Origin: Xylanimonas cellulosilytica DSM 15894 | Lineage (GTDB): Bacteria > Actinomycetota > Actinomycetes > Actinomycetales > Cellulomonadaceae | Assembly (NCBI RefSeq): GCF_000024965.1 | Contig: NC_013530.1 | Location: forward strand, 1,240,001-1,304,000 | Length of the DNA stretch: 64,000 nt | Direction: 5' to 3' | Part shown: positions 1 through 64,000 of the stretch, piece after piece | How the letters are laid out: each line of letters begins with the position of its first letter | Numbering within the stretch: the first letter of the stretch is position 1 | Translations under genes and position numbers: made by a program | Notes under the pieces: generated by a model | Databases searched by the model: none | What the model was told of the DNA's origin: nothing | The model's input: only the letters and a program-made list of their open reading frames with translations

Positions 1-352
1 CACCCTCGACGAGGTGTTCGAGTTCACGCGCCTCGTCGGCGTCGTCGGCATCATGGGGGACAAGGACGCCGAAGGGCTGCTGGCGACCCTCGAGCCCGTG
101 CTCGCCGAGGTGGTGCTGACCCGCAACAGCAGCGACCGGTCCGCGGACCCGCTCGACCTGCGCGAGATCGCCGAGGACGTCTTCGGCGAGGACCGCGTCC
201 ACGTCGTGGAGTCGCTGGCCGAGGCGCTGCAGGTCGCGGCCGACCTGGCCGAGCGTGACGACGCGGTGGGCGTCGGCGTGGGCACCGGCGTGCTCGTCAC
301 CGGCAGCGTCGTCACGGTAGCGGACGCGCGCATCCTCCTAGGGCGGCCCTGA
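1..352 (+). CDS. folC: Folylpolyglutamate synthase / dihydrofolate synthase, C-terminal part (5' end outside window)
   Basis: The reading frame is open from base 2 and ends at TGA 350-352, so only the last 116 residues are visible. They match the C-terminal Rossmann-like domain of FolC (Mur ligase superfamily): a GIMGDKDAEGLL stretch corresponding to the family's G-x-x-x-D-K-D-x-x-x-x-x segment, then VLTRNSSDRSADP, and a closing VLVTGSVVTVADARILL strand-helix. FolC adds glutamate to (dihydro)folate in the cytoplasm. In related actinobacteria folC is followed by a DUF4233 gene and ndk; here those two appear only at 12015, after an 11.6-kb cellulase island. The identification rests on the C-terminal domain only. 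Confidence 0.85.
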   Translation, partial: TLDEVFEFTRLVGVVGIMGDKDAEGLLATLEPVLAEVVLTRNSSDRSADPLDLREIAEDVFGEDRVHVVESLAEALQVAADLAERDDAVGVGVGTGVLVTGSVVTVADARILLGRP

Positions 353-380
353 CCACACGGCACGGCACGGGGTCTGACCG

Positions 381-426
381 CGGCACGAGGCCCGGCCGCT
401 CGGGTGAGCGACCGGGCCTCGTGCCG
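381..426. terminator. Bidirectional terminator between folC and cel6
   Basis: A perfect 15-bp inverted repeat has arms at 381-395 and 412-426 (CGGCACGAGGCCCGG and its complement), with a 16-nt loop that can itself pair GCTC with GAGC. It sits between the convergent 3' ends of folC (+) and cel6 (-), so it can serve both. There is no long T tract, as is usual in very GC-rich genomes. Confidence 0.8.
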
Positions 427-451
427 TGTGCGGGCTGTGCCGGGTGCAGGC

Positions 452-2488
452 TCAGCTGCAGGTGAGCGTGCCGTTCGCGGGGGGTGTGCCGGTGCCGATG
501 AAGCCGACCGTGGTGGTGGCTCCTGCGGCGAGGCTGCCGTTCCAGGCCTCCGGGGTGAAGGTGCCCGAGGCGAGGGTGCCGCCCCAGACGTTGGAGGTGG
601 TCAGGCCCGCGGGGGCAGTGACCTTCCAGGTCGGAATGGCGGAGGTCCCGGCCTTGACGACGACCTCGCCCTGGTAGCCGCCCGACCACGAGTTCACGGT
701 CGTGTACGTGGCGGTGCAGGTGCCCGGCTCCGGCTCCGGCGAAGGCTCCGGCTCAGGCTCGGTGCCGCCGTCGTCGGCCGCCGTGCTGACGGTGAGCGGG
801 GCGGAAGCTGCCGACACGTTGCCGGCGGCGTCCCGGGCGGTCACGGTGACGCTGTACGAGGTGTCCGGGGACAGGCCCGTGATCGTGTACGTGGTGCCCG
901 ACGCGGTGCCCACGGCCGTGCCGTCGACCCGCACCGAGTACCCCGTGACGCCGACGTTGTCGGTCGACGCGGTCCAGCTCACGGGGACCGACGTCGCGGT
1001 GGCCGTGCCGGCGCTCAGGCCGGTCGGGGCCGACGGGGCGACCGTGTCCACGGGGGCCGGCTCGCCGCCGCCGCCCGTGATGACCGGGTACGCGTTCGCC
1101 ACGAGCTGCTGGAACTGCTCGGGGAACCACTGGCCCGAGAGCGGGGCGCCCGCGAGCGCACCGGTGAGGGCACCGCCCAGCGCGTCCGACGAGTACGTCG
1201 GGTCGCACATCCGGTCGAGGCTCTTGCCCTGGTCGTTCGGGATCTCGGTCGACGAGCCGTCCGACTCGCCCGGGGGCTTGACCCACACGAACGCGTCGAT
1301 GTGCGGGTATCCGGACGGCGCGGCCTGAGGCCGCTCACCGATGCCGGCACCGGACGGGTTGCACCAGGCGCCGCGGTGGTTGCGGCGGTCGACACGCGAC
1401 TCGTTGACGTACGTGTTGAGGTCGCTGCTCGTCGACGCGGCGGTGGGCCGGTCCGGGCCGCCCCAGCCGTTGCGCGAGGTGTCGACCAGCATGCCGATGC
1501 TGGACGGGAAGCCCGCCGACACCAGCAGGTCGTGCATGTGCGCCGTGAAGCCGGCCTCGTCGAAGTAGGGGTTCCACTCGTAGAAGTCGGAGGACCGGAC
1601 CGGCTGGCCGCCCACCTGCTTGTTCGGGTCGGTCAGGTACGGCTCGACGAGCGGCGTGGTGTTCGCCGTGTCGGTGATGAAGCCGTCGATCGAGGCGAAC
1701 CCGGCGTTCGTGGTCTGCGCCACCTCGGCCATGAGCTGCGCGGCGGGGCCTGCGTTGGTGTCCCAGCCGAGCCAGCCCGAGTGCGCCAGGTCGACGTAGT
1801 TGTACACGTTGGGGATGGCGTGCAGCGTGTCGAGCGCGTACTTCACGCCGGCCCGGTAGTACGGGTCGGCCTGCTGGCAGGCGGGGTTCGACGCGTTCGT
1901 GGTCAGGTTCGGCAGCGAGTCCGGCTCGATCGTCGCGACGATGCGCAGGCCGGCGTACTGCGGGTCGCCGAGCAGGTCGGCGATCGGGTCGATGTACTCG
2001 GTCTTGTACCGCTCGAGACCCTCGTCCGTGGCCGGCAGCTCACCGTTGGAGGCGAGCGCATGACAGTCGCGGCCGGGCAGGTCGTAGATGACGACGTTGA
2101 ACACGAGGGGTGTGCTGCCCTGCTGCTGGTCGAGGGCGTTGTCGAGGTGGTACTTCAGACCGTTGCCGTCGGCGTTGCCGGTGATCGCGCTGATGCGGTC
2201 CATCCAGACCGCGGTCGGCTGGCTGGAGATGGCCCGCATCTTGCCGGCGAGGGTGGCGTCGGACTGCCGGGCGGCCTCCGCCTCGACCGCGGCCGTCCAC
2301 TGCGGGTTGACGTACTGGGTCGCGCCGACGAACGGGTTGTCGACGTGCGGCTCGGCGGCGTTCGCCGTGGTCGCGCCGACGATCGGCGCCGCGACGAGGG
2401 CAAGGCCCGCCGTCGTCACGGCGACGGCACGTCCGCGGTGCCGTCGCGCGGACGGCGCACCCTTGCGTCGTGTCCAGGATGGTCGCAC
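452..2488 (-). CDS. Secreted GH6 exo-1,4-beta-glucanase (cellobiohydrolase) with FN3 and CBM2
   Basis: Cellobiohydrolase releasing cellobiose from non-reducing cellulose ends. From GTG 2488 (GGAG six bases upstream) the protein is 678 aa: a signal peptide with an Arg-rich n-region ending near TANA (residue 44), a GH6 catalytic domain (~45-472), FN3 (~481-570), an Glu/Pro linker, and CBM2 (~590-678) with paired Cys near both ends. GH6 signatures include VIYDLPGRDC (acid Asp141), VDLAHSGWLGWDTN and VDTSRNGWGG. The domain has the longer loops seen in exo-acting members such as Cellulomonas fimi CbhA. An in-frame ATG at 2596 would add a 36-residue non-signal leader and is less likely. The CBM2 DNA is nearly identical to that of cel48. 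Confidence 0.9.
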   Translation of the reverse strand: MRPSWTRRKGAPSARRHRGRAVAVTTAGLALVAAPIVGATTANAAEPHVDNPFVGATQYVNPQWTAAVEAEAARQSDATLAGKMRAISSQPTAVWMDRISAITGNADGNGLKYHLDNALDQQQGSTPLVFNVVIYDLPGRDCHALASNGELPATDEGLERYKTEYIDPIADLLGDPQYAGLRIVATIEPDSLPNLTTNASNPACQQADPYYRAGVKYALDTLHAIPNVYNYVDLAHSGWLGWDTNAGPAAQLMAEVAQTTNAGFASIDGFITDTANTTPLVEPYLTDPNKQVGGQPVRSSDFYEWNPYFDEAGFTAHMHDLLVSAGFPSSIGMLVDTSRNGWGGPDRPTAASTSSDLNTYVNESRVDRRNHRGAWCNPSGAGIGERPQAAPSGYPHIDAFVWVKPPGESDGSSTEIPNDQGKSLDRMCDPTYSSDALGGALTGALAGAPLSGQWFPEQFQQLVANAYPVITGGGGEPAPVDTVAPSAPTGLSAGTATATSVPVSWTASTDNVGVTGYSVRVDGTAVGTASGTTYTITGLSPDTSYSVTVTARDAAGNVSAASAPLTVSTAADDGGTEPEPEPSPEPEPGTCTATYTTVNSWSGGYQGEVVVKAGTSAIPTWKVTAPAGLTTSNVWGGTLASGTFTPEAWNGSLAAGATTTVGFIGTGTPPANGTLTCS
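458..730 (-). repeat. CBM2-coding segment, inverted copy of 9130-9402
   Basis: Comparing the reverse complement of this segment with the 3' end of cel48, I find one difference over about 260 bp (GGC versus GGT in the GGYQG motif). Third codon positions are otherwise identical, which indicates recent gene conversion or duplication rather than protein-level selection. The adjoining FN3 coding region (about 735-1072 versus 8815-9120) is also very similar but has several differences. Confidence 0.9.
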
Positions 2489-2640
2489 AGGATTCTCCAG
2501 GTTCTGAGGAAGCCCGGACGCCCCGCGCAGCGATGCGCGGCCGGGCCCCCGGGCGTCGGGCCGTCGGCACCGACGGGCCACAACCTGGCAAGACATCACC
2601 CGCTGCCGACACCCCGCGAAACGTTTAGGCGGGGACCGGG
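2489..2640 (-). promoter_or_regulatory. cel6 upstream region with CCTAAACG(T/A)TTC motif
   Basis: The 136 bp between lacI and cel6 hold no gene. Reading toward cel6, the sequence CCTAAACGTTTC starts at 2629, overlaps the lacI TAA stop and contains the palindrome AAACGTTT (2619-2626). A close copy, CCTAAACGATTC, begins at 6585 in front of cel48. The distances to the start codons are 141 and 121 bp, differing by about two helical turns. A central CG palindrome suits a LacI-family operator; the adjacent lacI product is the obvious candidate binder (inference). Confidence 0.45.
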
Positions 2641-3719
2641 GCCGTCGAACCCCGGATGACGAGGCGCGCCGCGGCGGCGGGTGCGTCGTCGTCGTCGTCC
2701 CGTGGCGGCTGCCCGCCGAGCAGGGGGCGCACGAGCACGGCAGCCGCGGCACCGAGCTCGGCCCAGGAGCGCGCCACCGCGGTGGCCGGCGGGTGCACGA
2801 GCCGGCACGCCGGGGAGTCCTCGAGGGCCAGGACGGACAGGTCCCACGGCACCTCCAGGCCACGCTGCCGGGCGGCCTCGAGGACGGCGAGCAGGGCGAC
2901 GTCCCCGTCGGCGACGACGGCGGTGGGCCGGTTCGCCGTGGCCAGGAGCCGCGCGGCGCGCGCCGCGGCGTCCTCCTCGGTCCGGTAGACGATCTCCTCG
3001 GTGACGACGTGCGCGCCGTCGCCCGCCCCCGCGAGGGCGTCGAGGAGCAGGCGCGACGGGTCGTCGTGACCGTCCTGCACCAGGAGCGCGACGCGGCGGT
3101 GCCCGAGCTCGCGCAGGTAGCGGGCCGCGCGCTCCTCGGCGTCCCCGGAGAACCAGACGAGCCCTGGGACCGATCCGGGCGCGGTGCCGAGCATGCCGCC
3201 CCGCTGCTGGGGCACGAGCGGTACGAGCGGGACGCCGTGGTCCGCGACGAGCCGCGTGCGCGGGTCGTCCCGGTGCAGGCCCGTCACGACGAACGCCCCG
3301 TGCCGCCGCTCGGTCCACGCGTGCTCGAGGTCCCGGGCCCCGACGTCGTGGTCGGGGGCGACGTCCACGACGACGTCGGTGGCGGGCGTCGCCTCGGCGT
3401 CGTCGAGCGCGGCCCGCAGACCGAGCGCGACGGCGGTGGTGCGGGCCGCGGCCGCGACGCCGACGGCCTGGACCGAGACGCTGCGCGGCACCGAACGCAG
3501 GGAGCGGGCGGCGGCGCTGGGCCGCCATCCCAGGTCGGCCGCCGTGCGCAGCACGTGCCTCCGGGTGCGGTCGGACACCCCGGGGCGCCCGTTCAGCGCG
3601 TAGGAGACGACGGCGATCGAGACGCCCGCCGTGCGCGCGACGTCGGTGATCGTGATGCGTCGGGAGCCGGGTGCGGGAGAGGTCCCGATGCGGCTGAATG
3701 TGGTCACGATCACACACAT
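2625..3719 (-). CDS. LacI-family transcriptional regulator (cellulase locus)
   Basis: A 364-residue LacI/GalR repressor. An N-terminal HTH (ITITDVARTAGVSIAVVSYALNG, ~22-44, in two stretches) with a hinge helix is followed by a periplasmic-binding-protein-like effector domain, including HRRVALLVQD and a C-terminal AVARSWAELGAAAAVLVRPLL segment. An unusual 21-residue extension precedes the HTH. ATG 3719 is used; in-frame GTG codons at 3713 and 3707 are alternatives, and no strong ribosome binding site decides. The gene lies upstream of and parallel to cel6 and divergent from the sensor gene, so control of the cellulase cluster by a cello-oligosaccharide is plausible, by analogy with CelR or CebR. 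The ligand is not evident from sequence. Confidence 0.85.
   Translation of the reverse strand: MCVIVTTFSRIGTSPAPGSRRITITDVARTAGVSIAVVSYALNGRPGVSDRTRRHVLRTAADLGWRPSAAARSLRSVPRSVSVQAVGVAAAARTTAVALGLRAALDDAEATPATDVVVDVAPDHDVGARDLEHAWTERRHGAFVVTGLHRDDPRTRLVADHGVPLVPLVPQQRGGMLGTAPGSVPGLVWFSGDAEERAARYLRELGHRRVALLVQDGHDDPSRLLLDALAGAGDGAHVVTEEIVYRTEEDAAARAARLLATANRPTAVVADGDVALLAVLEAARQRGLEVPWDLSVLALEDSPACRLVHPPATAVARSWAELGAAAAVLVRPLLGGQPPRDDDDDAPAAAARLVIRGSTAPVPA
3699..3714. promoter_or_regulatory. CRP/GlxR-like site between the divergent lacI and sensor genes
   Basis: TGTGGTCACGATCACA matches the actinobacterial cAMP-receptor (GlxR/Crp) pattern TGTGA-N6-TCACA at nine of ten defined positions. It overlaps the first codons of lacI as annotated and lies about 75 bp before the sensor start, a reasonable place for carbon-catabolite control of either gene. 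It is a single-site match, so chance cannot be excluded. Confidence 0.4.
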
Positions 3720-3788
3720 TGCCCGGATTCGGTGCAGAATGCACCCCCGGAACGTGCTCAGGACTCGAGGACGAGGACGGTGGGACGC

Positions 3789-6584
3789 ATGACGACGGCC
3801 GACGCGCTAGGAAGTACCGCCGGGGGAGGGCCGAGGACGATCGGCGTGGCCAGCCCCGTGCTCGGGGGCTACTACTTCGGCCGGGTGCTGGCCGGGGTGG
3901 CCCGGGTCCTGCACGCCGGCAGCCACCGGGTCGTGGCCGTGCAGACCTACCCGGCGGACCTCGACCGGGCGGAGTTCCCGGTGGCGCCGCGACGGCGCAC
4001 CCTGGTCGGGACCACGCGGTTCGACGGGCTCATCGTGGTGACGACGGCCCTCGACGACGCCGCGCTGCGCCGCATCGACGACGCCGGCACGCCGCTGGTG
4101 CTGATCGGCGTCGGGCCGGTGGAGGGGGTCAGCGCCCCGCATCTCGGACCCGACAACGCGGGTGGGGTGCGGGCCGCCATCGACCACCTCGTCGCCCACG
4201 GCCACCGGCGGATCGGCTTCCTCGGGAACACCGACCAGACCGACACGCACGAGCGGCTCGTCGCCTACCGGGACGCGCTGCTCGCCCACGGCATCGAGCC
4301 CCGCACCGACTGGCTCTACCGCACCCGCGACAACCAGGAGGCCAGCGCGGAGGCCGCGGCGCGCCGGCTGGTGGAACGCGACGGGGGGATGCTGGGCACC
4401 ACCGCCACGCTGGCCGCCACCGACCGCAACGCCGTGGGCTTCATGCGCGGCCTGCACGCGGAGGGCCTGCCCCTGCCGTCGGCGCAGGCGGTGATCGGGA
4501 TCGACCACTCGGACCTCGGCGCGCGGATCCGTCCCCGCCTCTCGAGCGTGGACCTGCTGCACGACGCGGTGGGCGAGCGCGCCGCCGAGCTCGTGCTCGC
4601 GATGATGCGCGGCGAGCGCGCGACGGGGGAGCACCGCCTCGACCGGTCCACGCTGGTGCTGCGCGAGTCGTGCGGCTGCGAGGCGGGTGCCCGGGGGGCC
4701 GTCGTCGTCACCTCCCGGCCCCCTGATGCCGCGAGCACGAGCGTGCCCGGCGGGAACGGTGCGGCCGCCGACGCCCCGGGGCCAGGAGACCGTGGCAAGG
4801 ACAGCGACCGTGGCAACGGCGAGCGTCGTGGGAACGAGCCCTGCGAGCCCGGCGCAGGCCGCCCGGCGGCCACGGCGGCCCCAGCCGCCACGGCGTCGGC
4901 AGGGATGCCGGAAGCCGGGCTCGACGTCGTCGCGCCGGTGGTGCTCGCCCGCGAGCACGGCCGGGACGCATGGGTCGCGGCCGTGCGGCGCGTGCTCACC
5001 GTCGCCGCCGACCAAGGGCTCCGCGCCCCGGCACCCGCGCTGCGGGCGCTCGCGGACGCGACCGCCAGGCTCCGCCCGGCACCGGACGCGCTCGAGCACC
5101 TGGTCCCCTCGATCCATGCGGAGGCGGCCTGGACCGCCGGACGGCGGCGCCGGGTCACCGCCCGCGGCCCGGCCGCACCCGGGCGGGCGGCCCGGCGTGC
5201 CGCGCTCGAGGAGACCGTGCGCGACGTGGTCGTCGCGCTCGCCCGCGGCACCGTCGTGGGCACGCTGGGTCGTGCCGGGCGGCTCGAGGCGGAGATGGCG
5301 GAGCAGTACGAGGTGGACCTCGAGCTCATGCGGGCGGACGGTGCGGCCCTGCGCAGCCTGGAGTGGCTGCCGCGCGGGCATGCCAGCCTGGCCGCGCTCG
5401 CGCTGTGGGTCGACGACGCCGAGGTCGAGGGGGGACGTGCGCTGCAGGTGGTCGGCGTGGGAGGCAGCGCCTCGGGGGTGGAGCGCCTGGTCGGTACGTC
5501 GTACGCGCCGCACGAGTTCCCGCCGCCGGAGCTCACCGACCCGACGTCGCCGACGCTCGTCGTGTCCGTCGGCTTCGGCAGCTCCGACCGGGGCGTGCTC
5601 CTGGTCAGCGGCCTCGTGGACACGCGCGCCACGAGCACGCGCGCCCGCCACAACCACTGGGCGGCGATGCTCGCGGTGGCGCTCGACGCGGAGGACACGC
5701 TCAGCGCCCTGGAGGCGCAGCGCCGCGAGCTGGCCGACGCCGCCGAGCGTGAGCGGGTGCTGGCGCTCGAGGTCGCCGCGAGCCACGAGCGGACCGCGCT
5801 GGTCTCCATCGCCTCCCACGACGGCACCTGGGACTGGGACGTCGAGGCCGGGCGGGTCAGGTACTCCGACGCGTGGGCTCGCATCGTCGGGTGCGACCCG
5901 GCACACGTCGGCGACGACCCCCAGGAGTGGCTCGGGCGGGTACATCCCGACGACGCCCGCCGGGTGCAGTCCGCGGTCGCGGCGCAGCTCTCCGGCTCGC
6001 ACGAGCCCTTCGACGTCGAGCACCGGCTCCGCACCGCCGACGGGCGCCACGTCGTCGTGCGCTGCCGTGCGGTCACCGTGCACGACGCCGGGGGACGGGC
6101 CGCCCGCATGGTCGGGGCGATGGCCGTCGTCCCGGACGTCACCCAGGTGCGCAGCGAGCTGCGCGAGCGGGTGCTCGTCGACACCGACACCGGGCTGGTG
6201 GCCCGCGACCTGTTCGTCGACCGGCTCGAGCGCGCGATCGTCCGCGCGCGCCGCGTCGACGCCTACGGCTGGCAGGTCCTCGCCGTCGGGTTCACGTCAC
6301 GGCCGCAGGCGACCTCGCTGCACCGCCTGCACGGCGAGCTCGACCCGAACGACTGTGCGTACGGGGCGGCTCCGCACGACGTCGTCGTGCTGCTCGACGG
6401 CGCGGACGTGGCCGCAGCGCGCGACCGCGCGGCGCGGCTCCGGGCGATCCTCGGCCCCGGGGTCGTCGTGGAGCACTGCGCGGGCTCCGGGACCGCTGCG
6501 GCGGGCGGCGACGCCGTCGAGGTGCTGCGCCGCGCGGGCGACTGCCTGGGCCACCGCCGCGCGGACGTGCTGACGCACGCATGA
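3789..6584 (+). CDS. HTH-less LacI-like sensor with PAS and degenerate GGDEF domain
   Basis: The 931-residue protein starts directly with a periplasmic-binding-like (Peripla_BP_3/LacI effector) domain (~15-300): RTIGVASPVLGGYYF, DHLVAHGHRRIGFLGN, and a typical VLRESCGC end. There is no DNA-binding HTH, signal peptide or membrane segment, so it should be cytosolic. A Gly/Ala/Pro linker leads to a helical and GAF-like region (~380-640), a short coiled coil, a PAS domain (~670-790, HDGTWDWDVEAGRVRYS and RVHPDDARRV), and a region (~800-930) that begins like GGDEF (VDTDTGLVARDLFVDRLERAI) but lacks the GGDEF loop. Diguanylate cyclase activity is therefore unlikely. GTG 3780 is an alternative start. 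The position between cel6 and cel48 suggests sugar sensing for cellulose use. Confidence 0.75.
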   Translation: MTTADALGSTAGGGPRTIGVASPVLGGYYFGRVLAGVARVLHAGSHRVVAVQTYPADLDRAEFPVAPRRRTLVGTTRFDGLIVVTTALDDAALRRIDDAGTPLVLIGVGPVEGVSAPHLGPDNAGGVRAAIDHLVAHGHRRIGFLGNTDQTDTHERLVAYRDALLAHGIEPRTDWLYRTRDNQEASAEAAARRLVERDGGMLGTTATLAATDRNAVGFMRGLHAEGLPLPSAQAVIGIDHSDLGARIRPRLSSVDLLHDAVGERAAELVLAMMRGERATGEHRLDRSTLVLRESCGCEAGARGAVVVTSRPPDAASTSVPGGNGAAADAPGPGDRGKDSDRGNGERRGNEPCEPGAGRPAATAAPAATASAGMPEAGLDVVAPVVLAREHGRDAWVAAVRRVLTVAADQGLRAPAPALRALADATARLRPAPDALEHLVPSIHAEAAWTAGRRRRVTARGPAAPGRAARRAALEETVRDVVVALARGTVVGTLGRAGRLEAEMAEQYEVDLELMRADGAALRSLEWLPRGHASLAALALWVDDAEVEGGRALQVVGVGGSASGVERLVGTSYAPHEFPPPELTDPTSPTLVVSVGFGSSDRGVLLVSGLVDTRATSTRARHNHWAAMLAVALDAEDTLSALEAQRRELADAAERERVLALEVAASHERTALVSIASHDGTWDWDVEAGRVRYSDAWARIVGCDPAHVGDDPQEWLGRVHPDDARRVQSAVAAQLSGSHEPFDVEHRLRTADGRHVVVRCRAVTVHDAGGRAARMVGAMAVVPDVTQVRSELRERVLVDTDTGLVARDLFVDRLERAIVRARRVDAYGWQVLAVGFTSRPQATSLHRLHGELDPNDCAYGAAPHDVVVLLDGADVAAARDRAARLRAILGPGVVVEHCAGSGTAAAGGDAVEVLRRAGDCLGHRRADVLTHA

Positions 6585-6705
6585 CCTAAACGATTCCGGG
6601 CGTTGCCCGGGCCGCGCGCCGCCGCCAGCCTCGGGTGGGCTCGACGCCCGGCCGGCAGAGACGCGGTCCGGGCGTGGCGAGCCTCCCGACGACGAGAGGT
6701 GCACC
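6585..6705 (+). promoter_or_regulatory. cel48 upstream region with CCTAAACGATTC motif
   Basis: The 121-bp leader begins right after the sensor TGA with CCTAAACGATTCCGGG, which matches the cel6 upstream element (CCTAAACGTTTCGCGG) at most positions. It is the only obvious conserved signal in the gap and is a candidate shared operator or activator site. No convincing -10/-35 pair was found. A GAGAGG before the ATG serves as ribosome binding site. Confidence 0.45.
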
Positions 6706-9408
6706 ATGCCACGAACATCCTGGTCACGCCCCGAGCCCGGGCGACCCCGCCGCGCCGTCGCGGCGGGGGCGACGCTCGCCGCGCTCGCCGCGATCGCCGC
6801 CACCGGACCGGCCGCGTCGGCGCTCGGCGTGCCGTCCTCCGTGAGCGCCGCCACCGACGCCGCCGCGAGCGCCGTCCTGGCCGACGGCGAGTACACGCAG
6901 CGGTTCCTGGAGCTGTACGACAAGATCCACGACCCGGCGAACGGCTACTTCTCGCCGCAGGGGATCCCGTACCACTCCCGCGAGACCCTCATGGTGGAGG
7001 CGCCCGACCACGGGCACGAGACCACCAGCGAGGCGTACTCGTTCTGGCTGTGGCTCGAGACGTCCTACGGGCAGGTGACCGGCGACTGGGAGCCGTTCAA
7101 CCACGCCTGGGACACCCTCGAGCGGTACATGATCCCGACGCGGGAGAACCAGCCCACCAACGCCGCGTACGACCCGGGCGCGCCGGCCACCTACGCCCCG
7201 GAGTACAACCACCCGAGCCAGTACCCGGGCGAGCTCAGCAGCTCGGTGCCCGTGGGCAGCGACCCGATCGGTGCCGAGCTCCGGTCCACCTACGGCACCT
7301 CGGACATCTACGGCATGCACTGGCTCGCCGACGTCGACAACGTGTACGGCTTCGGCGCCGCGCCGGGCTCGTCCACGCTGCTGGGCCCCGACCACGAGGG
7401 CACGTCGTACATCAACACGTTCCAGCGCGGCCCGCAGGAGTCGGTGTGGGAGACGATCCCGCAGCCGTCGATCGATGACTTCACCTACGGCGGCGAGAAC
7501 GGCTTCCTCGACCTGTTCACCGGCGACTCGTCGTACGCGAAGCAGTGGAAGTACACCAACGCGCCCGACGCCGACGCGCGCGCCGTCGAGGCCGCCTACT
7601 GGGCGAGCAAGTTCGCCGCGGAGCAGGGCCAGCCCCAGGCCGTGGCGGCCACCCTCGACAAGGCGTCGAAGATGGGTGACTACCTGCGCTACGCCCTGTT
7701 CGACAAGTACTTCAAGACGCCGGGCTGCGAGTCCGAGTCGTGCGCGGCGGGCAGCGGCCGGGACAGCGCCCACTACCTGCTGTCCTGGTACTACGCCTGG
7801 GGCGGCGCGCTCGACACGTCGTCGCCGTGGGCGTGGCGCATCGGCTCCAGCCACGCGCACTTCGGGTACCAGAACCCCATGGCGGCCTGGGCCCTGTCCA
7901 CCGACCCGGACCTCGCACCCGCCTCGCCGACGGCGTCGGACGACTGGGCCAAGAGCCTCGACCGGCAGCTCGAGCTGTTCCGGTGGCTGCAGTCGCCCGA
8001 GGGCGGCATCGCGGGCGGGGCGACCAACAGCTGGGACGGCCACTACGCCGACCGGCCCGACGACGTCGCGACGTTCTACGGCATGGCCTACCAGGAGGCG
8101 CCGGTCTACCACGACCCGCCGTCCAACTCGTGGATGGGCATGCAGGGCTGGGGCATGGAGCGCGTCGCTCAGCTCTACGAGGAGACGGGCGACGAGCGCG
8201 CCGAGGAGATCCTCGACGACTGGGTGCCGTGGGTGATCGACCACATCACCGTCACCGACAGCACGTGGGAGATCCCGTCGAACCTCGCCTGGTCGGGTCA
8301 GCCCGACGACTGGGACGCCGCCAACCCTGGCGACAACGCGGGGCTCAGCGTCGAGGTGACCGGCTACGGGCAGGACGTCGGCGTCGCCGGCGCGCTCGCC
8401 CGGACGCTCATGTACTACGCGGCCGGCGGCGAGAGTGCCACGCACGCGCAGGCGCAGCAGGTGGCGCACGACCTGCTGGGCGCGATCTGGACGCAGGACA
8501 GCGACACCTACGGCGTCGCCACGACCGAGACGCGCGCCGACTACGACCGGTTCGACGACGTCCTGACCACCGCCGGCGGCGACGGCGTGTACGTGCCGGA
8601 CGGCTGGAGCGGCACCATGCCGAACGGTGACGTGATCGAGCCCGGCGTCTCGTTCCTCGACATCCGCTCGTTCTACCAGAACGACCCGGACTGGGCGAAG
8701 GTGCAGGCACAGCTCGACGGCGGCCCCGACGCCGAGTTCACCTACCACCGGTTCTGGGCGCAGACCGCGATCGCCACGGCGCTCGCGGACTACGACCGCC
8801 TGTTCGGTGACGGCGGCGGCGGCGAGCCGGGCCCCGTGGACACGGTCGCCCCGTCGGCCCCGACCGGCCTGAGCGCCGGGACGGCCACCGCGACGTCGGT
8901 GCCGGTGACCTGGACCGCGTCGACCGACGACGTCCGCGTCACCGGGTACACGGTGCTGGTCGACGGCACTGCCGTGGGCACCGCGTCGGGCACCACGTAC
9001 ACGATCACGGGCCTGTCCCCGGACACCTCGTACGGCGTCACGGTGACCGCCCGGGACGCCGCGGGCAACGTGTCGGAGGCCTCGGCACCGCTCACGGTGA
9101 CCACCGCGGCCGACGGCGGCACCGAGCCGCAGCCGGGCACCTGCACCGCCACGTACACGACCGTGAACTCGTGGTCGGGCGGTTACCAGGGCGAGGTCGT
9201 CGTCAAGGCCGGGACCTCCGCCATTCCGACCTGGAAGGTCACTGCCCCCGCGGGCCTGACCACCTCCAACGTCTGGGGCGGCACCCTCGCCTCGGGCACC
9301 TTCACCCCGGAGGCCTGGAACGGCAGCCTCGCCGCAGGAGCCACCACCACGGTCGGCTTCATCGGCACCGGCACACCCCCCGCGAACGGCACGCTCACCT
9401 GCGAGTGA
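6706..9408 (+). CDS. Secreted GH48 reducing-end cellobiohydrolase with FN3 and CBM2
   Basis: Processive exocellulase releasing cellobiose from reducing ends, complementary to the GH6 enzyme. The 900-residue protein has an Arg-containing signal peptide (hydrophobic core ~17-39), a GH48 domain (~55-700), FN3 (~705-800) and CBM2 (~811-900). GH48 hallmarks are HETTSEAYSFWLWLE (proton donor Glu109), DIYGMHWLADVDNVYGFG, TFQRGPQES, and NSWMGMQGWGMERVAQLYEETGD in two stretches. Length and domain order match Cellulomonas fimi CbhB-type enzymes, minus additional FN3 copies. ATG 6706 follows GAGAGGTGCACC. Terminator 9422-9463 follows. The CBM2 is 89/90 identical at protein level to that of Cel6. Confidence 0.93.
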   Translation: MPRTSWSRPEPGRPRRAVAAGATLAALAAIAATGPAASALGVPSSVSAATDAAASAVLADGEYTQRFLELYDKIHDPANGYFSPQGIPYHSRETLMVEAPDHGHETTSEAYSFWLWLETSYGQVTGDWEPFNHAWDTLERYMIPTRENQPTNAAYDPGAPATYAPEYNHPSQYPGELSSSVPVGSDPIGAELRSTYGTSDIYGMHWLADVDNVYGFGAAPGSSTLLGPDHEGTSYINTFQRGPQESVWETIPQPSIDDFTYGGENGFLDLFTGDSSYAKQWKYTNAPDADARAVEAAYWASKFAAEQGQPQAVAATLDKASKMGDYLRYALFDKYFKTPGCESESCAAGSGRDSAHYLLSWYYAWGGALDTSSPWAWRIGSSHAHFGYQNPMAAWALSTDPDLAPASPTASDDWAKSLDRQLELFRWLQSPEGGIAGGATNSWDGHYADRPDDVATFYGMAYQEAPVYHDPPSNSWMGMQGWGMERVAQLYEETGDERAEEILDDWVPWVIDHITVTDSTWEIPSNLAWSGQPDDWDAANPGDNAGLSVEVTGYGQDVGVAGALARTLMYYAAGGESATHAQAQQVAHDLLGAIWTQDSDTYGVATTETRADYDRFDDVLTTAGGDGVYVPDGWSGTMPNGDVIEPGVSFLDIRSFYQNDPDWAKVQAQLDGGPDAEFTYHRFWAQTAIATALADYDRLFGDGGGGEPGPVDTVAPSAPTGLSAGTATATSVPVTWTASTDDVRVTGYTVLVDGTAVGTASGTTYTITGLSPDTSYGVTVTARDAAGNVSEASAPLTVTTAADGGTEPQPGTCTATYTTVNSWSGGYQGEVVVKAGTSAIPTWKVTAPAGLTTSNVWGGTLASGTFTPEAWNGSLAAGATTTVGFIGTGTPPANGTLTCE
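9130..9402 (+). repeat. CBM2-coding segment, inverted copy of 458-730
   Basis: Partner of the cel6 CBM2 segment; about 260 bp with one mismatch, in opposite orientation and about 8.4 kb away. Homologous recombination between the copies would invert the intervening DNA (lacI, sensor gene and both catalytic domains) and leave both cellulases intact. Confidence 0.9.
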
Positions 9409-9421
9409 GCCGGGGCTGACC

Positions 9422-9463
9422 ACGGCCGGGGCGTCCCTTCGAGCGAGGGGGCGCCCCGGCCGT
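9422..9463 (+). terminator. Terminator after cel48
   Basis: Inverted repeat with 12-bp arms ACGGCCGGGGCG (9422-9433) and its complement (9452-9463), separated by an inner segment that can extend the stem (TCCC with GGGG/AGGG pairing). It starts 14 bp after the cel48 stop and insulates dhaKLM. Confidence 0.75.
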
Positions 9464-9581
9464 CGTCGTGCGCGGGCGTGGCGTGGGCAGGGCGACGGCG
9501 CGGGCCGTGCGCCGGACGGCGCGCGGGTGTGGAATGGCGGTGGTGCCCCGACCCCCCGGGGACGCCGGGAGGAGCGCACCG

Positions 9582-10589
<1,008 letters not shown>

Positions 10590-10604
10590 AGGAGTACTGA
10601 ACCC

Positions 10605-11240
10605 ATGACCCTCGATGCCGCGTGGGCGAGACGGTGGGTGGCGCAGGCCGCGAACGCGGTCGCCGCCGCCAAGGACGATCTCACGGAGCTCGACCGGCAG
10701 ATCGGGGACGGTGACCATGGCGCCAACCTCGACCGAGGGTTCCGCGCGGTGGTCGCCAAGCTCGACGAGGCGCCCGCGCCGGACGACGAGACGGTCGGTG
10801 CGGTGCTGAAGGCCGTGGCGACGACCCTCATGTCGACCGTCGGGGGTGCCGCCGGCCCGCTGTACGGCACGGCGTTCCTGCGGGCGTCGAAGGTCACCGG
10901 TCGCGAGGAGATCGACTCCTCCGCCGTCGTCGCGCTGCTGGAGGCCGCCCTGGAGGGCATCACGGCGCGCGGGCACGCGACCACGGGGGAGAAGACGATG
11001 GTCGACGCGTGGCATCCCGCGGCGGAGGCCGCGGCGGCCGCCGACGGCCAGCCGGTGCTGGCGGTGCTGCGTGCGGCGGCCGCGGCCGCCGATGCGGGCT
11101 CGACCGCCACCATCCCGCTCGTGGCCACCAAGGGCAGGGCCTCCTACCTGGGCGAACGCTCCGCGGGGCACGAGGATCCCGGCGCCCGGTCGACGGCGCT
11201 GCTGCTGGCCGCGGCCGTCGCGGCGGCCGAGGAGCAGTAG
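10605..11240 (+). CDS. dhaL: Dihydroxyacetone kinase, DhaL (ADP-binding) subunit
   Basis: All-alpha subunit holding a tightly bound ADP/ATP cofactor and two Mg ions; it transfers phosphate to dihydroxyacetone on DhaK and is recharged by DhaM. The 211-residue protein has LDRQIGDGDHGANLDRG (metal-binding Asp residues), TLMSTVGGAAGPLYGTAFLRA and GEKTMVDAWHPA motifs. ATG 10605 follows GAAGGAGTACTGAACCC, 15 bp after dhaK. Confidence 0.95.
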   Translation: MTLDAAWARRWVAQAANAVAAAKDDLTELDRQIGDGDHGANLDRGFRAVVAKLDEAPAPDDETVGAVLKAVATTLMSTVGGAAGPLYGTAFLRASKVTGREEIDSSAVVALLEAALEGITARGHATTGEKTMVDAWHPAAEAAAAADGQPVLAVLRAAAAAADAGSTATIPLVATKGRASYLGERSAGHEDPGARSTALLLAAAVAAAEEQ

Positions 11241-11247
11241 GCCTGCG

Positions 11248-11961
11248 ATGGCCGTCGCCCTGGTGCTCGTCTCCCACTCCGCCCTCCTGGCGCAGGGTGC
11301 GGTCGAGCTCGCCGGGCAGATGGCCCCCGACGTCCCCCTCCTGCCCGCCGCCGGGACGCGCGAGGGCGGCCTCGGCACGTCGCTCGACGTCGTCACCGGC
11401 GCCGTGGAGCGGGCGCTGGTCGAGGCCGACGGCGTCGTCGTCCTGGCGGACCTGGGCTCCGCGGTGCTGACGGTGGAGTCGGCGCTCGACCTCGAGGACG
11501 AGTGGTCCGGGCGGGTGGTGCTGGCGGACGCGCCGTTCGTCGAGGGCGCGGTCGCTGCCGCCGTGACCGCCCAGCAGGGTGGCTCGCTCGGTGCGGTCCT
11601 CGCCGCTGCCGAGGAGGCCGGGGGGACGTTCCGGGCGTCGGCGTCGGCGTCGGTGCCCGAGGCCGCGCCCGCGGCCGTGGCCGGTCCCTCGCCCGACGAC
11701 GACGGCGTCGTCACCGCCCGCGTCGTCGTCCGCAACGCGCTCGGCCTGCACGCTCGCCCGGCCGCCCAGCTCGCCCGCGCTGTTGCCGACCTCGGCGTGC
11801 CGGTGTCGGTGGGCGGCGTCGACGGGTCGAGCGTGCTCCAGCTCCTCGCGCTGGGCGCCACGGGTGGCAAGGAGCTGGAGGTCAGCGCCCGCGGCGCCGG
11901 TGCGCAGGAGGCGGTCCGCGCCGTCGTCGGCCTCGTCGAGGGCGGCTTCGGCGAGGCCTGA
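11248..11961 (+). CDS. dhaM: PTS-dependent phosphotransfer subunit DhaM (EIIA-Man-like plus HPr)
   Basis: Phosphate relay protein for DhaL. The 237-residue protein contains an N-terminal EIIA-Man-like domain (1-130) with VSHSALLAQGA (His10 active site) and DLGSAVLTVESAL, a short Ala/Ser linker, and a C-terminal HPr domain (~150-237) with LGLHARPAAQLA (His168) and the GSSVLQLLALGA segment corresponding to HPr Ser46. The truncated Enzyme I domain present in E. coli DhaM is absent, so phosphate must come from a separate EI. ATG 11248 lies 7 bp after dhaL. Confidence 0.93.
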   Translation: MAVALVLVSHSALLAQGAVELAGQMAPDVPLLPAAGTREGGLGTSLDVVTGAVERALVEADGVVVLADLGSAVLTVESALDLEDEWSGRVVLADAPFVEGAVAAAVTAQQGGSLGAVLAAAEEAGGTFRASASASVPEAAPAAVAGPSPDDDGVVTARVVVRNALGLHARPAAQLARAVADLGVPVSVGGVDGSSVLQLLALGATGGKELEVSARGAGAQEAVRAVVGLVEGGFGEA

Positions 11962-12002
11962 GCCCGTGGCGCCGGGGTGTCCGTGGCGGTCCCGCGCACG
12001 GC

Positions 12003-12008
12003 TACCCT
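12003..12008 (+). promoter_or_regulatory. -10 element of a leaderless promoter (DUF4233 gene)
   Basis: TACCCT six bases before GTG 12015. No Shine-Dalgarno sequence precedes the GTG; the arrangement predicts transcription starting at or next to the start codon. Confidence 0.55.
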
Positions 12009-12014
12009 TGCCGG

Positions 12015-12452
12015 GTGAGCAAGGACAGGCCCGCCCCCGGGGACCGCATCAAGCCCAAGAAGTCGGCGCTCGTGCAGTTCACCGCGACGACCCTGCAGCT
12101 GGAGGCGTTCGTCGTGGCGTTCGCCGCGGTCGCCCTCTACGGGCTGCGCGACAGCCTCTACGAGAAGGGCCCGCTCGAGCTGTCCGACCCGAACGTGATC
12201 TGGGTCGTGGGCGGCGTGCTGGTCGTGGCGCTCCTGGTGCTCTCGCGCCTGACCGCGAAGCCCGTGGGCCTGGCCGGCGGCACCGTCGCGCAGGTCCTGG
12301 TGATCGCCACGGGCCTGGCGCTGCCGATGATGTACCTGGTGGCGGCCGTGTTCGTGGCGATGTGGGTCGCCGCGCTGCGCCTCGGCACCCGCGTGGACCG
12401 TGAGCGGCGCGAGTACGACGCCGCACACCCGGAGACGGCGCCGAACGTCTGA
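12015..12452 (+). CDS. DUF4233 membrane protein
   Basis: A 145-residue protein with a basic N-terminus (KDRPAPGDRIKPKKS), four predicted transmembrane helices (~25-43, 53-70, 80-100, 104-120) and a charged C-terminus. It matches DUF4233, whose gene lies between folC and ndk in mycobacteria and other actinobacteria (Rv2446c). The function is unknown. GTG 12015 is chosen because of the -10 hexamer 6 bp upstream. Synteny with ndk is kept here, whereas folC has been displaced. Confidence 0.8.
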   Translation: MSKDRPAPGDRIKPKKSALVQFTATTLQLEAFVVAFAAVALYGLRDSLYEKGPLELSDPNVIWVVGGVLVVALLVLSRLTAKPVGLAGGTVAQVLVIATGLALPMMYLVAAVFVAMWVAALRLGTRVDRERREYDAAHPETAPNV

Positions 12453-12466
12453 CGACGCCACGCGGA

Positions 12467-12495
12467 CGGGGCCTCCGGGCATCCCGGCGGCCCCG
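12467..12495 (+). terminator. Terminator between DUF4233 gene and ndk
   Basis: Arms CGGGGCCTCCGGG (12467-12479) and CCCGGCGGCCCCG (12483-12495) form a near-perfect 13-bp stem with a 3-nt loop, followed by TT. It ends two bases before the ndk -10 element. Confidence 0.7.
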
Positions 12496-12496
12496 T

Positions 12497-12502
12497 TACC
12501 CT
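12497..12502 (+). promoter_or_regulatory. -10 element of leaderless ndk promoter
   Basis: TACCCT six bases before ATG 12509, immediately downstream of a terminator hairpin; no ribosome binding site is present. Confidence 0.6.
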
Positions 12503-12508
12503 TCGGTC

Positions 12509-12964
12509 ATGACGACGCAGACGCCGCCTGAGACGAACGACCCGACCGTCGAGCGCACGCTCGTCCTGGTGAAGCCCGACGGCGTCCGCCGCGGCCTGTC
12601 CGGCGAGGTGCTGCGCCGCGTCGAGGCCAAGGGCTACACGCTGGTCGCGGTCGAGCTGCTGGACGCGACGCCCGGGCTGCTGGCCGAGCACTACGCCGAG
12701 CACGTGGGCAAGGAGTTCTACCAGCCGCTGGTCGACTTCATGATGTCCGGGCCGATCCTCGCCGTCGCCATCGAGGGGCAGCGCGTCGTCGAGGGCTTCC
12801 GCTCGCTGGCGGGGGCCACGGACGGCACGCTCGCCTCGCCCGGCACGATCCGCGGCGACTTCGCCCGCTCGTGGGGCAGCAAGGTGATGCAGAACATCGT
12901 GCACGGCTCCGACTCGCCCGAGTCGGCGGCCCGCGAGATCGCCCTCTGGTTCCCCAAGCTCTGA
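12509..12964 (+). CDS. ndk: Nucleoside diphosphate kinase
   Basis: Exchanges gamma-phosphates between NTPs and NDPs through a phosphohistidine. The 151-residue protein has the NDK fold from RTLVLVKPDGV, then GEVLRRVEAKGY, YAEHVGKEFY, GATDGTLASPGTIRGDFA and the active-site NIVHGSDSPESA (His132). A short acidic N-terminal extension of about 12 residues precedes the conserved core; ATG 12509 is supported by the leaderless promoter. smc follows across a repeat hairpin. Confidence 0.97.
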   Translation: MTTQTPPETNDPTVERTLVLVKPDGVRRGLSGEVLRRVEAKGYTLVAVELLDATPGLLAEHYAEHVGKEFYQPLVDFMMSGPILAVAIEGQRVVEGFRSLAGATDGTLASPGTIRGDFARSWGSKVMQNIVHGSDSPESAAREIALWFPKL

Positions 12965-13012
12965 CCCCTCCAACGACCGGCGGCTGAGCCCGCCAGAACC
13001 ACGCCCGCACCC

Positions 13013-13079
13013 GGTGGTTGAGCCTGTCGAAACCACCTGCCGCTGGGACGTGGGGGTGGTTTCGACAGGCTCAACCACC
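13013..13079. repeat. Inverted pair of the dispersed VVEPVET-type repeat between ndk and smc
   Basis: Two 25-bp copies of GGTGGTTGAGCC...GAAACCACC, at 13013-13037 (direct) and 13055-13079 (inverted), form a perfect 25-bp stem with a 17-nt loop. Each copy also has near-palindromic ends (GGTGGTTT/AAACCACC). The pair can act as an ndk terminator. This dispersed repeat is common in Micrococcales genomes. Confidence 0.85.
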
Positions 13080-13117
13080 GAAGTGGGCGGGTCCACGGTT
13101 TCGCGGACACCCGCCGC

Positions 13118-13123
13118 TAGGGT
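13118..13123 (+). promoter_or_regulatory. -10 element of leaderless smc promoter
   Basis: TAGGGT six bases before GTG 13130; supports this start codon, which lacks a Shine-Dalgarno sequence. Confidence 0.5.
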
Positions 13124-13129
13124 GAAACG

Positions 13130-16100
13130 GTGCACCTGAAGACGCTGACGCTGCGGGGGTTCAAGTCGTTCGCCTCCGCGACGACGCTGAGCTTCGAACC
13201 CGGTATCACCTGCGTCGTCGGGCCCAACGGGTCGGGCAAGTCGAACGTCGTGGACGCCCTCGCCTGGGTGATGGGGGAGCAGGGCGCCCGCTCCCTGCGC
13301 GGCGGCAAGATGGAGGACGTGATCTTCGCCGGCACCGCCGGCCGCCCCCCGCTGGGCCGGGCCGAGGTGTCCCTGACGATCGACAACACCGACGGCGCCC
13401 TGCCGATCGACTACACCGAGGTGACGATCAGCCGCACGCTGTTCCGCAGCGGAGGGTCCGAGTACGCCATCAACGGGTCGGCGTGCCGCCTCCTGGACAT
13501 CCAGGAGCTGTTGAGCGACTCGGGCATCGGCCGCGAGATGCACGTCGTCGTCGGGCAGGGGCAGCTCGACGCCGTGCTGCGTGCGAGCCCCGAGGAGCGG
13601 CGCGGCTTCGTCGAGGAGGCCGCGGGGGTCCTCAAGCACCGCAAGCGCAAGGAGAAGGCGCTGCGCAAGCTCGACCAGATGGCCGGGAACCTGGCGCGCC
13701 TCACCGACCTGACCGCCGAGCTGCGCCGTCAGCTCGGCCCGCTCGGCCGGCAGGCCGAGGCCGCCCGCAAGGCCCGGACGTTCCAGGCGGACCTGCGCGA
13801 CGCCAAGGCCCGCCTGCTCGCCGACGACCTCGCCCAGCTTCTCGCCCAGCTCGAGGCGGAGCGCGCCGACGAGGCGGTCCTGCGCGAACGGCAGCAGGCC
13901 ACGGAGCAGGCGCTCGACGCCGCCCGGGCCGAGCTCGCCCGCCTCGAGGTCGCGGCGGCGGGCACGACGACGACCGCCTCGCGCGCCGCCGACACCTTCC
14001 ACGCGCTCGGCGCGCTGCGTGAGCGGCTGCGGGGCACCCAGACGCTCGCCGAGGAGCGGGTCCGCCTGCTGGGCACCGCGGAACCCGAGCAGCGCGGGCA
14101 GGATCCCGCCGACCTCGAGGCGCAGGCCGAGCGGGCTCGCGCGGCGGAGGCCGAGCTGAACCGCGAGCTCGACCTGGCGCGGGCCGCGCTCGCGACCAGG
14201 GTCGAGGCCCGCACGGCGGCCGAGGAGTCCGCGCACGCCGCCGAGCGGGAGCTGGCCGCGCTGCACCGCGGCGCCGCCGACCGGCGCGAGGGCCTGGCGC
14301 GGCTGGCCGGGCAGGTGGCCGCGCGCCGCTCGCGCGTGGAGGCCGCCGACGCCGAGCTCGAGCGGGTGCGGGCCGCCCTCGAGGAGGCCGAGCGCCGCGA
14401 GCGCGACGCCACGCGCGAGTTCGCCGCCCTGGAGACGCAGGTGGTGGGCGCCGAGGCGGGCGAGGAAGGGCTCGACGCGGAGCACGAGGAGGCCGCCGAG
14501 GCCGTCGACGCCGCCCGTGCCGCGGTCGTCGAGCTGGAGGCTGCGGCTGCCGCGGCGGACAAGGACCGGGCTTCCGCCACGGCCCGGGTCGAGGCGCTGG
14601 AGCTCGGCCTGGACCGCAAGGACGGGGTGGGCGCGCTGCTGGCGGCGGACCTGCCGGGTGTGCTCGGCTCGGTCGCCGCCCTGCTGGGGATCGAACCGGG
14701 CTACGAGGACGCGGTCGCCGCAGCGCTGGGCCCGCTGGCGGACGCCCTCGTCGTCGAGGACCTGGACGCCGCGGTCGCCGCGCTGCGCCACCTGCGCGCC
14801 GAGGACGCGGGCCGGGCCGCCCTGGTGGTGGGAGCCGCGCTCCCCGCACCGCTGGTCGAGCCCACGTCTCCCACCTCGGTGGTTGAGCCTGTCGAAATCA
14901 CGGCGACCCCGCCGGTCGAGCCCGTCGAGACCCCAGCCGTGCGGGCCGTCGACGTCGTCTCGGGGACCGGTCCGGCCGCCTCTGCGCTGCGCACTCTGCT
15001 CGCGGGCGTCCTCGTCGTCGACGACCTTGCTGAGGCGCGTCCCCTCGTCGCCGCGCAGCCCGACGTCGTTGCCGTCACCCGGTCCGGCGACCTGCTCGGT
15101 GGCAGGCACGCCGCCGGAGGGTCGGCCGCGGCACCCAGCGTGCTGCACCTGCAGGCTGCCCTCGACGAGGCGCGGGCTCAGGCCGACGACGCCGTCGCCC
15201 GCGGCGAGCGTGCCCGGTTCGGGCTCGTCGGGGCCCGCGAGGAGCTCGACGTCGCCCAGCGGCGGTACGACGAGACGCTCGACCGGCTGCACGAGTCCGA
15301 CGCCGCGCTGGCCGCCGTCGCCGAACGGCTCGGGACGCTGGGCTCGGCGCAGCGGGCCGCGCGCGCCGAGGCCGACCGGCACCGGGCCACGGTCGCCCAG
15401 GCGAGCGAGCGGCGTGCAGCCGACGAGGCCGAGCTGACCAGCCTCGCGGAGCGGCTGCGCATCGCCGAGGCCGAGCCCGGGGAGTCGGAGGAGGCCGTCG
15501 CCGCGGCCACCGAGGCCCACGCGGCCGCCCAGCGTGACGCCACGCAGGCCCGGGCGGCCGAGACGGATGCCCGCCTCGCCCTGCGGACGAGCGAGGAGCG
15601 CGCCCGCGCCGTGTCCGGCCGCGCGCAGAGCCTGGCCCGGGCCGCCACGGCCGAGCGGTCCGCACGTGAGAGGACCGCCGCCCGCGCGCGCGAGCGTGCC
15701 GAGCAGGCACGCGTCGCCGCCGGGGTGCGCGACGACGCGGCTACCGCGCTGGCTGCCCTCGACCGGTCGATCGACCGGGCCGCGGGGGAGCGCGCCGCCG
15801 CCGAGCAGGCCCGCACGGAGATGGCCGCCGCCCTCGAGACCGCCCGCGCCGACGTCGATCGCCTGGCCGCGCAGCTGCGGGACCTCACCGACGTGGCGCA
15901 CCGTGACGAGGTGGCCCGCGCGCAGCAGCTCGCCCGCCTGGAGCAGCTCGAGGAGCGGGCCGTCGACGAGCTCGGGATCGACCCCGGGACGCTGGTCGAG
16001 GAGTTCGGGCCGCACCACCTGGTGCCGGTGCCGCGCCCGGAGGACTGGCCGCAGGACGCGCCCGACCCCGACCCGCTGCCGTACGTGCGCGAGGAGCAGG

Positions 16101-16741
16101 CCAAGAGGCTCGCGCAGTCGGAGCGTGCCCTGGCCCGGATCGGCGCGGTCAACCCGCTCGCCCTGGAGGAGTTCGCCGCCCTGGAGGAGCGTCACGGCTT
16201 CCTCACCGAGCAGCTCGCCGACCTCAAGAAGTCCCGCCAGGACCTGCTCCAGATCGTCGAGGACATCGACGAGCGTGTGCAGCAGGTCTTCGCCGAGGCG
16301 TACCGGGACACGGCCGCGATGTTCGAGCAGGTGTTCCCGACGCTGTTCCCCGGCGGCGAAGGGCGGCTGGTCTTGACCGACCCGTCCGACCTGCTGACCA
16401 CCGGCATCGACGTCGAGGCGCGGCCCGCGGGCAAGAAGGTCAAGCGCCTCTCGCTGCTCTCGGGCGGCGAGCGGTCGCTGACCGCCGTCGCGTTCCTCGT
16501 GTCGATCTTCAAGGCCCGCCCCAGCCCGTTCCTCATCATGGACGAGGTCGAGGCGGCGCTCGACGACGTCAACCTGGGCCGTCTGCTGGAGATCTTCCGC
16601 GAGCTGCAGACCCACTCCCAGCTCATCGTCATCACGCACCAGAAGCGCACCATGGAGGTTGCGGACGCCCTCTACGGGGTGGCGATGCGGGGCGACGGCA
16701 TCACGACCGTGATCTCGCAGCGCCTGCGCGAGCCGGCCTAG
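13130..16741 (+). CDS. smc: Chromosome segregation protein SMC
   Basis: SMC ATPase of the condensin complex, organising the nucleoid with ScpA/ScpB. The 1203-residue protein has an N-terminal ABC half with Walker A GPNGSGKSN (~31-39), a long coiled coil rich in Ala/Glu/Arg, a hinge (~495-665), a returning coiled coil, and the C-terminal half with signature LSLLSGGERSLTA and Walker B FLIMDEVEAALDD. Residues 583-602 of the hinge are encoded by two copies of the dispersed genomic repeat (VVEPVEIT and PVEPVETP), making an insert between hinge halves. In many actinobacteria rnc-mutM precede smc; here ndk does. Confidence 0.97.
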   Translation: MHLKTLTLRGFKSFASATTLSFEPGITCVVGPNGSGKSNVVDALAWVMGEQGARSLRGGKMEDVIFAGTAGRPPLGRAEVSLTIDNTDGALPIDYTEVTISRTLFRSGGSEYAINGSACRLLDIQELLSDSGIGREMHVVVGQGQLDAVLRASPEERRGFVEEAAGVLKHRKRKEKALRKLDQMAGNLARLTDLTAELRRQLGPLGRQAEAARKARTFQADLRDAKARLLADDLAQLLAQLEAERADEAVLRERQQATEQALDAARAELARLEVAAAGTTTTASRAADTFHALGALRERLRGTQTLAEERVRLLGTAEPEQRGQDPADLEAQAERARAAEAELNRELDLARAALATRVEARTAAEESAHAAERELAALHRGAADRREGLARLAGQVAARRSRVEAADAELERVRAALEEAERRERDATREFAALETQVVGAEAGEEGLDAEHEEAAEAVDAARAAVVELEAAAAAADKDRASATARVEALELGLDRKDGVGALLAADLPGVLGSVAALLGIEPGYEDAVAAALGPLADALVVEDLDAAVAALRHLRAEDAGRAALVVGAALPAPLVEPTSPTSVVEPVEITATPPVEPVETPAVRAVDVVSGTGPAASALRTLLAGVLVVDDLAEARPLVAAQPDVVAVTRSGDLLGGRHAAGGSAAAPSVLHLQAALDEARAQADDAVARGERARFGLVGAREELDVAQRRYDETLDRLHESDAALAAVAERLGTLGSAQRAARAEADRHRATVAQASERRAADEAELTSLAERLRIAEAEPGESEEAVAAATEAHAAAQRDATQARAAETDARLALRTSEERARAVSGRAQSLARAATAERSARERTAARARERAEQARVAAGVRDDAATALAALDRSIDRAAGERAAAEQARTEMAAALETARADVDRLAAQLRDLTDVAHRDEVARAQQLARLEQLEERAVDELGIDPGTLVEEFGPHHLVPVPRPEDWPQDAPDPDPLPYVREEQAKRLAQSERALARIGAVNPLALEEFAALEERHGFLTEQLADLKKSRQDLLQIVEDIDERVQQVFAEAYRDTAAMFEQVFPTLFPGGEGRLVLTDPSDLLTTGIDVEARPAGKKVKRLSLLSGGERSLTAVAFLVSIFKARPSPFLIMDEVEAALDDVNLGRLLEIFRELQTHSQLIVITHQKRTMEVADALYGVAMRGDGITTVISQRLREPA
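14878..14934 (+). repeat. Dispersed repeat inside the smc hinge coding region
   Basis: Bases 14878-14901 match the intergenic repeat with one change near the end (GAAATCAC instead of GAAACCAC). Bases 14912-14934 are a second, more diverged copy. Both are read in the phase giving V-(V)-E-P-V-E-[IT]-T and preserve the frame. Confidence 0.85.
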
Positions 16742-16809
16742 GTGCGCCGTTCACAGGATCCCCACCTCCTGGCCAGTCGTTGGTCAGGCTCGTGGGCGAG
16801 ACTGGAGCC

Positions 16810-17142
16810 ATGGTCACGCTCATCGTCTGGTTGCTCGTCGCCCTCGTGCTGGTGGCGGTCGTCTTCCTCGTCGCGAGCGTCATGGAACGGAGCCAGTCGG
16901 TGCCCGGCGAGACCCCGGAGGGCAACGGGATCGTGGCCTTCTGGCGTGCCTTCCGCGCCGGCCTGCGGCACCGCGGGCGCCGTGTCCGCCCGGTCGACAC
17001 CGGCCTGGAGGAGTTCTTCGCGCAGCGTGTCGAGGAGGGCCCCGCGTACGTCGACGCCGAGCAGCTCGCCGACGTGATCACCCGGGCCCGGGAGCAGGCC
17101 ACGCGCCACATCCACGTGGGCACGGTGCGCACACCCCGGTGA
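16810..17142 (+). CDS. Small single-pass membrane protein of unknown function
   Basis: A 110-residue protein with one N-terminal transmembrane helix (~2-24, VTLIVWLLVALVLVAVVFLV) and a soluble, Arg-rich cytoplasmic tail. No known domain was recognised. ATG 16810 is preferred over the in-frame GTG 16780 because GAGACT lies 6 bp upstream as in other leaderless genes here. It sits between smc and ftsY on the same strand, with 68 bp to smc and 31 bp to ftsY. Confidence 0.6.
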   Translation: MVTLIVWLLVALVLVAVVFLVASVMERSQSVPGETPEGNGIVAFWRAFRAGLRHRGRRVRPVDTGLEEFFAQRVEEGPAYVDAEQLADVITRAREQATRHIHVGTVRTPR

Positions 17143-17173
17143 TCCCCGGCGAGTCTCTGGGAGACTGTGGCCC

Positions 17174-18340
17174 GTGACCGACGTCCTGCCCTGGCTCATC
17201 CCGCTCCTCGCCGTCGTCGTCCTCGGGACCGTCGCGGCCTTCCTGGTCCCGCGCGCCCGCCGCGGCGCGCAGCTCCCGCCGCCGGTCGACCCCGGCGCCC
17301 TCATGGACCTCGCCGAACCCCCGGTGGTCGAGCCCCCGCTGGTCGAGCCTGTCGAAACCACCGAACCCCCGGTGGTCGAGCCTGTCGAGACCCCCGAGCT
17401 GGAGCGCCCCGCGCCCACCGCCGGCCGTCTGGTGCGCCTGCGCGACCGGCTGGCGCGCTCCGGGTCGCCGCTGGGCGCACGTCTGCTGGCGGTCCTCTCG
17501 CGCGACCACCTCACCGAGGACGACTGGGACGAGCTGGAGGAGACCCTGCTGCTCGCCGACGTCGGCGCCGGCCCGGCGGGCGAGCTCATCGAGGCCCTGC
17601 GCACGCGGGTGCGCGTGGAGGGCGTCGGCGACCCGGCGGCCGTGCGGGCGATGCTCCGCGACGAGCTGGTCACGCTCGTCGGCCCCGACCTCGACCGCAC
17701 CCTGCACACGCAGGGGGCCGAGCCGGGCACGCCGGGCGTGGTGCTGGTGGTCGGTGTCAACGGCACGGGCAAGACGACGACGGTGGGCAAGCTGGCCCGC
17801 GTGCTCGTCGCCGACGGCAGGCAGGTCGTGCTGGGTGCGGCCGACACCTTCCGCGCCGCCGCCGCCGACCAGCTCCAGACGTGGGGCTCGCGCGTCGGCG
17901 TCCCCACCGTCCGCGCCGACCGGGACGGCGCCGACCCCGCCGCGGTCGCGTTCGACGCCGTGCGCGAGGGCCGGTCCGACGGCGCCGACGTCGTCCTGGT
18001 GGACACCGCCGGGCGCCTGCAGAACAAGGCCGGGCTGATGGACGAGCTCGGCAAGATCACCCGCGTCATCACGCGGGAGGCCGCGCTGACCGAGGTGCTG
18101 CTCGTGCTGGACGCGACGACGGGGCAGAACGGGCTGCAGCAGGCCCGCGTGTTCGGCGAGGTCGCGGGCGTCACGGGCATCGTGCTGACCAAGCTCGACG
18201 GCACCGCCAAGGGCGGCATCGTCGTCGCCGTCCAGCGCGAGCTGGGGGTCCCGGTCAAGCTCGTCGGCCTCGGCGAAGGGCCGGACGACCTGGCGCCGTT
18301 CGACGCCGAGCAGTTCGTCGACGGCATCCTCGGCGGCTGA
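17174..18340 (+). CDS. ftsY: Signal recognition particle receptor FtsY
   Basis: SRP receptor GTPase that docks Ffh-ribosome complexes at the membrane. The 388-residue protein has an N-terminal membrane anchor (~5-27), an acidic Pro-rich linker, an N domain (~80-175) and a G domain with GVNGTGKTTT (~194), DTFRAAAADQL, VDTAGRLQNK, and TKLDGTAKGG. Residues ~50-74 (VVEP, LVEPVETT, VVEPVETP) are encoded by three copies of the dispersed repeat. GTG 17174 lies 7 bp after a GAGACT hexamer, suggesting a leaderless start. Confidence 0.97.
   Translation: MTDVLPWLIPLLAVVVLGTVAAFLVPRARRGAQLPPPVDPGALMDLAEPPVVEPPLVEPVETTEPPVVEPVETPELERPAPTAGRLVRLRDRLARSGSPLGARLLAVLSRDHLTEDDWDELEETLLLADVGAGPAGELIEALRTRVRVEGVGDPAAVRAMLRDELVTLVGPDLDRTLHTQGAEPGTPGVVLVVGVNGTGKTTTVGKLARVLVADGRQVVLGAADTFRAAAADQLQTWGSRVGVPTVRADRDGADPAAVAFDAVREGRSDGADVVLVDTAGRLQNKAGLMDELGKITRVITREAALTEVLLVLDATTGQNGLQQARVFGEVAGVTGIVLTKLDGTAKGGIVVAVQRELGVPVKLVGLGEGPDDLAPFDAEQFVDGILGG
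17323..17394 (+). repeat. Dispersed repeat copies inside the ftsY linker
   Basis: A partial copy at 17323-17334 and two full copies at 17339-17362 and 17371-17394 read in the VVEPVETT frame. Compared with intergenic copies, GTTGAG has become GTCGAG, a codon-usage-type change, which suggests they are now maintained as coding sequence. Confidence 0.8.
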
Positions 18341-18397
18341 GTCATGCCACCCCGTTGAGGTGGACGAAACCTAACGTTTACCTGATAGCCCTCCACT

Positions 18398-18435
18398 GTG
18401 ACGTCGCCGTAACGTGACGACACTCCCGATGAAAT
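18398..18435 (+). promoter_or_regulatory. GlnR-box-like element upstream of amtB
   Basis: GTGAC-N6-GTAAC-N6-ACACT-N6-GAAAT shows the 11-bp phasing of the actinobacterial GlnR box (GTnAC-N6-GAAAC repeated). The first two half-sites fit well; the third is poor and the fourth is one base off. It lies 58 bp before amtB, a classic GlnR target. Nitrogen control of amtB-glnK-glnD is the expected outcome. Confidence 0.45.
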
Positions 18436-18492
18436 GCTCCCGCACGACGGTTGTCCCGACCAGCCGCGGGGGCTGGCATGGGGAGGATCACG

Positions 18493-20147
<1,655 letters not shown>

Positions 20148-20160
20148 CCCGACCACCCCC

Positions 20161-20290
20161 GGTGGTTGAGCCCGTCGAGACCACCCACCCCGGTGGTTGA
20201 GCCTGTCGAAACCATCCACCCCCGGTGGTTGAGCCTGTCGAAACCACCCCGACGAAACGGGAGCACGTGGTTTCGACAAGCTCAACCACC
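20161..20290. repeat. Cluster of four dispersed repeats between glnK and glnD
   Basis: Three direct copies (20161-20185, 20192-20216, 20224-20248) and one inverted copy (20267-20290) fill the gap. The last two can pair as a hairpin of about 24 bp with an 18-nt loop. The long glnD reading frame runs back through them, but they are treated as intergenic here. Confidence 0.85.
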
Positions 20291-20326
20291 GGGGGTTCGT
20301 CCGTCCCGGCCGAGGGCGGCAACCCG

Positions 20327-22093
20327 GTGCTCGGCCTGCGGGCCGAGCTCACGGCCCTGGCCGCAGAACTCACCGGACCGGGACGCTCAGGCCTCGCCCG
20401 ACGGGCCGCTCTCGTCCAGACCGTCACCGACCGCGTCTCGGCGCTGTACGCGCAGGCGACCGAGAGCGTCAACCCTGAGGGCCTCGCCCTGGCCGCCGTC
20501 GGCAGCCTCGCCCGCGGCGACCTCGGCCCGCAGTCCGACGTCGACCTCGTGCTCGTCCACGACGGACGCACGCACCGCCCCGAGGAGCTGGCCCAGGTGG
20601 CCGAACGGCTCTGGTACCCCCTGTGGGACTCCGGGCTCGACCTCGACCACGCGGTGCGCTCCCTCAACCAGACCCGGCAGGTCGCCTCGTCCGACCTGCC
20701 CGCGGCGTCGGGCTGGCTCGACGTGCGACCCGTCGCCGGGGACGCCGTCGTCGTGCACCGGGCGGCCTCCGCGATCCTCACCGACTGGCGGGCCGCCTCG
20801 CGGCGCCGCCTGCCCGAGCTGCTCGCCTCCGCCCGGGACCGGGCGCAGCGGTCCGGGGAGCTCGCCTACCTGGTCGAACCCGACCTCAAGGAGTCGCGCG
20901 GCGGCATCCGCGACGCCGTGCTGCTGCAGGCGCTCGCGGCCACCTGGCTCACCGACCGCCCGCACGGGGCGGTCGACCGGGCGTACGCCCACCTGCTCGA
21001 CGTGCGTGACACGCTCCAGGTGGTCACGCGGCGCCGCACCACGCGGCTGCTCCTGGCCGACCTCGACGAGGTCGCCGAGCGGTCCGGGTTCGACGACCCG
21101 GACGAGCTGCTCGCCTCCCTGGCGGAGGCGGGGCGTGAGGTCGCCTACGCGCTCGACTCGACCGTGCGGCGGGCCCGGCAGGCGCTCCAGCCGCCCCGAC
21201 CGCCGCGCACGCTCATGGTCCGCGGCCGCCGCACCCCGCCGCTGCTGCGGTCGGTGGGTGACGGCCTGGTCGAGCACGACGGCGAGCTCGTGCTCGCGAT
21301 CGACGCCCGCCCGGCGTCGGACCCCGTGCTGGCGGTGCGCGCGGCCGCGACGGCCGCACGTACCGGGCTCGTGCTGTCCCCGGTCACCGTGGGCTCCCTG
21401 GCCGCCGGGGCGCCGCTGCCGGTGCCGTGGCCCCGGGCGGCCCGGCAGGCGTTCGTGCAGCTCCTCGGCTCCGGTCCCGCGCAGGTTCCCGTGTGGGAGG
21501 CGCTGGACCTGGCCGGCGTCGTCACGCAGTGGATCCCGCAGTGGGCGGACGTGCGCAACCGGCCGCAGCGCGCCGCGATCCACCGGCACACCGTGGACCG
21601 GCACCTGGTGGAGGCGGTCGCCCGTGCGAGCGGCGTGCGTCGCGCGCTCCAGGAGCAGGGGCCTGACGCCGTGCGCGCCGACGTCCTGCTGCTCGCGGCC
21701 CTCTTCCACGACATCGGCAAGCGGCGCGGCGCGCAGAGCCCCGACCACTCGGTCGAGGGGGCGCGCATCGTCCCGGAGATCCTGGGCCGGATGGGCTTCG
21801 ACGACGTCGTGACGGCGGACGTCACGCTGCTGGTGCGCCACCACCTGGTGCTGTCGGTGCTGGCGACGTCGGCGGACCCGGAGGATCCCGCGACCGTGGC
21901 CACCCTGCTCGACGCCGTCGACCACCGCGCCGACCTGCTGACGGAGCTGCGCGCGCTGACCGAGGCCGACGCGTCCAGCCTGGGGGCGAAGACCGGGTGG
22001 ACGCCGTGGCGGGAGCGGCTCGTGGACGACCTGATGGCGCGCGCCCGTGCGGTGCTCGCCCGCGGCGGTCCAGCGGTGGAGGCCGCCCGGTAG
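20327..22093 (+). CDS. glnD: PII nucleotidylyltransferase GlnD lacking C-terminal ACT domains
   Basis: Modifies and demodifies PII in response to nitrogen status. The ~588-residue protein has an N-terminal nucleotidyltransferase domain ([16 protein letters not shown], from residue 59, catalytic Asp pair), the GlnD-specific central region, and an HD domain ([11 protein letters not shown], ~458) for the removing activity. The reading frame stops right after the HD domain. The two glutamine-sensing ACT domains typical of GlnD are absent, and only 58 bp remain before ffh, so they are not encoded nearby. GTG 20327 is chosen because earlier GTGs at 20225 and 20267 lie inside repeats. Confidence 0.85.
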
Positions 22094-22096
22094 TCT
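22091..22096 (+). promoter_or_regulatory. Candidate -10 for ffh
   Basis: TAGTCT overlaps the glnD stop codon and lies 55 bp before the ffh start; it would give a leader of about 50 nt. Confidence 0.35.
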
Positions 22097-22151
22097 GGGA
22101 CACCGTTCCCACCCTGACGACTGCTGTCGATGACCACGAGGACCTTGACTG

Positions 22152-23750
22152 GTGTTCAACTCCCTGTCCGACCGGCTCACCGCGACCTTCAAGAACCTCC
22201 GGGGCCGGGGGCGTCTGTCCGAGGCGGACATCGACGCCACCGTGCGCGAGATCCGGCGTGCCCTGCTCGACGCCGACGTCGCCGTCCCGGTCGTGCGCGA
22301 GTTCACGTCCGCGATCCGCGAGCGCGCGCTCGGCGCCGAGGTCTCGGGTGCCCTCAACCCGGCGCAGCAGGTCGTCAAGATCGTCAACGAGGAGCTCGTC
22401 GAGATCCTCGGCGGCGCCACCCGGACCCTGGTGCTCGCGAAGGTCCCGCCGACGGTCATCATGCTCGCGGGCCTGCAGGGCGCCGGCAAGACGACGCTGG
22501 CCGGCAAGCTCGCCCACGCGCTCAAGGCGCAGGGCCACACGCCGGTCCTCGTGGCCGCCGACCTCCAGCGCCCCAACGCGGTCACACAGCTCTCCGTCGT
22601 CGCCGAGCGCGCCGGGGTGCCCGTGTTCGCACCGCACCCGGGCAACCAGGGCGCGGTCGACCTCGATGTCGTCATCGGCGACCCGGTCGGCGTCGCCCGC
22701 GACGGCGTCGCCTTCGCCCGCGACAAGCAGCACGACGTCGTCATCGTCGACACCGCCGGCCGCCTCGGCGTCGACGCCGTGCTCATGCAGCAGGCCGCCG
22801 ACATCCGCGCGGCGATCAACCCTGACGAGGTCCTGTTCGTCATCGACGCGATGATCGGCCAGGACGCCGTGGCGACGGCGTCCGCGTTCCTCGAGGGCGT
22901 CGACTTCACCGGCGTCGTGCTGTCCAAGCTCGACGGCGACGCGCGCGGTGGTGCGGCGCTGTCGGTCGCGAAGGTGACCGGCCGCCCGATCATGTTCGCC
23001 TCGACCGGTGAGAAGCTCACCGACTTCGAGGTGTTCCACCCTGACCGCATGGCCGGGCGCATCCTCGACATGGGTGACGTGCTCACCCTCATCGAGCAGG
23101 CCGAGCGCACCTTCGACGCCGAGCAGGCCGAGAAGATGGCGGCCAAGGTCGCCTCGGGCCAGGACTTCTCGCTGGCCGACTTCCTGGTGCAGATGCAGCA
23201 GATGAAGAAGCTCGGCTCGATGAAGAAGATGCTCGGCATGCTGCCCGGCATGGGCCAGATGCGCGAGCAGCTCGAGAACTTCGACGAGCGCGAGGTCGAC
23301 CGCATCGAGGCGGTCATCCAGTCGATGACGCCCGCCGAGCGTGAGAACCCCAAGATCATCAACGGCTCGCGGCGCGCCCGCATCGCCCGCGGTTCGGGCA
23401 CGACGACGACGGCCGTCAACCAGCTCCTCGAGCGCTTCGAGGGCGCGCAGAAGATGATGCGCCAGATGGCGAAGGGCGGCGGGGTGCCCGGCATGCCGCC
23501 CATGCCCGGGATGCCCGGCGCGGGCAAGCGCGCCGGTGCCCGGCAGGCCCCGCAGAAGAAGGTCAAGGGCAAGTCGGGCAACCCGGCCAAGCGCGCCCAG
23601 CAGGAGCGCGAGCTGCTCAGCAAGGCCCTCGGCGGCGGCCCGTCCGCGCCCGCGGGCTCCGCGTTCGGCGTCGGCACGCCGAAGAAGGACGACGTCGACC
23701 TGTCGAAGCTGCAGCTCCCGGAAGGCTTCGACAAGCTCCTCGGTGGTTGA
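22152..23750 (+). CDS. ffh: Signal recognition particle protein Ffh
   Basis: GTPase binding 4.5S RNA and signal sequences for co-translational targeting; partner of FtsY. The 532-residue protein has an N domain (1-~95), a G domain with GLQGAGKTTLAGK (~107), DLQRPNAVTQL, VDTAGRLGVD and SKLDGDARGG, and a Met-rich M domain (~330-450, QMQQMKKLGSMKKMLGMLPG). A basic C-terminal tail follows (~450-532). The last two Gly codons and the TGA stop (GGTGGTTGA) come from a dispersed repeat copy. GTG 22152 is the family start (MFNSLSDRL). Confidence 0.97.
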   Translation: MFNSLSDRLTATFKNLRGRGRLSEADIDATVREIRRALLDADVAVPVVREFTSAIRERALGAEVSGALNPAQQVVKIVNEELVEILGGATRTLVLAKVPPTVIMLAGLQGAGKTTLAGKLAHALKAQGHTPVLVAADLQRPNAVTQLSVVAERAGVPVFAPHPGNQGAVDLDVVIGDPVGVARDGVAFARDKQHDVVIVDTAGRLGVDAVLMQQAADIRAAINPDEVLFVIDAMIGQDAVATASAFLEGVDFTGVVLSKLDGDARGGAALSVAKVTGRPIMFASTGEKLTDFEVFHPDRMAGRILDMGDVLTLIEQAERTFDAEQAEKMAAKVASGQDFSLADFLVQMQQMKKLGSMKKMLGMLPGMGQMREQLENFDEREVDRIEAVIQSMTPAERENPKIINGSRRARIARGSGTTTTAVNQLLERFEGAQKMMRQMAKGGGVPGMPPMPGMPGAGKRAGARQAPQKKVKGKSGNPAKRAQQERELLSKALGGGPSAPAGSAFGVGTPKKDDVDLSKLQLPEGFDKLLGG

Positions 23751-23797
23751 GCCCGTCGAAACCACCCGACCCGGTGGTTGAGCCTGTCGAAACCACC
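23742..23797. repeat. Two dispersed repeats, the first supplying the ffh stop codon
   Basis: Direct copies at 23742-23766 and 23773-23797. The first nine bases of copy one are the terminal Gly-Gly-stop of ffh. Confidence 0.85.
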
Positions 23798-23805
23798 CCC
23801 ACGGG

Positions 23806-23811
23806 TACCCT
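23806..23811 (+). promoter_or_regulatory. -10 element of a leaderless promoter (amidohydrolase gene)
   Basis: TACCCT six bases before ATG 23818; no ribosome binding site is present. Confidence 0.55.
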
Positions 23812-23817
23812 GCCGAC

Positions 23818-24939
23818 ATGTCCGTCCCGCACGTCCCCCTGCACCTGACGGGCCGGGTGCTGCTCGACGACGGCCGCGAGGCCGGCGAGCTGTTCGTGCG
23901 CGACGGTCGCCTCCGGCTGACACGGCAGTCGCCGCAGGTGGGCGCGGTGCGGCACCTGGAGGGTTTCGTGGTGCCGGGGCTCGTGGACGTGCACTGCCAC
24001 GTCGGGCTCGGCCCGGACGGCGCCGTCGACCTGGACACGGCGGCCGAGCAGGCCCTGGCCGACCGTGACTCCGGGGTGCTCCTGGTGCGTGACGCCGGGT
24101 CGCCGCTCGACACGAGCCCGCTGCACGCCCGCACCGACCTGCCGCGGCTGGTCCGCGCGGGACGGCACCTCGCCCGTCCGAAGCGCTACCTGCGGGGCTT
24201 CGCCCACGAGCTCGACGACGTCGCGGCGCTGCCGGCCGCGGTCCGTGAGCAGGCCCGCCGGGGCGACGGGTGGGTCAAGCTCGTGGGGGACTGGATCGAC
24301 CGGGCGGTCGGCGACCTCACCCCGTTGTGGCCGGGCGACGTGCTCGCCCGGGCCGTCGCGGCCGCGCACGCCGAGGCCGCGCGCGTCACCGTGCACACGT
24401 TCGCGACGGAGACGATCGACGACCTGCTCGCCGCGGGCGTCGACGGCGTCGAGCACGGCACGGGCGTCACCCCGGACCAGGCGGTCGAGCTCGCCGCCCG
24501 CGGCGTCCCGGTGACCCCGACGTTGCTGCAGGTCGAGCGGTTCGGCGTCATCGCCGACCAGGCGCAGGAGCGGTATCCCGCCTTCGCGCGCCGCCTGCGC
24601 GCCATGCACGCCCGGCGGTACGAGCAGGTGCGGATGCTGCACGACTCCGGGGTGCCGCTGCTGGTCGGCACCGACGCCGGCGGCACGCTGGGCCACGGCC
24701 GCATCGCCGACGAGTGCGCCCTGCTCGTCGAGGCGGGCATCCCGGCCGCCGAGGTGCTCGCCGCGGCGACCTGGCGGGCACGGCGGGTGCTCGGCTTCGG
24801 CGCCCTCGACGACGGTGCCTCCGCCGACCTGGTCGTCTACCCGGCGGACCCGCGCGAGGACATCCGGGTGCTGCGGCACCCCACCGCCGTCGTCCTGCGC
24901 GGGCAGGTCGTGGCGGGCAGCGCGCTGACCGGTGGCTGA
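23818..24939 (+). CDS. Amidohydrolase-superfamily protein
   Basis: A 373-residue metal-dependent hydrolase of the amidohydrolase superfamily. Metal ligand motifs are VDVHCHVG (HxH), VKLVGDW (candidate bridging Lys), VTVHTFA, VEHGTG, and LLVGTDAGG (Asp). A small beta-domain precedes and follows the barrel ([12 protein letters not shown]). The substrate cannot be read from sequence. An amidohydrolase gene also follows ffh in mycobacteria (Rv2915c), so this is a conserved neighbour rather than accessory. The upstream -10 at 6 bp supports a leaderless ATG. Confidence 0.8.
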
Positions 24940-24955
24940 GGTCACGCGGTCCGGG

Positions 24956-24985
24956 TTGGGGGCCGGCCCCGTCGTCTGGCACAAT
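24956..24985 (+). promoter_or_regulatory. rpsP promoter
   Basis: TTGGGG (24956-24961), an 18-bp spacer and CACAAT (24980-24985) form a sigma-70-like promoter about 130 bp before rpsP. The resulting leader of roughly 120 nt has no gene; it may carry autoregulatory structure, but no specific fold was recognised. Confidence 0.5.
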
Positions 24986-25114
24986 GACCGGGTACTCGGC
25001 GTGCCCAGGCCCCTCTCTCCTGCGCAACGTCCAGTCCAGATCCAGCCCAACGCCCCGGACCCCACGGGGCCGCGCGCAGGGTCGCCCATCCCAGAACCAG
25101 GAGTGACCACAACA

Positions 25115-25543
25115 GTGGCCGTCAAGATTCGCCTCAAGCGCCTCGGCAAGATCCGGGCCCCGTACTACCGCGTCGTCGTCGCGGACTCGCGCACCAAGCG
25201 CGATGGCCGCGTCATCGAGGAGATCGGCAAGTACCACCCGACCGAGGAGCCCTCGCTCATCGAGATCACCTCGGAGCGTGCGCAGTACTGGCTCGGTGTC
25301 GGCGCGCAGCCGACCGAGCAGGTGCTCGCCCTCCTCAAGGTGACGGGTGACTGGCAGAAGTTCAAGGGTCTCCCGGGTGCCGAGGGCACCCTGCGGACCA
25401 AGGCCGGCAAGACCGACGCCGCCACGGCCGTCGAGGCCGTCGCCGCCGAGGCCGAGAAGGCCAAGGCCAAGGCCGCCGCCGCGGCCAAGGCTGCCGCTCC
25501 GGCCGCCGAGGCTGCTGACGCCGAGGCCGAGGCCGACGCCTGA
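25115..25543 (+). CDS. rpsP: 30S ribosomal protein S16
   Basis: A 142-residue ribosomal protein. The S16 core ([24 protein letters not shown], in two stretches, [25 protein letters not shown]) occupies ~1-90. A low-complexity Ala/Lys/Glu tail (~105-142) follows, as in many actinobacteria. GTG 25115 gives the canonical start; AGGAG lies 11 bp upstream. Its TGA overlaps the khpA ATG (TGATG), so the two are translationally coupled. Confidence 0.97.
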
Positions 25544-25782
25544 TGCTCGCCGAGGCCCTCGAGCACCTGGTGCGCGGCATCGTGGACAACCCGGACGACG
25601 TCCAGGTGACCGCGAAGCCGCTGCGCCGCGGTGACCTGCTCGAGGTCCGCGTGCATCCGGACGACCTGGGCCGGGTGATCGGCCGCAGCGGCCGCACCGC
25701 CAAGGCGCTGCGCACCGTCGTCGGTGCGCTCGCCACGGACGGCCCGGTCCGTGTCGACGTCGTCGACGTCGACCGTCGCTGA
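25543..25782 (+). CDS. khpA: KH-domain RNA-binding protein KhpA
   Basis: A 79-residue single type II KH domain with the RNA-binding loop GRVIGRSGRTAKALR (GxxG). KhpA-family proteins pair with KhpB and bind small RNAs and mRNAs. The gene order rpsP-khpA-rimM-trmD is conserved in Gram-positives. A strong terminator follows 10 bp after the stop, so rimM probably has its own promoter. Confidence 0.92.
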   Translation: MLAEALEHLVRGIVDNPDDVQVTAKPLRRGDLLEVRVHPDDLGRVIGRSGRTAKALRTVVGALATDGPVRVDVVDVDRR

Positions 25783-25791
25783 GCAAACCCT

Positions 25792-25824
25792 GACGGGGCC
25801 CGATCCACCGGATCGGGCCCCGTC
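25792..25824 (+). terminator. Strong terminator after khpA
   Basis: A perfect 15-bp stem (25792-25806 and 25810-25824, GACGGGGCCCGATCC) with a 3-nt loop, followed by GTGCTT. Confidence 0.85.
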
Positions 25825-25850
25825 GTGCTTCCCGGTGCTCGAGGGTTCCC

Positions 25851-25957
25851 GGTGGTTGAGCCTGTCGAAACCACCCACCAACGTTCCGGTGGTTGAGCCC
25901 GTCGAAACCACCCGACCACCCACCAACGTTCCGGTGGTTGAGCCTGTCGAAACCACC
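25851..25957. repeat. Three dispersed repeats between khpA and rimM
   Basis: Direct copies at 25851-25875, 25888-25912 and 25933-25957. The last two are each preceded by ACCAACGTTCC, so a larger unit of about 45 bp has been tandemly duplicated. The arrangement is not CRISPR: spacing is irregular and spacers are not unique. Confidence 0.85.
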
Positions 25958-25986
25958 CACCGCCCCGCCGCGACCCAGGAGGACCC

Positions 25987-26532
25987 ATGCAGCTCGTCGT
26001 CGCCCGGATCAGCAAGGCGCACTCCCTGCGCGGCGAGGTCGCGCTCGACCTGCGCACCGACGACCCCGAGTCGCGGCTGCCCGTCGGCGCGGTGCTGGCC
26101 ACCGACCCGCCCGAAGCGGGCCCTCTGACCGTGCTGAGCCGGCGGCTGCACCAGGGCCGCTGGCTCGTGAAGTTCGCCGAGGTCGCCGACCGCACCGCCG
26201 CCGAGGCGCTGCGCGGCGTCGAGCTCGTCGTCGAGGCCGACGCCTCCGACGAGGAGGACGCCTGGTACCCGCACGAGCTGCAGGGCCTGCGCGTCGAGCT
26301 GCTGGACGGCACCGTCGTCGGCGAGGTCGTGACGCTCGAGCACCTGCCCGCGCACGACGCGCTGCTGATCGAGGAGACGGGGGGAGCGCGCACGCTCATC
26401 CCGTTCGTCACCGCGATCGTGCCCGTCGTCGACGTCGCCGGAGGCCGCGTCGTGCTCGACCCGCCGGGGGGCCTGCTCGCGTCCGACGCCGCGAACCTCG
26501 TGATCACCGACGAGACGCGCGGGGAGGACTAG
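25987..26532 (+). CDS. rimM: Ribosome maturation factor RimM
   Basis: A 181-residue factor assisting 30S head maturation through S19. The N-terminal RimM barrel starts [24 protein letters not shown] (two stretches), followed by a PRC-barrel (~95-170, DLHELQGL-like [11 protein letters not shown] and [10 protein letters not shown]). ATG 25987 follows CCAGGAGGACCC. The stop overlaps trmD by one base (TAGTG). Confidence 0.95.
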
Positions 26533-27314
26533 TGCGCGTCGACGTCGTCACCGTCTTCCCGGACTACCTGGCCGCGCTGGACCTGTCGCTGATCGGCAAG
26601 GCCCGCCAGGCCGGGCTGCTCGACCTGCGGGTGCACGATCTGCGCGACTGGACCACCGACCGGCACCGCACCGTCGACGACACCCCGTTCGGCGGGGGAG
26701 CGGGCATGGTCATGCGCCCCGACGTCTGGGGCACGGCGCTCGACGACGTGCTCGGCGACGACGGTCACCTGGTGGTCCCGACGCCGTCGGGCGAGGTGTT
26801 CACGCAGCGGCACGCCGAGGCGCTGGCGACCGAGGAGCACCTGGTGTTCGCGTGCGGGCGCTACGAGGGCATCGACGCGCGTGTGGCCGAGCACTACCGG
26901 GCCTCGGGGCGGCGCGTGAGCGAGCTGTCGATCGGCGACTACGTGCTCAACGGCGGGGAGGTTGCGACGCTCGTCATGGTCGAAGCCGTCGGGCGGCTGC
27001 TGCCGGGCGTCGTCGGCAACCCCGAGTCCCTCGTCGAGGAGTCGCACGGCGCCGCCGGGCTGCTGGAGTACCCCGTGTACACCAAGCCGCCGGTCTGGGC
27101 CGAGCACGAGATCCCGGAGGTGCTGCTGAGCGGGCACCACGCCAAGATCGCCCGGTGGCGGCGCGATCGCGCCCTCGAGCGGACGGCGACTCGCCGCCCG
27201 GACCTGATCGCGGCCCTCGACGTCGCGGCTCTCGACAAGCACGACCTGGCGACGCTGGCAGACCTCGGCTGGCACGTCATGGACGGCACCCTCCACCCCA
27301 CCGCGCCGAGGTAG
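26532..27314 (+). CDS. trmD: tRNA (guanine-N1)-methyltransferase TrmD
   Basis: SPOUT methyltransferase making m1G37 in tRNA. The 260-residue protein has [11 protein letters not shown] at the start, the [13 protein letters not shown] motif, and the trefoil-knot SAM site with [24 protein letters not shown] and [13 protein letters not shown] 26532 follows GGGGAGGACTA and overlaps the rimM stop. The terminator hairpin begins inside its last codons. Confidence 0.97.
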
Positions 27315-27332
27315 TACGGCGTACTACCTCGG
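27306..27332 (+). terminator. Terminator overlapping the trmD stop codon
   Basis: A perfect 12-bp stem CCGAGGTAGTAC (27306-27317) with its complement (27321-27332) and a GGC loop; the TAG stop lies in the left arm. Confidence 0.75.
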
Positions 27333-27544
27333 GGATTCGGCCGATCTGGTGGGGGTGTGGCAAGATTGGCCGTCGGTGCGCCCGCAGCCGTATCCCGGCC
27401 TCTGCCACGGGGGAGACGTTCGAAGCGAGCAACTCGAAGCGAACAACGCGGCACGCACTGGCAACACACCATCCAAGCACCGACCCGCGCGTCCCTGCGC
27501 GGGCCAGACATGCGCCTGACCTGTGGCAGGCGGGGAGAACGACC
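27333..27544 (+). promoter_or_regulatory. rplS promoter and leader
   Basis: After the trmD terminator, TTCGGC (27336), a 19-bp spacer and CAAGAT (27361-27366) form a weak promoter candidate. The rest is a leader of about 170 nt with two small hairpins, CCCGCGC/GCGCGGG (27483-27502) and CGCCTG/CAGGCG (27512-27531), the second just before GGGGAGAACGACC. Autogenous control by L19 is possible but not shown by sequence. Confidence 0.4.
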
Positions 27545-27898
27545 ATGCACAAGCTCGACATCGTCGACGCGGCGTCGCTGCGCACCGACATCCCGGACTT
27601 CCGCGCCGGTGACACCGTCAAGGTCAACGTCAAGGTCGTCGAGGGCAACCGCTCGCGCATCCAGGCGTTCCAGGGCGTCTGCATCGGCCGCTCCGGCGGC
27701 GGCGTCCGCGAGACGTTCACCGTCCGCAAGATCAGCTTCGGCGTCGGCGTGGAGCGCACGTTCCCGCTGCACGCCCCGACGATCGACACGCTCGAGCTCG
27801 TGACCCGCGGTGACGTGCGTCGCGCCAAGCTCTACTACCTGCGCGCGCTGCGCGGCAAGAAGGCGAAGATCAAGGAGAAGCGCGACACGACGCGCTGA
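27545..27898 (+). CDS. rplS: 50S ribosomal protein L19
   Basis: A 117-residue ribosomal protein at the 30S-50S interface. Typical segments are [26 protein letters not shown] (two stretches), [10 protein letters not shown]-like [13 protein letters not shown], and the C-terminal RRAKLYYLR and KIKEKR. ATG 27545 follows GGGGAGAACGACC. Confidence 0.97.
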
Positions 27899-27928
27899 TC
27901 ACAGCTGCACCGGGGCCTCGGCCTCCGA

Positions 27929-27966
27929 CCGACGGGCGGTCCTTCCACGGGAGGGCCGCCCGTCGG
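27929..27966 (+). terminator. Terminator after rplS
   Basis: An 11-bp stem CCGACGGGCGG (27929-27939) with its complement at 27956-27966; the inner TCC...GGA pairs extend it. Confidence 0.75.
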
Positions 27967-28056
27967 CGTCTGCACGTCGGTGCTCGTCGGCGGCACGGCC
28001 CGCGGCGTGGGCCCGTCGTCGCACACCGGTGTGCGGGCGATGGGAGAGTGGGTTCC

Positions 28057-28860
28057 GTGACAGAATCCGACCCCGTGACGCACCCGCAGCCCATGCCCGA
28101 CCCGTCTCCCGACGGGATCCACCACGCAGGGCTCGGCACCGGCCGCCCCGCCGCCCACGCGAGCGGCAACGGCCGCCCGGGGGCGGCGTCCCGTGGGCTC
28201 GGCCTGCTGCGGGAGACCGCGATCATCGTGGTCAGCGCGCTGGTGCTGTCATGGCTCATCAAGACGCTGCTGGTGCAGGCGTTCTACATCCCGAGCCCGT
28301 CGATGTACGACACGCTGGTCGAGGGCGACCGCGTGATGGTCTCGCGGCTCGTCCCGCGGGTGCTGGACATCCATCGTGGCGACATCGTGGTGTTCAAGGA
28401 TCCGGGCGGCTGGCTCGACCCGTACGTGCCGCCGGACCACGGCCCGATCGGGAACGCTGTGGTGACCGGGCTGACGGCCGTGGGCCTCATGCCGCAGGAC
28501 ACGGGCGAGCACCTCATCAAGCGGGTCATCGGCCTGCCGGGCGACCACGTGACCTGCTGCGACGCGGACGGCCAGGTCGACGTCAACGGAGTGGCCATCA
28601 CCGAGACCCCGTACCTGCGGCCGGGGCAGGTCCCCAGCAAGGCGTCGTTCGACGTCGTCGTGCCCGACGGCATGCTGTTCGTCCTGGGTGACAACCGGGG
28701 CGACTCCGCGGACTCGCGCGCGCACCTCGGCAACCCCGGCGGCGGGTTCGTGCCGGTCGACAACGTCGTCGGGACGGCGTTCGCGACCGTGTGGCCGTTC
28801 CCGCGCGCGACCTGGCACCGCAACCCCGGTGACGTGTTCGAGCAGGTACCCGCACCATGA
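28057..28860 (+). CDS. lepB: Signal peptidase I
   Basis: Membrane-bound serine-lysine protease that cleaves Sec and Tat signal peptides. The 267-residue protein has a cytoplasmic Pro/Gly-rich N-terminus, one transmembrane helix (~50-72), box [10 protein letters not shown] (Ser82), box [13 protein letters not shown] (Lys155) and box [16 protein letters not shown] 28057 is chosen with GGGAG 10 bp upstream; GTG 28048 is possible. The stop overlaps rnhB by 4 bp (ATGA). Confidence 0.93.
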
Positions 28861-29675
28861 CCGCCGAGCCCACCGCCGCCCGCGCGGGGTCCGCGCGCCG
28901 TCCGACGCCGACGCTGCGCACCGAGCGGGCGCTGATCTCCTCGGGTGCGCGGTTGGTCGCCGGGATGGACGAGGTGGGGCGCGGTGCGCTGGCCGGCCCG
29001 GTGAGCGTCGGCGTCGTCGTCGTGGACGCTGCGACCCGCACCGCGCCGAAGGGCGTGGCGGACTCGAAGCTGCTCACGCCGGCCGCGCGCGAGGCGCTCG
29101 TGCCGCAGCTCCAGCGGTGGCCGGTCGCGTGGGCGGTGGGGCACGCCGGGCCCGCCGAGATCGACGCGCACGGCATCATCGCGGCGCTGCGCATCGCGGG
29201 GCGGCGCGCGTTGTCCCAGGTGCGGCGCGTGTGCGGCGACGTCGACCTGGTGCTGCTGGACGGGTCGCACGACTGGCTGACGCGACCCCAGGCGGATCTG
29301 TTCGAGGCCGTCGAGCTCGACGTCGCGGGTGCGCCCGAGACCGACCCCACGGTGCGGACGCTGGTCAAGGCGGACCTGCAGTGCGCGTCGGTGGCCGCGG
29401 CCAGCGTGCTCGCCAAGGTGGAGCGCGACCTGCTGCTCACGCGGCTGGCGCGGCAGTACCCGGCCTACGCCTGGGACCAGAACAAGGGCTACTCCGCTCC
29501 GGCGCACCTGGACGCCCTGCGGTTGCACGGCACGACGCCGCAGCACCGGCGGTCGTGGAACCTGCGGTCGACCACCGAGGCCGCCACGCCGGGCGCGACG
29601 ACGTTCGGGCAGGCCGTCGCCGAGGGCCTCGACGTGTGGGCCGACTCGCCCGCCGAGGCGAACCTGCGAGGATGA
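28857..29675 (+). CDS. rnhB: Ribonuclease HII
   Basis: Removes ribonucleotides and RNA from RNA-DNA hybrids. The 272-residue enzyme has the [15 protein letters not shown] motif (catalytic Asp38, Glu39), [26 protein letters not shown], and [18 protein letters not shown]. There is an N-terminal 30-residue extension. It overlaps lepB by 4 bp. Confidence 0.96.
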
Positions 29676-29679
29676 GCCG

Positions 29680-29979
29680 GTGAGCGCCGAAGACCTCGAG
29701 AACTACGAGACCGAGATGGAGCTCGCCCTCTACCGCGAGTACCGCGACGTGGTGAGCCTGTTCTCGTACGTGGTGGAGACCGAGCGCCGCTTCTACCTGG
29801 CCAACCAGGTGGACCTGCAGGTGCGTTCCGCGGCGGGCGAGGTGTACTTCGAGCTGCGGCTCGGCGATGCCTGGGTGTGGGACGTGTACCGCTCGGCCCG
29901 GTTCGTGAAGTCGGTGCGCGTCGTGACGTTCAAGGACGTCAACGTCGAGGAGCTCGCCAAGGCCGACCTGGCCCTGTAG
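29680..29979 (+). CDS. DUF2469 family protein
   Basis: A 99-residue acidic protein conserved downstream of rnhB in actinobacteria (Rv2901c in M. tuberculosis). It begins SAEDLENYETEMELALYREYRDV and ends with FKDVNVEEL. No signal peptide or membrane segment was seen and the function is unknown. GTG 29680 lies 5 bp after the rnhB stop with GAGGATGAGCC as ribosome binding site inside rnhB's end. Confidence 0.88.
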   Translation: MSAEDLENYETEMELALYREYRDVVSLFSYVVETERRFYLANQVDLQVRSAAGEVYFELRLGDAWVWDVYRSARFVKSVRVVTFKDVNVEELAKADLAL

Positions 29980-30115
29980 CGCGGTCGCCACCGCGGAATC
30001 CCGGGCGAGGTGGGCGACGGCCGCCTGTGGACGACGCGACTCGTGCACAGGTGCGCGCTCGGCGCCGGTTGAAGTCCCGCTGTGTCCGCCACGCTTCGGC
30101 GCGGAGGTGGTCGCG

Positions 30116-30484
30116 GTGGCGGCGAAGGACGACGTGGGGCGGCGGGGCGAGCAGCTCGCCGCGGAGCTCCTGACGGACGAGGGGTACACCCTGCTGGCGC
30201 GCAACTGGCGCGGGCAGGAGGGCGAGCTCGATCTGGTGGCGCTCGACGGCACCACGCTGGTGGCGATCGAGGCCAAGACGCGTAGCGGGACGCGCTACGG
30301 GCACCCGGCCGAGGCGGTGACGCCGCGCAAGCTCGCCCGGCTGCGCCGGTTGACGGGCCAATGGCTCACCGAGCACGGCCGTGAACTGCGGCACCGGTTC
30401 CGCGACGTGCGCATCGACGTCGTCGCGGTGACGCTCCCGCGTGACGCCGCGGCGACCGTCGAGCTGCTGCGCGGGGTCAGCTGA
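30116..30484 (+). CDS. YraN / UPF0102 family nuclease-like protein
   Basis: A 122-residue member of UPF0102, with a restriction-endonuclease-like fold: GRRGEQLAAELLTDEGY, RNWRGQEGELDLVA and LVAIEAKTR (the E-x-K of the PD-(D/E)xK motif). The family's role in DNA processing is not well defined; linkage to comM and dprA is conserved. GTG 30116 has GGAGG 8 bp upstream, so it is preferred to GTG 30107, which overlaps that site. It overlaps comM by one base. Confidence 0.9.
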   Translation: MAAKDDVGRRGEQLAAELLTDEGYTLLARNWRGQEGELDLVALDGTTLVAIEAKTRSGTRYGHPAEAVTPRKLARLRRLTGQWLTEHGRELRHRFRDVRIDVVAVTLPRDAAATVELLRGVS

Positions 30485-32013
30485 TGGCCCTGGGGACGAC
30501 GGCGGCCGTCGCGCTGGTGGGCCTGTCGGGGCACGTCGTCGAGGTGCAGGCGCAGCTCGCGTACTCGGTGCCGGGCTTCGTGCTGGTCGGCCTGCCCGAC
30601 ACCGCGCTGAGCGAGTCGCGCGACCGCGTGCGGGCCGCGGTGCTGTCCAGCCGCATCGACTGGCCGAACCGCAAGATCACCGTGAACCTGTCGCCCGCGT
30701 CGCTGCCCAAGCGGGGGTCGGGCTTCGACCTCGCGATCGCCGTCGCGGTGCTCGCGGGCTCCGGCGAGATCCCGGCCGCCGGTCTCGACCGCGTGGTGCA
30801 TGTCGGCGAGCTCGGCCTCGACGGCCGCCTGCAGCCCGTGCGGGGCGTGCTGCCCATGGTGGCCGCCGCCGTCGCGTCCGGGTTCCGTGACGTCGTCGTG
30901 CCCACCGCCGACGTCGCGGAGGCGTCGCTGGTTCCCGGTGTGCGCGTGCGCGGCGCGACCACGCTGGCCGACGTGGTCGTGCTGCACGGGGGCACGCCGC
31001 GGTCCGTTCCGGACGTCGAGCCGGTGCGCCCGCCGCGCGTCGGCGTCGAGCCGCGCGCGGCAGGGGACCTGGCCGACGTGCTCGGTCAGGACATCCCGCG
31101 GCTCGCCCTCGAGATCGCCGCAGCGGGCGGGCACCATCTGCTGTTCACCGGCCCGCCCGGTGCGGGCAAGACGATGCTCGCGTCCCGCCTGCCGGGGATC
31201 CTGCCCGACCTCACGGAGACCGAGGCCGTCGAGGTGACGGCCGTGCACTCGGTGGCCGGGACGTTCGACCCGGGCGCAGGCCTGATGACGCGCCCGCCGT
31301 ACGAGGACCCGCACCACACCGCCACGGCGGCAGCCGTCGTCGGGGGTGGCAGCGGGCTGCCGCGGCCCGGCGCGGCGTCGCGGGCGCACCGAGGGGTCCT
31401 CTTTCTGGACGAAGCACCAGAGTTCGGACAGCGCGTGCTGGAGACGCTGCGCCAGCCGCTCGAGCACGGCGAGCTCGTCATCCACCGGGCGGCCGGTGCC
31501 GCGCGGTTCCCCGCACGGTTCCAGCTCGTGCTCGCCGCCAACCCGTGCCCGTGCGGCAAGGCGGGCGGCAAAGGGCTGGGCTGCTCCTGCACCCCGATGG
31601 CGCGGCGCCGCTACCTCGGCAAGCTGTCCGGCCCTCTGCTCGACCGGGTCGACCTCCAGGTGCACGTCGAGGCCGTCGGCAAGGACGGCATGCGGGGCGC
31701 GCCCGGAGAGTCCACCGAGGTCGTGGCGGCCCGCGTGCGGGCTGCCCGGGCCGCCACCCGCGAACGGCTCACCGGCACCCCGTGGACCCTCAACGCCCAG
31801 GTGCCCGGCACCTGGCTGCGCGAACGGTTCCGCGGCCGGTGGGCCGTGCTCCGCCCCGTCGACGAAGCCCTCGACAGCGGGCTGCTCTCGCTGCGCGGCG
31901 CCGACCGCGTGCTGCGGCTCGCGTACACCGTCGCCGACGTCGGCGGCCGCGGGGAGCCCACCGCCGCCGACGTCGGACTCGCCCTGACCCTGCGCACCGG
32001 GAGGCCCGTATGA
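30484..32013 (+). CDS. comM: ComM/YifB family AAA+ ATPase (Mg-chelatase-like)
   Basis: A 509-residue AAA+ protein; ComM homologues are hexameric helicases promoting branch migration in natural transformation and recombination. An N-terminal Lon-like domain (GLPDTALSESRDRVRAA, SRIDWPNRKITVNLSPA) is followed by Walker A FTGPPGAGKTMLA, Walker B VLFLDEAPEF and a C-terminal Mg-chelatase lid with CPCG and CSCTP cysteines. ATG 30484 overlaps the upstream stop (TGATG), and its own stop overlaps dprA (ATGA). Confidence 0.94.
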   Translation: MALGTTAAVALVGLSGHVVEVQAQLAYSVPGFVLVGLPDTALSESRDRVRAAVLSSRIDWPNRKITVNLSPASLPKRGSGFDLAIAVAVLAGSGEIPAAGLDRVVHVGELGLDGRLQPVRGVLPMVAAAVASGFRDVVVPTADVAEASLVPGVRVRGATTLADVVVLHGGTPRSVPDVEPVRPPRVGVEPRAAGDLADVLGQDIPRLALEIAAAGGHHLLFTGPPGAGKTMLASRLPGILPDLTETEAVEVTAVHSVAGTFDPGAGLMTRPPYEDPHHTATAAAVVGGGSGLPRPGAASRAHRGVLFLDEAPEFGQRVLETLRQPLEHGELVIHRAAGAARFPARFQLVLAANPCPCGKAGGKGLGCSCTPMARRRYLGKLSGPLLDRVDLQVHVEAVGKDGMRGAPGESTEVVAARVRAARAATRERLTGTPWTLNAQVPGTWLRERFRGRWAVLRPVDEALDSGLLSLRGADRVLRLAYTVADVGGRGEPTAADVGLALTLRTGRPV

Positions 32014-33218
32014 GCACCCTGCCCTTCGACCTCGACGACCCGCTCCTCGCGGCGGCCGCGTGGAGCCGGATCGCCGAACCGGGGGACGAGGTGGCAGGCG
32101 CGCTGGTCGCCCACCTCGGCGCACCCGGTGCCTTGCGCTGGCTCGTCGACCAGGAACGCGCCGTGCTGCTCGAGTCCCCGCTCCCGGCCGGGTCGGTGAG
32201 CGCCCAGCGCGCCCTCGCCGCGGGCGTCGCGCGGTGGTCGCCGCGCCTCGACGGGCTCGACCCGCGCCGCGAGCTCGCCGTCCTGGAACGCACCGGCGGC
32301 ACCGTGCTGCTCCCCGGCGACGACCGGTGGCCGCACCGGCTGGCCGACCTCGGCGCCGCCGCACCCTTCGCGCTGTGGGTGCGCGGGCAGCCCGACCTCG
32401 GTGCCGCCTGCCGCCGGTCCGTCGCCGTCGTCGGCGCACGCGCCTCGACGTCTTATGGGGAGCACGTCACCGCCCAGCTCGTCGCCGGGCTCGTGGACCG
32501 GGGGTTCACGGTGGTCTCGGGCGGCGCGTACGGGATCGACGCCGTCGCCCACCGTGCCGCACTGGTCAACGGCGGACCCACGGTGGCCGTCATGGCGGGC
32601 GGCGTCGACCGGTTCTACCCGCAGGGCAACCACGAGCTGCTGCGCCGCGTCGCCGAGACGGGCACCGTGGTCGCCGAGGTGCCGCCCGGCAGCACCCCGT
32701 TCAAGCAACGGTTCCTGGCCCGCAACCGCGTCATCGCGGCCATGACCGCGGCCACCGTCGTCGTCGAGGCCGCATGGCGCTCCGGCGCGCTGTCCACCGC
32801 CCGCCGCGCGGCCGACCTGCTGCGGCCCGTCGGCGCCGTACCCGGCCCCGTCACGTCGATGGCCTCGGGCGGGTGCCACGGGCTGCTGCGCGACGGCGTC
32901 GCCACCTGCGTCACCGACGCCGCCGAGGCCGCCGAGCTCGCCGGGACCGTCGGACGGGACGCCGCCCCCGAGCGGGCTGCCGACGCCGCAGACGCCGCCG
33001 ACGTCACTGACGGGCTCGGCGACGCCGAACGGGCCGTGCTCGACGCGCTGCCCGCCCGGACCGGCACCGACGTGTCCGCGCTGTGCCGGATCGCCGGGCG
33101 CTCGCTGCCCGAGGTGCTCGGGGCGCTCGGGCTGCTCGAGTCGCGAGGGCTGGTGCGTTCCGACGGCACCCAGTGGCGCCGGGTGGTGGCGGCGGTGGCC
33201 GGCCGGGTGCGCGGCTGA
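32010..33218 (+). CDS. dprA: DNA-processing protein DprA
   Basis: Loads RecA on incoming single-stranded DNA. The 402-residue protein has an N-terminal helical region, the Rossmann-like DprA domain (SVAVVGARASTSYGEHV, VVSGGAYGIDAVAHRAAL, EVPPGSTPFKQRFLARNRVIA), and a C-terminal winged-helix region (~345-395, SALCRIAGRSLPEVLGALGLLE). An Ala/Asp-rich linker precedes the latter. With comM upstream it forms a conserved DNA-uptake or repair pair; no other competence genes are in the window. Confidence 0.95.
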   Translation: MSTLPFDLDDPLLAAAAWSRIAEPGDEVAGALVAHLGAPGALRWLVDQERAVLLESPLPAGSVSAQRALAAGVARWSPRLDGLDPRRELAVLERTGGTVLLPGDDRWPHRLADLGAAAPFALWVRGQPDLGAACRRSVAVVGARASTSYGEHVTAQLVAGLVDRGFTVVSGGAYGIDAVAHRAALVNGGPTVAVMAGGVDRFYPQGNHELLRRVAETGTVVAEVPPGSTPFKQRFLARNRVIAAMTAATVVVEAAWRSGALSTARRAADLLRPVGAVPGPVTSMASGGCHGLLRDGVATCVTDAAEAAELAGTVGRDAAPERAADAADAADVTDGLGDAERAVLDALPARTGTDVSALCRIAGRSLPEVLGALGLLESRGLVRSDGTQWRRVVAAVAGRVRG

Positions 33219-33280
33219 CCGCCGCGGGTGCGTGCGGCGACACGGCGGGCGTCCTCACCGGTGGCGGCGCCCGCCGCGTG

Positions 33281-33286
33281 CAGACT
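33281..33286 (+). promoter_or_regulatory. Candidate -10 of leaderless xerC promoter
   Basis: CAGACT seven bases before ATG 33294. The same (T/G/C)AGACT-type hexamer precedes 16810 and 17174 at equal spacing. Confidence 0.4.
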
Positions 33287-33293
33287 GGCAGGC

Positions 33294-34283
33294 ATGGCCC
33301 CGACACCACGGGTCCCCGCGCCGCACGGCGACGCGGACGCCCGCACCGCCGACCTGCCGCCCCTGCCGGCCGGGCTGGCCGACGCCGTCGCCCGGTTCGG
33401 CAAGCACCTCGACGCGCAGCGGGGCCACTCCGTGCACACGCGCCGCGCCTACCTCGCCGACGTCACCGGGCTGCTGCGCTACGCCGTCCGGCACGGCGCG
33501 CACGGGATGGACGACCTCCAGCTTCCCGTGCTGCGCGGCTGGCTCGGCGCCCAGGCCGACCGGGGCCTCGCCCGTGCCACCCTCGCCCGCCGCGGTGCGG
33601 CAGCACGAGCCTTCCTGCGCTGGGCGCACCACACCGGGCTCACCGACGCCGACGCCTCCGCCCGGCTGGCCAGCCCCAAGGTGCCGCGCACGCTGCCCAC
33701 CGTGCTCACCCCCGACGCCGCGGCCCGCATGCTCGACACCGCGCGCGACGACGCGCTCGCCGCCGAGGGCGACGACCGGCCCGCCGCCCTGCGCGCCTGG
33801 GCCGCCGCCGAGCTGCTGTACGGGTCGGGCATCCGGGTCGGTGAGCTCGTGGCGGTCGACGTGCACGACGTCGACGTGCGCGAACGCCTCGTCCGGGTGC
33901 TCGGCAAGGGTGGCAAGGAGCGGGTGGTGCCGTTCGGGGTCCCTGCCGCGCGGGCGCTCACCGCCTGGCTCGACGACGGACGCCCGGCGCTCGCGCGGGC
34001 CGGCGCGGGCACTGCGCTGCTGGTGGGGGACCGTGGTGGGCGCTGGGGGCAGCGGCAGGCCCGCGAGGCGGTGCACCGGCTGGCGGCGCGCGCCGGGGTC
34101 GACGACGTCGCCCCGCACGCCCTGCGGCACTCGGCCGCGACCCACCTGCTCCAGGGCGGCTCGGACCTGCGCAGCGTCCAGGAGGTGCTCGGGCACGCCA
34201 ACCTGGCGACGACGCAGCGCTACACGCACGTCGACGCCGAACGCCTGCGCCAGGTCTACACGCAGGCCTTCCCGCGCGCCTGA
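33294..34283 (+). CDS. xerC: Tyrosine recombinase XerC
   Basis: Resolves chromosome dimers at dif together with XerD. The 329-residue protein has the N-terminal SAM-like core-binding domain (~25-120) and the catalytic domain with Arg in GSGIRVGEL, Lys in GKGGKER, HALRHSAATHLLQGG (HxxR), and GHANLATTQRYTHV (His and Tyr nucleophile). Placement after dprA is the conserved actinobacterial location, so this is the housekeeping enzyme rather than a phage integrase. Confidence 0.93.
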   Translation: MAPTPRVPAPHGDADARTADLPPLPAGLADAVARFGKHLDAQRGHSVHTRRAYLADVTGLLRYAVRHGAHGMDDLQLPVLRGWLGAQADRGLARATLARRGAAARAFLRWAHHTGLTDADASARLASPKVPRTLPTVLTPDAAARMLDTARDDALAAEGDDRPAALRAWAAAELLYGSGIRVGELVAVDVHDVDVRERLVRVLGKGGKERVVPFGVPAARALTAWLDDGRPALARAGAGTALLVGDRGGRWGQRQAREAVHRLAARAGVDDVAPHALRHSAATHLLQGGSDLRSVQEVLGHANLATTQRYTHVDAERLRQVYTQAFPRA

Positions 34284-34303
34284 TCCGGAGACCGGTACCG
34301 GCG

Positions 34304-34885
34304 TCAGGCCGGCGGGAGCAGCACGATCGGCGGGGCGGTCCCCAGCAGGGTCAGCGGGTCCAGGTACGTGCCCCCACGTCGCACGCCCCAGTGCGCGCAG
34401 GCGGCGCCGTCGACGGCCGGGGCGAGGGCGGCGCAGTGGTCCGGGTTGGACGCGCCGCCGGGTGCTGCCGCGAGCACGCCGACGGGGTCGCCCGCCCGCA
34501 CGGCGGTGCCCCGCGGCACGGTGGCGTCCACGGGCTCGAGCGACGAGCGCAGCCCGTCGGGGTGCGTCACGACGACGACGGGCTTGCCGCCGACCGACCC
34601 CGCGAACGTGACCACCCCCGTGCCCGGCGACACGACGGCGTCGCCGCGCGCGGACCACAGGTCGACGCCCCGGTGGCCCGCCTGCCACTCGTGCTCCGGG
34701 GGATCGAAACCCCGGGCCACCTGCCCGGGGACGGGCGGCACGTAGCGGGTGGCGTTCGGTGGAGCCACCGGCGTCACGTCCGACGGCGCGGCAGCCAGCG
34801 ATGGCCCCGTCGTCGTCGGCAGCGAGAGGACGGGGACCAGGACGGCCGCTTGCACGGCGGCGGCGAGCTTCGCACGGGTCAGCAC
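34304..34885 (-). CDS. Secreted M23-family peptidase-like protein
   Basis: Peptidoglycan hydrolase-like protein of the LytM/M23 family. From GTG 34885 the 193-residue product has a signal peptide (TRAKLAAAVQAAVLVPVLS), a Pro-rich stretch and an M23 domain with zinc-site motif GHRGVDLW, GTGVVTFAGSVGGKPVVVV and CAHWGVRRGGTYLDPL. The usual HxH is reduced to one His, as in other actinobacterial LytM variants, so activity is uncertain. The reading frame opens further to 35014; the true start is not settled because no clear ribosome binding site is present. Convergent with xerC, 20 bp apart. Confidence 0.75.
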   Translation of the reverse strand: MLTRAKLAAAVQAAVLVPVLSLPTTTGPSLAAAPSDVTPVAPPNATRYVPPVPGQVARGFDPPEHEWQAGHRGVDLWSARGDAVVSPGTGVVTFAGSVGGKPVVVVTHPDGLRSSLEPVDATVPRGTAVRAGDPVGVLAAAPGGASNPDHCAALAPAVDGAACAHWGVRRGGTYLDPLTLLGTAPPIVLLPPA

Positions 34886-35014
34886 GGCGACCAGGCTGGC
34901 CGCAGGGTGCCGTGCGTGCACCGCACGGGCGGCGGGCTGTGCACAACCTCCCCGTGGGCCCGGCTGGGGGCAGCCCTCCCGCCAACGCCCACCACGACGT
35001 GACGACTGCCGCAC

Positions 35015-35383
35015 GCGCAGCAGGGCTCCCGGGCGCCGGGGCCGGCATGCGTCGGGTAGACTTCCCGCGGCGATCGGAACGCTCGCACCAACACCCTCAC
35101 CACCGGTTCACCGGCTGCGGGGGACAGGTGCGCCCGTCTCGATCGACTTCGCGCGTCACGGCGCGTCCCGCCCACCTCGTCCGAGGGAGCGGAGCGCGAC
35201 CAGGTCGGCTGTGGTCCACGCCCTCCTCCCCCGGGAGGCAGGCGGGGTGCCGGGCTGGTGTGACGCCAGGGGTGCCGCCACCCGGTGGGCACCGACAACC
35301 GAGTACCGCGGGCGGCGACAAGCCCCCGCACGATGCGCGCGACGTGCCGGAGGATCCGGGCTCGCGCGGCGAAAGGACCAGTC
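35015..35383 (+). promoter_or_regulatory. rpsB promoter and long untranslated leader
   Basis: No gene was recognised in these 369 bp. TAGACT at 35057-35062 is a good -10 and predicts a leader of about 315 nt before rpsB. Short complementary arms occur (for example CCTCCTCCCCCGGGAGGC around 35221-35240), suggesting structure. S2 represses its own operon in E. coli through the leader; something similar here is a guess. The M23 gene promoter must lie at the left end. Confidence 0.45.
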
Positions 35384-36337
35384 ATGGCCGTCGTGACCAT
35401 GCGCCAGCTCCTCGAGAGCGGTGTCCACTTCGGACACCAGACCCGCCGTTGGAACCCGAAGATGAAGCGCTTCATCTTCACCGAGCGCAACGGCATCTAC
35501 ATCGTCGACCTGCAGCAGTCGCTGACCTACATCGACAACGCCTACAACTTCGTCAAGGAGACGGTCGCCCACGGCGGCTCGGTCCTCTTCGTCGGCACGA
35601 AGAAGCAGGCGCAGGAGCCCGTGGCCGAGCAGGCCGCCCGCGTGGGCATGCCCTACGTGAACCACCGCTGGCTCGGTGGCATGCTCACCAACTTCACCAC
35701 GGTGCACAAGCGTCTCCAGCGCCTCAAGGAGCTCGAGGAGATCAACTTCGACGACGTCGCCGGCTCCGGCCTGACGAAGAAGGAGCTCCTCGTCCTGCGC
35801 CGCGAGAAGGACAAGCTCTCGCGCACGCTCGGCGGCATCCGCGACATGGCCAAGGTTCCCTCGGCCGTGTGGATCGTCGACACGAACAAGGAGCACCTCG
35901 CCGTCGACGAGGCCCGCAAGCTCAACATCCCGGTCGTCGCGATCCTCGACACCAACTGCGACCCCGACATGGTCGACTACGCCATCCCGGGCAACGACGA
36001 CGCGATCCGCTCCGTCACGCTGCTCACCCGCGTGATCGCCGACGCCGTCGCCGAGGGCCTGCTGCAGCGTCACTCCGGCAAGGCCGCCGCCACCGAGGGC
36101 GAGTCGGAGCCGCTGGCCGAGTGGGAGCGCGAGCTCCTGGCCGGTGCCGAGGCCGCCGCCGAGGCGCCTGCCGCCGAGACCACCGAGGCGCCGGCTGCCG
36201 AGGCTCCCGCTGAGGTCGTCGAGGCCGCTGAGGTCGTCGAGGCTGCCGAGGTCGTCGAGGCCCCCGCAGAGGCCGAGGCGCCCGCCGCCGCTGAGGCGCC
36301 CGCCGCCGAGGCCGCTGAGGCCGAGAAGTCCGAGTGA
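35384..36337 (+). CDS. rpsB: 30S ribosomal protein S2
   Basis: A 317-residue ribosomal protein. The S2 core includes [23 protein letters not shown] (two stretches), [29 protein letters not shown], and [19 protein letters not shown] long acidic Ala/Glu/Pro tail (~255-317) with repeated [13 protein letters not shown] is actinobacterial in style. ATG 35384 follows GAAAGGACCAGTC. Confidence 0.97.
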
Positions 36338-36343
36338 GGTGAC

Positions 36344-36371
36344 GCGGGCCGGGGTTCGCGCCCCGGCCCGC
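36344..36371 (+). terminator. Hairpin between rpsB and tsf (attenuator candidate)
   Basis: A perfect 11-bp stem GCGGGCCGGGG (36344-36354) with its complement (36361-36371), loop TTCGCG, followed by TCCCTT. It would reduce read-through from rpsB to tsf. Confidence 0.7.
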
Positions 36372-36412
36372 TCCCTTGCCGCTGCCACCTCAAGCACACA
36401 GGAGCGCTCACC

Positions 36413-37252
36413 ATGGCGAACTACACCATCCAGGACATCAAGGACCTGCGCGCGCTGACCGGCGCCGGCATGACCGACGTCAAGAAGGCTCTCGACGAGG
36501 CCGACGGCGACCAGCAGCAGGCCGTCGAGCTCATCCGCAAGCGCGGCCTGGCCAAGGCCGCCAAGCGCGAGGGCAACGCCACCTCCGAGGGCCTCGTGGC
36601 CGTCAAGGTCGAAGATGCCGCCGCCGGTCAGGCCGCGACGCTCATCGAGCTGAACGCCGAGACCGACTTCGTCGTCAAGAACGAGAAGTTCATCGCGCTG
36701 GCCGACCAGGTGCTCGACGCGGTCGCCGCCGCCGGTGCTGCCGACGCCACGGCCGCCCTGGCCGCGCCGGTCGCCGGCGAGACCGTCGCCGACCTCATCG
36801 CCGGTGCCGCCGGCACCATGGGCGAGAAGATCGTCCTGGCCCGCGTCGCGCGCGCCGAGGGCCCGAAGGTCACGACGTACCTGCACCGCACCGCCAAGGA
36901 CCTGCCGCCGAGCATCGGCGTCGTCGTCGTGACGGACGAGGCCGCGCAGCCCGTGGCGAAGGACGTCGCCCAGCACATCGCCGCGATGGCCCCGAAGTAC
37001 CTCACGCGCGACGAGGTCCCGGCCGAGGTCGTCGACAAGGAGCGCGAGATCGCCCGCGAGCTGTCGATCGCCGAGGGCAAGCCCGAGGCCGCGCTGCCGA
37101 AGATCGTCGAGGGTCGCCTGAACGGCTTCTTCAAGGAGAACGTCCTCGTCGAGCAGCCGCTCGCCAAGGACACCAAGGTGACCGTCGCCAAGCACGTCGA
37201 GGCCACGGGCGGTCAGCTCACCGGCTTCGTCCGCTTCCGCGTCGGCAACTGA
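36413..37252 (+). CDS. tsf: Elongation factor Ts
   Basis: Nucleotide exchange factor for EF-Tu. The 279-residue protein shows IQDIKDLRALTGAGMTDVKKAL (two stretches), the EF-Tu contact TDFV in ELNAETDFVVKNEKF, and a C-terminal core ending in VRFRVGN. ATG 36413 follows CAGGAGCGCTCACC. Confidence 0.98.
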   Translation: MANYTIQDIKDLRALTGAGMTDVKKALDEADGDQQQAVELIRKRGLAKAAKREGNATSEGLVAVKVEDAAAGQAATLIELNAETDFVVKNEKFIALADQVLDAVAAAGAADATAALAAPVAGETVADLIAGAAGTMGEKIVLARVARAEGPKVTTYLHRTAKDLPPSIGVVVVTDEAAQPVAKDVAQHIAAMAPKYLTRDEVPAEVVDKEREIARELSIAEGKPEAALPKIVEGRLNGFFKENVLVEQPLAKDTKVTVAKHVEATGGQLTGFVRFRVGN

Positions 37253-37261
37253 CGCACCCGT

Positions 37262-37297
37262 GCGGCCCGGCACTACCCGACGGTAGCGCCGGGCCGC
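37262..37297 (+). terminator. Terminator after tsf
   Basis: Ten-bp arms GCGGCCCGGC (37262-37271) and GCCGGGCCGC (37288-37297), with an inner CTACC/GGTAG extension, then TCGT. Confidence 0.75.
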
Positions 37298-37368
37298 TCG
37301 TGCACCCAGGCCGTTCCGGCCGGGTGCGGCATGACCCCAGCAGTGCGTGACGAAGAGGACGGTGGCCG

Positions 37369-38115
37369 ATGCCCAAGAAGACCAACAAGAACGAGGCCAC
37401 GCGCCGCGTCCTGCTCAAGCTCTCCGGTGAGGCGTTCGGCGGTGGCTCCGTGGGCCTGGACGCCGACGTCGTGCGCCGCATCGCCGCCGAGATCGGTGAG
37501 GCCGTGCGCCAGGGCGTGCAGGTGGCCGTCGTCGTCGGCGGGGGGAACTTCTTCCGCGGAGCCGAGCTCTCCCAGGCCGGGATGGACCGCGCCCGCGCCG
37601 ACTACATGGGCATGCTGGGCACCGTGATGAACTGCCTGGCGCTGCAGGACTTCCTGGAGCAGGCCGGCACCAAGACGCGGGTGCAGACCGCCATCACCAT
37701 GGGCCAGGTCGCCGAGTCCTACATCCCGCTGCGCGCGATCCGCCACCTGGAGAAGGGCCGCGTGGTCATCTTCGGTGCCGGCGCCGGCATGCCGTACTTC
37801 TCCACCGACACCGTCTCGGTGCAGCGCGCCCTCGAGGTGCACTGCGAGGAGGTGCTCATGGGCAAGAACGGCGTCGACGGCGTCTACGACTCGGACCCGC
37901 GCAAGAACCCGGACGCGCTGCGCTACGACCACCTCACCTACGACGTGGCCCTGCGTGACAACCTGCAGGTCATGGACAACACGGCCATCGCGATGTGCCG
38001 CGACAACGACGTGTCCATGCGCGTCTTCGGCCTGGAGGGCGCGGGCAACGTGACGCGCGCGCTGCTGGGCGAGAAGATCGGCACACTGATGACGGCGCAC
38101 GCGCCGACCGACTGA
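37369..38115 (+). CDS. pyrH: UMP kinase
   Basis: Hexameric bacterial UMP kinase in pyrimidine synthesis. The 248-residue protein has [44 protein letters not shown], and [19 protein letters not shown] 37369 follows GGACGGTGGCCG. pyrH-frr-cdsA is the conserved order. Confidence 0.97.
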
Positions 38116-38130
38116 CGCTAGGGAGCACCT

Positions 38131-38688
38131 GTGATCGACGAGACCCTCTTCGAGGCCGAAGAGAAGATGGACAAGGCGATCGAGGTCGCCAAGGAGGACT
38201 TCGCGGGCATCCGCACCGGCCGTGCGAACGCCGGGATGTTCAGCAAGATCGTCGTGGACTACTACGGCGCACCCACCCCGCTGCAGCAGCTCGCCTCGTT
38301 CAACATCCCCGAGGCGCGCTCGGTGCTGATCTCGCCCTTCGACAAGTCGTCGATGGCCGCGATCGAGAAGGCGCTGCGTGACTCCGACCTGGGCGTCAAC
38401 CCGTCCAACGACGGCAACGCGATCCGCATCGTGCTGCCCGCCCTCACCGAGGAGCGCCGCCGCGACTACGTGAAGCTCGCCAAGACCAAGGCCGAGGACG
38501 CGCGCATCACGGTGCGCAACATCCGCCGCAAGGCCAAGGACGTGCTCGACAAGCTCGTCAAGGACGGCGAGGCGGGCGAGGACGAGGTCAGCCGCGCGGA
38601 GAAGGAGCTCGAGGCGCTGACGAAGAGGCACGTCGACCAGGTCGACCAGCTCCTCGCGGGCAAGGAGAGCGAGCTGCTCGAGGTCTGA
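38131..38688 (+). CDS. frr: Ribosome recycling factor
   Basis: A 185-residue factor splitting post-termination ribosomes with EF-G. Typical segments are [30 protein letters not shown]-like [33 protein letters not shown] (two stretches), and a C-terminal coiled region. GTG 38131 follows AGGGAGCACCT, and the TGA overlaps the cdsA ATG. Confidence 0.97.
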
Positions 38689-39596
38689 TGACCGCTATCC
38701 CGGAACCCTCCCCGCCCGCGGCGCGCACCTCGCGCGCCGGGCGCAACCTCCCGGCGGCCATCGCCGTCGGTGTGCTGCTGCTCGGCCTCGTCGGCGCATC
38801 CCTGTGGTTCCGTCCCGAACCGTTCGTCGCGCTCGTCGCGGTGGTGGTCGGGGCGGGCCTGTGGGAGCTGCGGACGGCGTTCGCACGCCGCGACATCGTG
38901 CTGCCGATCTGGCCGCTGCTCGTCGGTGGCGTCGGCATGGTCGTCTCGGCGCGCATGGGCGGGCCCGAGGGGCTGCTCGTCGCGTACGTGCTCACTGTCG
39001 GGGCCGCCACCATGTGGCGGGTGCTGGACGGGCCCGGACGCGCGGCGGTCCGCGACGTCGCGGCGGCCGCGTTCGCGGCGACGTACGTGCCGTTCCTGGC
39101 CGGGTTCGTGGTGCTGCTGCTCGGGCTGCCGGGCCCGCAGGACGACCGCTGGCTGGTGGCCGTGTTCATCCTGCTCGCCGTGGCGAACGACACCGGCGGC
39201 TACATCGCCGGCGTGCTGTTCGGCCGGCACCCGCTGGCGCCGACGGTCAGCCCCAAGAAGAGCTGGGAGGGGATGGCCGGGTCGGTGCTGCTGACGACGG
39301 CGGTGGGCGTCGTGGGTGCGCACTGGGTGCTCGACAAGCCGTTCTTGCCGGAGGCAGGCTTGCCGTGGCTCGGATCGTCGCTCGTGCTGGGCCTCGTGCT
39401 CGGCGTCATGACCGCGATCACGGCGACAGTGGGCGACCTGGCCGAGTCGCTGCTCAAACGCGACCTAGACTTGAAGGACATGGGTTCGCTGCTCCCCGGG
39501 CACGGGGGTGTGTTGGACCGCGTCGACTCGATGCTCGTCACCGCGCCGTTCGTCTACCTCGTCCTCACGGTGGCCGTGCCGGGTCCCGCTGCGTAA
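38688..39596 (+). CDS. cdsA: Phosphatidate cytidylyltransferase
   Basis: Makes CDP-diacylglycerol for phospholipid synthesis. The 302-residue membrane protein has eight or nine predicted helices and the CdsA signature near the C-terminus: [28 protein letters not shown], written in two parts as [18 protein letters not shown] and [11 protein letters not shown] 38688 overlaps the frr stop. Confidence 0.95.
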
Positions 39597-39609
39597 GGAA
39601 GTCCCCTCC

Positions 39610-40779
39610 ATGCCCACCACCGACGTCCCGGCCCCTCAGGTCCGCCCCGGTCACGAGACCACGCCCGTCGCCCTGCAGATGGCGCCGCGCCGCGCCGTCA
39701 AGGCGCCCCGCCACTTCGCCGACCTCACGCACGCGGAGCGGGTTGCCGCCGTCGCGGAGCTGGGGCACCAGGGCTTCCGGGCGAAGCAGCTCGCCACGCA
39801 CTACTTCGCGCACTACACCACCGACCCCGCAGACTGGACCGACATCCCCGCGGCGGCCCGCGAGGGCATGGCTGCCGCGCTGTTCCCGCCGCTCCTGACG
39901 GCCCGCCGAACGCTCGAGGCGGACAAGGGGACGACGGTCAAGACGCTGTGGGGCCTGCACGACGGCACCCGCATCGAGTCGGTCCTGATGCGCTACCCGC
40001 GCCGCTCCACCCTGTGCATCTCCAGCCAGGTCGGGTGCGGCATGGCGTGCCCGTTCTGCGCGACCGGACAGCTCGGGTTCACCCGCAACCTGTCGGCGGC
40101 GGAGATGCTGGAGCAGGTGCGGCTCGCCATGCGCTCGCTCGCGCTCGGCGAGATCCCGGGTGGTCCCACCCGCCTGAACAACCTGGTCTTCATGGGCGAG
40201 GGCGAGGGCCTGATCAACTACCGGGCGATCATGACGTGCATCCGCACGCTCGTCGCGGACGCGCCCGAGGGCTTCGGCATGAGCGCGCGCAACATCACCG
40301 TCTCGACGGTGGGTCTGGTCCCGGGCATGAAGAAGCTCGCGGCCGAAGGGCTGCCGCTCACGCTGGCGCTCAGCCTGCATGCGCCCGACGACGACCTGCG
40401 CAGCGAGCTCGTGCCCATCAACACGCGGTTCAGCGTCGACGAGGCGCTGGACGCGGCCCGCGCGTACTTCGAGGCGACGGGACGCCGGGTGTCGATCGAG
40501 TACGCCCTGATCAAGGACATGAACGACCACGCCTGGCGCGCCGACCTGCTGGGCACCAAGCTCAACGCCCGCGGCAAGGGGTGGGTGCACGTGAACCCGA
40601 TCCCGCTCAACCCGACTCCCGGATCGATCTGGACGGCGTCGGAGCGTGCCGTCGAGGACGAGTTCGTCGCTAGGCTGCGGGGGCACGGCATCCCGACGAC
40701 GGTGCGGGACACCCGTGGATCGGACATCGACGGCGCCTGCGGGCAGCTGGCCGCCGAGGAGGAAGAGGGAGACGCATGA
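39610..40779 (+). CDS. rlmN: 23S rRNA (A2503-C2)/tRNA methyltransferase RlmN
   Basis: Radical SAM enzyme methylating A2503 of 23S rRNA and A37 of some tRNAs. The 389-residue protein has the cluster motif C143-x3-C147-x2-C150 ([17 protein letters not shown]), the methyl-carrying C-terminal Cys377 (DIDGACGQL), and INPIPLNP-like [10 protein letters not shown]. The usual GMGEP SAM-binding motif reads G196-E-G-E-G200 here ([11 protein letters not shown]), an unusual change. ATG 39610 follows AAGGAAGTCCCCTCC. It overlaps the next gene by 4 bp. Confidence 0.93.
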
Positions 40780-41330
40780 GCAGCGCGCTGTTCGGCACCG
40801 TGTCGGTGCTCAAGACCGGGTACGACAAGGACGAGGTGGACGAGTTCTTCGACCACGCCCGGCAGGCGTACGAGGGGCGTACCGCCCAGCCTCTGACGGC
40901 CGGTGAGATCCAGCAGGCGACGTTCGACCTGGTGCGCGGCGGCTACGACACCCACGAGGTGGACGCGGCCCTCGACCGTCTGGAGTCGGCCTTCGTCGGT
41001 CGCCAGCGCGCGGAGTTCGTGGGCGCGCACGGCCAGGAGGCGTGGATGGCTGCGCTCGCCGAGCGTGCCCGCACCCTGTACGGCCGGTTGGGTCGCCCGG
41101 ACGGCGACCGGTTCGCCCCGGCCGACCGCGGGCAGCAGGGCTACGACAAGGACGACGTGGACGCGCTGTGCGACCGCCTGGTGGGGTACTTCGACCGCCA
41201 GGAGCCGCTGACCTCTGCCGAGGTGCGGGCCGCGACGTTCGGTGCCGCCCGCGGCGACGACGCCTACGCCGAGGGCCCGGTCGACGCGTTCTTCGCGCGG
41301 GCCGTCGAGGTCCTGCTCGGCGTCGAGTGA
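40776..41330 (+). CDS. DivIVA-domain repeat protein
   Basis: A 184-residue protein with three copies of the short DivIVA N-terminal motif: [14 protein letters not shown] (~15-28), [15 protein letters not shown] (~55-69) and [18 protein letters not shown] (~123-140). A long coiled coil is absent. It overlaps rlmN by 4 bp. DivIVA-domain proteins bind curved membranes or partner proteins at cell poles; this small version has no assigned role. In related genomes it lies between rlmN and dxr; here 20 kb of accessory DNA intervenes. Confidence 0.82.
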
Positions 41331-41346
41331 CCTGCGGGCAGCCGCG

Positions 41347-41991
41347 GTGAGGGTCGACCCGGACGGGCGCACCGTCCAGGGCGTGACCGTGCTGATCCTC
41401 TTCGCCGTGCTCAACGTGCTCTTCCTGATCACGTGCCTGCCGGTGGTGACGATCGGTGCGGCGACGAGCTCGCTGCTCGAGGTGACCCACCGCTACGCCG
41501 ACGACGAGCGCGGCGACCTGGTGCGGGGCTATCTGGCGGCGCTGCGCCGCAACCTCGGTCGGGGCACCCTCGTGTTCCTCGCCCTCGGCGTCCCCGCCGT
41601 GATGCTGGTGTTCAGCGCGGTGTTCTGGTTCTCGCTGGACGGCATCCTCACGGCGGTGGCCGGCGGGCTGTCCGCGCTGGGGGCGGCGTTCGTGCTCGCG
41701 GCGTTGCTCTACGGGCTCGCCCTCGTGGGCACGCACCTGGCCCCGCTGAGGCAGACGCTGCGCAACGCCCTGCTGCTGCCGCTGGCGGAGCCCGCGCGCA
41801 CGGGGGCGCTGGTGCTGATCCCGCTCACCGGACTCCTGCTTCTGTACGTGTGGCCCGCGTCGTGGGTGCTCGCCGTGACGGTCGGCTTCTCCGTGGGCGC
41901 CTACTTCCAGGCGCTGGTCCTGCGCGGGGTGTTCGCCCGCCAGAGCGGCGCCGCGCCCTCCGGGCCGGTCAGCCCGCACTCGGGGGAGTAG
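41347..41991 (+). CDS. YesL-like (DUF624) membrane protein
   Basis: A 214-residue protein with about five transmembrane helices beginning VTVLILFAVLNVLFLITCLPVVTIG (two stretches), the DUF624/YesL signature, and a conserved TSSLLEVTHRYADDERGDLVRGYLAALRRN loop read in two parts. DUF624 genes commonly accompany CUT1 sugar ABC transporters and may assist them; the role is unknown. GTG 41347 lies 16 bp after the DivIVA-protein stop. Convergent with the solute-binding protein gene across a shared terminator. Confidence 0.75.
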   Translation: MRVDPDGRTVQGVTVLILFAVLNVLFLITCLPVVTIGAATSSLLEVTHRYADDERGDLVRGYLAALRRNLGRGTLVFLALGVPAVMLVFSAVFWFSLDGILTAVAGGLSALGAAFVLAALLYGLALVGTHLAPLRQTLRNALLLPLAEPARTGALVLIPLTGLLLLYVWPASWVLAVTVGFSVGAYFQALVLRGVFARQSGAAPSGPVSPHSGE

Positions 41992-42005
41992 CCGCAACCT
42001 CCGAA

Positions 42006-42053
42006 CCGACGACGAAGGGGGAGGCCCATCAGGGCCTCCCCCTTCGTCGTCGG
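42006..42053. terminator. Bidirectional terminator between YesL-like and sugar-binding protein genes
   Basis: A perfect 22-bp stem (42006-42027 and 42032-42053) with a 4-nt loop ATCA. Because the ends carry AAG-rich and CTT-rich runs, it can terminate both convergent units. It is the strongest hairpin in the window. Confidence 0.92.
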
Positions 42054-42081
42054 TGGATCACCGGGTCAGCGGGTCACCGAA

Positions 42082-43845
42082 TCACTGGGCGAACGCGTCC
42101 ACGACGGCCTCGCGGGCCTCGTTCTGCGCCTCCGCGTTGGCCATGTCGACCTCGAGCACCTTGGCGTAGCCCAGGCCCTCGGCCGTGGACTGCAGCTGGG
42201 CGAGCAGCGAGTCGAACTCGGCCTGGTCCTTCGCGTAGACCATCTTCCAGGAGTACTCCACGACGCTGGCCTTGACCTGGTTGCGGATCGTCTCGATCTC
42301 CGAGGAGTCGGCCGGGGTGGTGAAGCCGGAGCCGGGGGCCACGAGCACCTGGTCGTTCTTGACGAGGTAGTCCATGGTCGAGGTGGCGTCGTCCATGTGG
42401 GCCGACCAGTCGTCGGTCAGCGCCGTGCCGGTGATCTCCTGCACCGAGGGCCAGTACTTGTAGTTGTACTCGTAGCCGGTCTTCGGGTCCGTGTCGATCG
42501 GCAGCACCGTGGTGACGTTGAGCGCGGAGACGCCGTCGGCGTACTTGCCGCCGCCCCACTCGGCGGGGACGTCGCCGTCGCCACCGAGGATCGCGGCCTT
42601 GCCGAAGTCGGTGAGCTCAGGCTGGTCGCCCACGAGCTCCCACGTCAGGCCCTCGGGGCCGGCGGCACCCATGGTCTGGTTGCCGGAGGCGAGGACGCCC
42701 TCGCGCGAGTACAGCCAGTCGACGAACGCGGCGATGCGGTCCGGGTCCTCGGCGTGCGATCCGATGGCGAGGACCTGCTTGCCGCCGTAGACCTCGGCGC
42801 CGTAGGAGAAGATCTCCTGGTCGGCCAGCGGCACCATTTCGAAGCCCTTGCCGGCCTCGAGGTTGGCGGTGGTGTTGTAGGCCGACTGGCCGAGCCACGG
42901 CCACCACGACAGGAGCACCTGGCCGTTCTGGTACTTCGCGAACATCGTGTCGTAGTTCTGCGTCGTCGACTCCGGGTCGAGGATGCCGAGCTGGTTGGCG
43001 TCGAAGTAGAGCTGGAGCGAGCGCACGTACGCCGAGTCGGAGTCGATGATGCTCTGGTACTCGGAGCCGTCGGCCTTGGCCAGGACGAAGCCCATCTCGT
43101 CGAAGCCGTAGAGGCACGCGGGCTGCTTGCCCATCACCATCATGTTGCCGTCCCAGTCCTTGAAGAGGGACAGGCCGTACGTCGGGCCGCCGTTGTCGGC
43201 CGTCGGGTGGGCGTCCTGCATCTCCTTGAGGATGGGCAGCAGGTCTTCGAGCGTGCCGATCTCCGGGTAGCCGGCGTCGGCGTAGTAGTCCCAGCGCAGG
43301 TACGCGCCGAACGTGGGGTCGATGCCCTCGGAGGGTGCGGTCGGCGGGAGCGTCGACACCTGCGTCGGGAGCCCGTAGATGCCGTCCTTGCCGTCGTTGA
43401 GCCGCTGCACTGCGGCGTCGTACTGCGAGACGCTCTCCATCGAGCCGTAGTACTTGGACACGTCGAGCAGCAGGCCGCCGGCGATGAGCTCGTCCATCTT
43501 CTCGCCCTTGTCGGTGATGATGAGGTCACCGAGGTCGCCGCCCGCGACGCGCGTGTTGTAGAGCGTGTCACCGCCGCCCGCGACGTTCGGGGCGATGATG
43601 TTGAGCTCCATGTTGAACTTGTCCTTGACGAGCTTGCCGAACCACCCGGACTGGATGCCCTGGTAGTTGGCCAGCCCGTCGAACACGTCGATGGTGATGG
43701 GGTCGGACGTCGACCAGTCCTGGTCGAGCGCGACGGGCTCGGCCGACGTGTCGTCCTCGGCGTTCGCGCCGGAGGAACAGGCCGTCAGGGTCAGCGCCCC
43801 GAGGACCGGAGCCATCAGCAGGGCGATGGCCTTCTTCGATCGCAT
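42082..43845 (-). CDS. Sugar ABC transporter solute-binding lipoprotein
   Basis: A 587-residue extracellular solute-binding protein (family 1, LipO/YtcQ-like long form). A lipoprotein signal peptide (MRSKKAIALLMAPVLGALTL) ends at the lipobox LTAC (Cys23). The mature part has many Trp and Tyr residues, typical of oligosaccharide sites (LSWWPWLGQSAYN, YEWN-like runs). Third gene of the permease-permease-binding protein operon; ATG 43845 follows AGAAAGGCACGAC, 33 bp after the second permease. The long form, and its glycosidase neighbours, suggest an oligosaccharide ligand. Confidence 0.9.
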   Translation of the reverse strand: MRSKKAIALLMAPVLGALTLTACSSGANAEDDTSAEPVALDQDWSTSDPITIDVFDGLANYQGIQSGWFGKLVKDKFNMELNIIAPNVAGGGDTLYNTRVAGGDLGDLIITDKGEKMDELIAGGLLLDVSKYYGSMESVSQYDAAVQRLNDGKDGIYGLPTQVSTLPPTAPSEGIDPTFGAYLRWDYYADAGYPEIGTLEDLLPILKEMQDAHPTADNGGPTYGLSLFKDWDGNMMVMGKQPACLYGFDEMGFVLAKADGSEYQSIIDSDSAYVRSLQLYFDANQLGILDPESTTQNYDTMFAKYQNGQVLLSWWPWLGQSAYNTTANLEAGKGFEMVPLADQEIFSYGAEVYGGKQVLAIGSHAEDPDRIAAFVDWLYSREGVLASGNQTMGAAGPEGLTWELVGDQPELTDFGKAAILGGDGDVPAEWGGGKYADGVSALNVTTVLPIDTDPKTGYEYNYKYWPSVQEITGTALTDDWSAHMDDATSTMDYLVKNDQVLVAPGSGFTTPADSSEIETIRNQVKASVVEYSWKMVYAKDQAEFDSLLAQLQSTAEGLGYAKVLEVDMANAEAQNEAREAVVDAFAQ

Positions 43846-43878
43846 GTCGTGCCTTTCTGGTGGGGAAGGGTGGCGGCG

Positions 43879-44823
43879 TCAGCCCTTGACGGCGCCGAGC
43901 ATGATGCCCTTGACGAAGTACCGCTGGAACAGGGGATAGACGAAGACGATCGGCAGCACGACGATCACGGCGACCGTCATGCGGATGGACGTCGGTGTCT
44001 GCGAGGTGGCCGCGGAGGCGATGATGCCGAGGTTCCCCTGGGCGTTCTGGGCGGCCTGGGCCAGGCTGGAGGCCTGGTTGATGAACATGTAGAGCAGGTA
44101 CTGCAGCGAGTAGAGCTTCTGGTCGGTGATGTAGAGCAGCGTGTCCTGGAACGAGTTCCACTGGGCCACGGCCGAGAAGATCGCCACGGTCGCCAGGATC
44201 GGCGTCGTGTTGGGCAGGATGATCGAGAAGAAGATGCGCAGCGTGCTCGCGCCGTCGACCTCGGCGGCCTCCTGCAGGGAGCGCGGCAGCGACTCGATGT
44301 ACGTCTTGACGAGGATGACGTTGAACGGCTGCACGATGGCCGGGAGGATGTACACCCAGAACGAGTTGGTCAGCCCGAGCGTCTTCATCGTCACGTAGAC
44401 GGGGATGAGCCCGGCGTTGAAGTACATCGTGATGACGACGAGCCGGTACCACAGGGAACGCTTCCACATGCGCTCCTGGGTGAACATGAACCCGAGGAAC
44501 GCCGAGGCCAGCACCGTGGCGGCGGTGCCGATGACCGTGCGGGCGACCGACACGATCGCCGCCGTCGACAGGCCGTTGAGCTGGAGGATCTGCGAGTAGT
44601 TCGACAGGTGGAGGCCCCGCGGCCACAGGCGGATGTCGCCCGCGGCGCTCAGGTCGTTCGCGCTGACGGAGTTCACCACCAGGTACCAGAACGGGTACGC
44701 GCACAGCAGCGCGAAGAGCGCGAACCACAGGTAGTTCCAGCCGGCGAAGACGCGGTCGCCCTTCTCGCGCTGGACCGGGATCGAGCGGCGCAGCACCTGC
44801 GCCGGCGGCGTCGTGGCAGTCAC
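43879..44823 (-). CDS. Carbohydrate ABC transporter permease (LplC/MalG type)
   Basis: A 314-residue inner-membrane permease with six predicted helices and the EAA loop EAAEVDGASTLRIFFSIILP, which contacts the ATPase. The C-terminus FQRYFVKGIMLGAVKG is typical of LplC-type CUT1 permeases. GTG 44823 follows GAAGGGCTCCCC, 10 bp after the first permease. No ATPase gene is in the locus, so a shared MsiK-type ATPase elsewhere is expected. Confidence 0.93.
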   Translation of the reverse strand: MTATTPPAQVLRRSIPVQREKGDRVFAGWNYLWFALFALLCAYPFWYLVVNSVSANDLSAAGDIRLWPRGLHLSNYSQILQLNGLSTAAIVSVARTVIGTAATVLASAFLGFMFTQERMWKRSLWYRLVVITMYFNAGLIPVYVTMKTLGLTNSFWVYILPAIVQPFNVILVKTYIESLPRSLQEAAEVDGASTLRIFFSIILPNTTPILATVAIFSAVAQWNSFQDTLLYITDQKLYSLQYLLYMFINQASSLAQAAQNAQGNLGIIASAATSQTPTSIRMTVAVIVVLPIVFVYPLFQRYFVKGIMLGAVKG

Positions 44824-44833
44824 GGGGAGCCCT

Positions 44834-45856
44834 TCAGATGATCGACGTGCCGCGCACGCGCTTGGCGATGCCGTTGGCCGCGAGCAGCAGCAGCACCGAG
44901 ACGATGGACTTGAGCATGCTCAGCACGGCGGCCATGGACAGGCTGTTGCCGGTGAGGCCGATGTTGTACACGTACAGGTCGAGCACCTGGATGTGCTGCT
45001 TGTTGAAGGCGTTCTGGAACACGTAGTACTGCTCCATCCCGTTGTTGAGGATGTTCGCGATGGAGAGCATGAGCAGCACGATGTACGTGGGCATGAGCTG
45101 CGGGAACGTGATGTACCGCATGAGCTGGAAGCGGTTCGCGCCGTCGATGCGCGCCGACTCGTACAGGGTCGGGTCGATGCCGGCGATGGCGGCGAGGTAC
45201 ATGATCGCGCCCCAGCCCAGGCCCTTCCACAGGCTCCAGAGCAGCATCGTCAGCCAGACGTGCTCGCCGGAGTCGAGGAACTTGATCGGCATCGTGATCA
45301 GGCCCCAGTCGGCGAGCGTGGAGTTGACCAGGCCCGACGTCGAGAAGAGCGAGAAGGCGATCGCGTAGACGAGCACCCAGGAGATGAAGTTGGGCAGCGT
45401 CGTCAACGTCTGCACCGCGTTGCGGAACCACTTGGCCCGCACCTCGTTGAGCAGCATCGCGAAGAACAGCGGCAGCAGCGACGTCGCGATGCCGAGGAAG
45501 CTCATCGCGAGCGTGTTGGCCATGACCTGGCCGATCTGCTCGAGCTGGGTGCGGCTGGAGACCAGCATTCGGAACCACTGCAGGCCGACGAACTCGCTGC
45601 CGCCGATCCCGAGGGCCGGCTTGTAGTCGAACAGCGCCGTCGCCCAGCCCGCGAGGGGCAGGTAGCTGAAGGCGAACACCAGCACGAGGAACGGCAGCAC
45701 GAGCAGGAACATCGAGCGGGAGGTCCGCGGCCTGGGGGCCGAACCCTTCGGCTTCCGCGGCGATGCCGTGCGGCGCCGCATCGAGCGGCGTGCTCGCGGG
45801 GCGTCGGCGACGCCGTCGAGAAGCACCCCGGTAGGTGCCCCCTGTTGGAGGGTCAC
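44834..45856 (-). CDS. Carbohydrate ABC transporter permease (LplB/YteP type)
   Basis: A 340-residue inner-membrane permease. After a basic N-terminal extension of about 45 residues come six helices and the EAA-like loop YESARIDGANRFQLMRYITFPQL (two stretches). It pairs with the LplC-type permease. GTG 45856 follows AAGGAGTGAATC. First gene of the transporter operon, behind a promoter with an operator palindrome. Confidence 0.93.
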   Translation of the reverse strand: MTLQQGAPTGVLLDGVADAPRARRSMRRRTASPRKPKGSAPRPRTSRSMFLLVLPFLVLVFAFSYLPLAGWATALFDYKPALGIGGSEFVGLQWFRMLVSSRTQLEQIGQVMANTLAMSFLGIATSLLPLFFAMLLNEVRAKWFRNAVQTLTTLPNFISWVLVYAIAFSLFSTSGLVNSTLADWGLITMPIKFLDSGEHVWLTMLLWSLWKGLGWGAIMYLAAIAGIDPTLYESARIDGANRFQLMRYITFPQLMPTYIVLLMLSIANILNNGMEQYYVFQNAFNKQHIQVLDLYVYNIGLTGNSLSMAAVLSMLKSIVSVLLLLAANGIAKRVRGTSII

Positions 45857-45921
45857 GATTCACTCCTTCGTGCGGAACCACCCAGCGGTGAACGCTCACA
45901 TCGCGCGACCGCCGCGCTCTT

Positions 45922-45939
45922 CGTCGAAGCGCTTCGACG
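45922..45939. promoter_or_regulatory. LacI-family operator upstream of the transporter operon
   Basis: CGTCGAAGCGCTTCGACG is a perfect 18-bp palindrome with the CG centre typical of LacI operators. The predicted transcription start (about 45933) falls inside it. The same core, CGAAGCGCTTCG, occurs at 49673-49684. A half-site GCTTCGACG lies at 45952-45960. Confidence 0.8.
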
Positions 45940-45969
45940 TTTATAGCAGCGGCTTCGACGCCGCCGCAA
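45940..45969 (-). promoter_or_regulatory. Promoter of the sugar transporter operon
   Basis: On the minus strand, TTGCGG (45969-45964), an 18-bp spacer and TATAAA (45945-45940). It lies next to the operator palindrome, so repressor binding would block initiation. Confidence 0.65.
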
Positions 45970-46049
45970 GGGGTGGCCGGGGACGTTCCGAAATCGAGAC
46001 ATTCCGCGCGCGGGCCGCGCGGGCCGGGGGCCTGCGCGGCCGCTCGGGC

Positions 46050-47060
46050 TCAGTGCCCGCCCGGTGCCCGGGTGCTCGCGCGCGTCGTCAGCGTCGGCGC
46101 CAGCAGGCGGGTCTCCGCCGGGTAGCCGCTGTCGGTCAGGCGTGCCATCACCATGTCGACAGCCAGGGAGCCGATCGTGTGCGCGGGCAGGTCGATGCTC
46201 GTGAGCGCGACCTGCTGCGACAACGCGGTCTCCTCGGGGCACAGCGCGATCACCGACAGGTCGCGCGGCACCGAGCGGCGGTGCTCCCGCAGCCGGTGGA
46301 GCACGTGGGGCAGGGCGCGCTCGTTGTGCACGAACAGCCCGGTCAGCCCTGGTGCGTCCGCCAGCAGCCGGTCGACGACGTCGTCGACGTCGTTGGGCGT
46401 GGCGGGGCAGGCGACGGCCCGGGCGGCGACGCCTGCCTCGGCCGCGCCGGTCAGGAACCCGCGCGTGACGCGCTCCGCGTAGGAGGTGTGCCGCTCGTGC
46501 ACCTCGGGCGGGGATCCCACCAGCGCGATGTCGCGGTGCCCGAGGCTCGCGAGCTCCAGGGCGGCGAGCCGGCCGGCCGCCTCGAAGTCGAGGTCGATGC
46601 ACGACAGTCCCGCCGCCAGGCGTGGCAGGCCGATGAGGACGGCCGGCTGCTTGGAGCGACGCAGGATCGGCACGCGGGCGTCGTCGGCCTCCACGTCCAT
46701 GACCACCAGGGCGTCGACCATGGCACCGTCCGTGACCCGCTCGAGCCCTTCCAGGTCGTCCTGCGTGAGCAGCAGCACGTCGTGCGCGTGCTCCCGCGCC
46801 CGCAGCACCACGCCGCCCGCGAACTGCATGATCACCGCGACGTCGATGCCCGCGCGCATCGGCACCATGAGCCCGATGACCTCGCTGCGCGCCGACGCCA
46901 GCGCCTTGGCGCCCGCGTGCGGCCGGTACCCGAGCTCGGCGACGGCCGCCTCGATGCGCCGCCGCGTCGCCGCCGAGATCGGTCGCTTGCCCGACAGCGC
47001 GTAGGACACCGTCGAGGTCGAGACGGCGGCGAGGCGGGCGACGTCCTCGATCGTGGGCAT
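46050..47060 (-). CDS. LacI-family repressor of the xyloglucan-type locus
   Basis: A 336-residue LacI/GalR regulator: HTH TIEDVARLAAVSTSTVSYAL (3-22) with hinge KRPISAATRRRIEAAVAELGY, and an effector domain including VHNERALPHVLHRL, LSVIALCPEE and the closing TSIDLPAHTIGSLAVDMV. It probably binds the CGAAGCGCTTCG palindromes near 45930 and 49678, releasing on a sugar from the imported oligosaccharide. ATG 47060 has GAGGAG 7 bp upstream, overlapping the GH95 stop, so the two are coupled. Confidence 0.92.
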   Translation of the reverse strand: MPTIEDVARLAAVSTSTVSYALSGKRPISAATRRRIEAAVAELGYRPHAGAKALASARSEVIGLMVPMRAGIDVAVIMQFAGGVVLRAREHAHDVLLLTQDDLEGLERVTDGAMVDALVVMDVEADDARVPILRRSKQPAVLIGLPRLAAGLSCIDLDFEAAGRLAALELASLGHRDIALVGSPPEVHERHTSYAERVTRGFLTGAAEAGVAARAVACPATPNDVDDVVDRLLADAPGLTGLFVHNERALPHVLHRLREHRRSVPRDLSVIALCPEETALSQQVALTSIDLPAHTIGSLAVDMVMARLTDSGYPAETRLLAPTLTTRASTRAPGGH

Positions 47061-47070
47061 GGTGGGCTCC

Positions 47071-49584
47071 TCAGGCAGCGGTGGGGGTGAGCGTGGTGCT
47101 CCCCCCGGCGGGGACGGTCACGGAAGCGGGCAGGGGCGAGGCGGTCGGCAGGGTCGGCCCAGCCGCAGTCTGCGGCCCGACGACGACGGCGCGGGTCGTC
47201 GTGCTCGGCGTGTCGTTGTGCACGCGGGCCGAGACCAGGGCGCCGTCGGCCCACGTGAGGTCGACGCGCAGGCCGCCGCGAGCCCGCAGACCGCGCACCG
47301 CGCCGTCGGGCCACGCCGCGGGCAGGGCGGGCAGCAGCCGCAGCACGCCGTCGTGGCTCTGCAGCAGCGCCTCGGCGACCGCGGCCGTGAGGCCGAGGTT
47401 GCCGTCGACCTGGAAGGGCGGGTGCGCCGCGAACAGGTTGGGGTACAGGCCGCCGCGGTGCTCCGCGCCACCGGGTGCGACCGCCGGGCGCTGCGCCCGC
47501 CGCAGCGTGGCGTGGACCCGCTCGCCGTCGCCGAGGCGCGCCCACAGCGCGGCGCGCCAGGCGAGCGACCAGCCCGTGGACTCCGGGCCGCGCAGCTCGA
47601 TCGAGCGGGCCGTCGCGGCCGCGAGACCGGGCGTCCGCCACGGCGTCACCGACGCGAGCGGGAAGGCGCCCACCAGGTGCGAGACGTGCCGGTGCTCGGG
47701 CTCCGCCTCGGCCACCGGCGCGGCCCACTCCAGCAGCTCGCCGCGCGGGCCGACCTCCGGCGCGGGCAGCAGCGCGGTCACCTTCGCGAGGTCGTCGAGC
47801 CAGTCCTCGGACACGCCCAGCGCGTCCGCGGCCGCCCGGCAGGCCGCGGCGAGCCAGCGCAGCAGCTCGCCGTCCATCGTCGCGCTCGTGCCCACCCCGG
47901 TCGGTCGGCCGTCCGGCGCCACGTAGTGGTTCTCCGGGGACGTCGACGGGCTGGTCCACGCCCGCGTGCCGTCGGACTGCACCCAGTCCAGTGCGAAGAG
48001 CCCTGCCCCGCGCAGCACCGGCCAGGCCCGCTCGCGCAGGAACGTCGCGTCCCCGCCGAACAGCCAGCGTTCCCACAGGTGGTGGGCAAGCCAGACGCCG
48101 CCCAGCGCCCAGCTCGCCCACGCCGGGTCGCCGTGCCCGGCACCCACCGGGTCCGCGTGGCCCCACGCGTCGCTGTTGTGGTGCGCCACCCAGCCGCGTG
48201 CTCCGTAGAGCCGTCGCGCCGCCTCCGGTCCCGTCGTCGTCGCCAGCCGCTCGACGAAGGCCAGCAGCGGTTCGTGGCACTCGGGCAGGGCCGTCGTCTC
48301 CGCCGGCCAGTACGCCATCTGGAGGTTGATGTTCGTGGTGTAGGCGCTCGACCAGGGGCCCGGCAGCAGCGGGTTCCAGATCCCCTGGAGGGTTGCGGGC
48401 AACCCGCCGGGTCGCGAGGAGGCCAGCAGCAGGTAGCGCCCGTAGTGGAAGGCGAGCGCGGTCAGGCCGGGGTCGTCCACGTCCGCCGCCGCGGCGATAC
48501 GGGCGTCCGTGGGGAGGGTGTCGGCGCCCGACGACGACGGCAGCGTCAGCTCCACCCGGTCGTACAGCGCGCGGTGCGCGGCCTCGTGGGCGGCCCGGCG
48601 TGGGGAGGCGGGCTCCGGGCCGGTCACGAGCGCGAGCGCCGCCGCGACGGCCTCGGTCGGGGTGGCCTGGGTACCCGCGGCCGGGTCGTGGGTCGTGGCG
48701 GTGCCGATCAGCAGCAGGTGCGCCGTCGCCGCGCCCGTGCGCAGCTCGCCGTCCTCGACGACGGCGTCCGGGTCGCCCGCCGCCCGCACCGCGACCACCA
48801 GGCGCGCCGTCGTCGGGCCGTAGCGGACCGGCTCGGGCGCTGACTCGTGGCCGGGAGCGACGTCGACCGGCGGCACGAGCCGGTGCAGCAGGACGTCCCT
48901 CGGGGCAGGTGCGTCGACGCCGGGTGCGGCGGCATCGGGTGCGGCGGCGGCCACGGGCACGGCGCCGGCGTCGCTCTCGGCACGCAGCAGGCTGGTGAAC
49001 CGTGCGGTGAGCCGGACCGGACGGTCGGCGGTCACGACGTGGACCAGCGCCCCGCCCGCGGCGTCGGCCCAGGTCTCGTGCCGCACGCGGGCGGCCCCGA
49101 GCGCGTACGAGTGCGCGGCGACGGCCGTGCGCAGGTCGAGCGACCGGGCGTGGGCGCCGCCCGGGGCGGCCAGCTCGTCGCCCACCGCGGTGACCGTGAC
49201 CTCGAGCTCGCCGAGCGGCAGGTACGCCTGCACCCACGGCGACTGGGACTCCTGGAGCAGGCGCTCGGCGGTCCGCACGTCGCCGTCGTCGATCGCGGCG
49301 CGGACGGCCGCCAGGTGCTCGGGACCGGCGGCCGCACGGCGGCTCGCGGCGGCAGGGTCCTCGGCGGCGGGGTCCTGCGAGGCGGAGTCCTGGGCGGCGG
49401 GCACCGGTGCGTCGACGTCGCCGCGCGGCCCGGCGCCGACCGGGCCGGACCAGGCGCGCAGGTCGTTGAGCCACAGTCGCTCGCCGCCCGCACGCCCCTC
49501 GCACATGGCGGCTCGCACGCCGTTGCCGACGGGCAGCGCCTCGTCCCAGCAGGTCGCGGGGGAGTCGTATCTCAGGTGGTGCAT
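47071..49584 (-). CDS. GH95 family alpha-L-fucosidase (or alpha-L-galactosidase)
   Basis: An inverting glycosidase of about 837 residues with the GH95 layout: N-terminal beta-sandwich ([22 protein letters not shown], two stretches), linker, (alpha/alpha)6 barrel with [18 protein letters not shown] and [16 protein letters not shown] (catalytic-region Asn418 and Asn420), [32 protein letters not shown], and a C-terminal beta domain. No signal peptide, so cytoplasmic. ATG 49584 is preferred; the frame opens upstream to 49650 into the promoter region. Expected to remove alpha-1,2-fucose from galactose of xyloglucan fragments. In operon with lacI. Confidence 0.88.
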
Positions 49585-49639
49585 CGCGTTCTCACGTCGT
49601 CGTGGGCCAGGTGGATCGTGCTCGCGGGGCGGGTCCACG

Positions 49640-49670
49640 TAGACAACCACGACCCCTCGGTGCTTAGGTT
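49640..49670 (+). promoter_or_regulatory. Promoter of the GH42-GH31-GH3 operon
   Basis: TAGACA (49640-49645), 19-bp spacer, TAGGTT (49665-49670); predicted start near 49677, inside the operator. The divergent GH95 promoter must use the same 125-bp gap, but no clear hexamers were found for it. Confidence 0.5.
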
Positions 49671-49672
49671 AG

Positions 49673-49684
49673 CGAAGCGCTTCG
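49673..49684. promoter_or_regulatory. LacI-family operator in the GH95/GH42 divergent promoter
   Basis: CGAAGCGCTTCG, a 12-bp perfect palindrome (extended GCGAAGCGCTTCGAC), is shared with the transporter operator at 45922-45939. It lies at the predicted start point of the GH42 operon and within reach of the GH95 promoter. Confidence 0.8.
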
Positions 49685-49709
49685 ACAAAGTCATCGATGG
49701 AGATCTCGG

Positions 49710-51764
49710 GTGCCACACATCATGGACCGCCTCACCGCGGAACTCGGCCTGCTGTACGGGGGCGACTACAACCCCGAGCAGTGGGACCCGTCGGTGTGGC
49801 GCGAGGATGCCAGGCTCATGCGCGAGGCGGGCGTGAACCTCGTGACCGTCGGCGTCTTCTCCTGGGCGCGCTACGAGCCCGAACCCGGTGTGCGCGACTT
49901 CGCGTGGCTCGACGAGGTGCTCGACGTGCTGCAGGCGCACGGCATCGCCGTCGACCTGGCGACCCCGACGGCGTCGCCGCCGCCGTGGCTGGGCATCGAC
50001 CACCCCGAGACCTTGCCCGTGGACCGCGACGGCGTGCGCCTGGTGGCGGGGTCCCGCAACCAGTTCGCCCCGTCGTCGCGCGTGTACCGCGAGGCGGCCC
50101 TGGCCATCACGTGCGACCTCGCCGCCCGCTACGCCCGGCACCCCGCGGTGCGCATGTGGCACGTCGGGAACGAGTACGGGCAGGTCGACTTCGGTGACGA
50201 GGCTGCGCGGGAGTTCCGCGCCTGGCTGCACGACCGCTACGGCAGCATCGACGCGCTCAACGAGGCGTGGGGCACGGCCTTCTGGTCCCAGCGGTACCGC
50301 GACTTCGAGGACGTGCTGCCGCCGCGCCGTGCGCCGTACCTGGTCAACCCCACGCAGGCGCTCGACTTCCGGCGCTTCACCTCCGACGAGCTGCTGGCCT
50401 GCTACCGCGAGCAGCACGCCGCGCTGCGCGAGGCGGGGGTCACCGCGCCGATCACCACCAACTTCATGGGCTTCTTCCCGGGTGCGGACTACTGGCGGTG
50501 GGCGGATGCGGTCGACGTCGTCGCCGACGACCAGTACCCCGACCACGCCGACCCCCGCTCGCCGGCCGATGCCGCGCTCGTCCAGGACCTCATGCGCGGG
50601 CTCGGCGGGGGTGCGCCCTGGCTGCTGCTCGAACAGGCCGCCGGGGCGACGTCGTGGCGGGAGCACAACCTGCCCAAGTCGCCGGAGCGGATGCGCCTCG
50701 ACTCGCTGCAGGCCGTGGCCCGCGGCGCGGACGGCGTCTGCTTCTTCCAGTGGCGGGCCTCGACGGCCGGGGCCGAGCGGTTCCACTCGGCGATGCTGCC
50801 GCACGCCGGCCCGGACACGGCGGTGCACCGCGGGGTCCGCCGCCTGGGCACCGACCTCGCCCGCCTGCACCCGGTGATCGGCTCCCGCGTGGCGGCCCGC
50901 ACCGCGCTGCTGTTCGACTGGGAGTCGTGGTGGGCCGCGGAGGAGCCCGGCCGCATCACCGAGCGGTTGCGCACCCTCGACCAGGTCCGCGCGTACTACC
51001 GCCCGCTGTGGGACCGCGGTGTCGCCGTCGACGTCGTGCGGCCCGGTGCCGCCCTCGACGCGTACGACGTCGTCGTCGTCCCGCAGACCTATCTGCTCGA
51101 CGACGACGCCGCGACGTCGCTGCGGGCCGCGGCCGAGGGCGGCGCCTGCGTCGTCGTCGGGCCGATGACCGGGGTCGCGGACCGCAACGCGCACGTGCTG
51201 CCGGGCCGGTTCCCCGTACGGCTCGCGGACGTGCTCGGCGTCAGCGGCGAGGAGTGGGTCGCGTTGCCCGACGGCGGCGTGCCGGTCACGGGCGCACTGG
51301 TCACGGGCACGCCGGGCAAGGGGAGCGCGCACACCCACGCCGAGCTGCTGCGCGCCGACGACGCCGAGGTGCTCTCCCGCTTCGCCGACGGCCACCTCGC
51401 CGGGGCACCCGCGGTCACACGGCGCGACGTCCCCGGTGGCGGCGCGGCCTGGTACGTCGGCGCCGTCCTCGACGAGCCGCTGCTGGCGGCGGTGCTCGAC
51501 GACGCGCTGACCCGCGCGGGCGTGCCCGCCGCGGTGCCCGGCGCCGTCGGGCTCGACGACGTCGAGGCCGTGGTCCGCGGCGACGTCGTCTTCCTCCTCA
51601 ACCGGGGCGGGGAGACCGCGCGCGTCGCGGTGCCCGGCACCTGGACCGACCTGCTCACGGGCGACGACGTGATCGACGTCGTCGACCTGCCCCCGCACGA
51701 CGCCGCGGTGCTGCACCCGGCCCAGCCACGGAACCAAGGAACGGGTGACGATGAAGTTCACTGA
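49710..51764 (+). CDS. GH42 beta-galactosidase
   Basis: A 684-residue retaining beta-galactosidase, cytoplasmic. GH42 features: GLLYGGDYNPEQWDPSVWRED (two stretches) near the start, acid/base Glu155 in WHVGNEYG, nucleophile Glu308 in LLLEQAAGATSW, a GATase-like trimerisation domain (~390-600, YDVVVVPQTYLLDD) and a small C-terminal beta domain. GTG 49710 has GGAG 7 bp upstream; ATG 49722 is an alternative. Overlaps the GH31 gene by 14 bp. Expected to remove galactose from de-fucosylated xyloglucan oligosaccharides. Confidence 0.93.
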   Translation: MPHIMDRLTAELGLLYGGDYNPEQWDPSVWREDARLMREAGVNLVTVGVFSWARYEPEPGVRDFAWLDEVLDVLQAHGIAVDLATPTASPPPWLGIDHPETLPVDRDGVRLVAGSRNQFAPSSRVYREAALAITCDLAARYARHPAVRMWHVGNEYGQVDFGDEAAREFRAWLHDRYGSIDALNEAWGTAFWSQRYRDFEDVLPPRRAPYLVNPTQALDFRRFTSDELLACYREQHAALREAGVTAPITTNFMGFFPGADYWRWADAVDVVADDQYPDHADPRSPADAALVQDLMRGLGGGAPWLLLEQAAGATSWREHNLPKSPERMRLDSLQAVARGADGVCFFQWRASTAGAERFHSAMLPHAGPDTAVHRGVRRLGTDLARLHPVIGSRVAARTALLFDWESWWAAEEPGRITERLRTLDQVRAYYRPLWDRGVAVDVVRPGAALDAYDVVVVPQTYLLDDDAATSLRAAAEGGACVVVGPMTGVADRNAHVLPGRFPVRLADVLGVSGEEWVALPDGGVPVTGALVTGTPGKGSAHTHAELLRADDAEVLSRFADGHLAGAPAVTRRDVPGGGAAWYVGAVLDEPLLAAVLDDALTRAGVPAAVPGAVGLDDVEAVVRGDVVFLLNRGGETARVAVPGTWTDLLTGDDVIDVVDLPPHDAAVLHPAQPRNQGTGDDEVH

Positions 51765-54165
51765 CGGCTACTGGAAGGCGCGCCGCGGCGTGACGCCGCT
51801 CTACGCGGTGGAGGTCGACGACGTCCGCGTCGACGAGGCCGCCGGGACCATGACCGTGTTCGCGCCGACCACCCGCATCCGCCACCGCGGCGACACGCTC
51901 AACCGCCCGATGCTGACCGTCGACCTGTCGGCGCCCGCCCCGGGCGTCGTAAAGGTGCGCATCACGCACCACGCGGGGGCGGCCGAACGGGGCCCACGCT
52001 TCCCGGTCGCGGCGCGGGAGGGCTACGCACCGATCCTCAAGCTCGACGACGCCGAGGGGGTTCTCGACGCCGACGGCCTGACGGTGCGTGTGCGGCGCAC
52101 GGGCCCGTGGCGCATCGAGTTCGAGCAGGACGGCCGCCCGCTGACCTCCTCGCTGCCCAAGTCGGTGGGCTACCTGACCTCCGACGGCACGGGGCCGCTG
52201 CCCGCGGGCTCGTGGGTGCACGAGCAGCTCACGCTCGACCCGGGGGAGAGCGTCTACGGGCTGGGCGAGCGGTTCGGCGCGTTCGTCAAGAACGGGCAGG
52301 AGGTCGACGTCTGGAACGAGGACGGCGGCACCTCCAGCGAGCAGGCGTACAAGAACGTGCCGTTCTACCTGTCCTCGAAGGGGTACGGCGTCTTCGTCGC
52401 CCACACCGAGAAGGTCTCGTTCGAGGTGGGTTCCGAGGTCAACACCCGCACCCAGTTCTCGGTCGCCGGGCAGTCCCTCGAGTACTACGTGATCGCCGGC
52501 CCCACGCCCAAGGACGTGCTGCGCCGCTACACCGCGCTGACCGGGCGGCCGGCCCGCGTGCCCGCGTGGTCGTTCGGCCTGTGGCTGTCGACGTCGTTCA
52601 CGACGTCGTACGACGAGGCGACCGTCACGAGCTTCATCGACGGGATGCGCGAGCGGGAGATCCCGCTGTCGGTGTTCCACTTCGACTGCTTCTGGATGCG
52701 CGAGTACCAGTGGTGCGACTTCGAGTGGGACCCGCGCGTCTTCCCCGACCCGGTGGGCATGCTCGCCCGGCTGCACGAGCGAGGCCTCAAGGTCTGCGTG
52801 TGGATCAACCCCTACATCGGGCAGCGGTCGCCGCTGTTCGCCGAGGGTGCCGCAAAGGGCTACCTGCTCCAGACGGCCGCCGGCGGCGTGTGGCAGTGGG
52901 ACCAGTGGCAGGCCGGCATGGGGCTGGTGGACTTCACCAACCCCGAGGCCACCGCCTGGTACGTCTCGAAGCTCGAACGGCTCATCGACCAGGGCGTCGA
53001 CACCTTCAAGACCGACTTCGGCGAGCGCATCCCGGTCGACGACGTCGTCTGGCACGACGGGTCGGACCCGCAGCGGATGCACAATTACTACACGCAGCTC
53101 TACAACGAGGCCGTCTTCGGGCTGCTGGAGCGGCGGCGCGGCACGGGCGACGCCGTGCTGTTCGCCCGGTCCGCGACCGCGGGCGGGCAGCGGCTGCCCG
53201 TGCACTGGGGCGGCGACAACGACTCGACCTACGCGTCGATGGCCGAGACGCTGCGCGGCGGGCTCTCGCTCGCGCTGTCCGGTTTCGGGTACTGGTCGCA
53301 CGACATCGGCGGGTTCGAGGGCACCCCGGACGCCGGGGTGTTCAAGCGGTGGCTGCCGTTCGGCCTGCTGTCTTCGCACTCGCGCCTGCACGGCAACACC
53401 TCCTACCGGGTGCCGTGGGCGTTCGACGACGAGGCCGTGGACGTGGCCCGGCGCTTCACCCGGCTCAAGCTCTCGCTCATGCCCTACCTCGCCCGGCTGG
53501 CCGAGGAGGCGCACACCGACGGCACCCCGATGCTGCGCCCGATGGTCCTGGAGTTTCCGGACGACCGGGGCGCGCACCCCGTGGACACGCAGTTCATGCT
53601 GGGCGACGCGCTCCTGGTCGCCCCCGTGTTCGGCGCGGCCGGCGACGTCGAGGTGTACGTGCCCGAGGGCACGTGGACGTCGCTGCTCGACGGGTCGACC
53701 GTGACCGGGCCGCGGTGGGTGCGCGAGACGCACGGCTACGGTTCGCTCCCGCTGTACGTGCGCCCCGGCACCGTGCTGCCGGTCGGCGCCCGCGACGACG
53801 CCCCCGAGTACGCCTGGGCCGACGGCGTCACCCTGCACGCCTTCGAGCTGCCGGACGGGTTCGACCAGTCCGTCACCGTCCCGGGCGGCACCGGGGCGCC
53901 GGCCACGTTCCGCGTCCGGCGCACGGGCGACCGCGTGACCGCCTGCACCGACGACGCGGCCGGTGCGTGGGGCCTGCGCGCCGGGGCGTGGTTCGTGCGG
54001 TCCGAGGGCCCGGGCGAGCTCGGCATCGGGCTCACGGCCGACGACGACGCGGGGGCCGACGACGCCGCCGCGGGTTCCGCCGACGCGGTCGAAGTTTCCA
54101 CCGGCGCCGCCACGGGTTCCGCCGCCGCCGCGGCTTCCACCGACGCCGAGGAGGCGACCCGATGA
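51751..54165 (+). CDS. yicI: GH31 alpha-xylosidase (YicI type)
   Basis: An 804-residue retaining glycosidase. It starts MKFTDGYWKARRG as E. coli YicI does (MKISDGNW). Catalytic motifs are PLSVFHFDCFWMREYQWCDF, FKTDFGERIPVDD (nucleophile Asp422) and GGDNDSTYASM (acid/base Asp489), the arrangement of alpha-xylosidases acting on isoprimeverose-type units. A disordered Ala/Asp tail (~765-804) is unusual. No signal peptide. ATG 51751 has AAGGA 10 bp upstream. It overlaps GH42 by 14 bp and GH3 by 4 bp. Expected to remove alpha-1,6-xylose from xyloglucan oligosaccharides. Confidence 0.93.
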   Translation: MKFTDGYWKARRGVTPLYAVEVDDVRVDEAAGTMTVFAPTTRIRHRGDTLNRPMLTVDLSAPAPGVVKVRITHHAGAAERGPRFPVAAREGYAPILKLDDAEGVLDADGLTVRVRRTGPWRIEFEQDGRPLTSSLPKSVGYLTSDGTGPLPAGSWVHEQLTLDPGESVYGLGERFGAFVKNGQEVDVWNEDGGTSSEQAYKNVPFYLSSKGYGVFVAHTEKVSFEVGSEVNTRTQFSVAGQSLEYYVIAGPTPKDVLRRYTALTGRPARVPAWSFGLWLSTSFTTSYDEATVTSFIDGMREREIPLSVFHFDCFWMREYQWCDFEWDPRVFPDPVGMLARLHERGLKVCVWINPYIGQRSPLFAEGAAKGYLLQTAAGGVWQWDQWQAGMGLVDFTNPEATAWYVSKLERLIDQGVDTFKTDFGERIPVDDVVWHDGSDPQRMHNYYTQLYNEAVFGLLERRRGTGDAVLFARSATAGGQRLPVHWGGDNDSTYASMAETLRGGLSLALSGFGYWSHDIGGFEGTPDAGVFKRWLPFGLLSSHSRLHGNTSYRVPWAFDDEAVDVARRFTRLKLSLMPYLARLAEEAHTDGTPMLRPMVLEFPDDRGAHPVDTQFMLGDALLVAPVFGAAGDVEVYVPEGTWTSLLDGSTVTGPRWVRETHGYGSLPLYVRPGTVLPVGARDDAPEYAWADGVTLHAFELPDGFDQSVTVPGGTGAPATFRVRRTGDRVTACTDDAAGAWGLRAGAWFVRSEGPGELGIGLTADDDAGADDAAAGSADAVEVSTGAATGSAAAAASTDAEEATR

Positions 54166-56786
54166 GCATCGACCCGACCGACGTCGCGCCGCCGCCCCCC
54201 GCGCCGTCGGACCTCGCGCCGTCGGCCCCTGCGTCGTCGGACCTCGCGCCGTTCCGCGACCCCGGCCTGCCCGCCATCGACCGGGCCAAGGATCTGCTGG
54301 CCCGCCTGACCCGCGAGGAGCGGGTGGCGATGCTCCACCAGCACGCGCCCGCCGTCGAGCGCCTGGGGCTGGCCCCGTTCCACACGGGCGCCGAGGCGTT
54401 GCACGGCGTCGCCTGGCTGGGCCGGGCCACGGTGCTGCCGCAGGCCGTGGGCCTGGGCGCCACCTGGGACCCGGACCTCCTGGAGCGCCTGGGCGAGCTG
54501 GTGGCCACGGAGCAGCGGGCCAAGCACGCCGAGGACCCGCAGGTCTCCCTCAACGTGTGGGCGCCCGTGGTGAACACGCTGCGCCACCCCGCCTGGGGGC
54601 GCAACGAGGAGGGGTACGCCGAGGACCCGCACCTCACCGCGCACCTGGCGACCGCGTACTGCCGCGGCCTGCGCGGCGACCACCCCACGGTGTGGAAGAC
54701 CGTGCCGACGCTCAAGCACTTCCTCGGGTATGGCAACGAGACCGACCGTTCGTCGACGTCGTCGAACCTCTCGCAGCGCACCCTGCACGAGGAGGAGCTC
54801 GCCGCGTTCCGCGAGCCGATCGAGCAGGGCGTGGCCGGGGCCGTCATGCCGTCCTACAACCGGGTCAACGGGGAGCCCGCGCACACCAGCGGCGCGCTGT
54901 TCGACGAGCTGCGCTCGTGGGCGCCCGACGAGATCGCGCTGGTCTCCGACGCGTGGGCGCCCACAGCGCTGGTGACGGTGCAGCGTGCCTTCGCCGACCA
55001 CGTCGAGTCGCACGCGGCCGCGCTGCAGGCGGGCCTCGACTCGTTCACCGACGGGGACGCCGCGTCGACGGACACGGTCGAGCGGCTCACGCAGGCGCTC
55101 GACCGCGGCCTGGTCACCGAGGCCGACGTCGACCGGGCGGTGCTCCGGCTGCTGCACCTGCGCGTGCGCACGGGGGAGTTCGACGCCGCCACGAACGGTG
55201 GCCCCGCCGACCCGTACGCGGGGATCGGCGCCGACGCCATCGACCTGCCCGCGCACCGCGTGCTGGCCCGGGAGGCGGCGGCCAAGTCCGTCGTCGTGCT
55301 CACGAACGACGGAGTGCTGCCGCTCGCGTCCCCACGACGCGTCGCCGTCGTCGGGCCGCTCGCCGACGCCGTGCTGACCGACTGGTACTCGGGCACCCCG
55401 CCCTACGCCGTGACGCTCGCCGACGGCCTGCGCGAGCGGTACCCGGACGCGACCGTCACCGCCGTGGGCGGCCACGACGTCGTGGCGCTGCGCGCCACGA
55501 GCACCGACGGCTACCTGGTGGCGAGCGAGGACGGCGCGGCCGTCGCCGCCGACGGCGCCACCGGCGACGGGCCCGCGCTGTGGGACCTGACCGACTGGGG
55601 CGACGGGATCGTCACCCTGCGCTCGCAGGCCTCGACCCGCCTGCTGACCGGTGCGGGCTGGCCCGCCCGCGCCGACGCCGACCGCGTGGGCGGCTGGGTG
55701 GTCCAGGAGTCGTTCCGCCGGCACCTGCACCCGGACGGCACCGTCTCCCTGCAGCACCTCGGGTCGAACCGGTGGCTGCGCGTCACGCGCGGCACCCTCC
55801 TGGCCGGGTGCGACGGGACGAGCGTCGAGGAGGCGGAGCGGTTCGTGCTGCGTACCGTCACGTCCGGGCACGAGTCCGTGCGTGCGGCCGCGGCAGGCGC
55901 CGACGTCGTCGTGGTCGCCGTCGGCAACGATCCGCACCTGTCCGGGCGTGAGACCCAGGACCGGCCGCACCTGCGGCTGCCCGAGTGCGCTGCCGAGCTG
56001 CTGCGCACGGCGCAGGAGGCGAACGCGAGCACCGTGCTCGCGATCGTGTCGTCCTTCCCGTACGTGCTGCCCGCGGCCGCGCGCCGGGCGCGGGCCGTCG
56101 TGTGGAGCAGCCACGGCGGGCAGGAGCTCGGGCACGGGCTCGTCGACGTGCTGTCGGGTGACGTCGAGCCGTACGGGCGCCTGGCCCAGCAGTGGCCCGT
56201 GGACGAGGCGCAGCCGGGCGACCTCCTCGACTACGACACCCACGCCCAGAAGGCCACCTACCGGCACACCGACCGCGAGCCCGCGTTCGCGTTCGGGCAC
56301 GGGCTGACGTACTCGGACGTCGCCTACGGCGGGCTCACGCTGTCGACGCCGAGGGTCCCGGCGCCGGCTCCGACCCTGCGGCACGCCCCGCTCGGCGCCG
56401 GCGGCGAGGCCGGTCCAGGCGGCGACGGTGCGGTGTCCGTGACCGTGGAGGTGGCCAACGCCGGTGAGCGGCCCGCCGACGAGCTGGTGCAGGTGTACGC
56501 GCTCGGCCCGCAGGACCTGCCGCTCGCTACCCCGCGCCGGCTGCTGCTCGGCTTCCGTCGCGTGCGGCTCGCACCGGGGGAGAGCCGGGACGTGACGATC
56601 ACGGTCGACGTCGCACGGCTCGCCGTGTGGGACCCGGACGCACGGGTGGACGGAGCAAGGGCGGACGGGGCAGCGGCGGGCTGGCTGTACGAGGGCGCGC
56701 TGCGGGTGCAGCCCGGCGAGTACCGGATCGCCGCCGGCCCGTCGTCGTCGGACCTGCCGAGCGTCGCGCTGCTGACGGTGGGGTGA
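54162..56786 (+). CDS. GH3 beta-glucosidase/beta-xylosidase with beta-trefoil-like insert
   Basis: An 874-residue GH3 enzyme without signal peptide. After a Pro/Ser-rich N-terminus (~1-30): a TIM barrel with GAEALHGVAWLG, KHFLGYGNETDR, GAVMPSYNRVNGEPAH and nucleophile Asp263 in LVSDAWAP, then the beta-sandwich (VVLTNDGVLPL, VVVVAVGNDPHLSGRETQDRP), split by an insert at ~440-566 (VVALRATSTDGYLVASEDG, RWLRVTRGTLLAG) resembling a fascin-like beta-trefoil rather than PA14. A C-terminal FN3-like domain follows. In this locus it would hydrolyse glucose from the freed backbone. It overlaps GH31 by 4 bp (ATGA). Confidence 0.9.
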   Translation: MSIDPTDVAPPPPAPSDLAPSAPASSDLAPFRDPGLPAIDRAKDLLARLTREERVAMLHQHAPAVERLGLAPFHTGAEALHGVAWLGRATVLPQAVGLGATWDPDLLERLGELVATEQRAKHAEDPQVSLNVWAPVVNTLRHPAWGRNEEGYAEDPHLTAHLATAYCRGLRGDHPTVWKTVPTLKHFLGYGNETDRSSTSSNLSQRTLHEEELAAFREPIEQGVAGAVMPSYNRVNGEPAHTSGALFDELRSWAPDEIALVSDAWAPTALVTVQRAFADHVESHAAALQAGLDSFTDGDAASTDTVERLTQALDRGLVTEADVDRAVLRLLHLRVRTGEFDAATNGGPADPYAGIGADAIDLPAHRVLAREAAAKSVVVLTNDGVLPLASPRRVAVVGPLADAVLTDWYSGTPPYAVTLADGLRERYPDATVTAVGGHDVVALRATSTDGYLVASEDGAAVAADGATGDGPALWDLTDWGDGIVTLRSQASTRLLTGAGWPARADADRVGGWVVQESFRRHLHPDGTVSLQHLGSNRWLRVTRGTLLAGCDGTSVEEAERFVLRTVTSGHESVRAAAAGADVVVVAVGNDPHLSGRETQDRPHLRLPECAAELLRTAQEANASTVLAIVSSFPYVLPAAARRARAVVWSSHGGQELGHGLVDVLSGDVEPYGRLAQQWPVDEAQPGDLLDYDTHAQKATYRHTDREPAFAFGHGLTYSDVAYGGLTLSTPRVPAPAPTLRHAPLGAGGEAGPGGDGAVSVTVEVANAGERPADELVQVYALGPQDLPLATPRRLLLGFRRVRLAPGESRDVTITVDVARLAVWDPDARVDGARADGAAAGWLYEGALRVQPGEYRIAAGPSSSDLPSVALLTVG

Positions 56787-56910
56787 GGACGCGGACGGTG
56801 CGGAGGCGCCGCCCGGCGAACACCAGGTGGACAACTTGGGCCTGCAGGGCGGCGCACGGCGGCGGTACGGCTAAGTTCAGCCCCGACGTCCATTCTCACC
56901 AGGAGGTTCG

Positions 56911-57231
56911 ATGCCTACTCCCACCGCCACGAAGCTGACCCCCGCAGTCGCCACGTGGGCCGACCGTCAGGCCACCCCCGGCCTGGGGCTCACCGAGGCC
57001 CTCGTCGACGCGCACCAGGACTGGTCGACCGGCCCTGCCGCCAACCACGACGAGCACCTGCGCCGCCTCGCGACGATCAGCGAGCTCGCCGAGGCGCTCA
57101 AGGCCGCGACCGTGCACGCCGCCCTCGAGGCCGTCGAGGCAGGCCTGCCGGCCAAGGAGGTCGCAGCCACCCTCGGCTCGACCGCCGCGACGGTCACCAA
57201 GTGGGTCAAGGAGGCTCGCGCCGCCGCCTGA
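56911..57231 (+). CDS. Small protein with C-terminal helix-turn-helix-like segment
   Basis: A 106-residue protein of unknown family, mostly helical. The end (LPAKEVAATLGSTAATVTKWVKEAR, in two stretches) resembles a sigma-region-4 or MerR-like HTH with a short recognition helix. ATG 56911 has AGGAGG 7 bp upstream. It could be a small DNA-binding protein, but no target is suggested. It is monocistronic or forms a pair with the methyltransferase gene 21 bp downstream. Confidence 0.6.
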   Translation: MPTPTATKLTPAVATWADRQATPGLGLTEALVDAHQDWSTGPAANHDEHLRRLATISELAEALKAATVHAALEAVEAGLPAKEVAATLGSTAATVTKWVKEARAAA

Positions 57232-57238
57232 CCGGCGG

Positions 57239-57244
57239 TAGCGT
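57239..57244 (+). promoter_or_regulatory. Candidate -10 for the methyltransferase gene
   Basis: TAGCGT eight bases before ATG 57253, again consistent with leaderless expression. Confidence 0.35.
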
Positions 57245-57252
57245 CCGCGGGC

Positions 57253-58122
57253 ATGACGGCGTTCACCGACATCGTTCGCGGCACGAGTCGCCGGCCCCAC
57301 CACGTGGTGATCCGCGCCCTGGCGCGCGGGTTCGACGCGCTGAACCGCTCCGTGCGGTGGAGCCACAACGACCACTTCCACGGCTGGGTCCTGCGCCGCC
57401 TGCGGGCGGCACGGGGCCCAGCCGTCGTCGACGTCGGCTGCGGACGCGGTGGGCTGGTCGCGGCCCTGCGGTCGCGAGGGACCGGCAGCGTCGTCGGGAC
57501 CAGCAGCGACGTCAGGACCGGCAGCGTCGTCGGGATCGACCCCGACGAGGTGATGGCACGGGCCGCCGCTGACCGGTTCGCCGCCGACGACGGCGTGACG
57601 ATCGCCCGCACGTCGTTCTTCGACCTGGCGCGGGGCGACGGGCTCGTGCCCGAGGGCGGCGCCGGCGGCATCACGATGATCGCCTCCCTCCACCACCTTG
57701 CCCACGAGCGTGGGCTCGAGTCGGCGCTCTCCCACGCACGCGGGCTGCTCGCCCCTGGTGGGCGGCTCCTCGTCGTCGGGCTCGCGCGGCCGAGCGTCCC
57801 CGCGGACTACGCCGTCGACGCCGTCTCCGTCCTGCTGAACCCGCTGATGGGCCTCGCGAAGTCCCTGACGCGGCGCGGCGCTGCTGTCGCGACCGACGCC
57901 GGCGCGGTCGAGGTGGGAGCGGTCGAGGTGGGAGCGGACGAGGCGGAGCCAGCGGGACCCAGTGGCGCAGAGCCGGACGGCTCGCGCGAGGACGGCATGC
58001 CCGTGTGCAACCCTGCCGAGACCTTCACCGAGGTGGCACAGGCGGCCGCGGCCGTCCTCCCCGGTGCACGGGTGCGGCGTCGGCTGTGGTTCCGCTACTC
58101 GTTGGAGTGGACGGCGGCCTGA
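57253..58122 (+). CDS. Class I SAM-dependent methyltransferase
   Basis: A 289-residue methyltransferase. Motif I is VVDVGCGRGGL (~57-67), followed by IDPDEVMARAA, a DLA...GGITMIASLHHL motif and LAPGGRLLVVGLARP (~175-190). Between motif I and the acidic strand-2 residues sits a 12-residue tandem duplication (TGSVVGTSSDVR then TGSVVGIDPDEV). A low-complexity Val/Gly/Glu insert follows at ~215-240. Substrate unknown. The repeats look like recent slippage products. Confidence 0.82.
   Translation: MTAFTDIVRGTSRRPHHVVIRALARGFDALNRSVRWSHNDHFHGWVLRRLRAARGPAVVDVGCGRGGLVAALRSRGTGSVVGTSSDVRTGSVVGIDPDEVMARAAADRFAADDGVTIARTSFFDLARGDGLVPEGGAGGITMIASLHHLAHERGLESALSHARGLLAPGGRLLVVGLARPSVPADYAVDAVSVLLNPLMGLAKSLTRRGAAVATDAGAVEVGAVEVGADEAEPAGPSGAEPDGSREDGMPVCNPAETFTEVAQAAAAVLPGARVRRRLWFRYSLEWTAA
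57480..57535 (+). repeat. 36-bp tandem duplication inside the methyltransferase gene
   Basis: The 20-bp sequence GACCGGCAGCGTCGTCGGGA occurs at 57480-57499 and 57516-57535. The frame is kept and 12 residues are added within the SAM-binding loop region. A second short repeat, GCGGTCGAGGTGGGA twice, lies near 57903-57932. Confidence 0.8.
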
Positions 58123-58221
58123 CCGCCGCCCGAGGCAGGCTGCGCCGCGACGGGCGCTACGGGTGGTACGGGCGCAGCGGGCGCGGCGAGTGCAAGGAGC
58201 GCAGGGGGCGCGGCGGGCTGG

Positions 58222-59040
58222 TCAGCAGCGCGGGGCGACCGGCTTCCCCGTCCCGGTGATGACGTAGGCGTCCGAGACCCAGTTCTTCGGCCCGATCCGG
58301 TACCAGAGGCTCGTGGTGCCGCGCGAGCCCGTGATCAAGGTCCCGTACGCGTGGCAGAGCAGCGGCACCTCCGCGGTGTGCGCGGCGAGGCCGACGGCGC
58401 GGTAGCCCGTCCCCGGCCCGGAGCGGACGTTGAGCGGCTGGACCGGGGAGTGGATGACGCCGGTGCGCGCGTCGCCCTGCCACAGATAGGTGACCTTGAT
58501 CCAGGCGTTCTCGGTGAGCCCCAGGCCGTGCCAGAAGGTGCCGTCCGCGAGGTCGATGCCCGCCGGGTTGCGCACCTGGCGGCCGAAGGAGTCGAGCCCG
58601 CCCTGGTGCCCGAGGCGGAAGGCCGCCGAGGCCTGCGGCGTGCCGACCGGCAGGTCCGCGGCGTAGTGCCGGGTCGTCGACCAGTAGTCGTCCTGGGTGT
58701 TCCACGGGCCCACGTCCCACACGGGCGCGTACTCGCAGCGTCCCGTGGACGGGGCGCACACGCGCACCGAGTAGGCCCCCGACCCGTTCGGGGACAGGGC
58801 GCGGGTCGAGGGTAGGGCGACGAAGTGGTCGTTCTCGGTGATGACGTGCCCGTTCGCCGTCGTGTGACCGACCAGGCCCTCCCGGGTCGCGTAGATGGTG
58901 TGCGTGCTGCCGTCCGAGGCGTCGGCGGCGGCGGGGGCGGCGAGTGCCACGGTGCTGCCCGCCGTCAGAAGCGTGACGACGCCGGTGAGGACGCGGCGTC
59001 GGGACCCCGTCATCGGGGGCCGCTTGTCGTCGGTGCGCAT
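58222..59040 (-). CDS. Secreted protein with SH3-like C-terminal domain
   Basis: A 272-residue exported protein. The signal sequence starts with a Tat-like SRRRVLTG and a hydrophobic stretch ending near LAAPAAADA (~residue 42). The mature N-terminal part (YAPVWDVGPWNTQDDYW, paired Cys) resembles secreted actinobacterial proteins of unknown function; the C-terminal ~75 residues carry an SH3b-like repeat (PLNVRSGPGTGYRAVG, LWYRIGPKNWVSDAYV). It may bind cell wall. ATG 59040 has TTACGT 7 bp upstream; ATG 59013 is an alternative. Confidence 0.7.
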   Translation of the reverse strand: MRTDDKRPPMTGSRRRVLTGVVTLLTAGSTVALAAPAAADASDGSTHTIYATREGLVGHTTANGHVITENDHFVALPSTRALSPNGSGAYSVRVCAPSTGRCEYAPVWDVGPWNTQDDYWSTTRHYAADLPVGTPQASAAFRLGHQGGLDSFGRQVRNPAGIDLADGTFWHGLGLTENAWIKVTYLWQGDARTGVIHSPVQPLNVRSGPGTGYRAVGLAAHTAEVPLLCHAYGTLITGSRGTTSLWYRIGPKNWVSDAYVITGTGKPVAPRC

Positions 59041-59256
59041 GACGCGAACGTAAGTTGCCTCACACAGGCCCGCGACCTGGGACGTTATCGGCCCGGGCGT
59101 CGAAGCGCAGTTGTCAACGACCGACACGGGTGAAAAACGCGGTCTCCGGAGTCGACCTCTCTCCGAGCTTCACCACGATCTACGCTCCGGCCTTCACCCC
59201 GACTGCCGCCCCGACGTCCACCGTGGCCGGGGCCTCGCTCGGGGGACTCCTCAAGG
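59041..59256. other. Gap between the secreted-protein and HNH genes
   Basis: These 216 bp contain the upstream region of the secreted-protein gene at the left and the 3' side of the HNH gene at the right. No gene or perfect terminator was recognised. Confidence 0.4.
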
Positions 59257-60774
59257 TCATGCGACCGCCTCCCGGGTACCGCGGTGTGGCCGGTGTCCGA
59301 TGGTGCGTCCGTGGCGGTCGGTGAACTCCCAGCCGCCGCGGGGTAGCAGCAGTCCGGCGAGGTCGGCGTCCACCGGCCCGGCGTCCACCGGCCCGGCGTC
59401 CACCAGCCCGGCGGTGCGGGGGTCGCCGGAAGCGCGCCAGCGCATGGTGATGCCCTGGGTGTCGACGACGGTGTGGTGGTGCCAGCACAGCAGCGCGGAG
59501 TTGGCGGCGGAGGTTTCGCCGTGGTGCTGGGCCCAATGTCGTTCGGCGTGGTGGACCTCGCACCGGGACGGGGGTTCGTGGCAGCCGGGCCAGGTGCAGT
59601 GCTGGTCGCGGGCGATGACGGCGCGGCGGAGCTGCCCGGTCACGGTGCGTTGCGAGCGGCCGACGTTGAGGATCTGGGAGTCGGGGCCGAACACGACGCG
59701 GGTGATCTCGCTGTCGCAGGCGAGGCGGCGGAGCAGCCCGGGCGGTAGCGGCCCGGTCGAGCCTTCGAGGATGGCGGGGTTGCGGGTCAGGTCGGCGAGG
59801 TCGACGCCGTCGTTGACGGTGTCGTCGGCGGGGGCGTCATCCTCGACGGGGGCGTCGCCGGCCTGCCGGGCGAGCAGGCGCCGGAGCTCGTCGAAGGACA
59901 CGGTGACGGTCAGGTGAGGTCGGACGGCGGCGCCCGCACCGTGGGATCCGCGGTCCAGGGCGGTGCGAGCGAGGTCGGCCACCGCCTGCGCGCGCCGCTG
60001 GGTGAGGGTGCGTTCGTCGTCGGCGGCCGGGGCGCCCATGATCGCGTCGAGGGCGATCCGCAGTGCCGCACCATGTTCCGGGGTGAGGAACCCGGTGACG
60101 TGCCAGCCGCCCATGGTCGAGGAGAGCTCGAAGTGCTCGCGGTCCTCAGCGGTGCGGTGGCCGCGGTCGTCCGCGTCCGGGTCCGCGACGTGCGCGAACC
60201 GCTTGACGAGTCGCTGGAACCCGGGCAGCGGGTACAGCGCGGCCTGTGCGAGCAGGAACTCCTCACCGCTGGGTGGGGGCAGCTCGGCGCCGTCGTCGTC
60301 GTACCGGGTGGGCAGACCGGTCACGGGCGCCGCGAGAGCCGCCCGCCGAGCGTCGGTGGTGACCGTGTCGGCCATCGCCGTCACGTGGTCCAGCCCGATG
60401 GTCCCGGTCAGCGCGGCGTGGCGGGTGGCGGGCAGAGCGTCGCGCAGGGCGCGCCCCTGGCGGGCTTCGCGATCGGCGAGGTAGCGGGGGACGTCGTCGT
60501 GGCGGGACAGCCAGGCGCTGAAGGCGCGTGAGCCGTCGAGTGCCCAGACACCGTCCGCCTCGAGGCGAGGCAGGATCACCAGCCGGGCGGCGGCCGAGCG
60601 GTGCTCCACGGTGCGCAGGTCGCGCTGGACCTCGGCGAGCACCGACGCGGGGACCTCAGCCAGGTCGCCGGACGCGGCGAGCTCGGCGATGGCGCCCATC
60701 GCGGCGTGCAGCTGGGCGAGCGCGGCTGCCAGGCGAGCTCCGGGCGCCGCGGAGGCGTCGTCGTCGGTACCCAT
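59257..60774 (-). CDS. DUF222 / HNH endonuclease-domain protein (13E12-like)
   Basis: A 505-residue protein with the N-terminal DUF222 region (~20-340) and a C-terminal HNH domain (DQHCTWPGCHEPPSRCEVHH, LCWHHHTVVDTQG) with CxxxxC and the HH-N-H residues. It belongs to the large actinobacterial family that includes the mycobacterial REP13E12 proteins. A Pro/Val/Asp repeat (GPVDAGPVDADL) lies near the C-terminus. ATG 60774 is chosen; GTG 60783 is possible. A LexA-like box sits 55 bp upstream, so DNA-damage induction is likely. Its biological role is unknown. Confidence 0.85.
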   Translation of the reverse strand: MGTDDDASAAPGARLAAALAQLHAAMGAIAELAASGDLAEVPASVLAEVQRDLRTVEHRSAAARLVILPRLEADGVWALDGSRAFSAWLSRHDDVPRYLADREARQGRALRDALPATRHAALTGTIGLDHVTAMADTVTTDARRAALAAPVTGLPTRYDDDGAELPPPSGEEFLLAQAALYPLPGFQRLVKRFAHVADPDADDRGHRTAEDREHFELSSTMGGWHVTGFLTPEHGAALRIALDAIMGAPAADDERTLTQRRAQAVADLARTALDRGSHGAGAAVRPHLTVTVSFDELRRLLARQAGDAPVEDDAPADDTVNDGVDLADLTRNPAILEGSTGPLPPGLLRRLACDSEITRVVFGPDSQILNVGRSQRTVTGQLRRAVIARDQHCTWPGCHEPPSRCEVHHAERHWAQHHGETSAANSALLCWHHHTVVDTQGITMRWRASGDPRTAGLVDAGPVDAGPVDADLAGLLLPRGGWEFTDRHGRTIGHRPHRGTREAVA

Positions 60775-60828
60775 GCATCCCACCCCCGTCCGGCAGTCTC
60801 GGCCCTGCGATGAACCTCCTGAAGCATA

Positions 60829-60844
60829 TCGAACAAGCGTTCTA
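60829..60844. promoter_or_regulatory. LexA (SOS) box upstream of the DUF222-HNH gene
   Basis: TCGAACAAGCGTTCTA matches the actinobacterial SOS box TCGAAC-N4-GTTCGA at 11 of 12 defined positions. It is 55 bp before the HNH gene start. SOS boxes before 13E12-family genes are established in M. tuberculosis. Confidence 0.65.
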
Positions 60845-61107
60845 AATGCTAGTGAAAGGCCAGGTCAGAGCGTAGATCTGTGCATAACTTCGGTTGTCCA
60901 CAGGCGGGCGTCGGCGGTCAGCCGTTGTGCCGGCTGGGGGTGACCGTGCGGGCACGGTCTGCGGTGCTTGTGGTTTCGACAGGCTCAACCACCGGGGAGG
61001 CTCGACCGGACCGGGCACGGCTCGACCACCGGGCGTAGGGGGGCGACAGGCTCAACGGCCGGAGAGGGCGAGCCGGGCCGACCGGCGACACCTGGGAGGA
61101 TTGCCCC
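60845..61107. other. Gap upstream of dxr with repeat remnants
   Basis: No gene was found in these 263 bp. One inverted copy of the dispersed repeat lies at 60971-60994, a diverged fragment (GGCTCGACCACCGGG) near 61018 and another (CGACAGGCTCAAC) at 61044-61056. The dxr promoter was not identified; GGGAGGATTGCCCC precedes its ATG. Confidence 0.6.
60971..61056. repeat. Dispersed repeat and fragments upstream of dxr
   Basis: An intact inverted copy at 60971-60994, followed by decayed fragments of the same orientation. Confidence 0.75.
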
Positions 61108-62289
61108 ATGCAGGCCGACACCCCCCGCAGCGTCACCATCCTCGGCTCGACCGGCTCGATCGGGACCCAGGCGATCGACGTCGTCGCCCGCCATCCCGGC
61201 CGCTTCCGCGTCGACGCGCTGAGTGCCGGCGGCAGCGACGTCGGGCTGCTGGCCCGGCAGGCCGCGGAGCTGGGCGTGACCGCCGTCGGCATCGCAGACG
61301 GTGACCGGGAACAGGAGCTGCGCGCGGCGCTCGCCGCCGCCGGTGCCGGGTCCGTGGAGGTGCTCGCCGGCGCCGAGGCGGCCACCGAGCTCGCGGGCCG
61401 GGGGTCCGACGTCGTGCTCAACGGCATCACCGGTTCCGTGGGGCTGCGGCCCACCCTCGCCGCCCTCCACGCGGGCTCCGCGCTGGCCCTGGCCAACAAG
61501 GAGTCCCTCGTCGTCGGCGGTGCGCTGGTCAAAGCCGCGCAGCGGCGGGCCGACCAGATCGTGCCGGTGGACTCCGAGCACTCCGCGATCGCGCAGGCCC
61601 TGCGCTCCGGCACGCACGCCGAGGTCAGGCGCCTGATCCTCACGGCGAGCGGCGGCCCGTTCCGCGGGCGCGCCCGCGACGACATCAAGAAGGTCACGCC
61701 CGACGACGCCCTGGCCCACCCCACCTGGAGCATGGGCCCGGTCGTCACGATCAACTCCGCCTCGCTGATGAACAAGGGCCTGGAGCTCATCGAGGCGCAC
61801 CTGCTCTTCGACGTCCCCGTGGACGACATCACCGTCGTCGTGCACCCGCAGTCCGTGGTGCACTCGATGGTCGAGTTCGTCGACGGGTCCACCGTCGCCC
61901 AGGCGTCCCCGCCCGACATGCGGCTGCCCATCGCGCTCGGCCTGTCCTGGCCCGACCGCCTCGACCCCGTGTCGACGCCGTGCGACTGGACGCAGTCCAC
62001 CGCCTGGACGTTCGAGCCGCTCGACGAGGCGACGTTCCCCGCGGTCGGTCTCGCCCGCGCCGCGGCCGCGGCCTCGACGACGCACCCCGCCGTCTACAAC
62101 GCGGCCAACGAGCAGGGCGTCGCGGCGTTCCTCGGCGGGCGCATCGGCTTCCTCGACATCGTGGACACGGTGGAGCGGGTGCTCGCCGAGCACGACGGCG
62201 TGTCCGCCGCGACGGTCACCCTCGACGACGTCGAGGGCGCGGAGTCCTGGGCCCGGAGCCGCGCGGACGAGCTGCTCGCGCGGCGGTGA
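61108..62289 (+). CDS. dxr: 1-deoxy-D-xylulose 5-phosphate reductoisomerase
   Basis: Second step of the MEP isoprenoid pathway, making 2-C-methyl-D-erythritol 4-phosphate with NADPH. The 393-residue enzyme has the nucleotide motif TILGSTGSIGTQAID, LANKESLVVGG, the metal and substrate site PVDSEHSAI, TASGGPFRG, HPTWSMGPVVTINSASLMNKGLE (two stretches), and VYNAANEQGV. ATG 61108 follows GGGAGGATTGCCCC. dxr-rip1-ispG is the conserved actinobacterial order. Confidence 0.97.
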   Translation: MQADTPRSVTILGSTGSIGTQAIDVVARHPGRFRVDALSAGGSDVGLLARQAAELGVTAVGIADGDREQELRAALAAAGAGSVEVLAGAEAATELAGRGSDVVLNGITGSVGLRPTLAALHAGSALALANKESLVVGGALVKAAQRRADQIVPVDSEHSAIAQALRSGTHAEVRRLILTASGGPFRGRARDDIKKVTPDDALAHPTWSMGPVVTINSASLMNKGLELIEAHLLFDVPVDDITVVVHPQSVVHSMVEFVDGSTVAQASPPDMRLPIALGLSWPDRLDPVSTPCDWTQSTAWTFEPLDEATFPAVGLARAAAAASTTHPAVYNAANEQGVAAFLGGRIGFLDIVDTVERVLAEHDGVSAATVTLDDVEGAESWARSRADELLARR

Positions 62290-62376
62290 CGCACCGGCGA
62301 CGCTCCGGCGACACCGGCCGCCGGCGCCCCGGTGGCACGCACCCCGGATCCGCAGGGTGCCCCCAGCCCTGCCGCA

Positions 62377-62382
62377 TAGGCT
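62377..62382 (+). promoter_or_regulatory. -10 element of a leaderless promoter (site-2 protease gene)
   Basis: TAGGCT six bases before GTG 62389; no Shine-Dalgarno sequence. Confidence 0.5.
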
Positions 62383-62388
62383 GATCCC

Positions 62389-63687
62389 GTGAGCATCATC
62401 GTCGGGATCCTCGTCGTCGTCATCGGCGTCGCCGTGTCCATCGCGCTGCACGAGCTCGGGCACATGGTGCCCGCCAAGAAGTTCGGTGTGCGGGTCAGCC
62501 AGTACATGATCGGCTTCGGCCCCACGCTGTGGTCGAAGAAGAAGGGCGAGACCGAGTACGGCGTCAAGGCGTTCCCGCTGGGCGGGTTCGTGCGGATGGT
62601 CGGCATGATGCCGCCCGCCCCCGCCGGGACACGACAGGGCCGCGGGTTCTTCTCCCAGGTCATCGCCGACGCGCGCGACCAGTCGGTCGAGGAGATCCGC
62701 CCCGGCGAGGAGCACCGCGCGTTCTACCACCTGTCCACGCCCAAGAAGCTCGTGGTCATGCTCGGCGGACCGGTGATGAACCTGTTCCTCGCCGTCGTGC
62801 TCACAGCCTCCTTCTTCGCCATCGGCTTCACGCAGCAGACGACGACGGTCGCCGCCCTGAGCGAGTGCGTCCCGACGGCGACGGGCGAGGCCTGCGACCC
62901 GGCCACCGCACCCGCCCCGGCCGTGGCAGCAGGGCTGGCGCCGGGCGACCGGATCGTGTCCTACGACGGCCAGAGCACGTCCACCTGGCGCGACCTGCTC
63001 GAAGCGATCGACGGCACAGCGGGCCGCGAGGTCGCCGTCGTCGTCGAGCGCGACGGGCAGCAGGTGCCGCTGACCGTGACCCCCGTGGACGTCGAGCGTG
63101 CCGTCGTCGACGCCGACGGCGCCGTGGTGCGGGACGCCGACGGCGACGCCCAGACCGTCGCGGGAGCCTTCGTGGGGATCTCCCCGACGCTCGCCCGCCA
63201 GTCCCTGCCGCTCGGCGACGTCCCCGCCGAGGTGGGGCGCATGTTCACCGGCACCGCGGGCGCCGTCGTCACCTTCCCGGTGAAGGTCTGGCAGGCCGCC
63301 GAGCAGACCTTCACCGACACGCCCCGCACGGGCGACGGCGTCATGTCGGTGATCGGCGTGGGCCAGACCGCCGCCGACGTCGCGGGCCTGGACGCCAGCA
63401 TCCTCGACCGGGTCGCGATCATGCTCAGCCTGCTGGCCGCGCTGAACATGGCCCTGTTCGTCTTCAACCTCATCCCGTTGCTGCCGCTCGACGGCGGGCA
63501 CGCGGTCAACGCGCTCTACGAGGGCGCGAAGCGGCAGGTCGCGCGCGTGCGCGGCCTCCACCAGTTGCCGGGCCCGGCCGACGTCGCGCGCATGATGCCG
63601 GTCGCGTACGTGATGTTCGTGGTGCTGCTGGGCTCCGGTGTGCTGTTGATGGTCGCGGACGTCGTCAACCCTGTGAGGATTTTCTGA
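62389..63687 (+). CDS. rip1: Site-2 intramembrane zinc metalloprotease (RseP/Rip1)
   Basis: Cleaves anti-sigma factors or other membrane proteins inside the bilayer. The 432-residue protein has the first helix with HELGH (His21, Glu22, His25), a PDZ domain (~175-285, GLAPGDRIVSYDGQ), and the third conserved helix FNLIPLLPLDGGHAVN (zinc-binding Asp). A 20-residue Pro/Ala insert with two Cys (~160-180) precedes the PDZ. GTG 62389 is supported by the leaderless -10. Confidence 0.95.
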   Translation: MSIIVGILVVVIGVAVSIALHELGHMVPAKKFGVRVSQYMIGFGPTLWSKKKGETEYGVKAFPLGGFVRMVGMMPPAPAGTRQGRGFFSQVIADARDQSVEEIRPGEEHRAFYHLSTPKKLVVMLGGPVMNLFLAVVLTASFFAIGFTQQTTTVAALSECVPTATGEACDPATAPAPAVAAGLAPGDRIVSYDGQSTSTWRDLLEAIDGTAGREVAVVVERDGQQVPLTVTPVDVERAVVDADGAVVRDADGDAQTVAGAFVGISPTLARQSLPLGDVPAEVGRMFTGTAGAVVTFPVKVWQAAEQTFTDTPRTGDGVMSVIGVGQTAADVAGLDASILDRVAIMLSLLAALNMALFVFNLIPLLPLDGGHAVNALYEGAKRQVARVRGLHQLPGPADVARMMPVAYVMFVVLLGSGVLLMVADVVNPVRIF

Positions 63688-63737
63688 CGACGTCGTAAGC
63701 GGCCCCGGCAGGCGCGGGCGGGTGGCCGATGCCGGGG

Positions 63738-63743
63738 GATACT
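63738..63743 (+). promoter_or_regulatory. Candidate -10 of leaderless ispG promoter
   Basis: GATACT six bases before GTG 63750. Confidence 0.35.
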
Positions 63744-63749
63744 GGGCTG

Positions 63750-64000
63750 GTGAGCACTGTCAATCTGGGGATGCCGAGCGCATCCGTCCCGGGCGCCGTC
63801 CCTGTGCTGGCGCCCCGCCGCCCCACCCGCAAGATCCAGGTCGGCAAGGTGGCGATGGGCGGCGACGCCCCCATCAGCGTCCAGTCCATGACGACGACGC
63901 CGACCACGGACATCAACGCGACCCTCCAGCAGATCGCCGAGCTGACGGCGTCGGGCTGCGACATCGTGCGCGTCGCCGTACCCACGGCCGACGACGCCGC
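63750..64000 (+). CDS. ispG: 4-hydroxy-3-methylbut-2-en-1-yl diphosphate synthase, N-terminal part (runs off window)
   Basis: The first 83 residues are visible from GTG 63750, with no stop before the window end. They contain the IspG N-terminal barrel start: [47 protein letters not shown]. IspG is an iron-sulfur enzyme of the MEP pathway; its cluster-binding Cys residues lie beyond the window. Follows dxr and the site-2 protease gene as in other actinobacteria. Confidence 0.93.

Follow-up and report, generated by a model that had tools for sequence, protein, structure and literature searches.

A probable xyloglucan-oligosaccharide utilisation locus with its own LacI-family repressor in Xylanimonas cellulosilytica

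A set of nine genes in Xylanimonas cellulosilytica, filling positions 41347–56786 of the 64,000-nucleotide stretch analysed here (the window), very likely constitutes a locus for the use of xyloglucan oligosaccharides under the control of a local LacI-family repressor. Xyloglucan as substrate and the order of the steps, both proposed in an earlier note on this DNA, are well supported, since the predicted operator of the locus is shared with the GH74 genes of relatives and a profile of the solute-binding protein (SBP) lies nearest, if weakly, to a structure of known function, 9PMY. Although xyloglucan ranks among the major polysaccharides of the plant cell wall, and actinobacteria play an important part in decomposition, a search of titles and abstract openings found no description of how actinobacteria sense it. 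The pathway itself is known, while a regulon of this repressor type is apparently undescribed.

Gene content and the predicted cytoplasmic glycosidases

All nine genes are coding, and searches against Pfam and NCBIfam bear out the families first read from the sequence: GH95, GH42, GH31 and GH3 stand together with a CUT1 importer, a long SBP, a YesL-like protein and a LacI repressor. Five genes (SBP, two permeases, LacI and GH95) are on the minus strand, and the other four (YesL and GH42-GH31-GH3) on the plus strand. The likely starts of GH95 (49590), GH42 (49722), GH31 (51748) and GH3 (54162) were picked by judgement. A reading frame from 52107 to 56786 was rejected as a single gene, GH3 being its second half, and promoter and terminator scans scored nothing.

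By eye, no signal peptide is seen at the N-termini of the four glycosidases, and a cluster of GH42, GH31 and GH3 that lack signal peptides by this judgement is of the Ruminiclostridium cellulolyticum type. The specificities given here are predicted from family and residue matches. The GH31 (51748–54165, plus strand) is most readily placed as a YicI-type α-xylosidase, with 313.6 bits to the Pfam barrel, 914.8 bits to the PDB entry for YicI and 1219.9 bits to the NCBIfam α-xylosidase model NF007940 (cut-off 606). Its translation contains both FHFDCFWM and KTDFGERIP, as the earlier note had stated, and alignment with PDB YicI shows that KTDFGE and HWGGD, which we take to be the catalytic motifs of YicI-type α-xylosidases, are retained. 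The GH42 β-galactosidase (49722–51764, plus strand) scores 470 bits with Pfam and 540.8 bits with its best PDB match, 9ta3. The GH3 (54162–56786, plus strand), presumed to be a β-glucosidase acting on xyloglucan oligosaccharides, is recognised by its Pfam N, C and Fn3-like domains and by PDB matches, and contains an insert of ∼140 residues with weak ricin-B-like similarity (22.6 bits, under the 25.6 cut-off).

The GH95 (47071–49590, minus strand; Pfam catalytic domain, 481.5 bits) is presumed to be an α-1,2-L-fucosidase. Its N-I-N residues, the glutamate of SPE and the aspartate of QVDGN line up with those of 4ufc and 7kmq, where the roles of the Asn pair and the acids are described in passages of PMC4491172 and PMC8245568. 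Some GH95 enzymes act on L-galactose, and the enzyme shares a Thr in the −1 subsite with the GH95 α-L-galactosidase of B. ovatus, whose xylan locus pairs that enzyme with a xylan-specific GH31. The locus could on these grounds be meant for a fucosylated or L-galactosylated glycan other than xyloglucan, for example the side chains of complex glucuronoarabinoxylan. We regard this as highly improbable: the Thr does not discriminate, being also present in a strict fucosidase, the GH31 scores as YicI-type in comparisons with PDB YicI and NF007940, no xylanase or arabinofuranosidase family is found among the nine genes, and the operator marks the GH74 xyloglucanases of relatives.

A predicted palindromic operator shared with xyloglucanase genes of relatives

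The palindrome TCGAAGCGCTTCGA is present in both promoter regions of the locus, one of the two copies carrying one mismatch. Sequence scans place TCGAAGCGCTTCGA ahead of the transporter operon (45924–45937) and GCGAAGCGCTTCGA in the divergent gap between GH95 and GH42 (49672–49685); TATAAA, seen by eye and not scored by the promoter scan, precedes the former by two bases on the minus strand. The repressor (46050–47060, minus strand; LacI 62 bits, Peripla_BP_3 108.6 bits) would be the protein that binds these operators. The 12-base core CGAAGCGCTTCG has two copies in the 3.83 Mb genome, one for each of the two promoter regions just described, and its reversed control likewise occurs twice. Allowing up to three mismatches gives five sites in the window, which is chance level (mean 4.5), the two operators above being the only ones with 0 or 1 mismatch. 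A scan of the genome for the 14-mer with up to two mismatches gives 40 sites, and its reversed control gives 28, which makes chance the source of most two-mismatch sites; one site with a single mismatch lies ahead of an aldo/keto reductase gene.

In a sample from the host's own family, 22 of 23 GH74 genes carry the predicted operator with at most two mismatches in the 700 nt that precede the catalytic domain, and 19 of the 23 carry it with at most one, while shuffled palindromes (n = 234) reached at most 4 of 23. The exact 13-mer gave 38 strand matches in 16 chosen genomes, versus 6 for the reversed control, and 22 of the 23 distinct sites stand at GH74, importer or other glycosidase genes: eight precede GH74, seven lie in a transporter/GH cluster, three precede GH3, one each stands ahead of a GH5-CBM46, a GH42-family and a GH1 gene, and one is ahead of an aldo/keto reductase adjoining GH42; a single site is without such a gene. 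Genomes G051 and G100 each have a single exact site, located in or close to genes that match nothing in the locus. The site in G048 was considered as a marker of L-fucose catabolism and dropped, its neighbouring amidohydrolase (Pfam) reading as NagA-type by eye; the aldo/keto reductase at that site reached no NCBIfam cut-off. Among 80 named GH31 loci, 43 have a LacI orthologue scoring 240 bits or more, and the operator is present in 34 of these versus 19 of the other 37, a moderate association (Fisher p 0.017) between related, hence not independent, sequences. Eleven of the 65 operator sites in these loci fall deep inside genes as called by a crude gene caller.

CebR is also a LacI-family repressor, and the palindrome could be a general LacI/CebR-like cellulose operator, in which case its placement at GH74 genes would be uninformative on xyloglucan. 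The Streptomyces CebR regulon likewise has a 14-bp palindrome at glycosidase genes, centred on GCGC like the present one; passages of PMC5332605 give its box as TGGGAGCGCTCCCA and list a variant, TGGaAGCGCTtCCA, for S. scabies. The core found here resembles TGGGAGCGCTCCCA. The sites include one at a GH1 gene and others at GH42 genes, and the palindrome may be common to LacI paralogues; in G080 three copies precede a locus with a LacI that is 36% identical. However, the operator of the locus is TCGAAGCGCTTCGA and not TGGGAGCGCTCCCA, CebR differing in its half-site and target set, and passages of the same paper list the S. scabies GH74 scab17021, and likewise scab1101 (GH5), without a CebR box, whereas GH6/GH48 neighbours have one. 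Furthermore, the host genome has only two exact cores despite three Pfam GH5-type matches, and no GH6, GH9 or GH48 was recognised nearest the 23 sites, whose neighbours were family-searched in part. A general cellulose operator therefore seems improbable, and we favour an operator tied to xyloglucan. As a short, well-kept motif, it provides a search key for the regulon across actinobacterial genomes, and would predict which unannotated genes serve xyloglucan.

The importer and its putative DUF624 partner

The SBP (42082–43845, minus strand) is a lipoprotein of 587 residues with an LTAC lipobox, read by eye. Neither Pfam nor NCBIfam assigned it to a family at the cut-offs applied, and a single-sequence PDB search gave no match at E 0.01. 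A profile built from it and seven orthologues found 9pmy as best PDB match, at a weak E of 1.4e-4; this structure is a proven xyloglucan-oligosaccharide SBP of Anaerocellum bescii (PMC12710961). A ColabFold model from the eight sequences was poor (pLDDT 41.6), while the length fits that of Cluster G SBPs. The A. bescii importer (Athe_2052-2054), which provides this closest solved relative, likewise pairs a long SBP with two permeases and lacks an ATPase gene at the locus (PMC12710961). The two CUT1-type permeases here (43879–44823 and 44834–45856, minus strand; BPD_transp_1, 41.9 and 69.4 bits) would draw on a shared ATPase whose gene lies outside the locus.

The YesL/DUF624 membrane protein (41347–41991, plus strand), a relative of MusI, passes the Pfam DUF624 cut-off with 44.8 bits and misses that of NCBIfam MusI_fam (NF052431; 80.9 bits, cut-off 160). 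In 9 of 10 distinct loci with the same SBP/importer type its gene is found no more than 2 kb away, and none of 13 with an unrelated importer has it nearby. We propose that it is probably an accessory part of the importer, and a tie to one importer type gives the DUF624 family a testable role. On balance we lean towards an actinobacterial regulon of LacI and TCGAAGCGCTTCGA that comprises the secreted GH74 xyloglucanase, the importer, cytoplasmic side-chain enzymes and GH3, with DUF624 as a dedicated accessory subunit of the long-SBP importer that is absent where another importer takes its place.

Putative pathway and known systems

In the proposed pathway, a secreted endo-xyloglucanase, from the host or other organisms, would cut xyloglucan to oligosaccharides with a four-glucose backbone, which the lipoprotein SBP would capture and the two permeases import whole, using the shared ATPase, probably with assistance from the DUF624 protein. 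In the cytoplasm GH95 would take off fucose and GH42 galactose, after which GH31 and GH3 would alternate from the non-reducing end, taking xylose and glucose. Leftover cellobiose may pass to a cellobiose phosphorylase, presumably of family GH94, which has two matches in the genome. LacI would occupy both operators, the one ahead of the transporter genes and the one between GH95 and GH42, until released by an imported product, the presumed inducer.

That the first cut falls to secreted enzymes encoded elsewhere, as the earlier note supposed, is plausible, with support from the host's own genome coming from one candidate. GH74, GH9 and GH12 were not found in the genome; one of the GH74 probes, Pfam PF15902, gave no match but is a poor one because a true GH74 scores only 32.9 bits with it. 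A secreted GH5_4-CBM46 protein has as its best PDB match BhCel5B (563 bits), said in passages of PMC4817029 to act on xyloglucan, and is the candidate first cutter. Its gene has no operator (5 mismatches at best in 500 nt around the start), so that, with no GH74, GH9 or GH12 found, the first-cut link is missing in this species. This would fit a host that salvages xyloglucan pieces freed by other microbes and leaves the polymer alone, which we consider rather unlikely given the presence of this BhCel5B-like protein and an operator at its 63% identical relative in G041.

The earlier suggestion that ABC import with all steps in the cytoplasm would be a distinct design is not supported: passages of PMC4780118 report whole-oligosaccharide ABC import (SBP2458/TMD2456-7) and cytoplasmic GH42, GH31 and GH3 (Gal42A, Xyl31A, Glu3A) in R. 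cellulolyticum in 2016, with secreted xyloglucanases encoded away from the locus, and the legend of its Fig. 12 lists α-fucosidase genes in such clusters. Unlike that locus, the present one includes a GH95 gene within the cluster, along with one for a DUF624 protein, and in place of an AraC-type two-component regulator (XygS/XygR, from a 2020 paper cited in PMC8579813) the nine genes include a LacI, with palindromic operators. The Xanthomonas XyGUL, as presented in passages of PMC8245568, similarly handles the side chain with GH95, a β-galactosidase and GH31, but uses TonB-dependent transporters and GH35 and has its own GH74 in the cluster.

Locus content and precedent

All gene families that the earlier note had read at 41347-56786 were borne out: a DUF624/YesL gene opens the locus on the forward strand, followed on the reverse strand by genes for the solute-binding protein (SBP), two permeases, the LacI regulator and GH95, in that order, and again on the forward strand by GH42, GH31 and GH3. 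The GH31 protein matches YicI in the PDB with 914.8 bits and scores twice the curated cut-off of the NCBI alpha-xylosidase model. GH95 has kept the catalytic residues whose roles passages of PMC4491172 and PMC8245568 describe in BACOVA_03438 and XacAfc95, and its polymorphic -1 position holds a Thr, which is no guide to whether fucose or L-galactose is preferred. GH42 and GH3 each match their own family. Judged by eye, the N-termini of the four glycosidases contain no signal peptide; the SBP has a lipobox. The C-terminal domain of GH3 carries an insert of ~140 residues (window about 55400-55860) with a weak ricin-B/beta-trefoil-like score (22.6 bits, below the cut-off of 25.6), unexpected in an enzyme lacking a signal peptide.

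ABC import coupled to all-cytoplasmic digestion, which the earlier note thought would be a distinct design, proves to be already known, as passages of PMC4780118 and PMC12710961 describe. According to the former, Ruminiclostridium cellulolyticum takes up the oligosaccharides by a specific ABC importer and then degrades them with cytoplasmic GH42, GH31 and GH3, cellobiose being among the end products, presumably for a phosphorylase. Its Fig. 12 legend places alpha-fucosidase genes in similar clusters of other firmicutes and more distant prokaryotes. What the locus encodes is an actinobacterial form of this xyloglucan-oligosaccharide import pathway, differing in its clustered GH95 and in a LacI regulator where the known pathway has a two-component activator; the new part is the regulon evidence. 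Two GH94 matches were found in the window's genome.

A housekeeping block encloses the locus: rpsB, tsf, pyrH, frr, a cdsA-like gene and rlmN precede it (35390-41991), and dxr and an rseP-like gene follow (61108-63687). In the genus member G080 a DivIVA-like gene lies on the opposite side of the locus compared with the window and the genus member G090. In G021, G002 and G080 (loci L219, L222 and L224), a GH3-YesL operon or second GH31 locus lies near genes that, to judge from their translations, encode ATP synthase, a placement unlike that in the window, which suggests the locus moves. A DUF222 protein is encoded at 59257-60783 (90.4 bits); this family is often linked to 13E12 repeats.

A proposed operator shared with GH74 genes of relatives

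The palindrome proposed as the LacI operator occurs as TCGAAGCGCTTCGA at 45924-45937, in the gap before the transporter operon, and as GCGAAGCGCTTCGA at 49672-49685, in the GH95/GH42 gap. The 3.83-Mb genome has two copies of its core, CGAAGCGCTTCG, in exactly these two gaps, and since the reversed control is likewise present twice, it is location that matters, not rarity alone. A one-mismatch copy at C1:2180426 of the same genome (L225:2427-2464) stands ~25 nt upstream of a gene for an aldo/keto reductase. Exact cores were present in 5 of 11 genus genomes. Both other locus-holding members, G080 and G090, have the same two sites as the window; G080 has three further tandem cores before a second LacI-ABC-GH31 locus, and G090 a third core directly before a secreted GH74 gene, whose identity is firm (matches to PDB xyloglucanases, best 541 bits). 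G051 and G100 have one core each, unrelated to the locus.

With the G090 GH74 as query (E 1e-40 or better), 23 GH74 genes were found in 22 of 101 genomes of the host family, which is common to Isoptericola and Antribacter. In 22 of these 23 genes the 700 nt preceding the catalytic domain contain the 14-mer with no more than two mismatches (in 19, with no more than one). G090, the source of the GH74 idea, is counted among the 22, and since the species are related, these are not 22 independent events. At the two-mismatch level, 234 palindromes made by shuffling, with half-site composition kept, gave a mean of 0.05 and a maximum of 4 of 23. The sole GH74 gene without the operator, L174, belongs to G017, where it is the downstream member of a pair of neighbouring GH74 genes.

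The exact 13-mer was then sought in 16 genomes, 14 with GH74 and/or GH95 matches and two genus members with neither. It matched 18 times on the forward and 20 times on the reverse strand, 38 matches in all; the reversed control gave 6. The 38 matches correspond to 23 distinct sites in 12 of the 16 genomes, with none in the two lacking GH74 and GH95, nor in G023 (GH95) and G014 (GH95 and GH74). Eight sites precede GH74, judged by GH74 match coordinates. Of the seven that fall within the transporter/GH cluster, three stand upstream of the permease and one upstream of another SBP gene; one is in the GH95/GH42 gap, and the remaining two lie between GH3 and an apparent long lipoprotein SBP gene. 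Three precede GH3, and one each a secreted GH5-CBM_X2-CBM46, a GH42-family gene and a GH1; L216:15963 (G048), beside the xyloglucan cluster, precedes an aldo/keto reductase and then another GH42, and G039:C1:1378608 is without any such gene. Among the best 80 of the named loci fetched with GH31, nearly all actinobacterial, 53 contain the exact core, compared with a mean of 0.26 and a maximum of 6 for 89 other palindromes of the same composition. In 11 Streptomyces loci the core stands 46-146 nt upstream of a lipoprotein gene, taken to encode the SBP, at roughly 3 kb in front of GH31.

The operator resembles the CebR box TGGGAGCGCTCCCA, but the half-sites differ. In the rows considered of the S. 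scabies table in PMC5332605, the GH74 gene and one GH5 gene are given without a CebR box and the neighbouring GH6 and GH48 genes with one, which fits a separate regulator for GH74. No description of the operator or of a LacI-type xyloglucan regulon was found in a literature search that left most subscription papers and regulon databases outside; the letters of the 12-mer and 14-mer do not occur in the searched text of related papers, nor any word starting xyloside or xylosid in the main text of the LacI-regulon survey PMC4052901.

Cutting of the polymer

That the first cut is made by secreted enzymes encoded elsewhere, as the earlier note concluded, is plausible, with one candidate in this genome. 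Searches of the window's genome found no GH74 (with the working G090 query) and neither GH9 nor GH12, and gave three GH5-type matches. One of these is a GH5_4-CBM46 protein, secreted to judge from a signal peptide seen by eye, its modules named by a 563-bit match to BhCel5B, an enzyme active on xyloglucan according to part of PMC4817029. A 63% identical relative in G041 carries the operator; at the window genome's own gene it is absent (best 5 mismatches). Judging from its gene content, the species likely possesses a polymer-cutting step, and this step may be uncoupled from regulation of the locus.

Importer and YesL protein

The single SBP sequence found no PDB match at E 0.01. A profile of it and seven orthologues has as its top match 9PMY (E 1.4e-4), the A. 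bescii xyloglucan SBP whose solved structure is described in PMC12710961; the next chains, at about 0.003, include 5gx8, a glycosaminoglycan-binding protein according to the same source. The match is weak, though its direction is the right one for a xyloglucan substrate.

In relatives the same enzymes are accompanied by two importer types: one is that of the window, with permeases about 70-90% identical to its own, and the other, also of the CUT1 kind, has permeases of 32-37% identity. Across L033-L072, orthologous GH42/GH31/LacI blocks are joined to the one importer in some species and to the other elsewhere, a pattern that looks like importer exchange. Of 10 distinct loci with the window-type importer, 9 have a YesL/DUF624 gene no more than 2 kb from it (the window, G080, G090, G002, G021, G048, L059, L060 and L105), the exception being L063 of Antribacter soli. 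In the 13 distinct loci of the other type, none was found at E 1e-3 (14 rows, L055 repeating L035; loci of about 22 kb at most). In G002, G021 and G048 the YesL gene lies directly behind a GH3 gene that itself follows an operator. On these grounds YesL belongs to the xyloglucan system, despite the rlmN and DivIVA-like genes preceding it in the window. Its nearest NCBI model is MusI (80.9 bits, below the cut-off of 160), reportedly required for maltose uptake in Corynebacterium, and we infer that YesL is an accessory importer subunit.

In both other locus-holding genus members, SBP and YesL are separated by a GH43 gene (L033:15872-17497 in G080, L034:16152-17645 in G090), which the window lacks and which could have a role on arabinosylated xyloglucan. 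In G048 (L216:4689-8242) the long SBP is present in two tandem copies, 83% identical to each other, behind a single permease pair.
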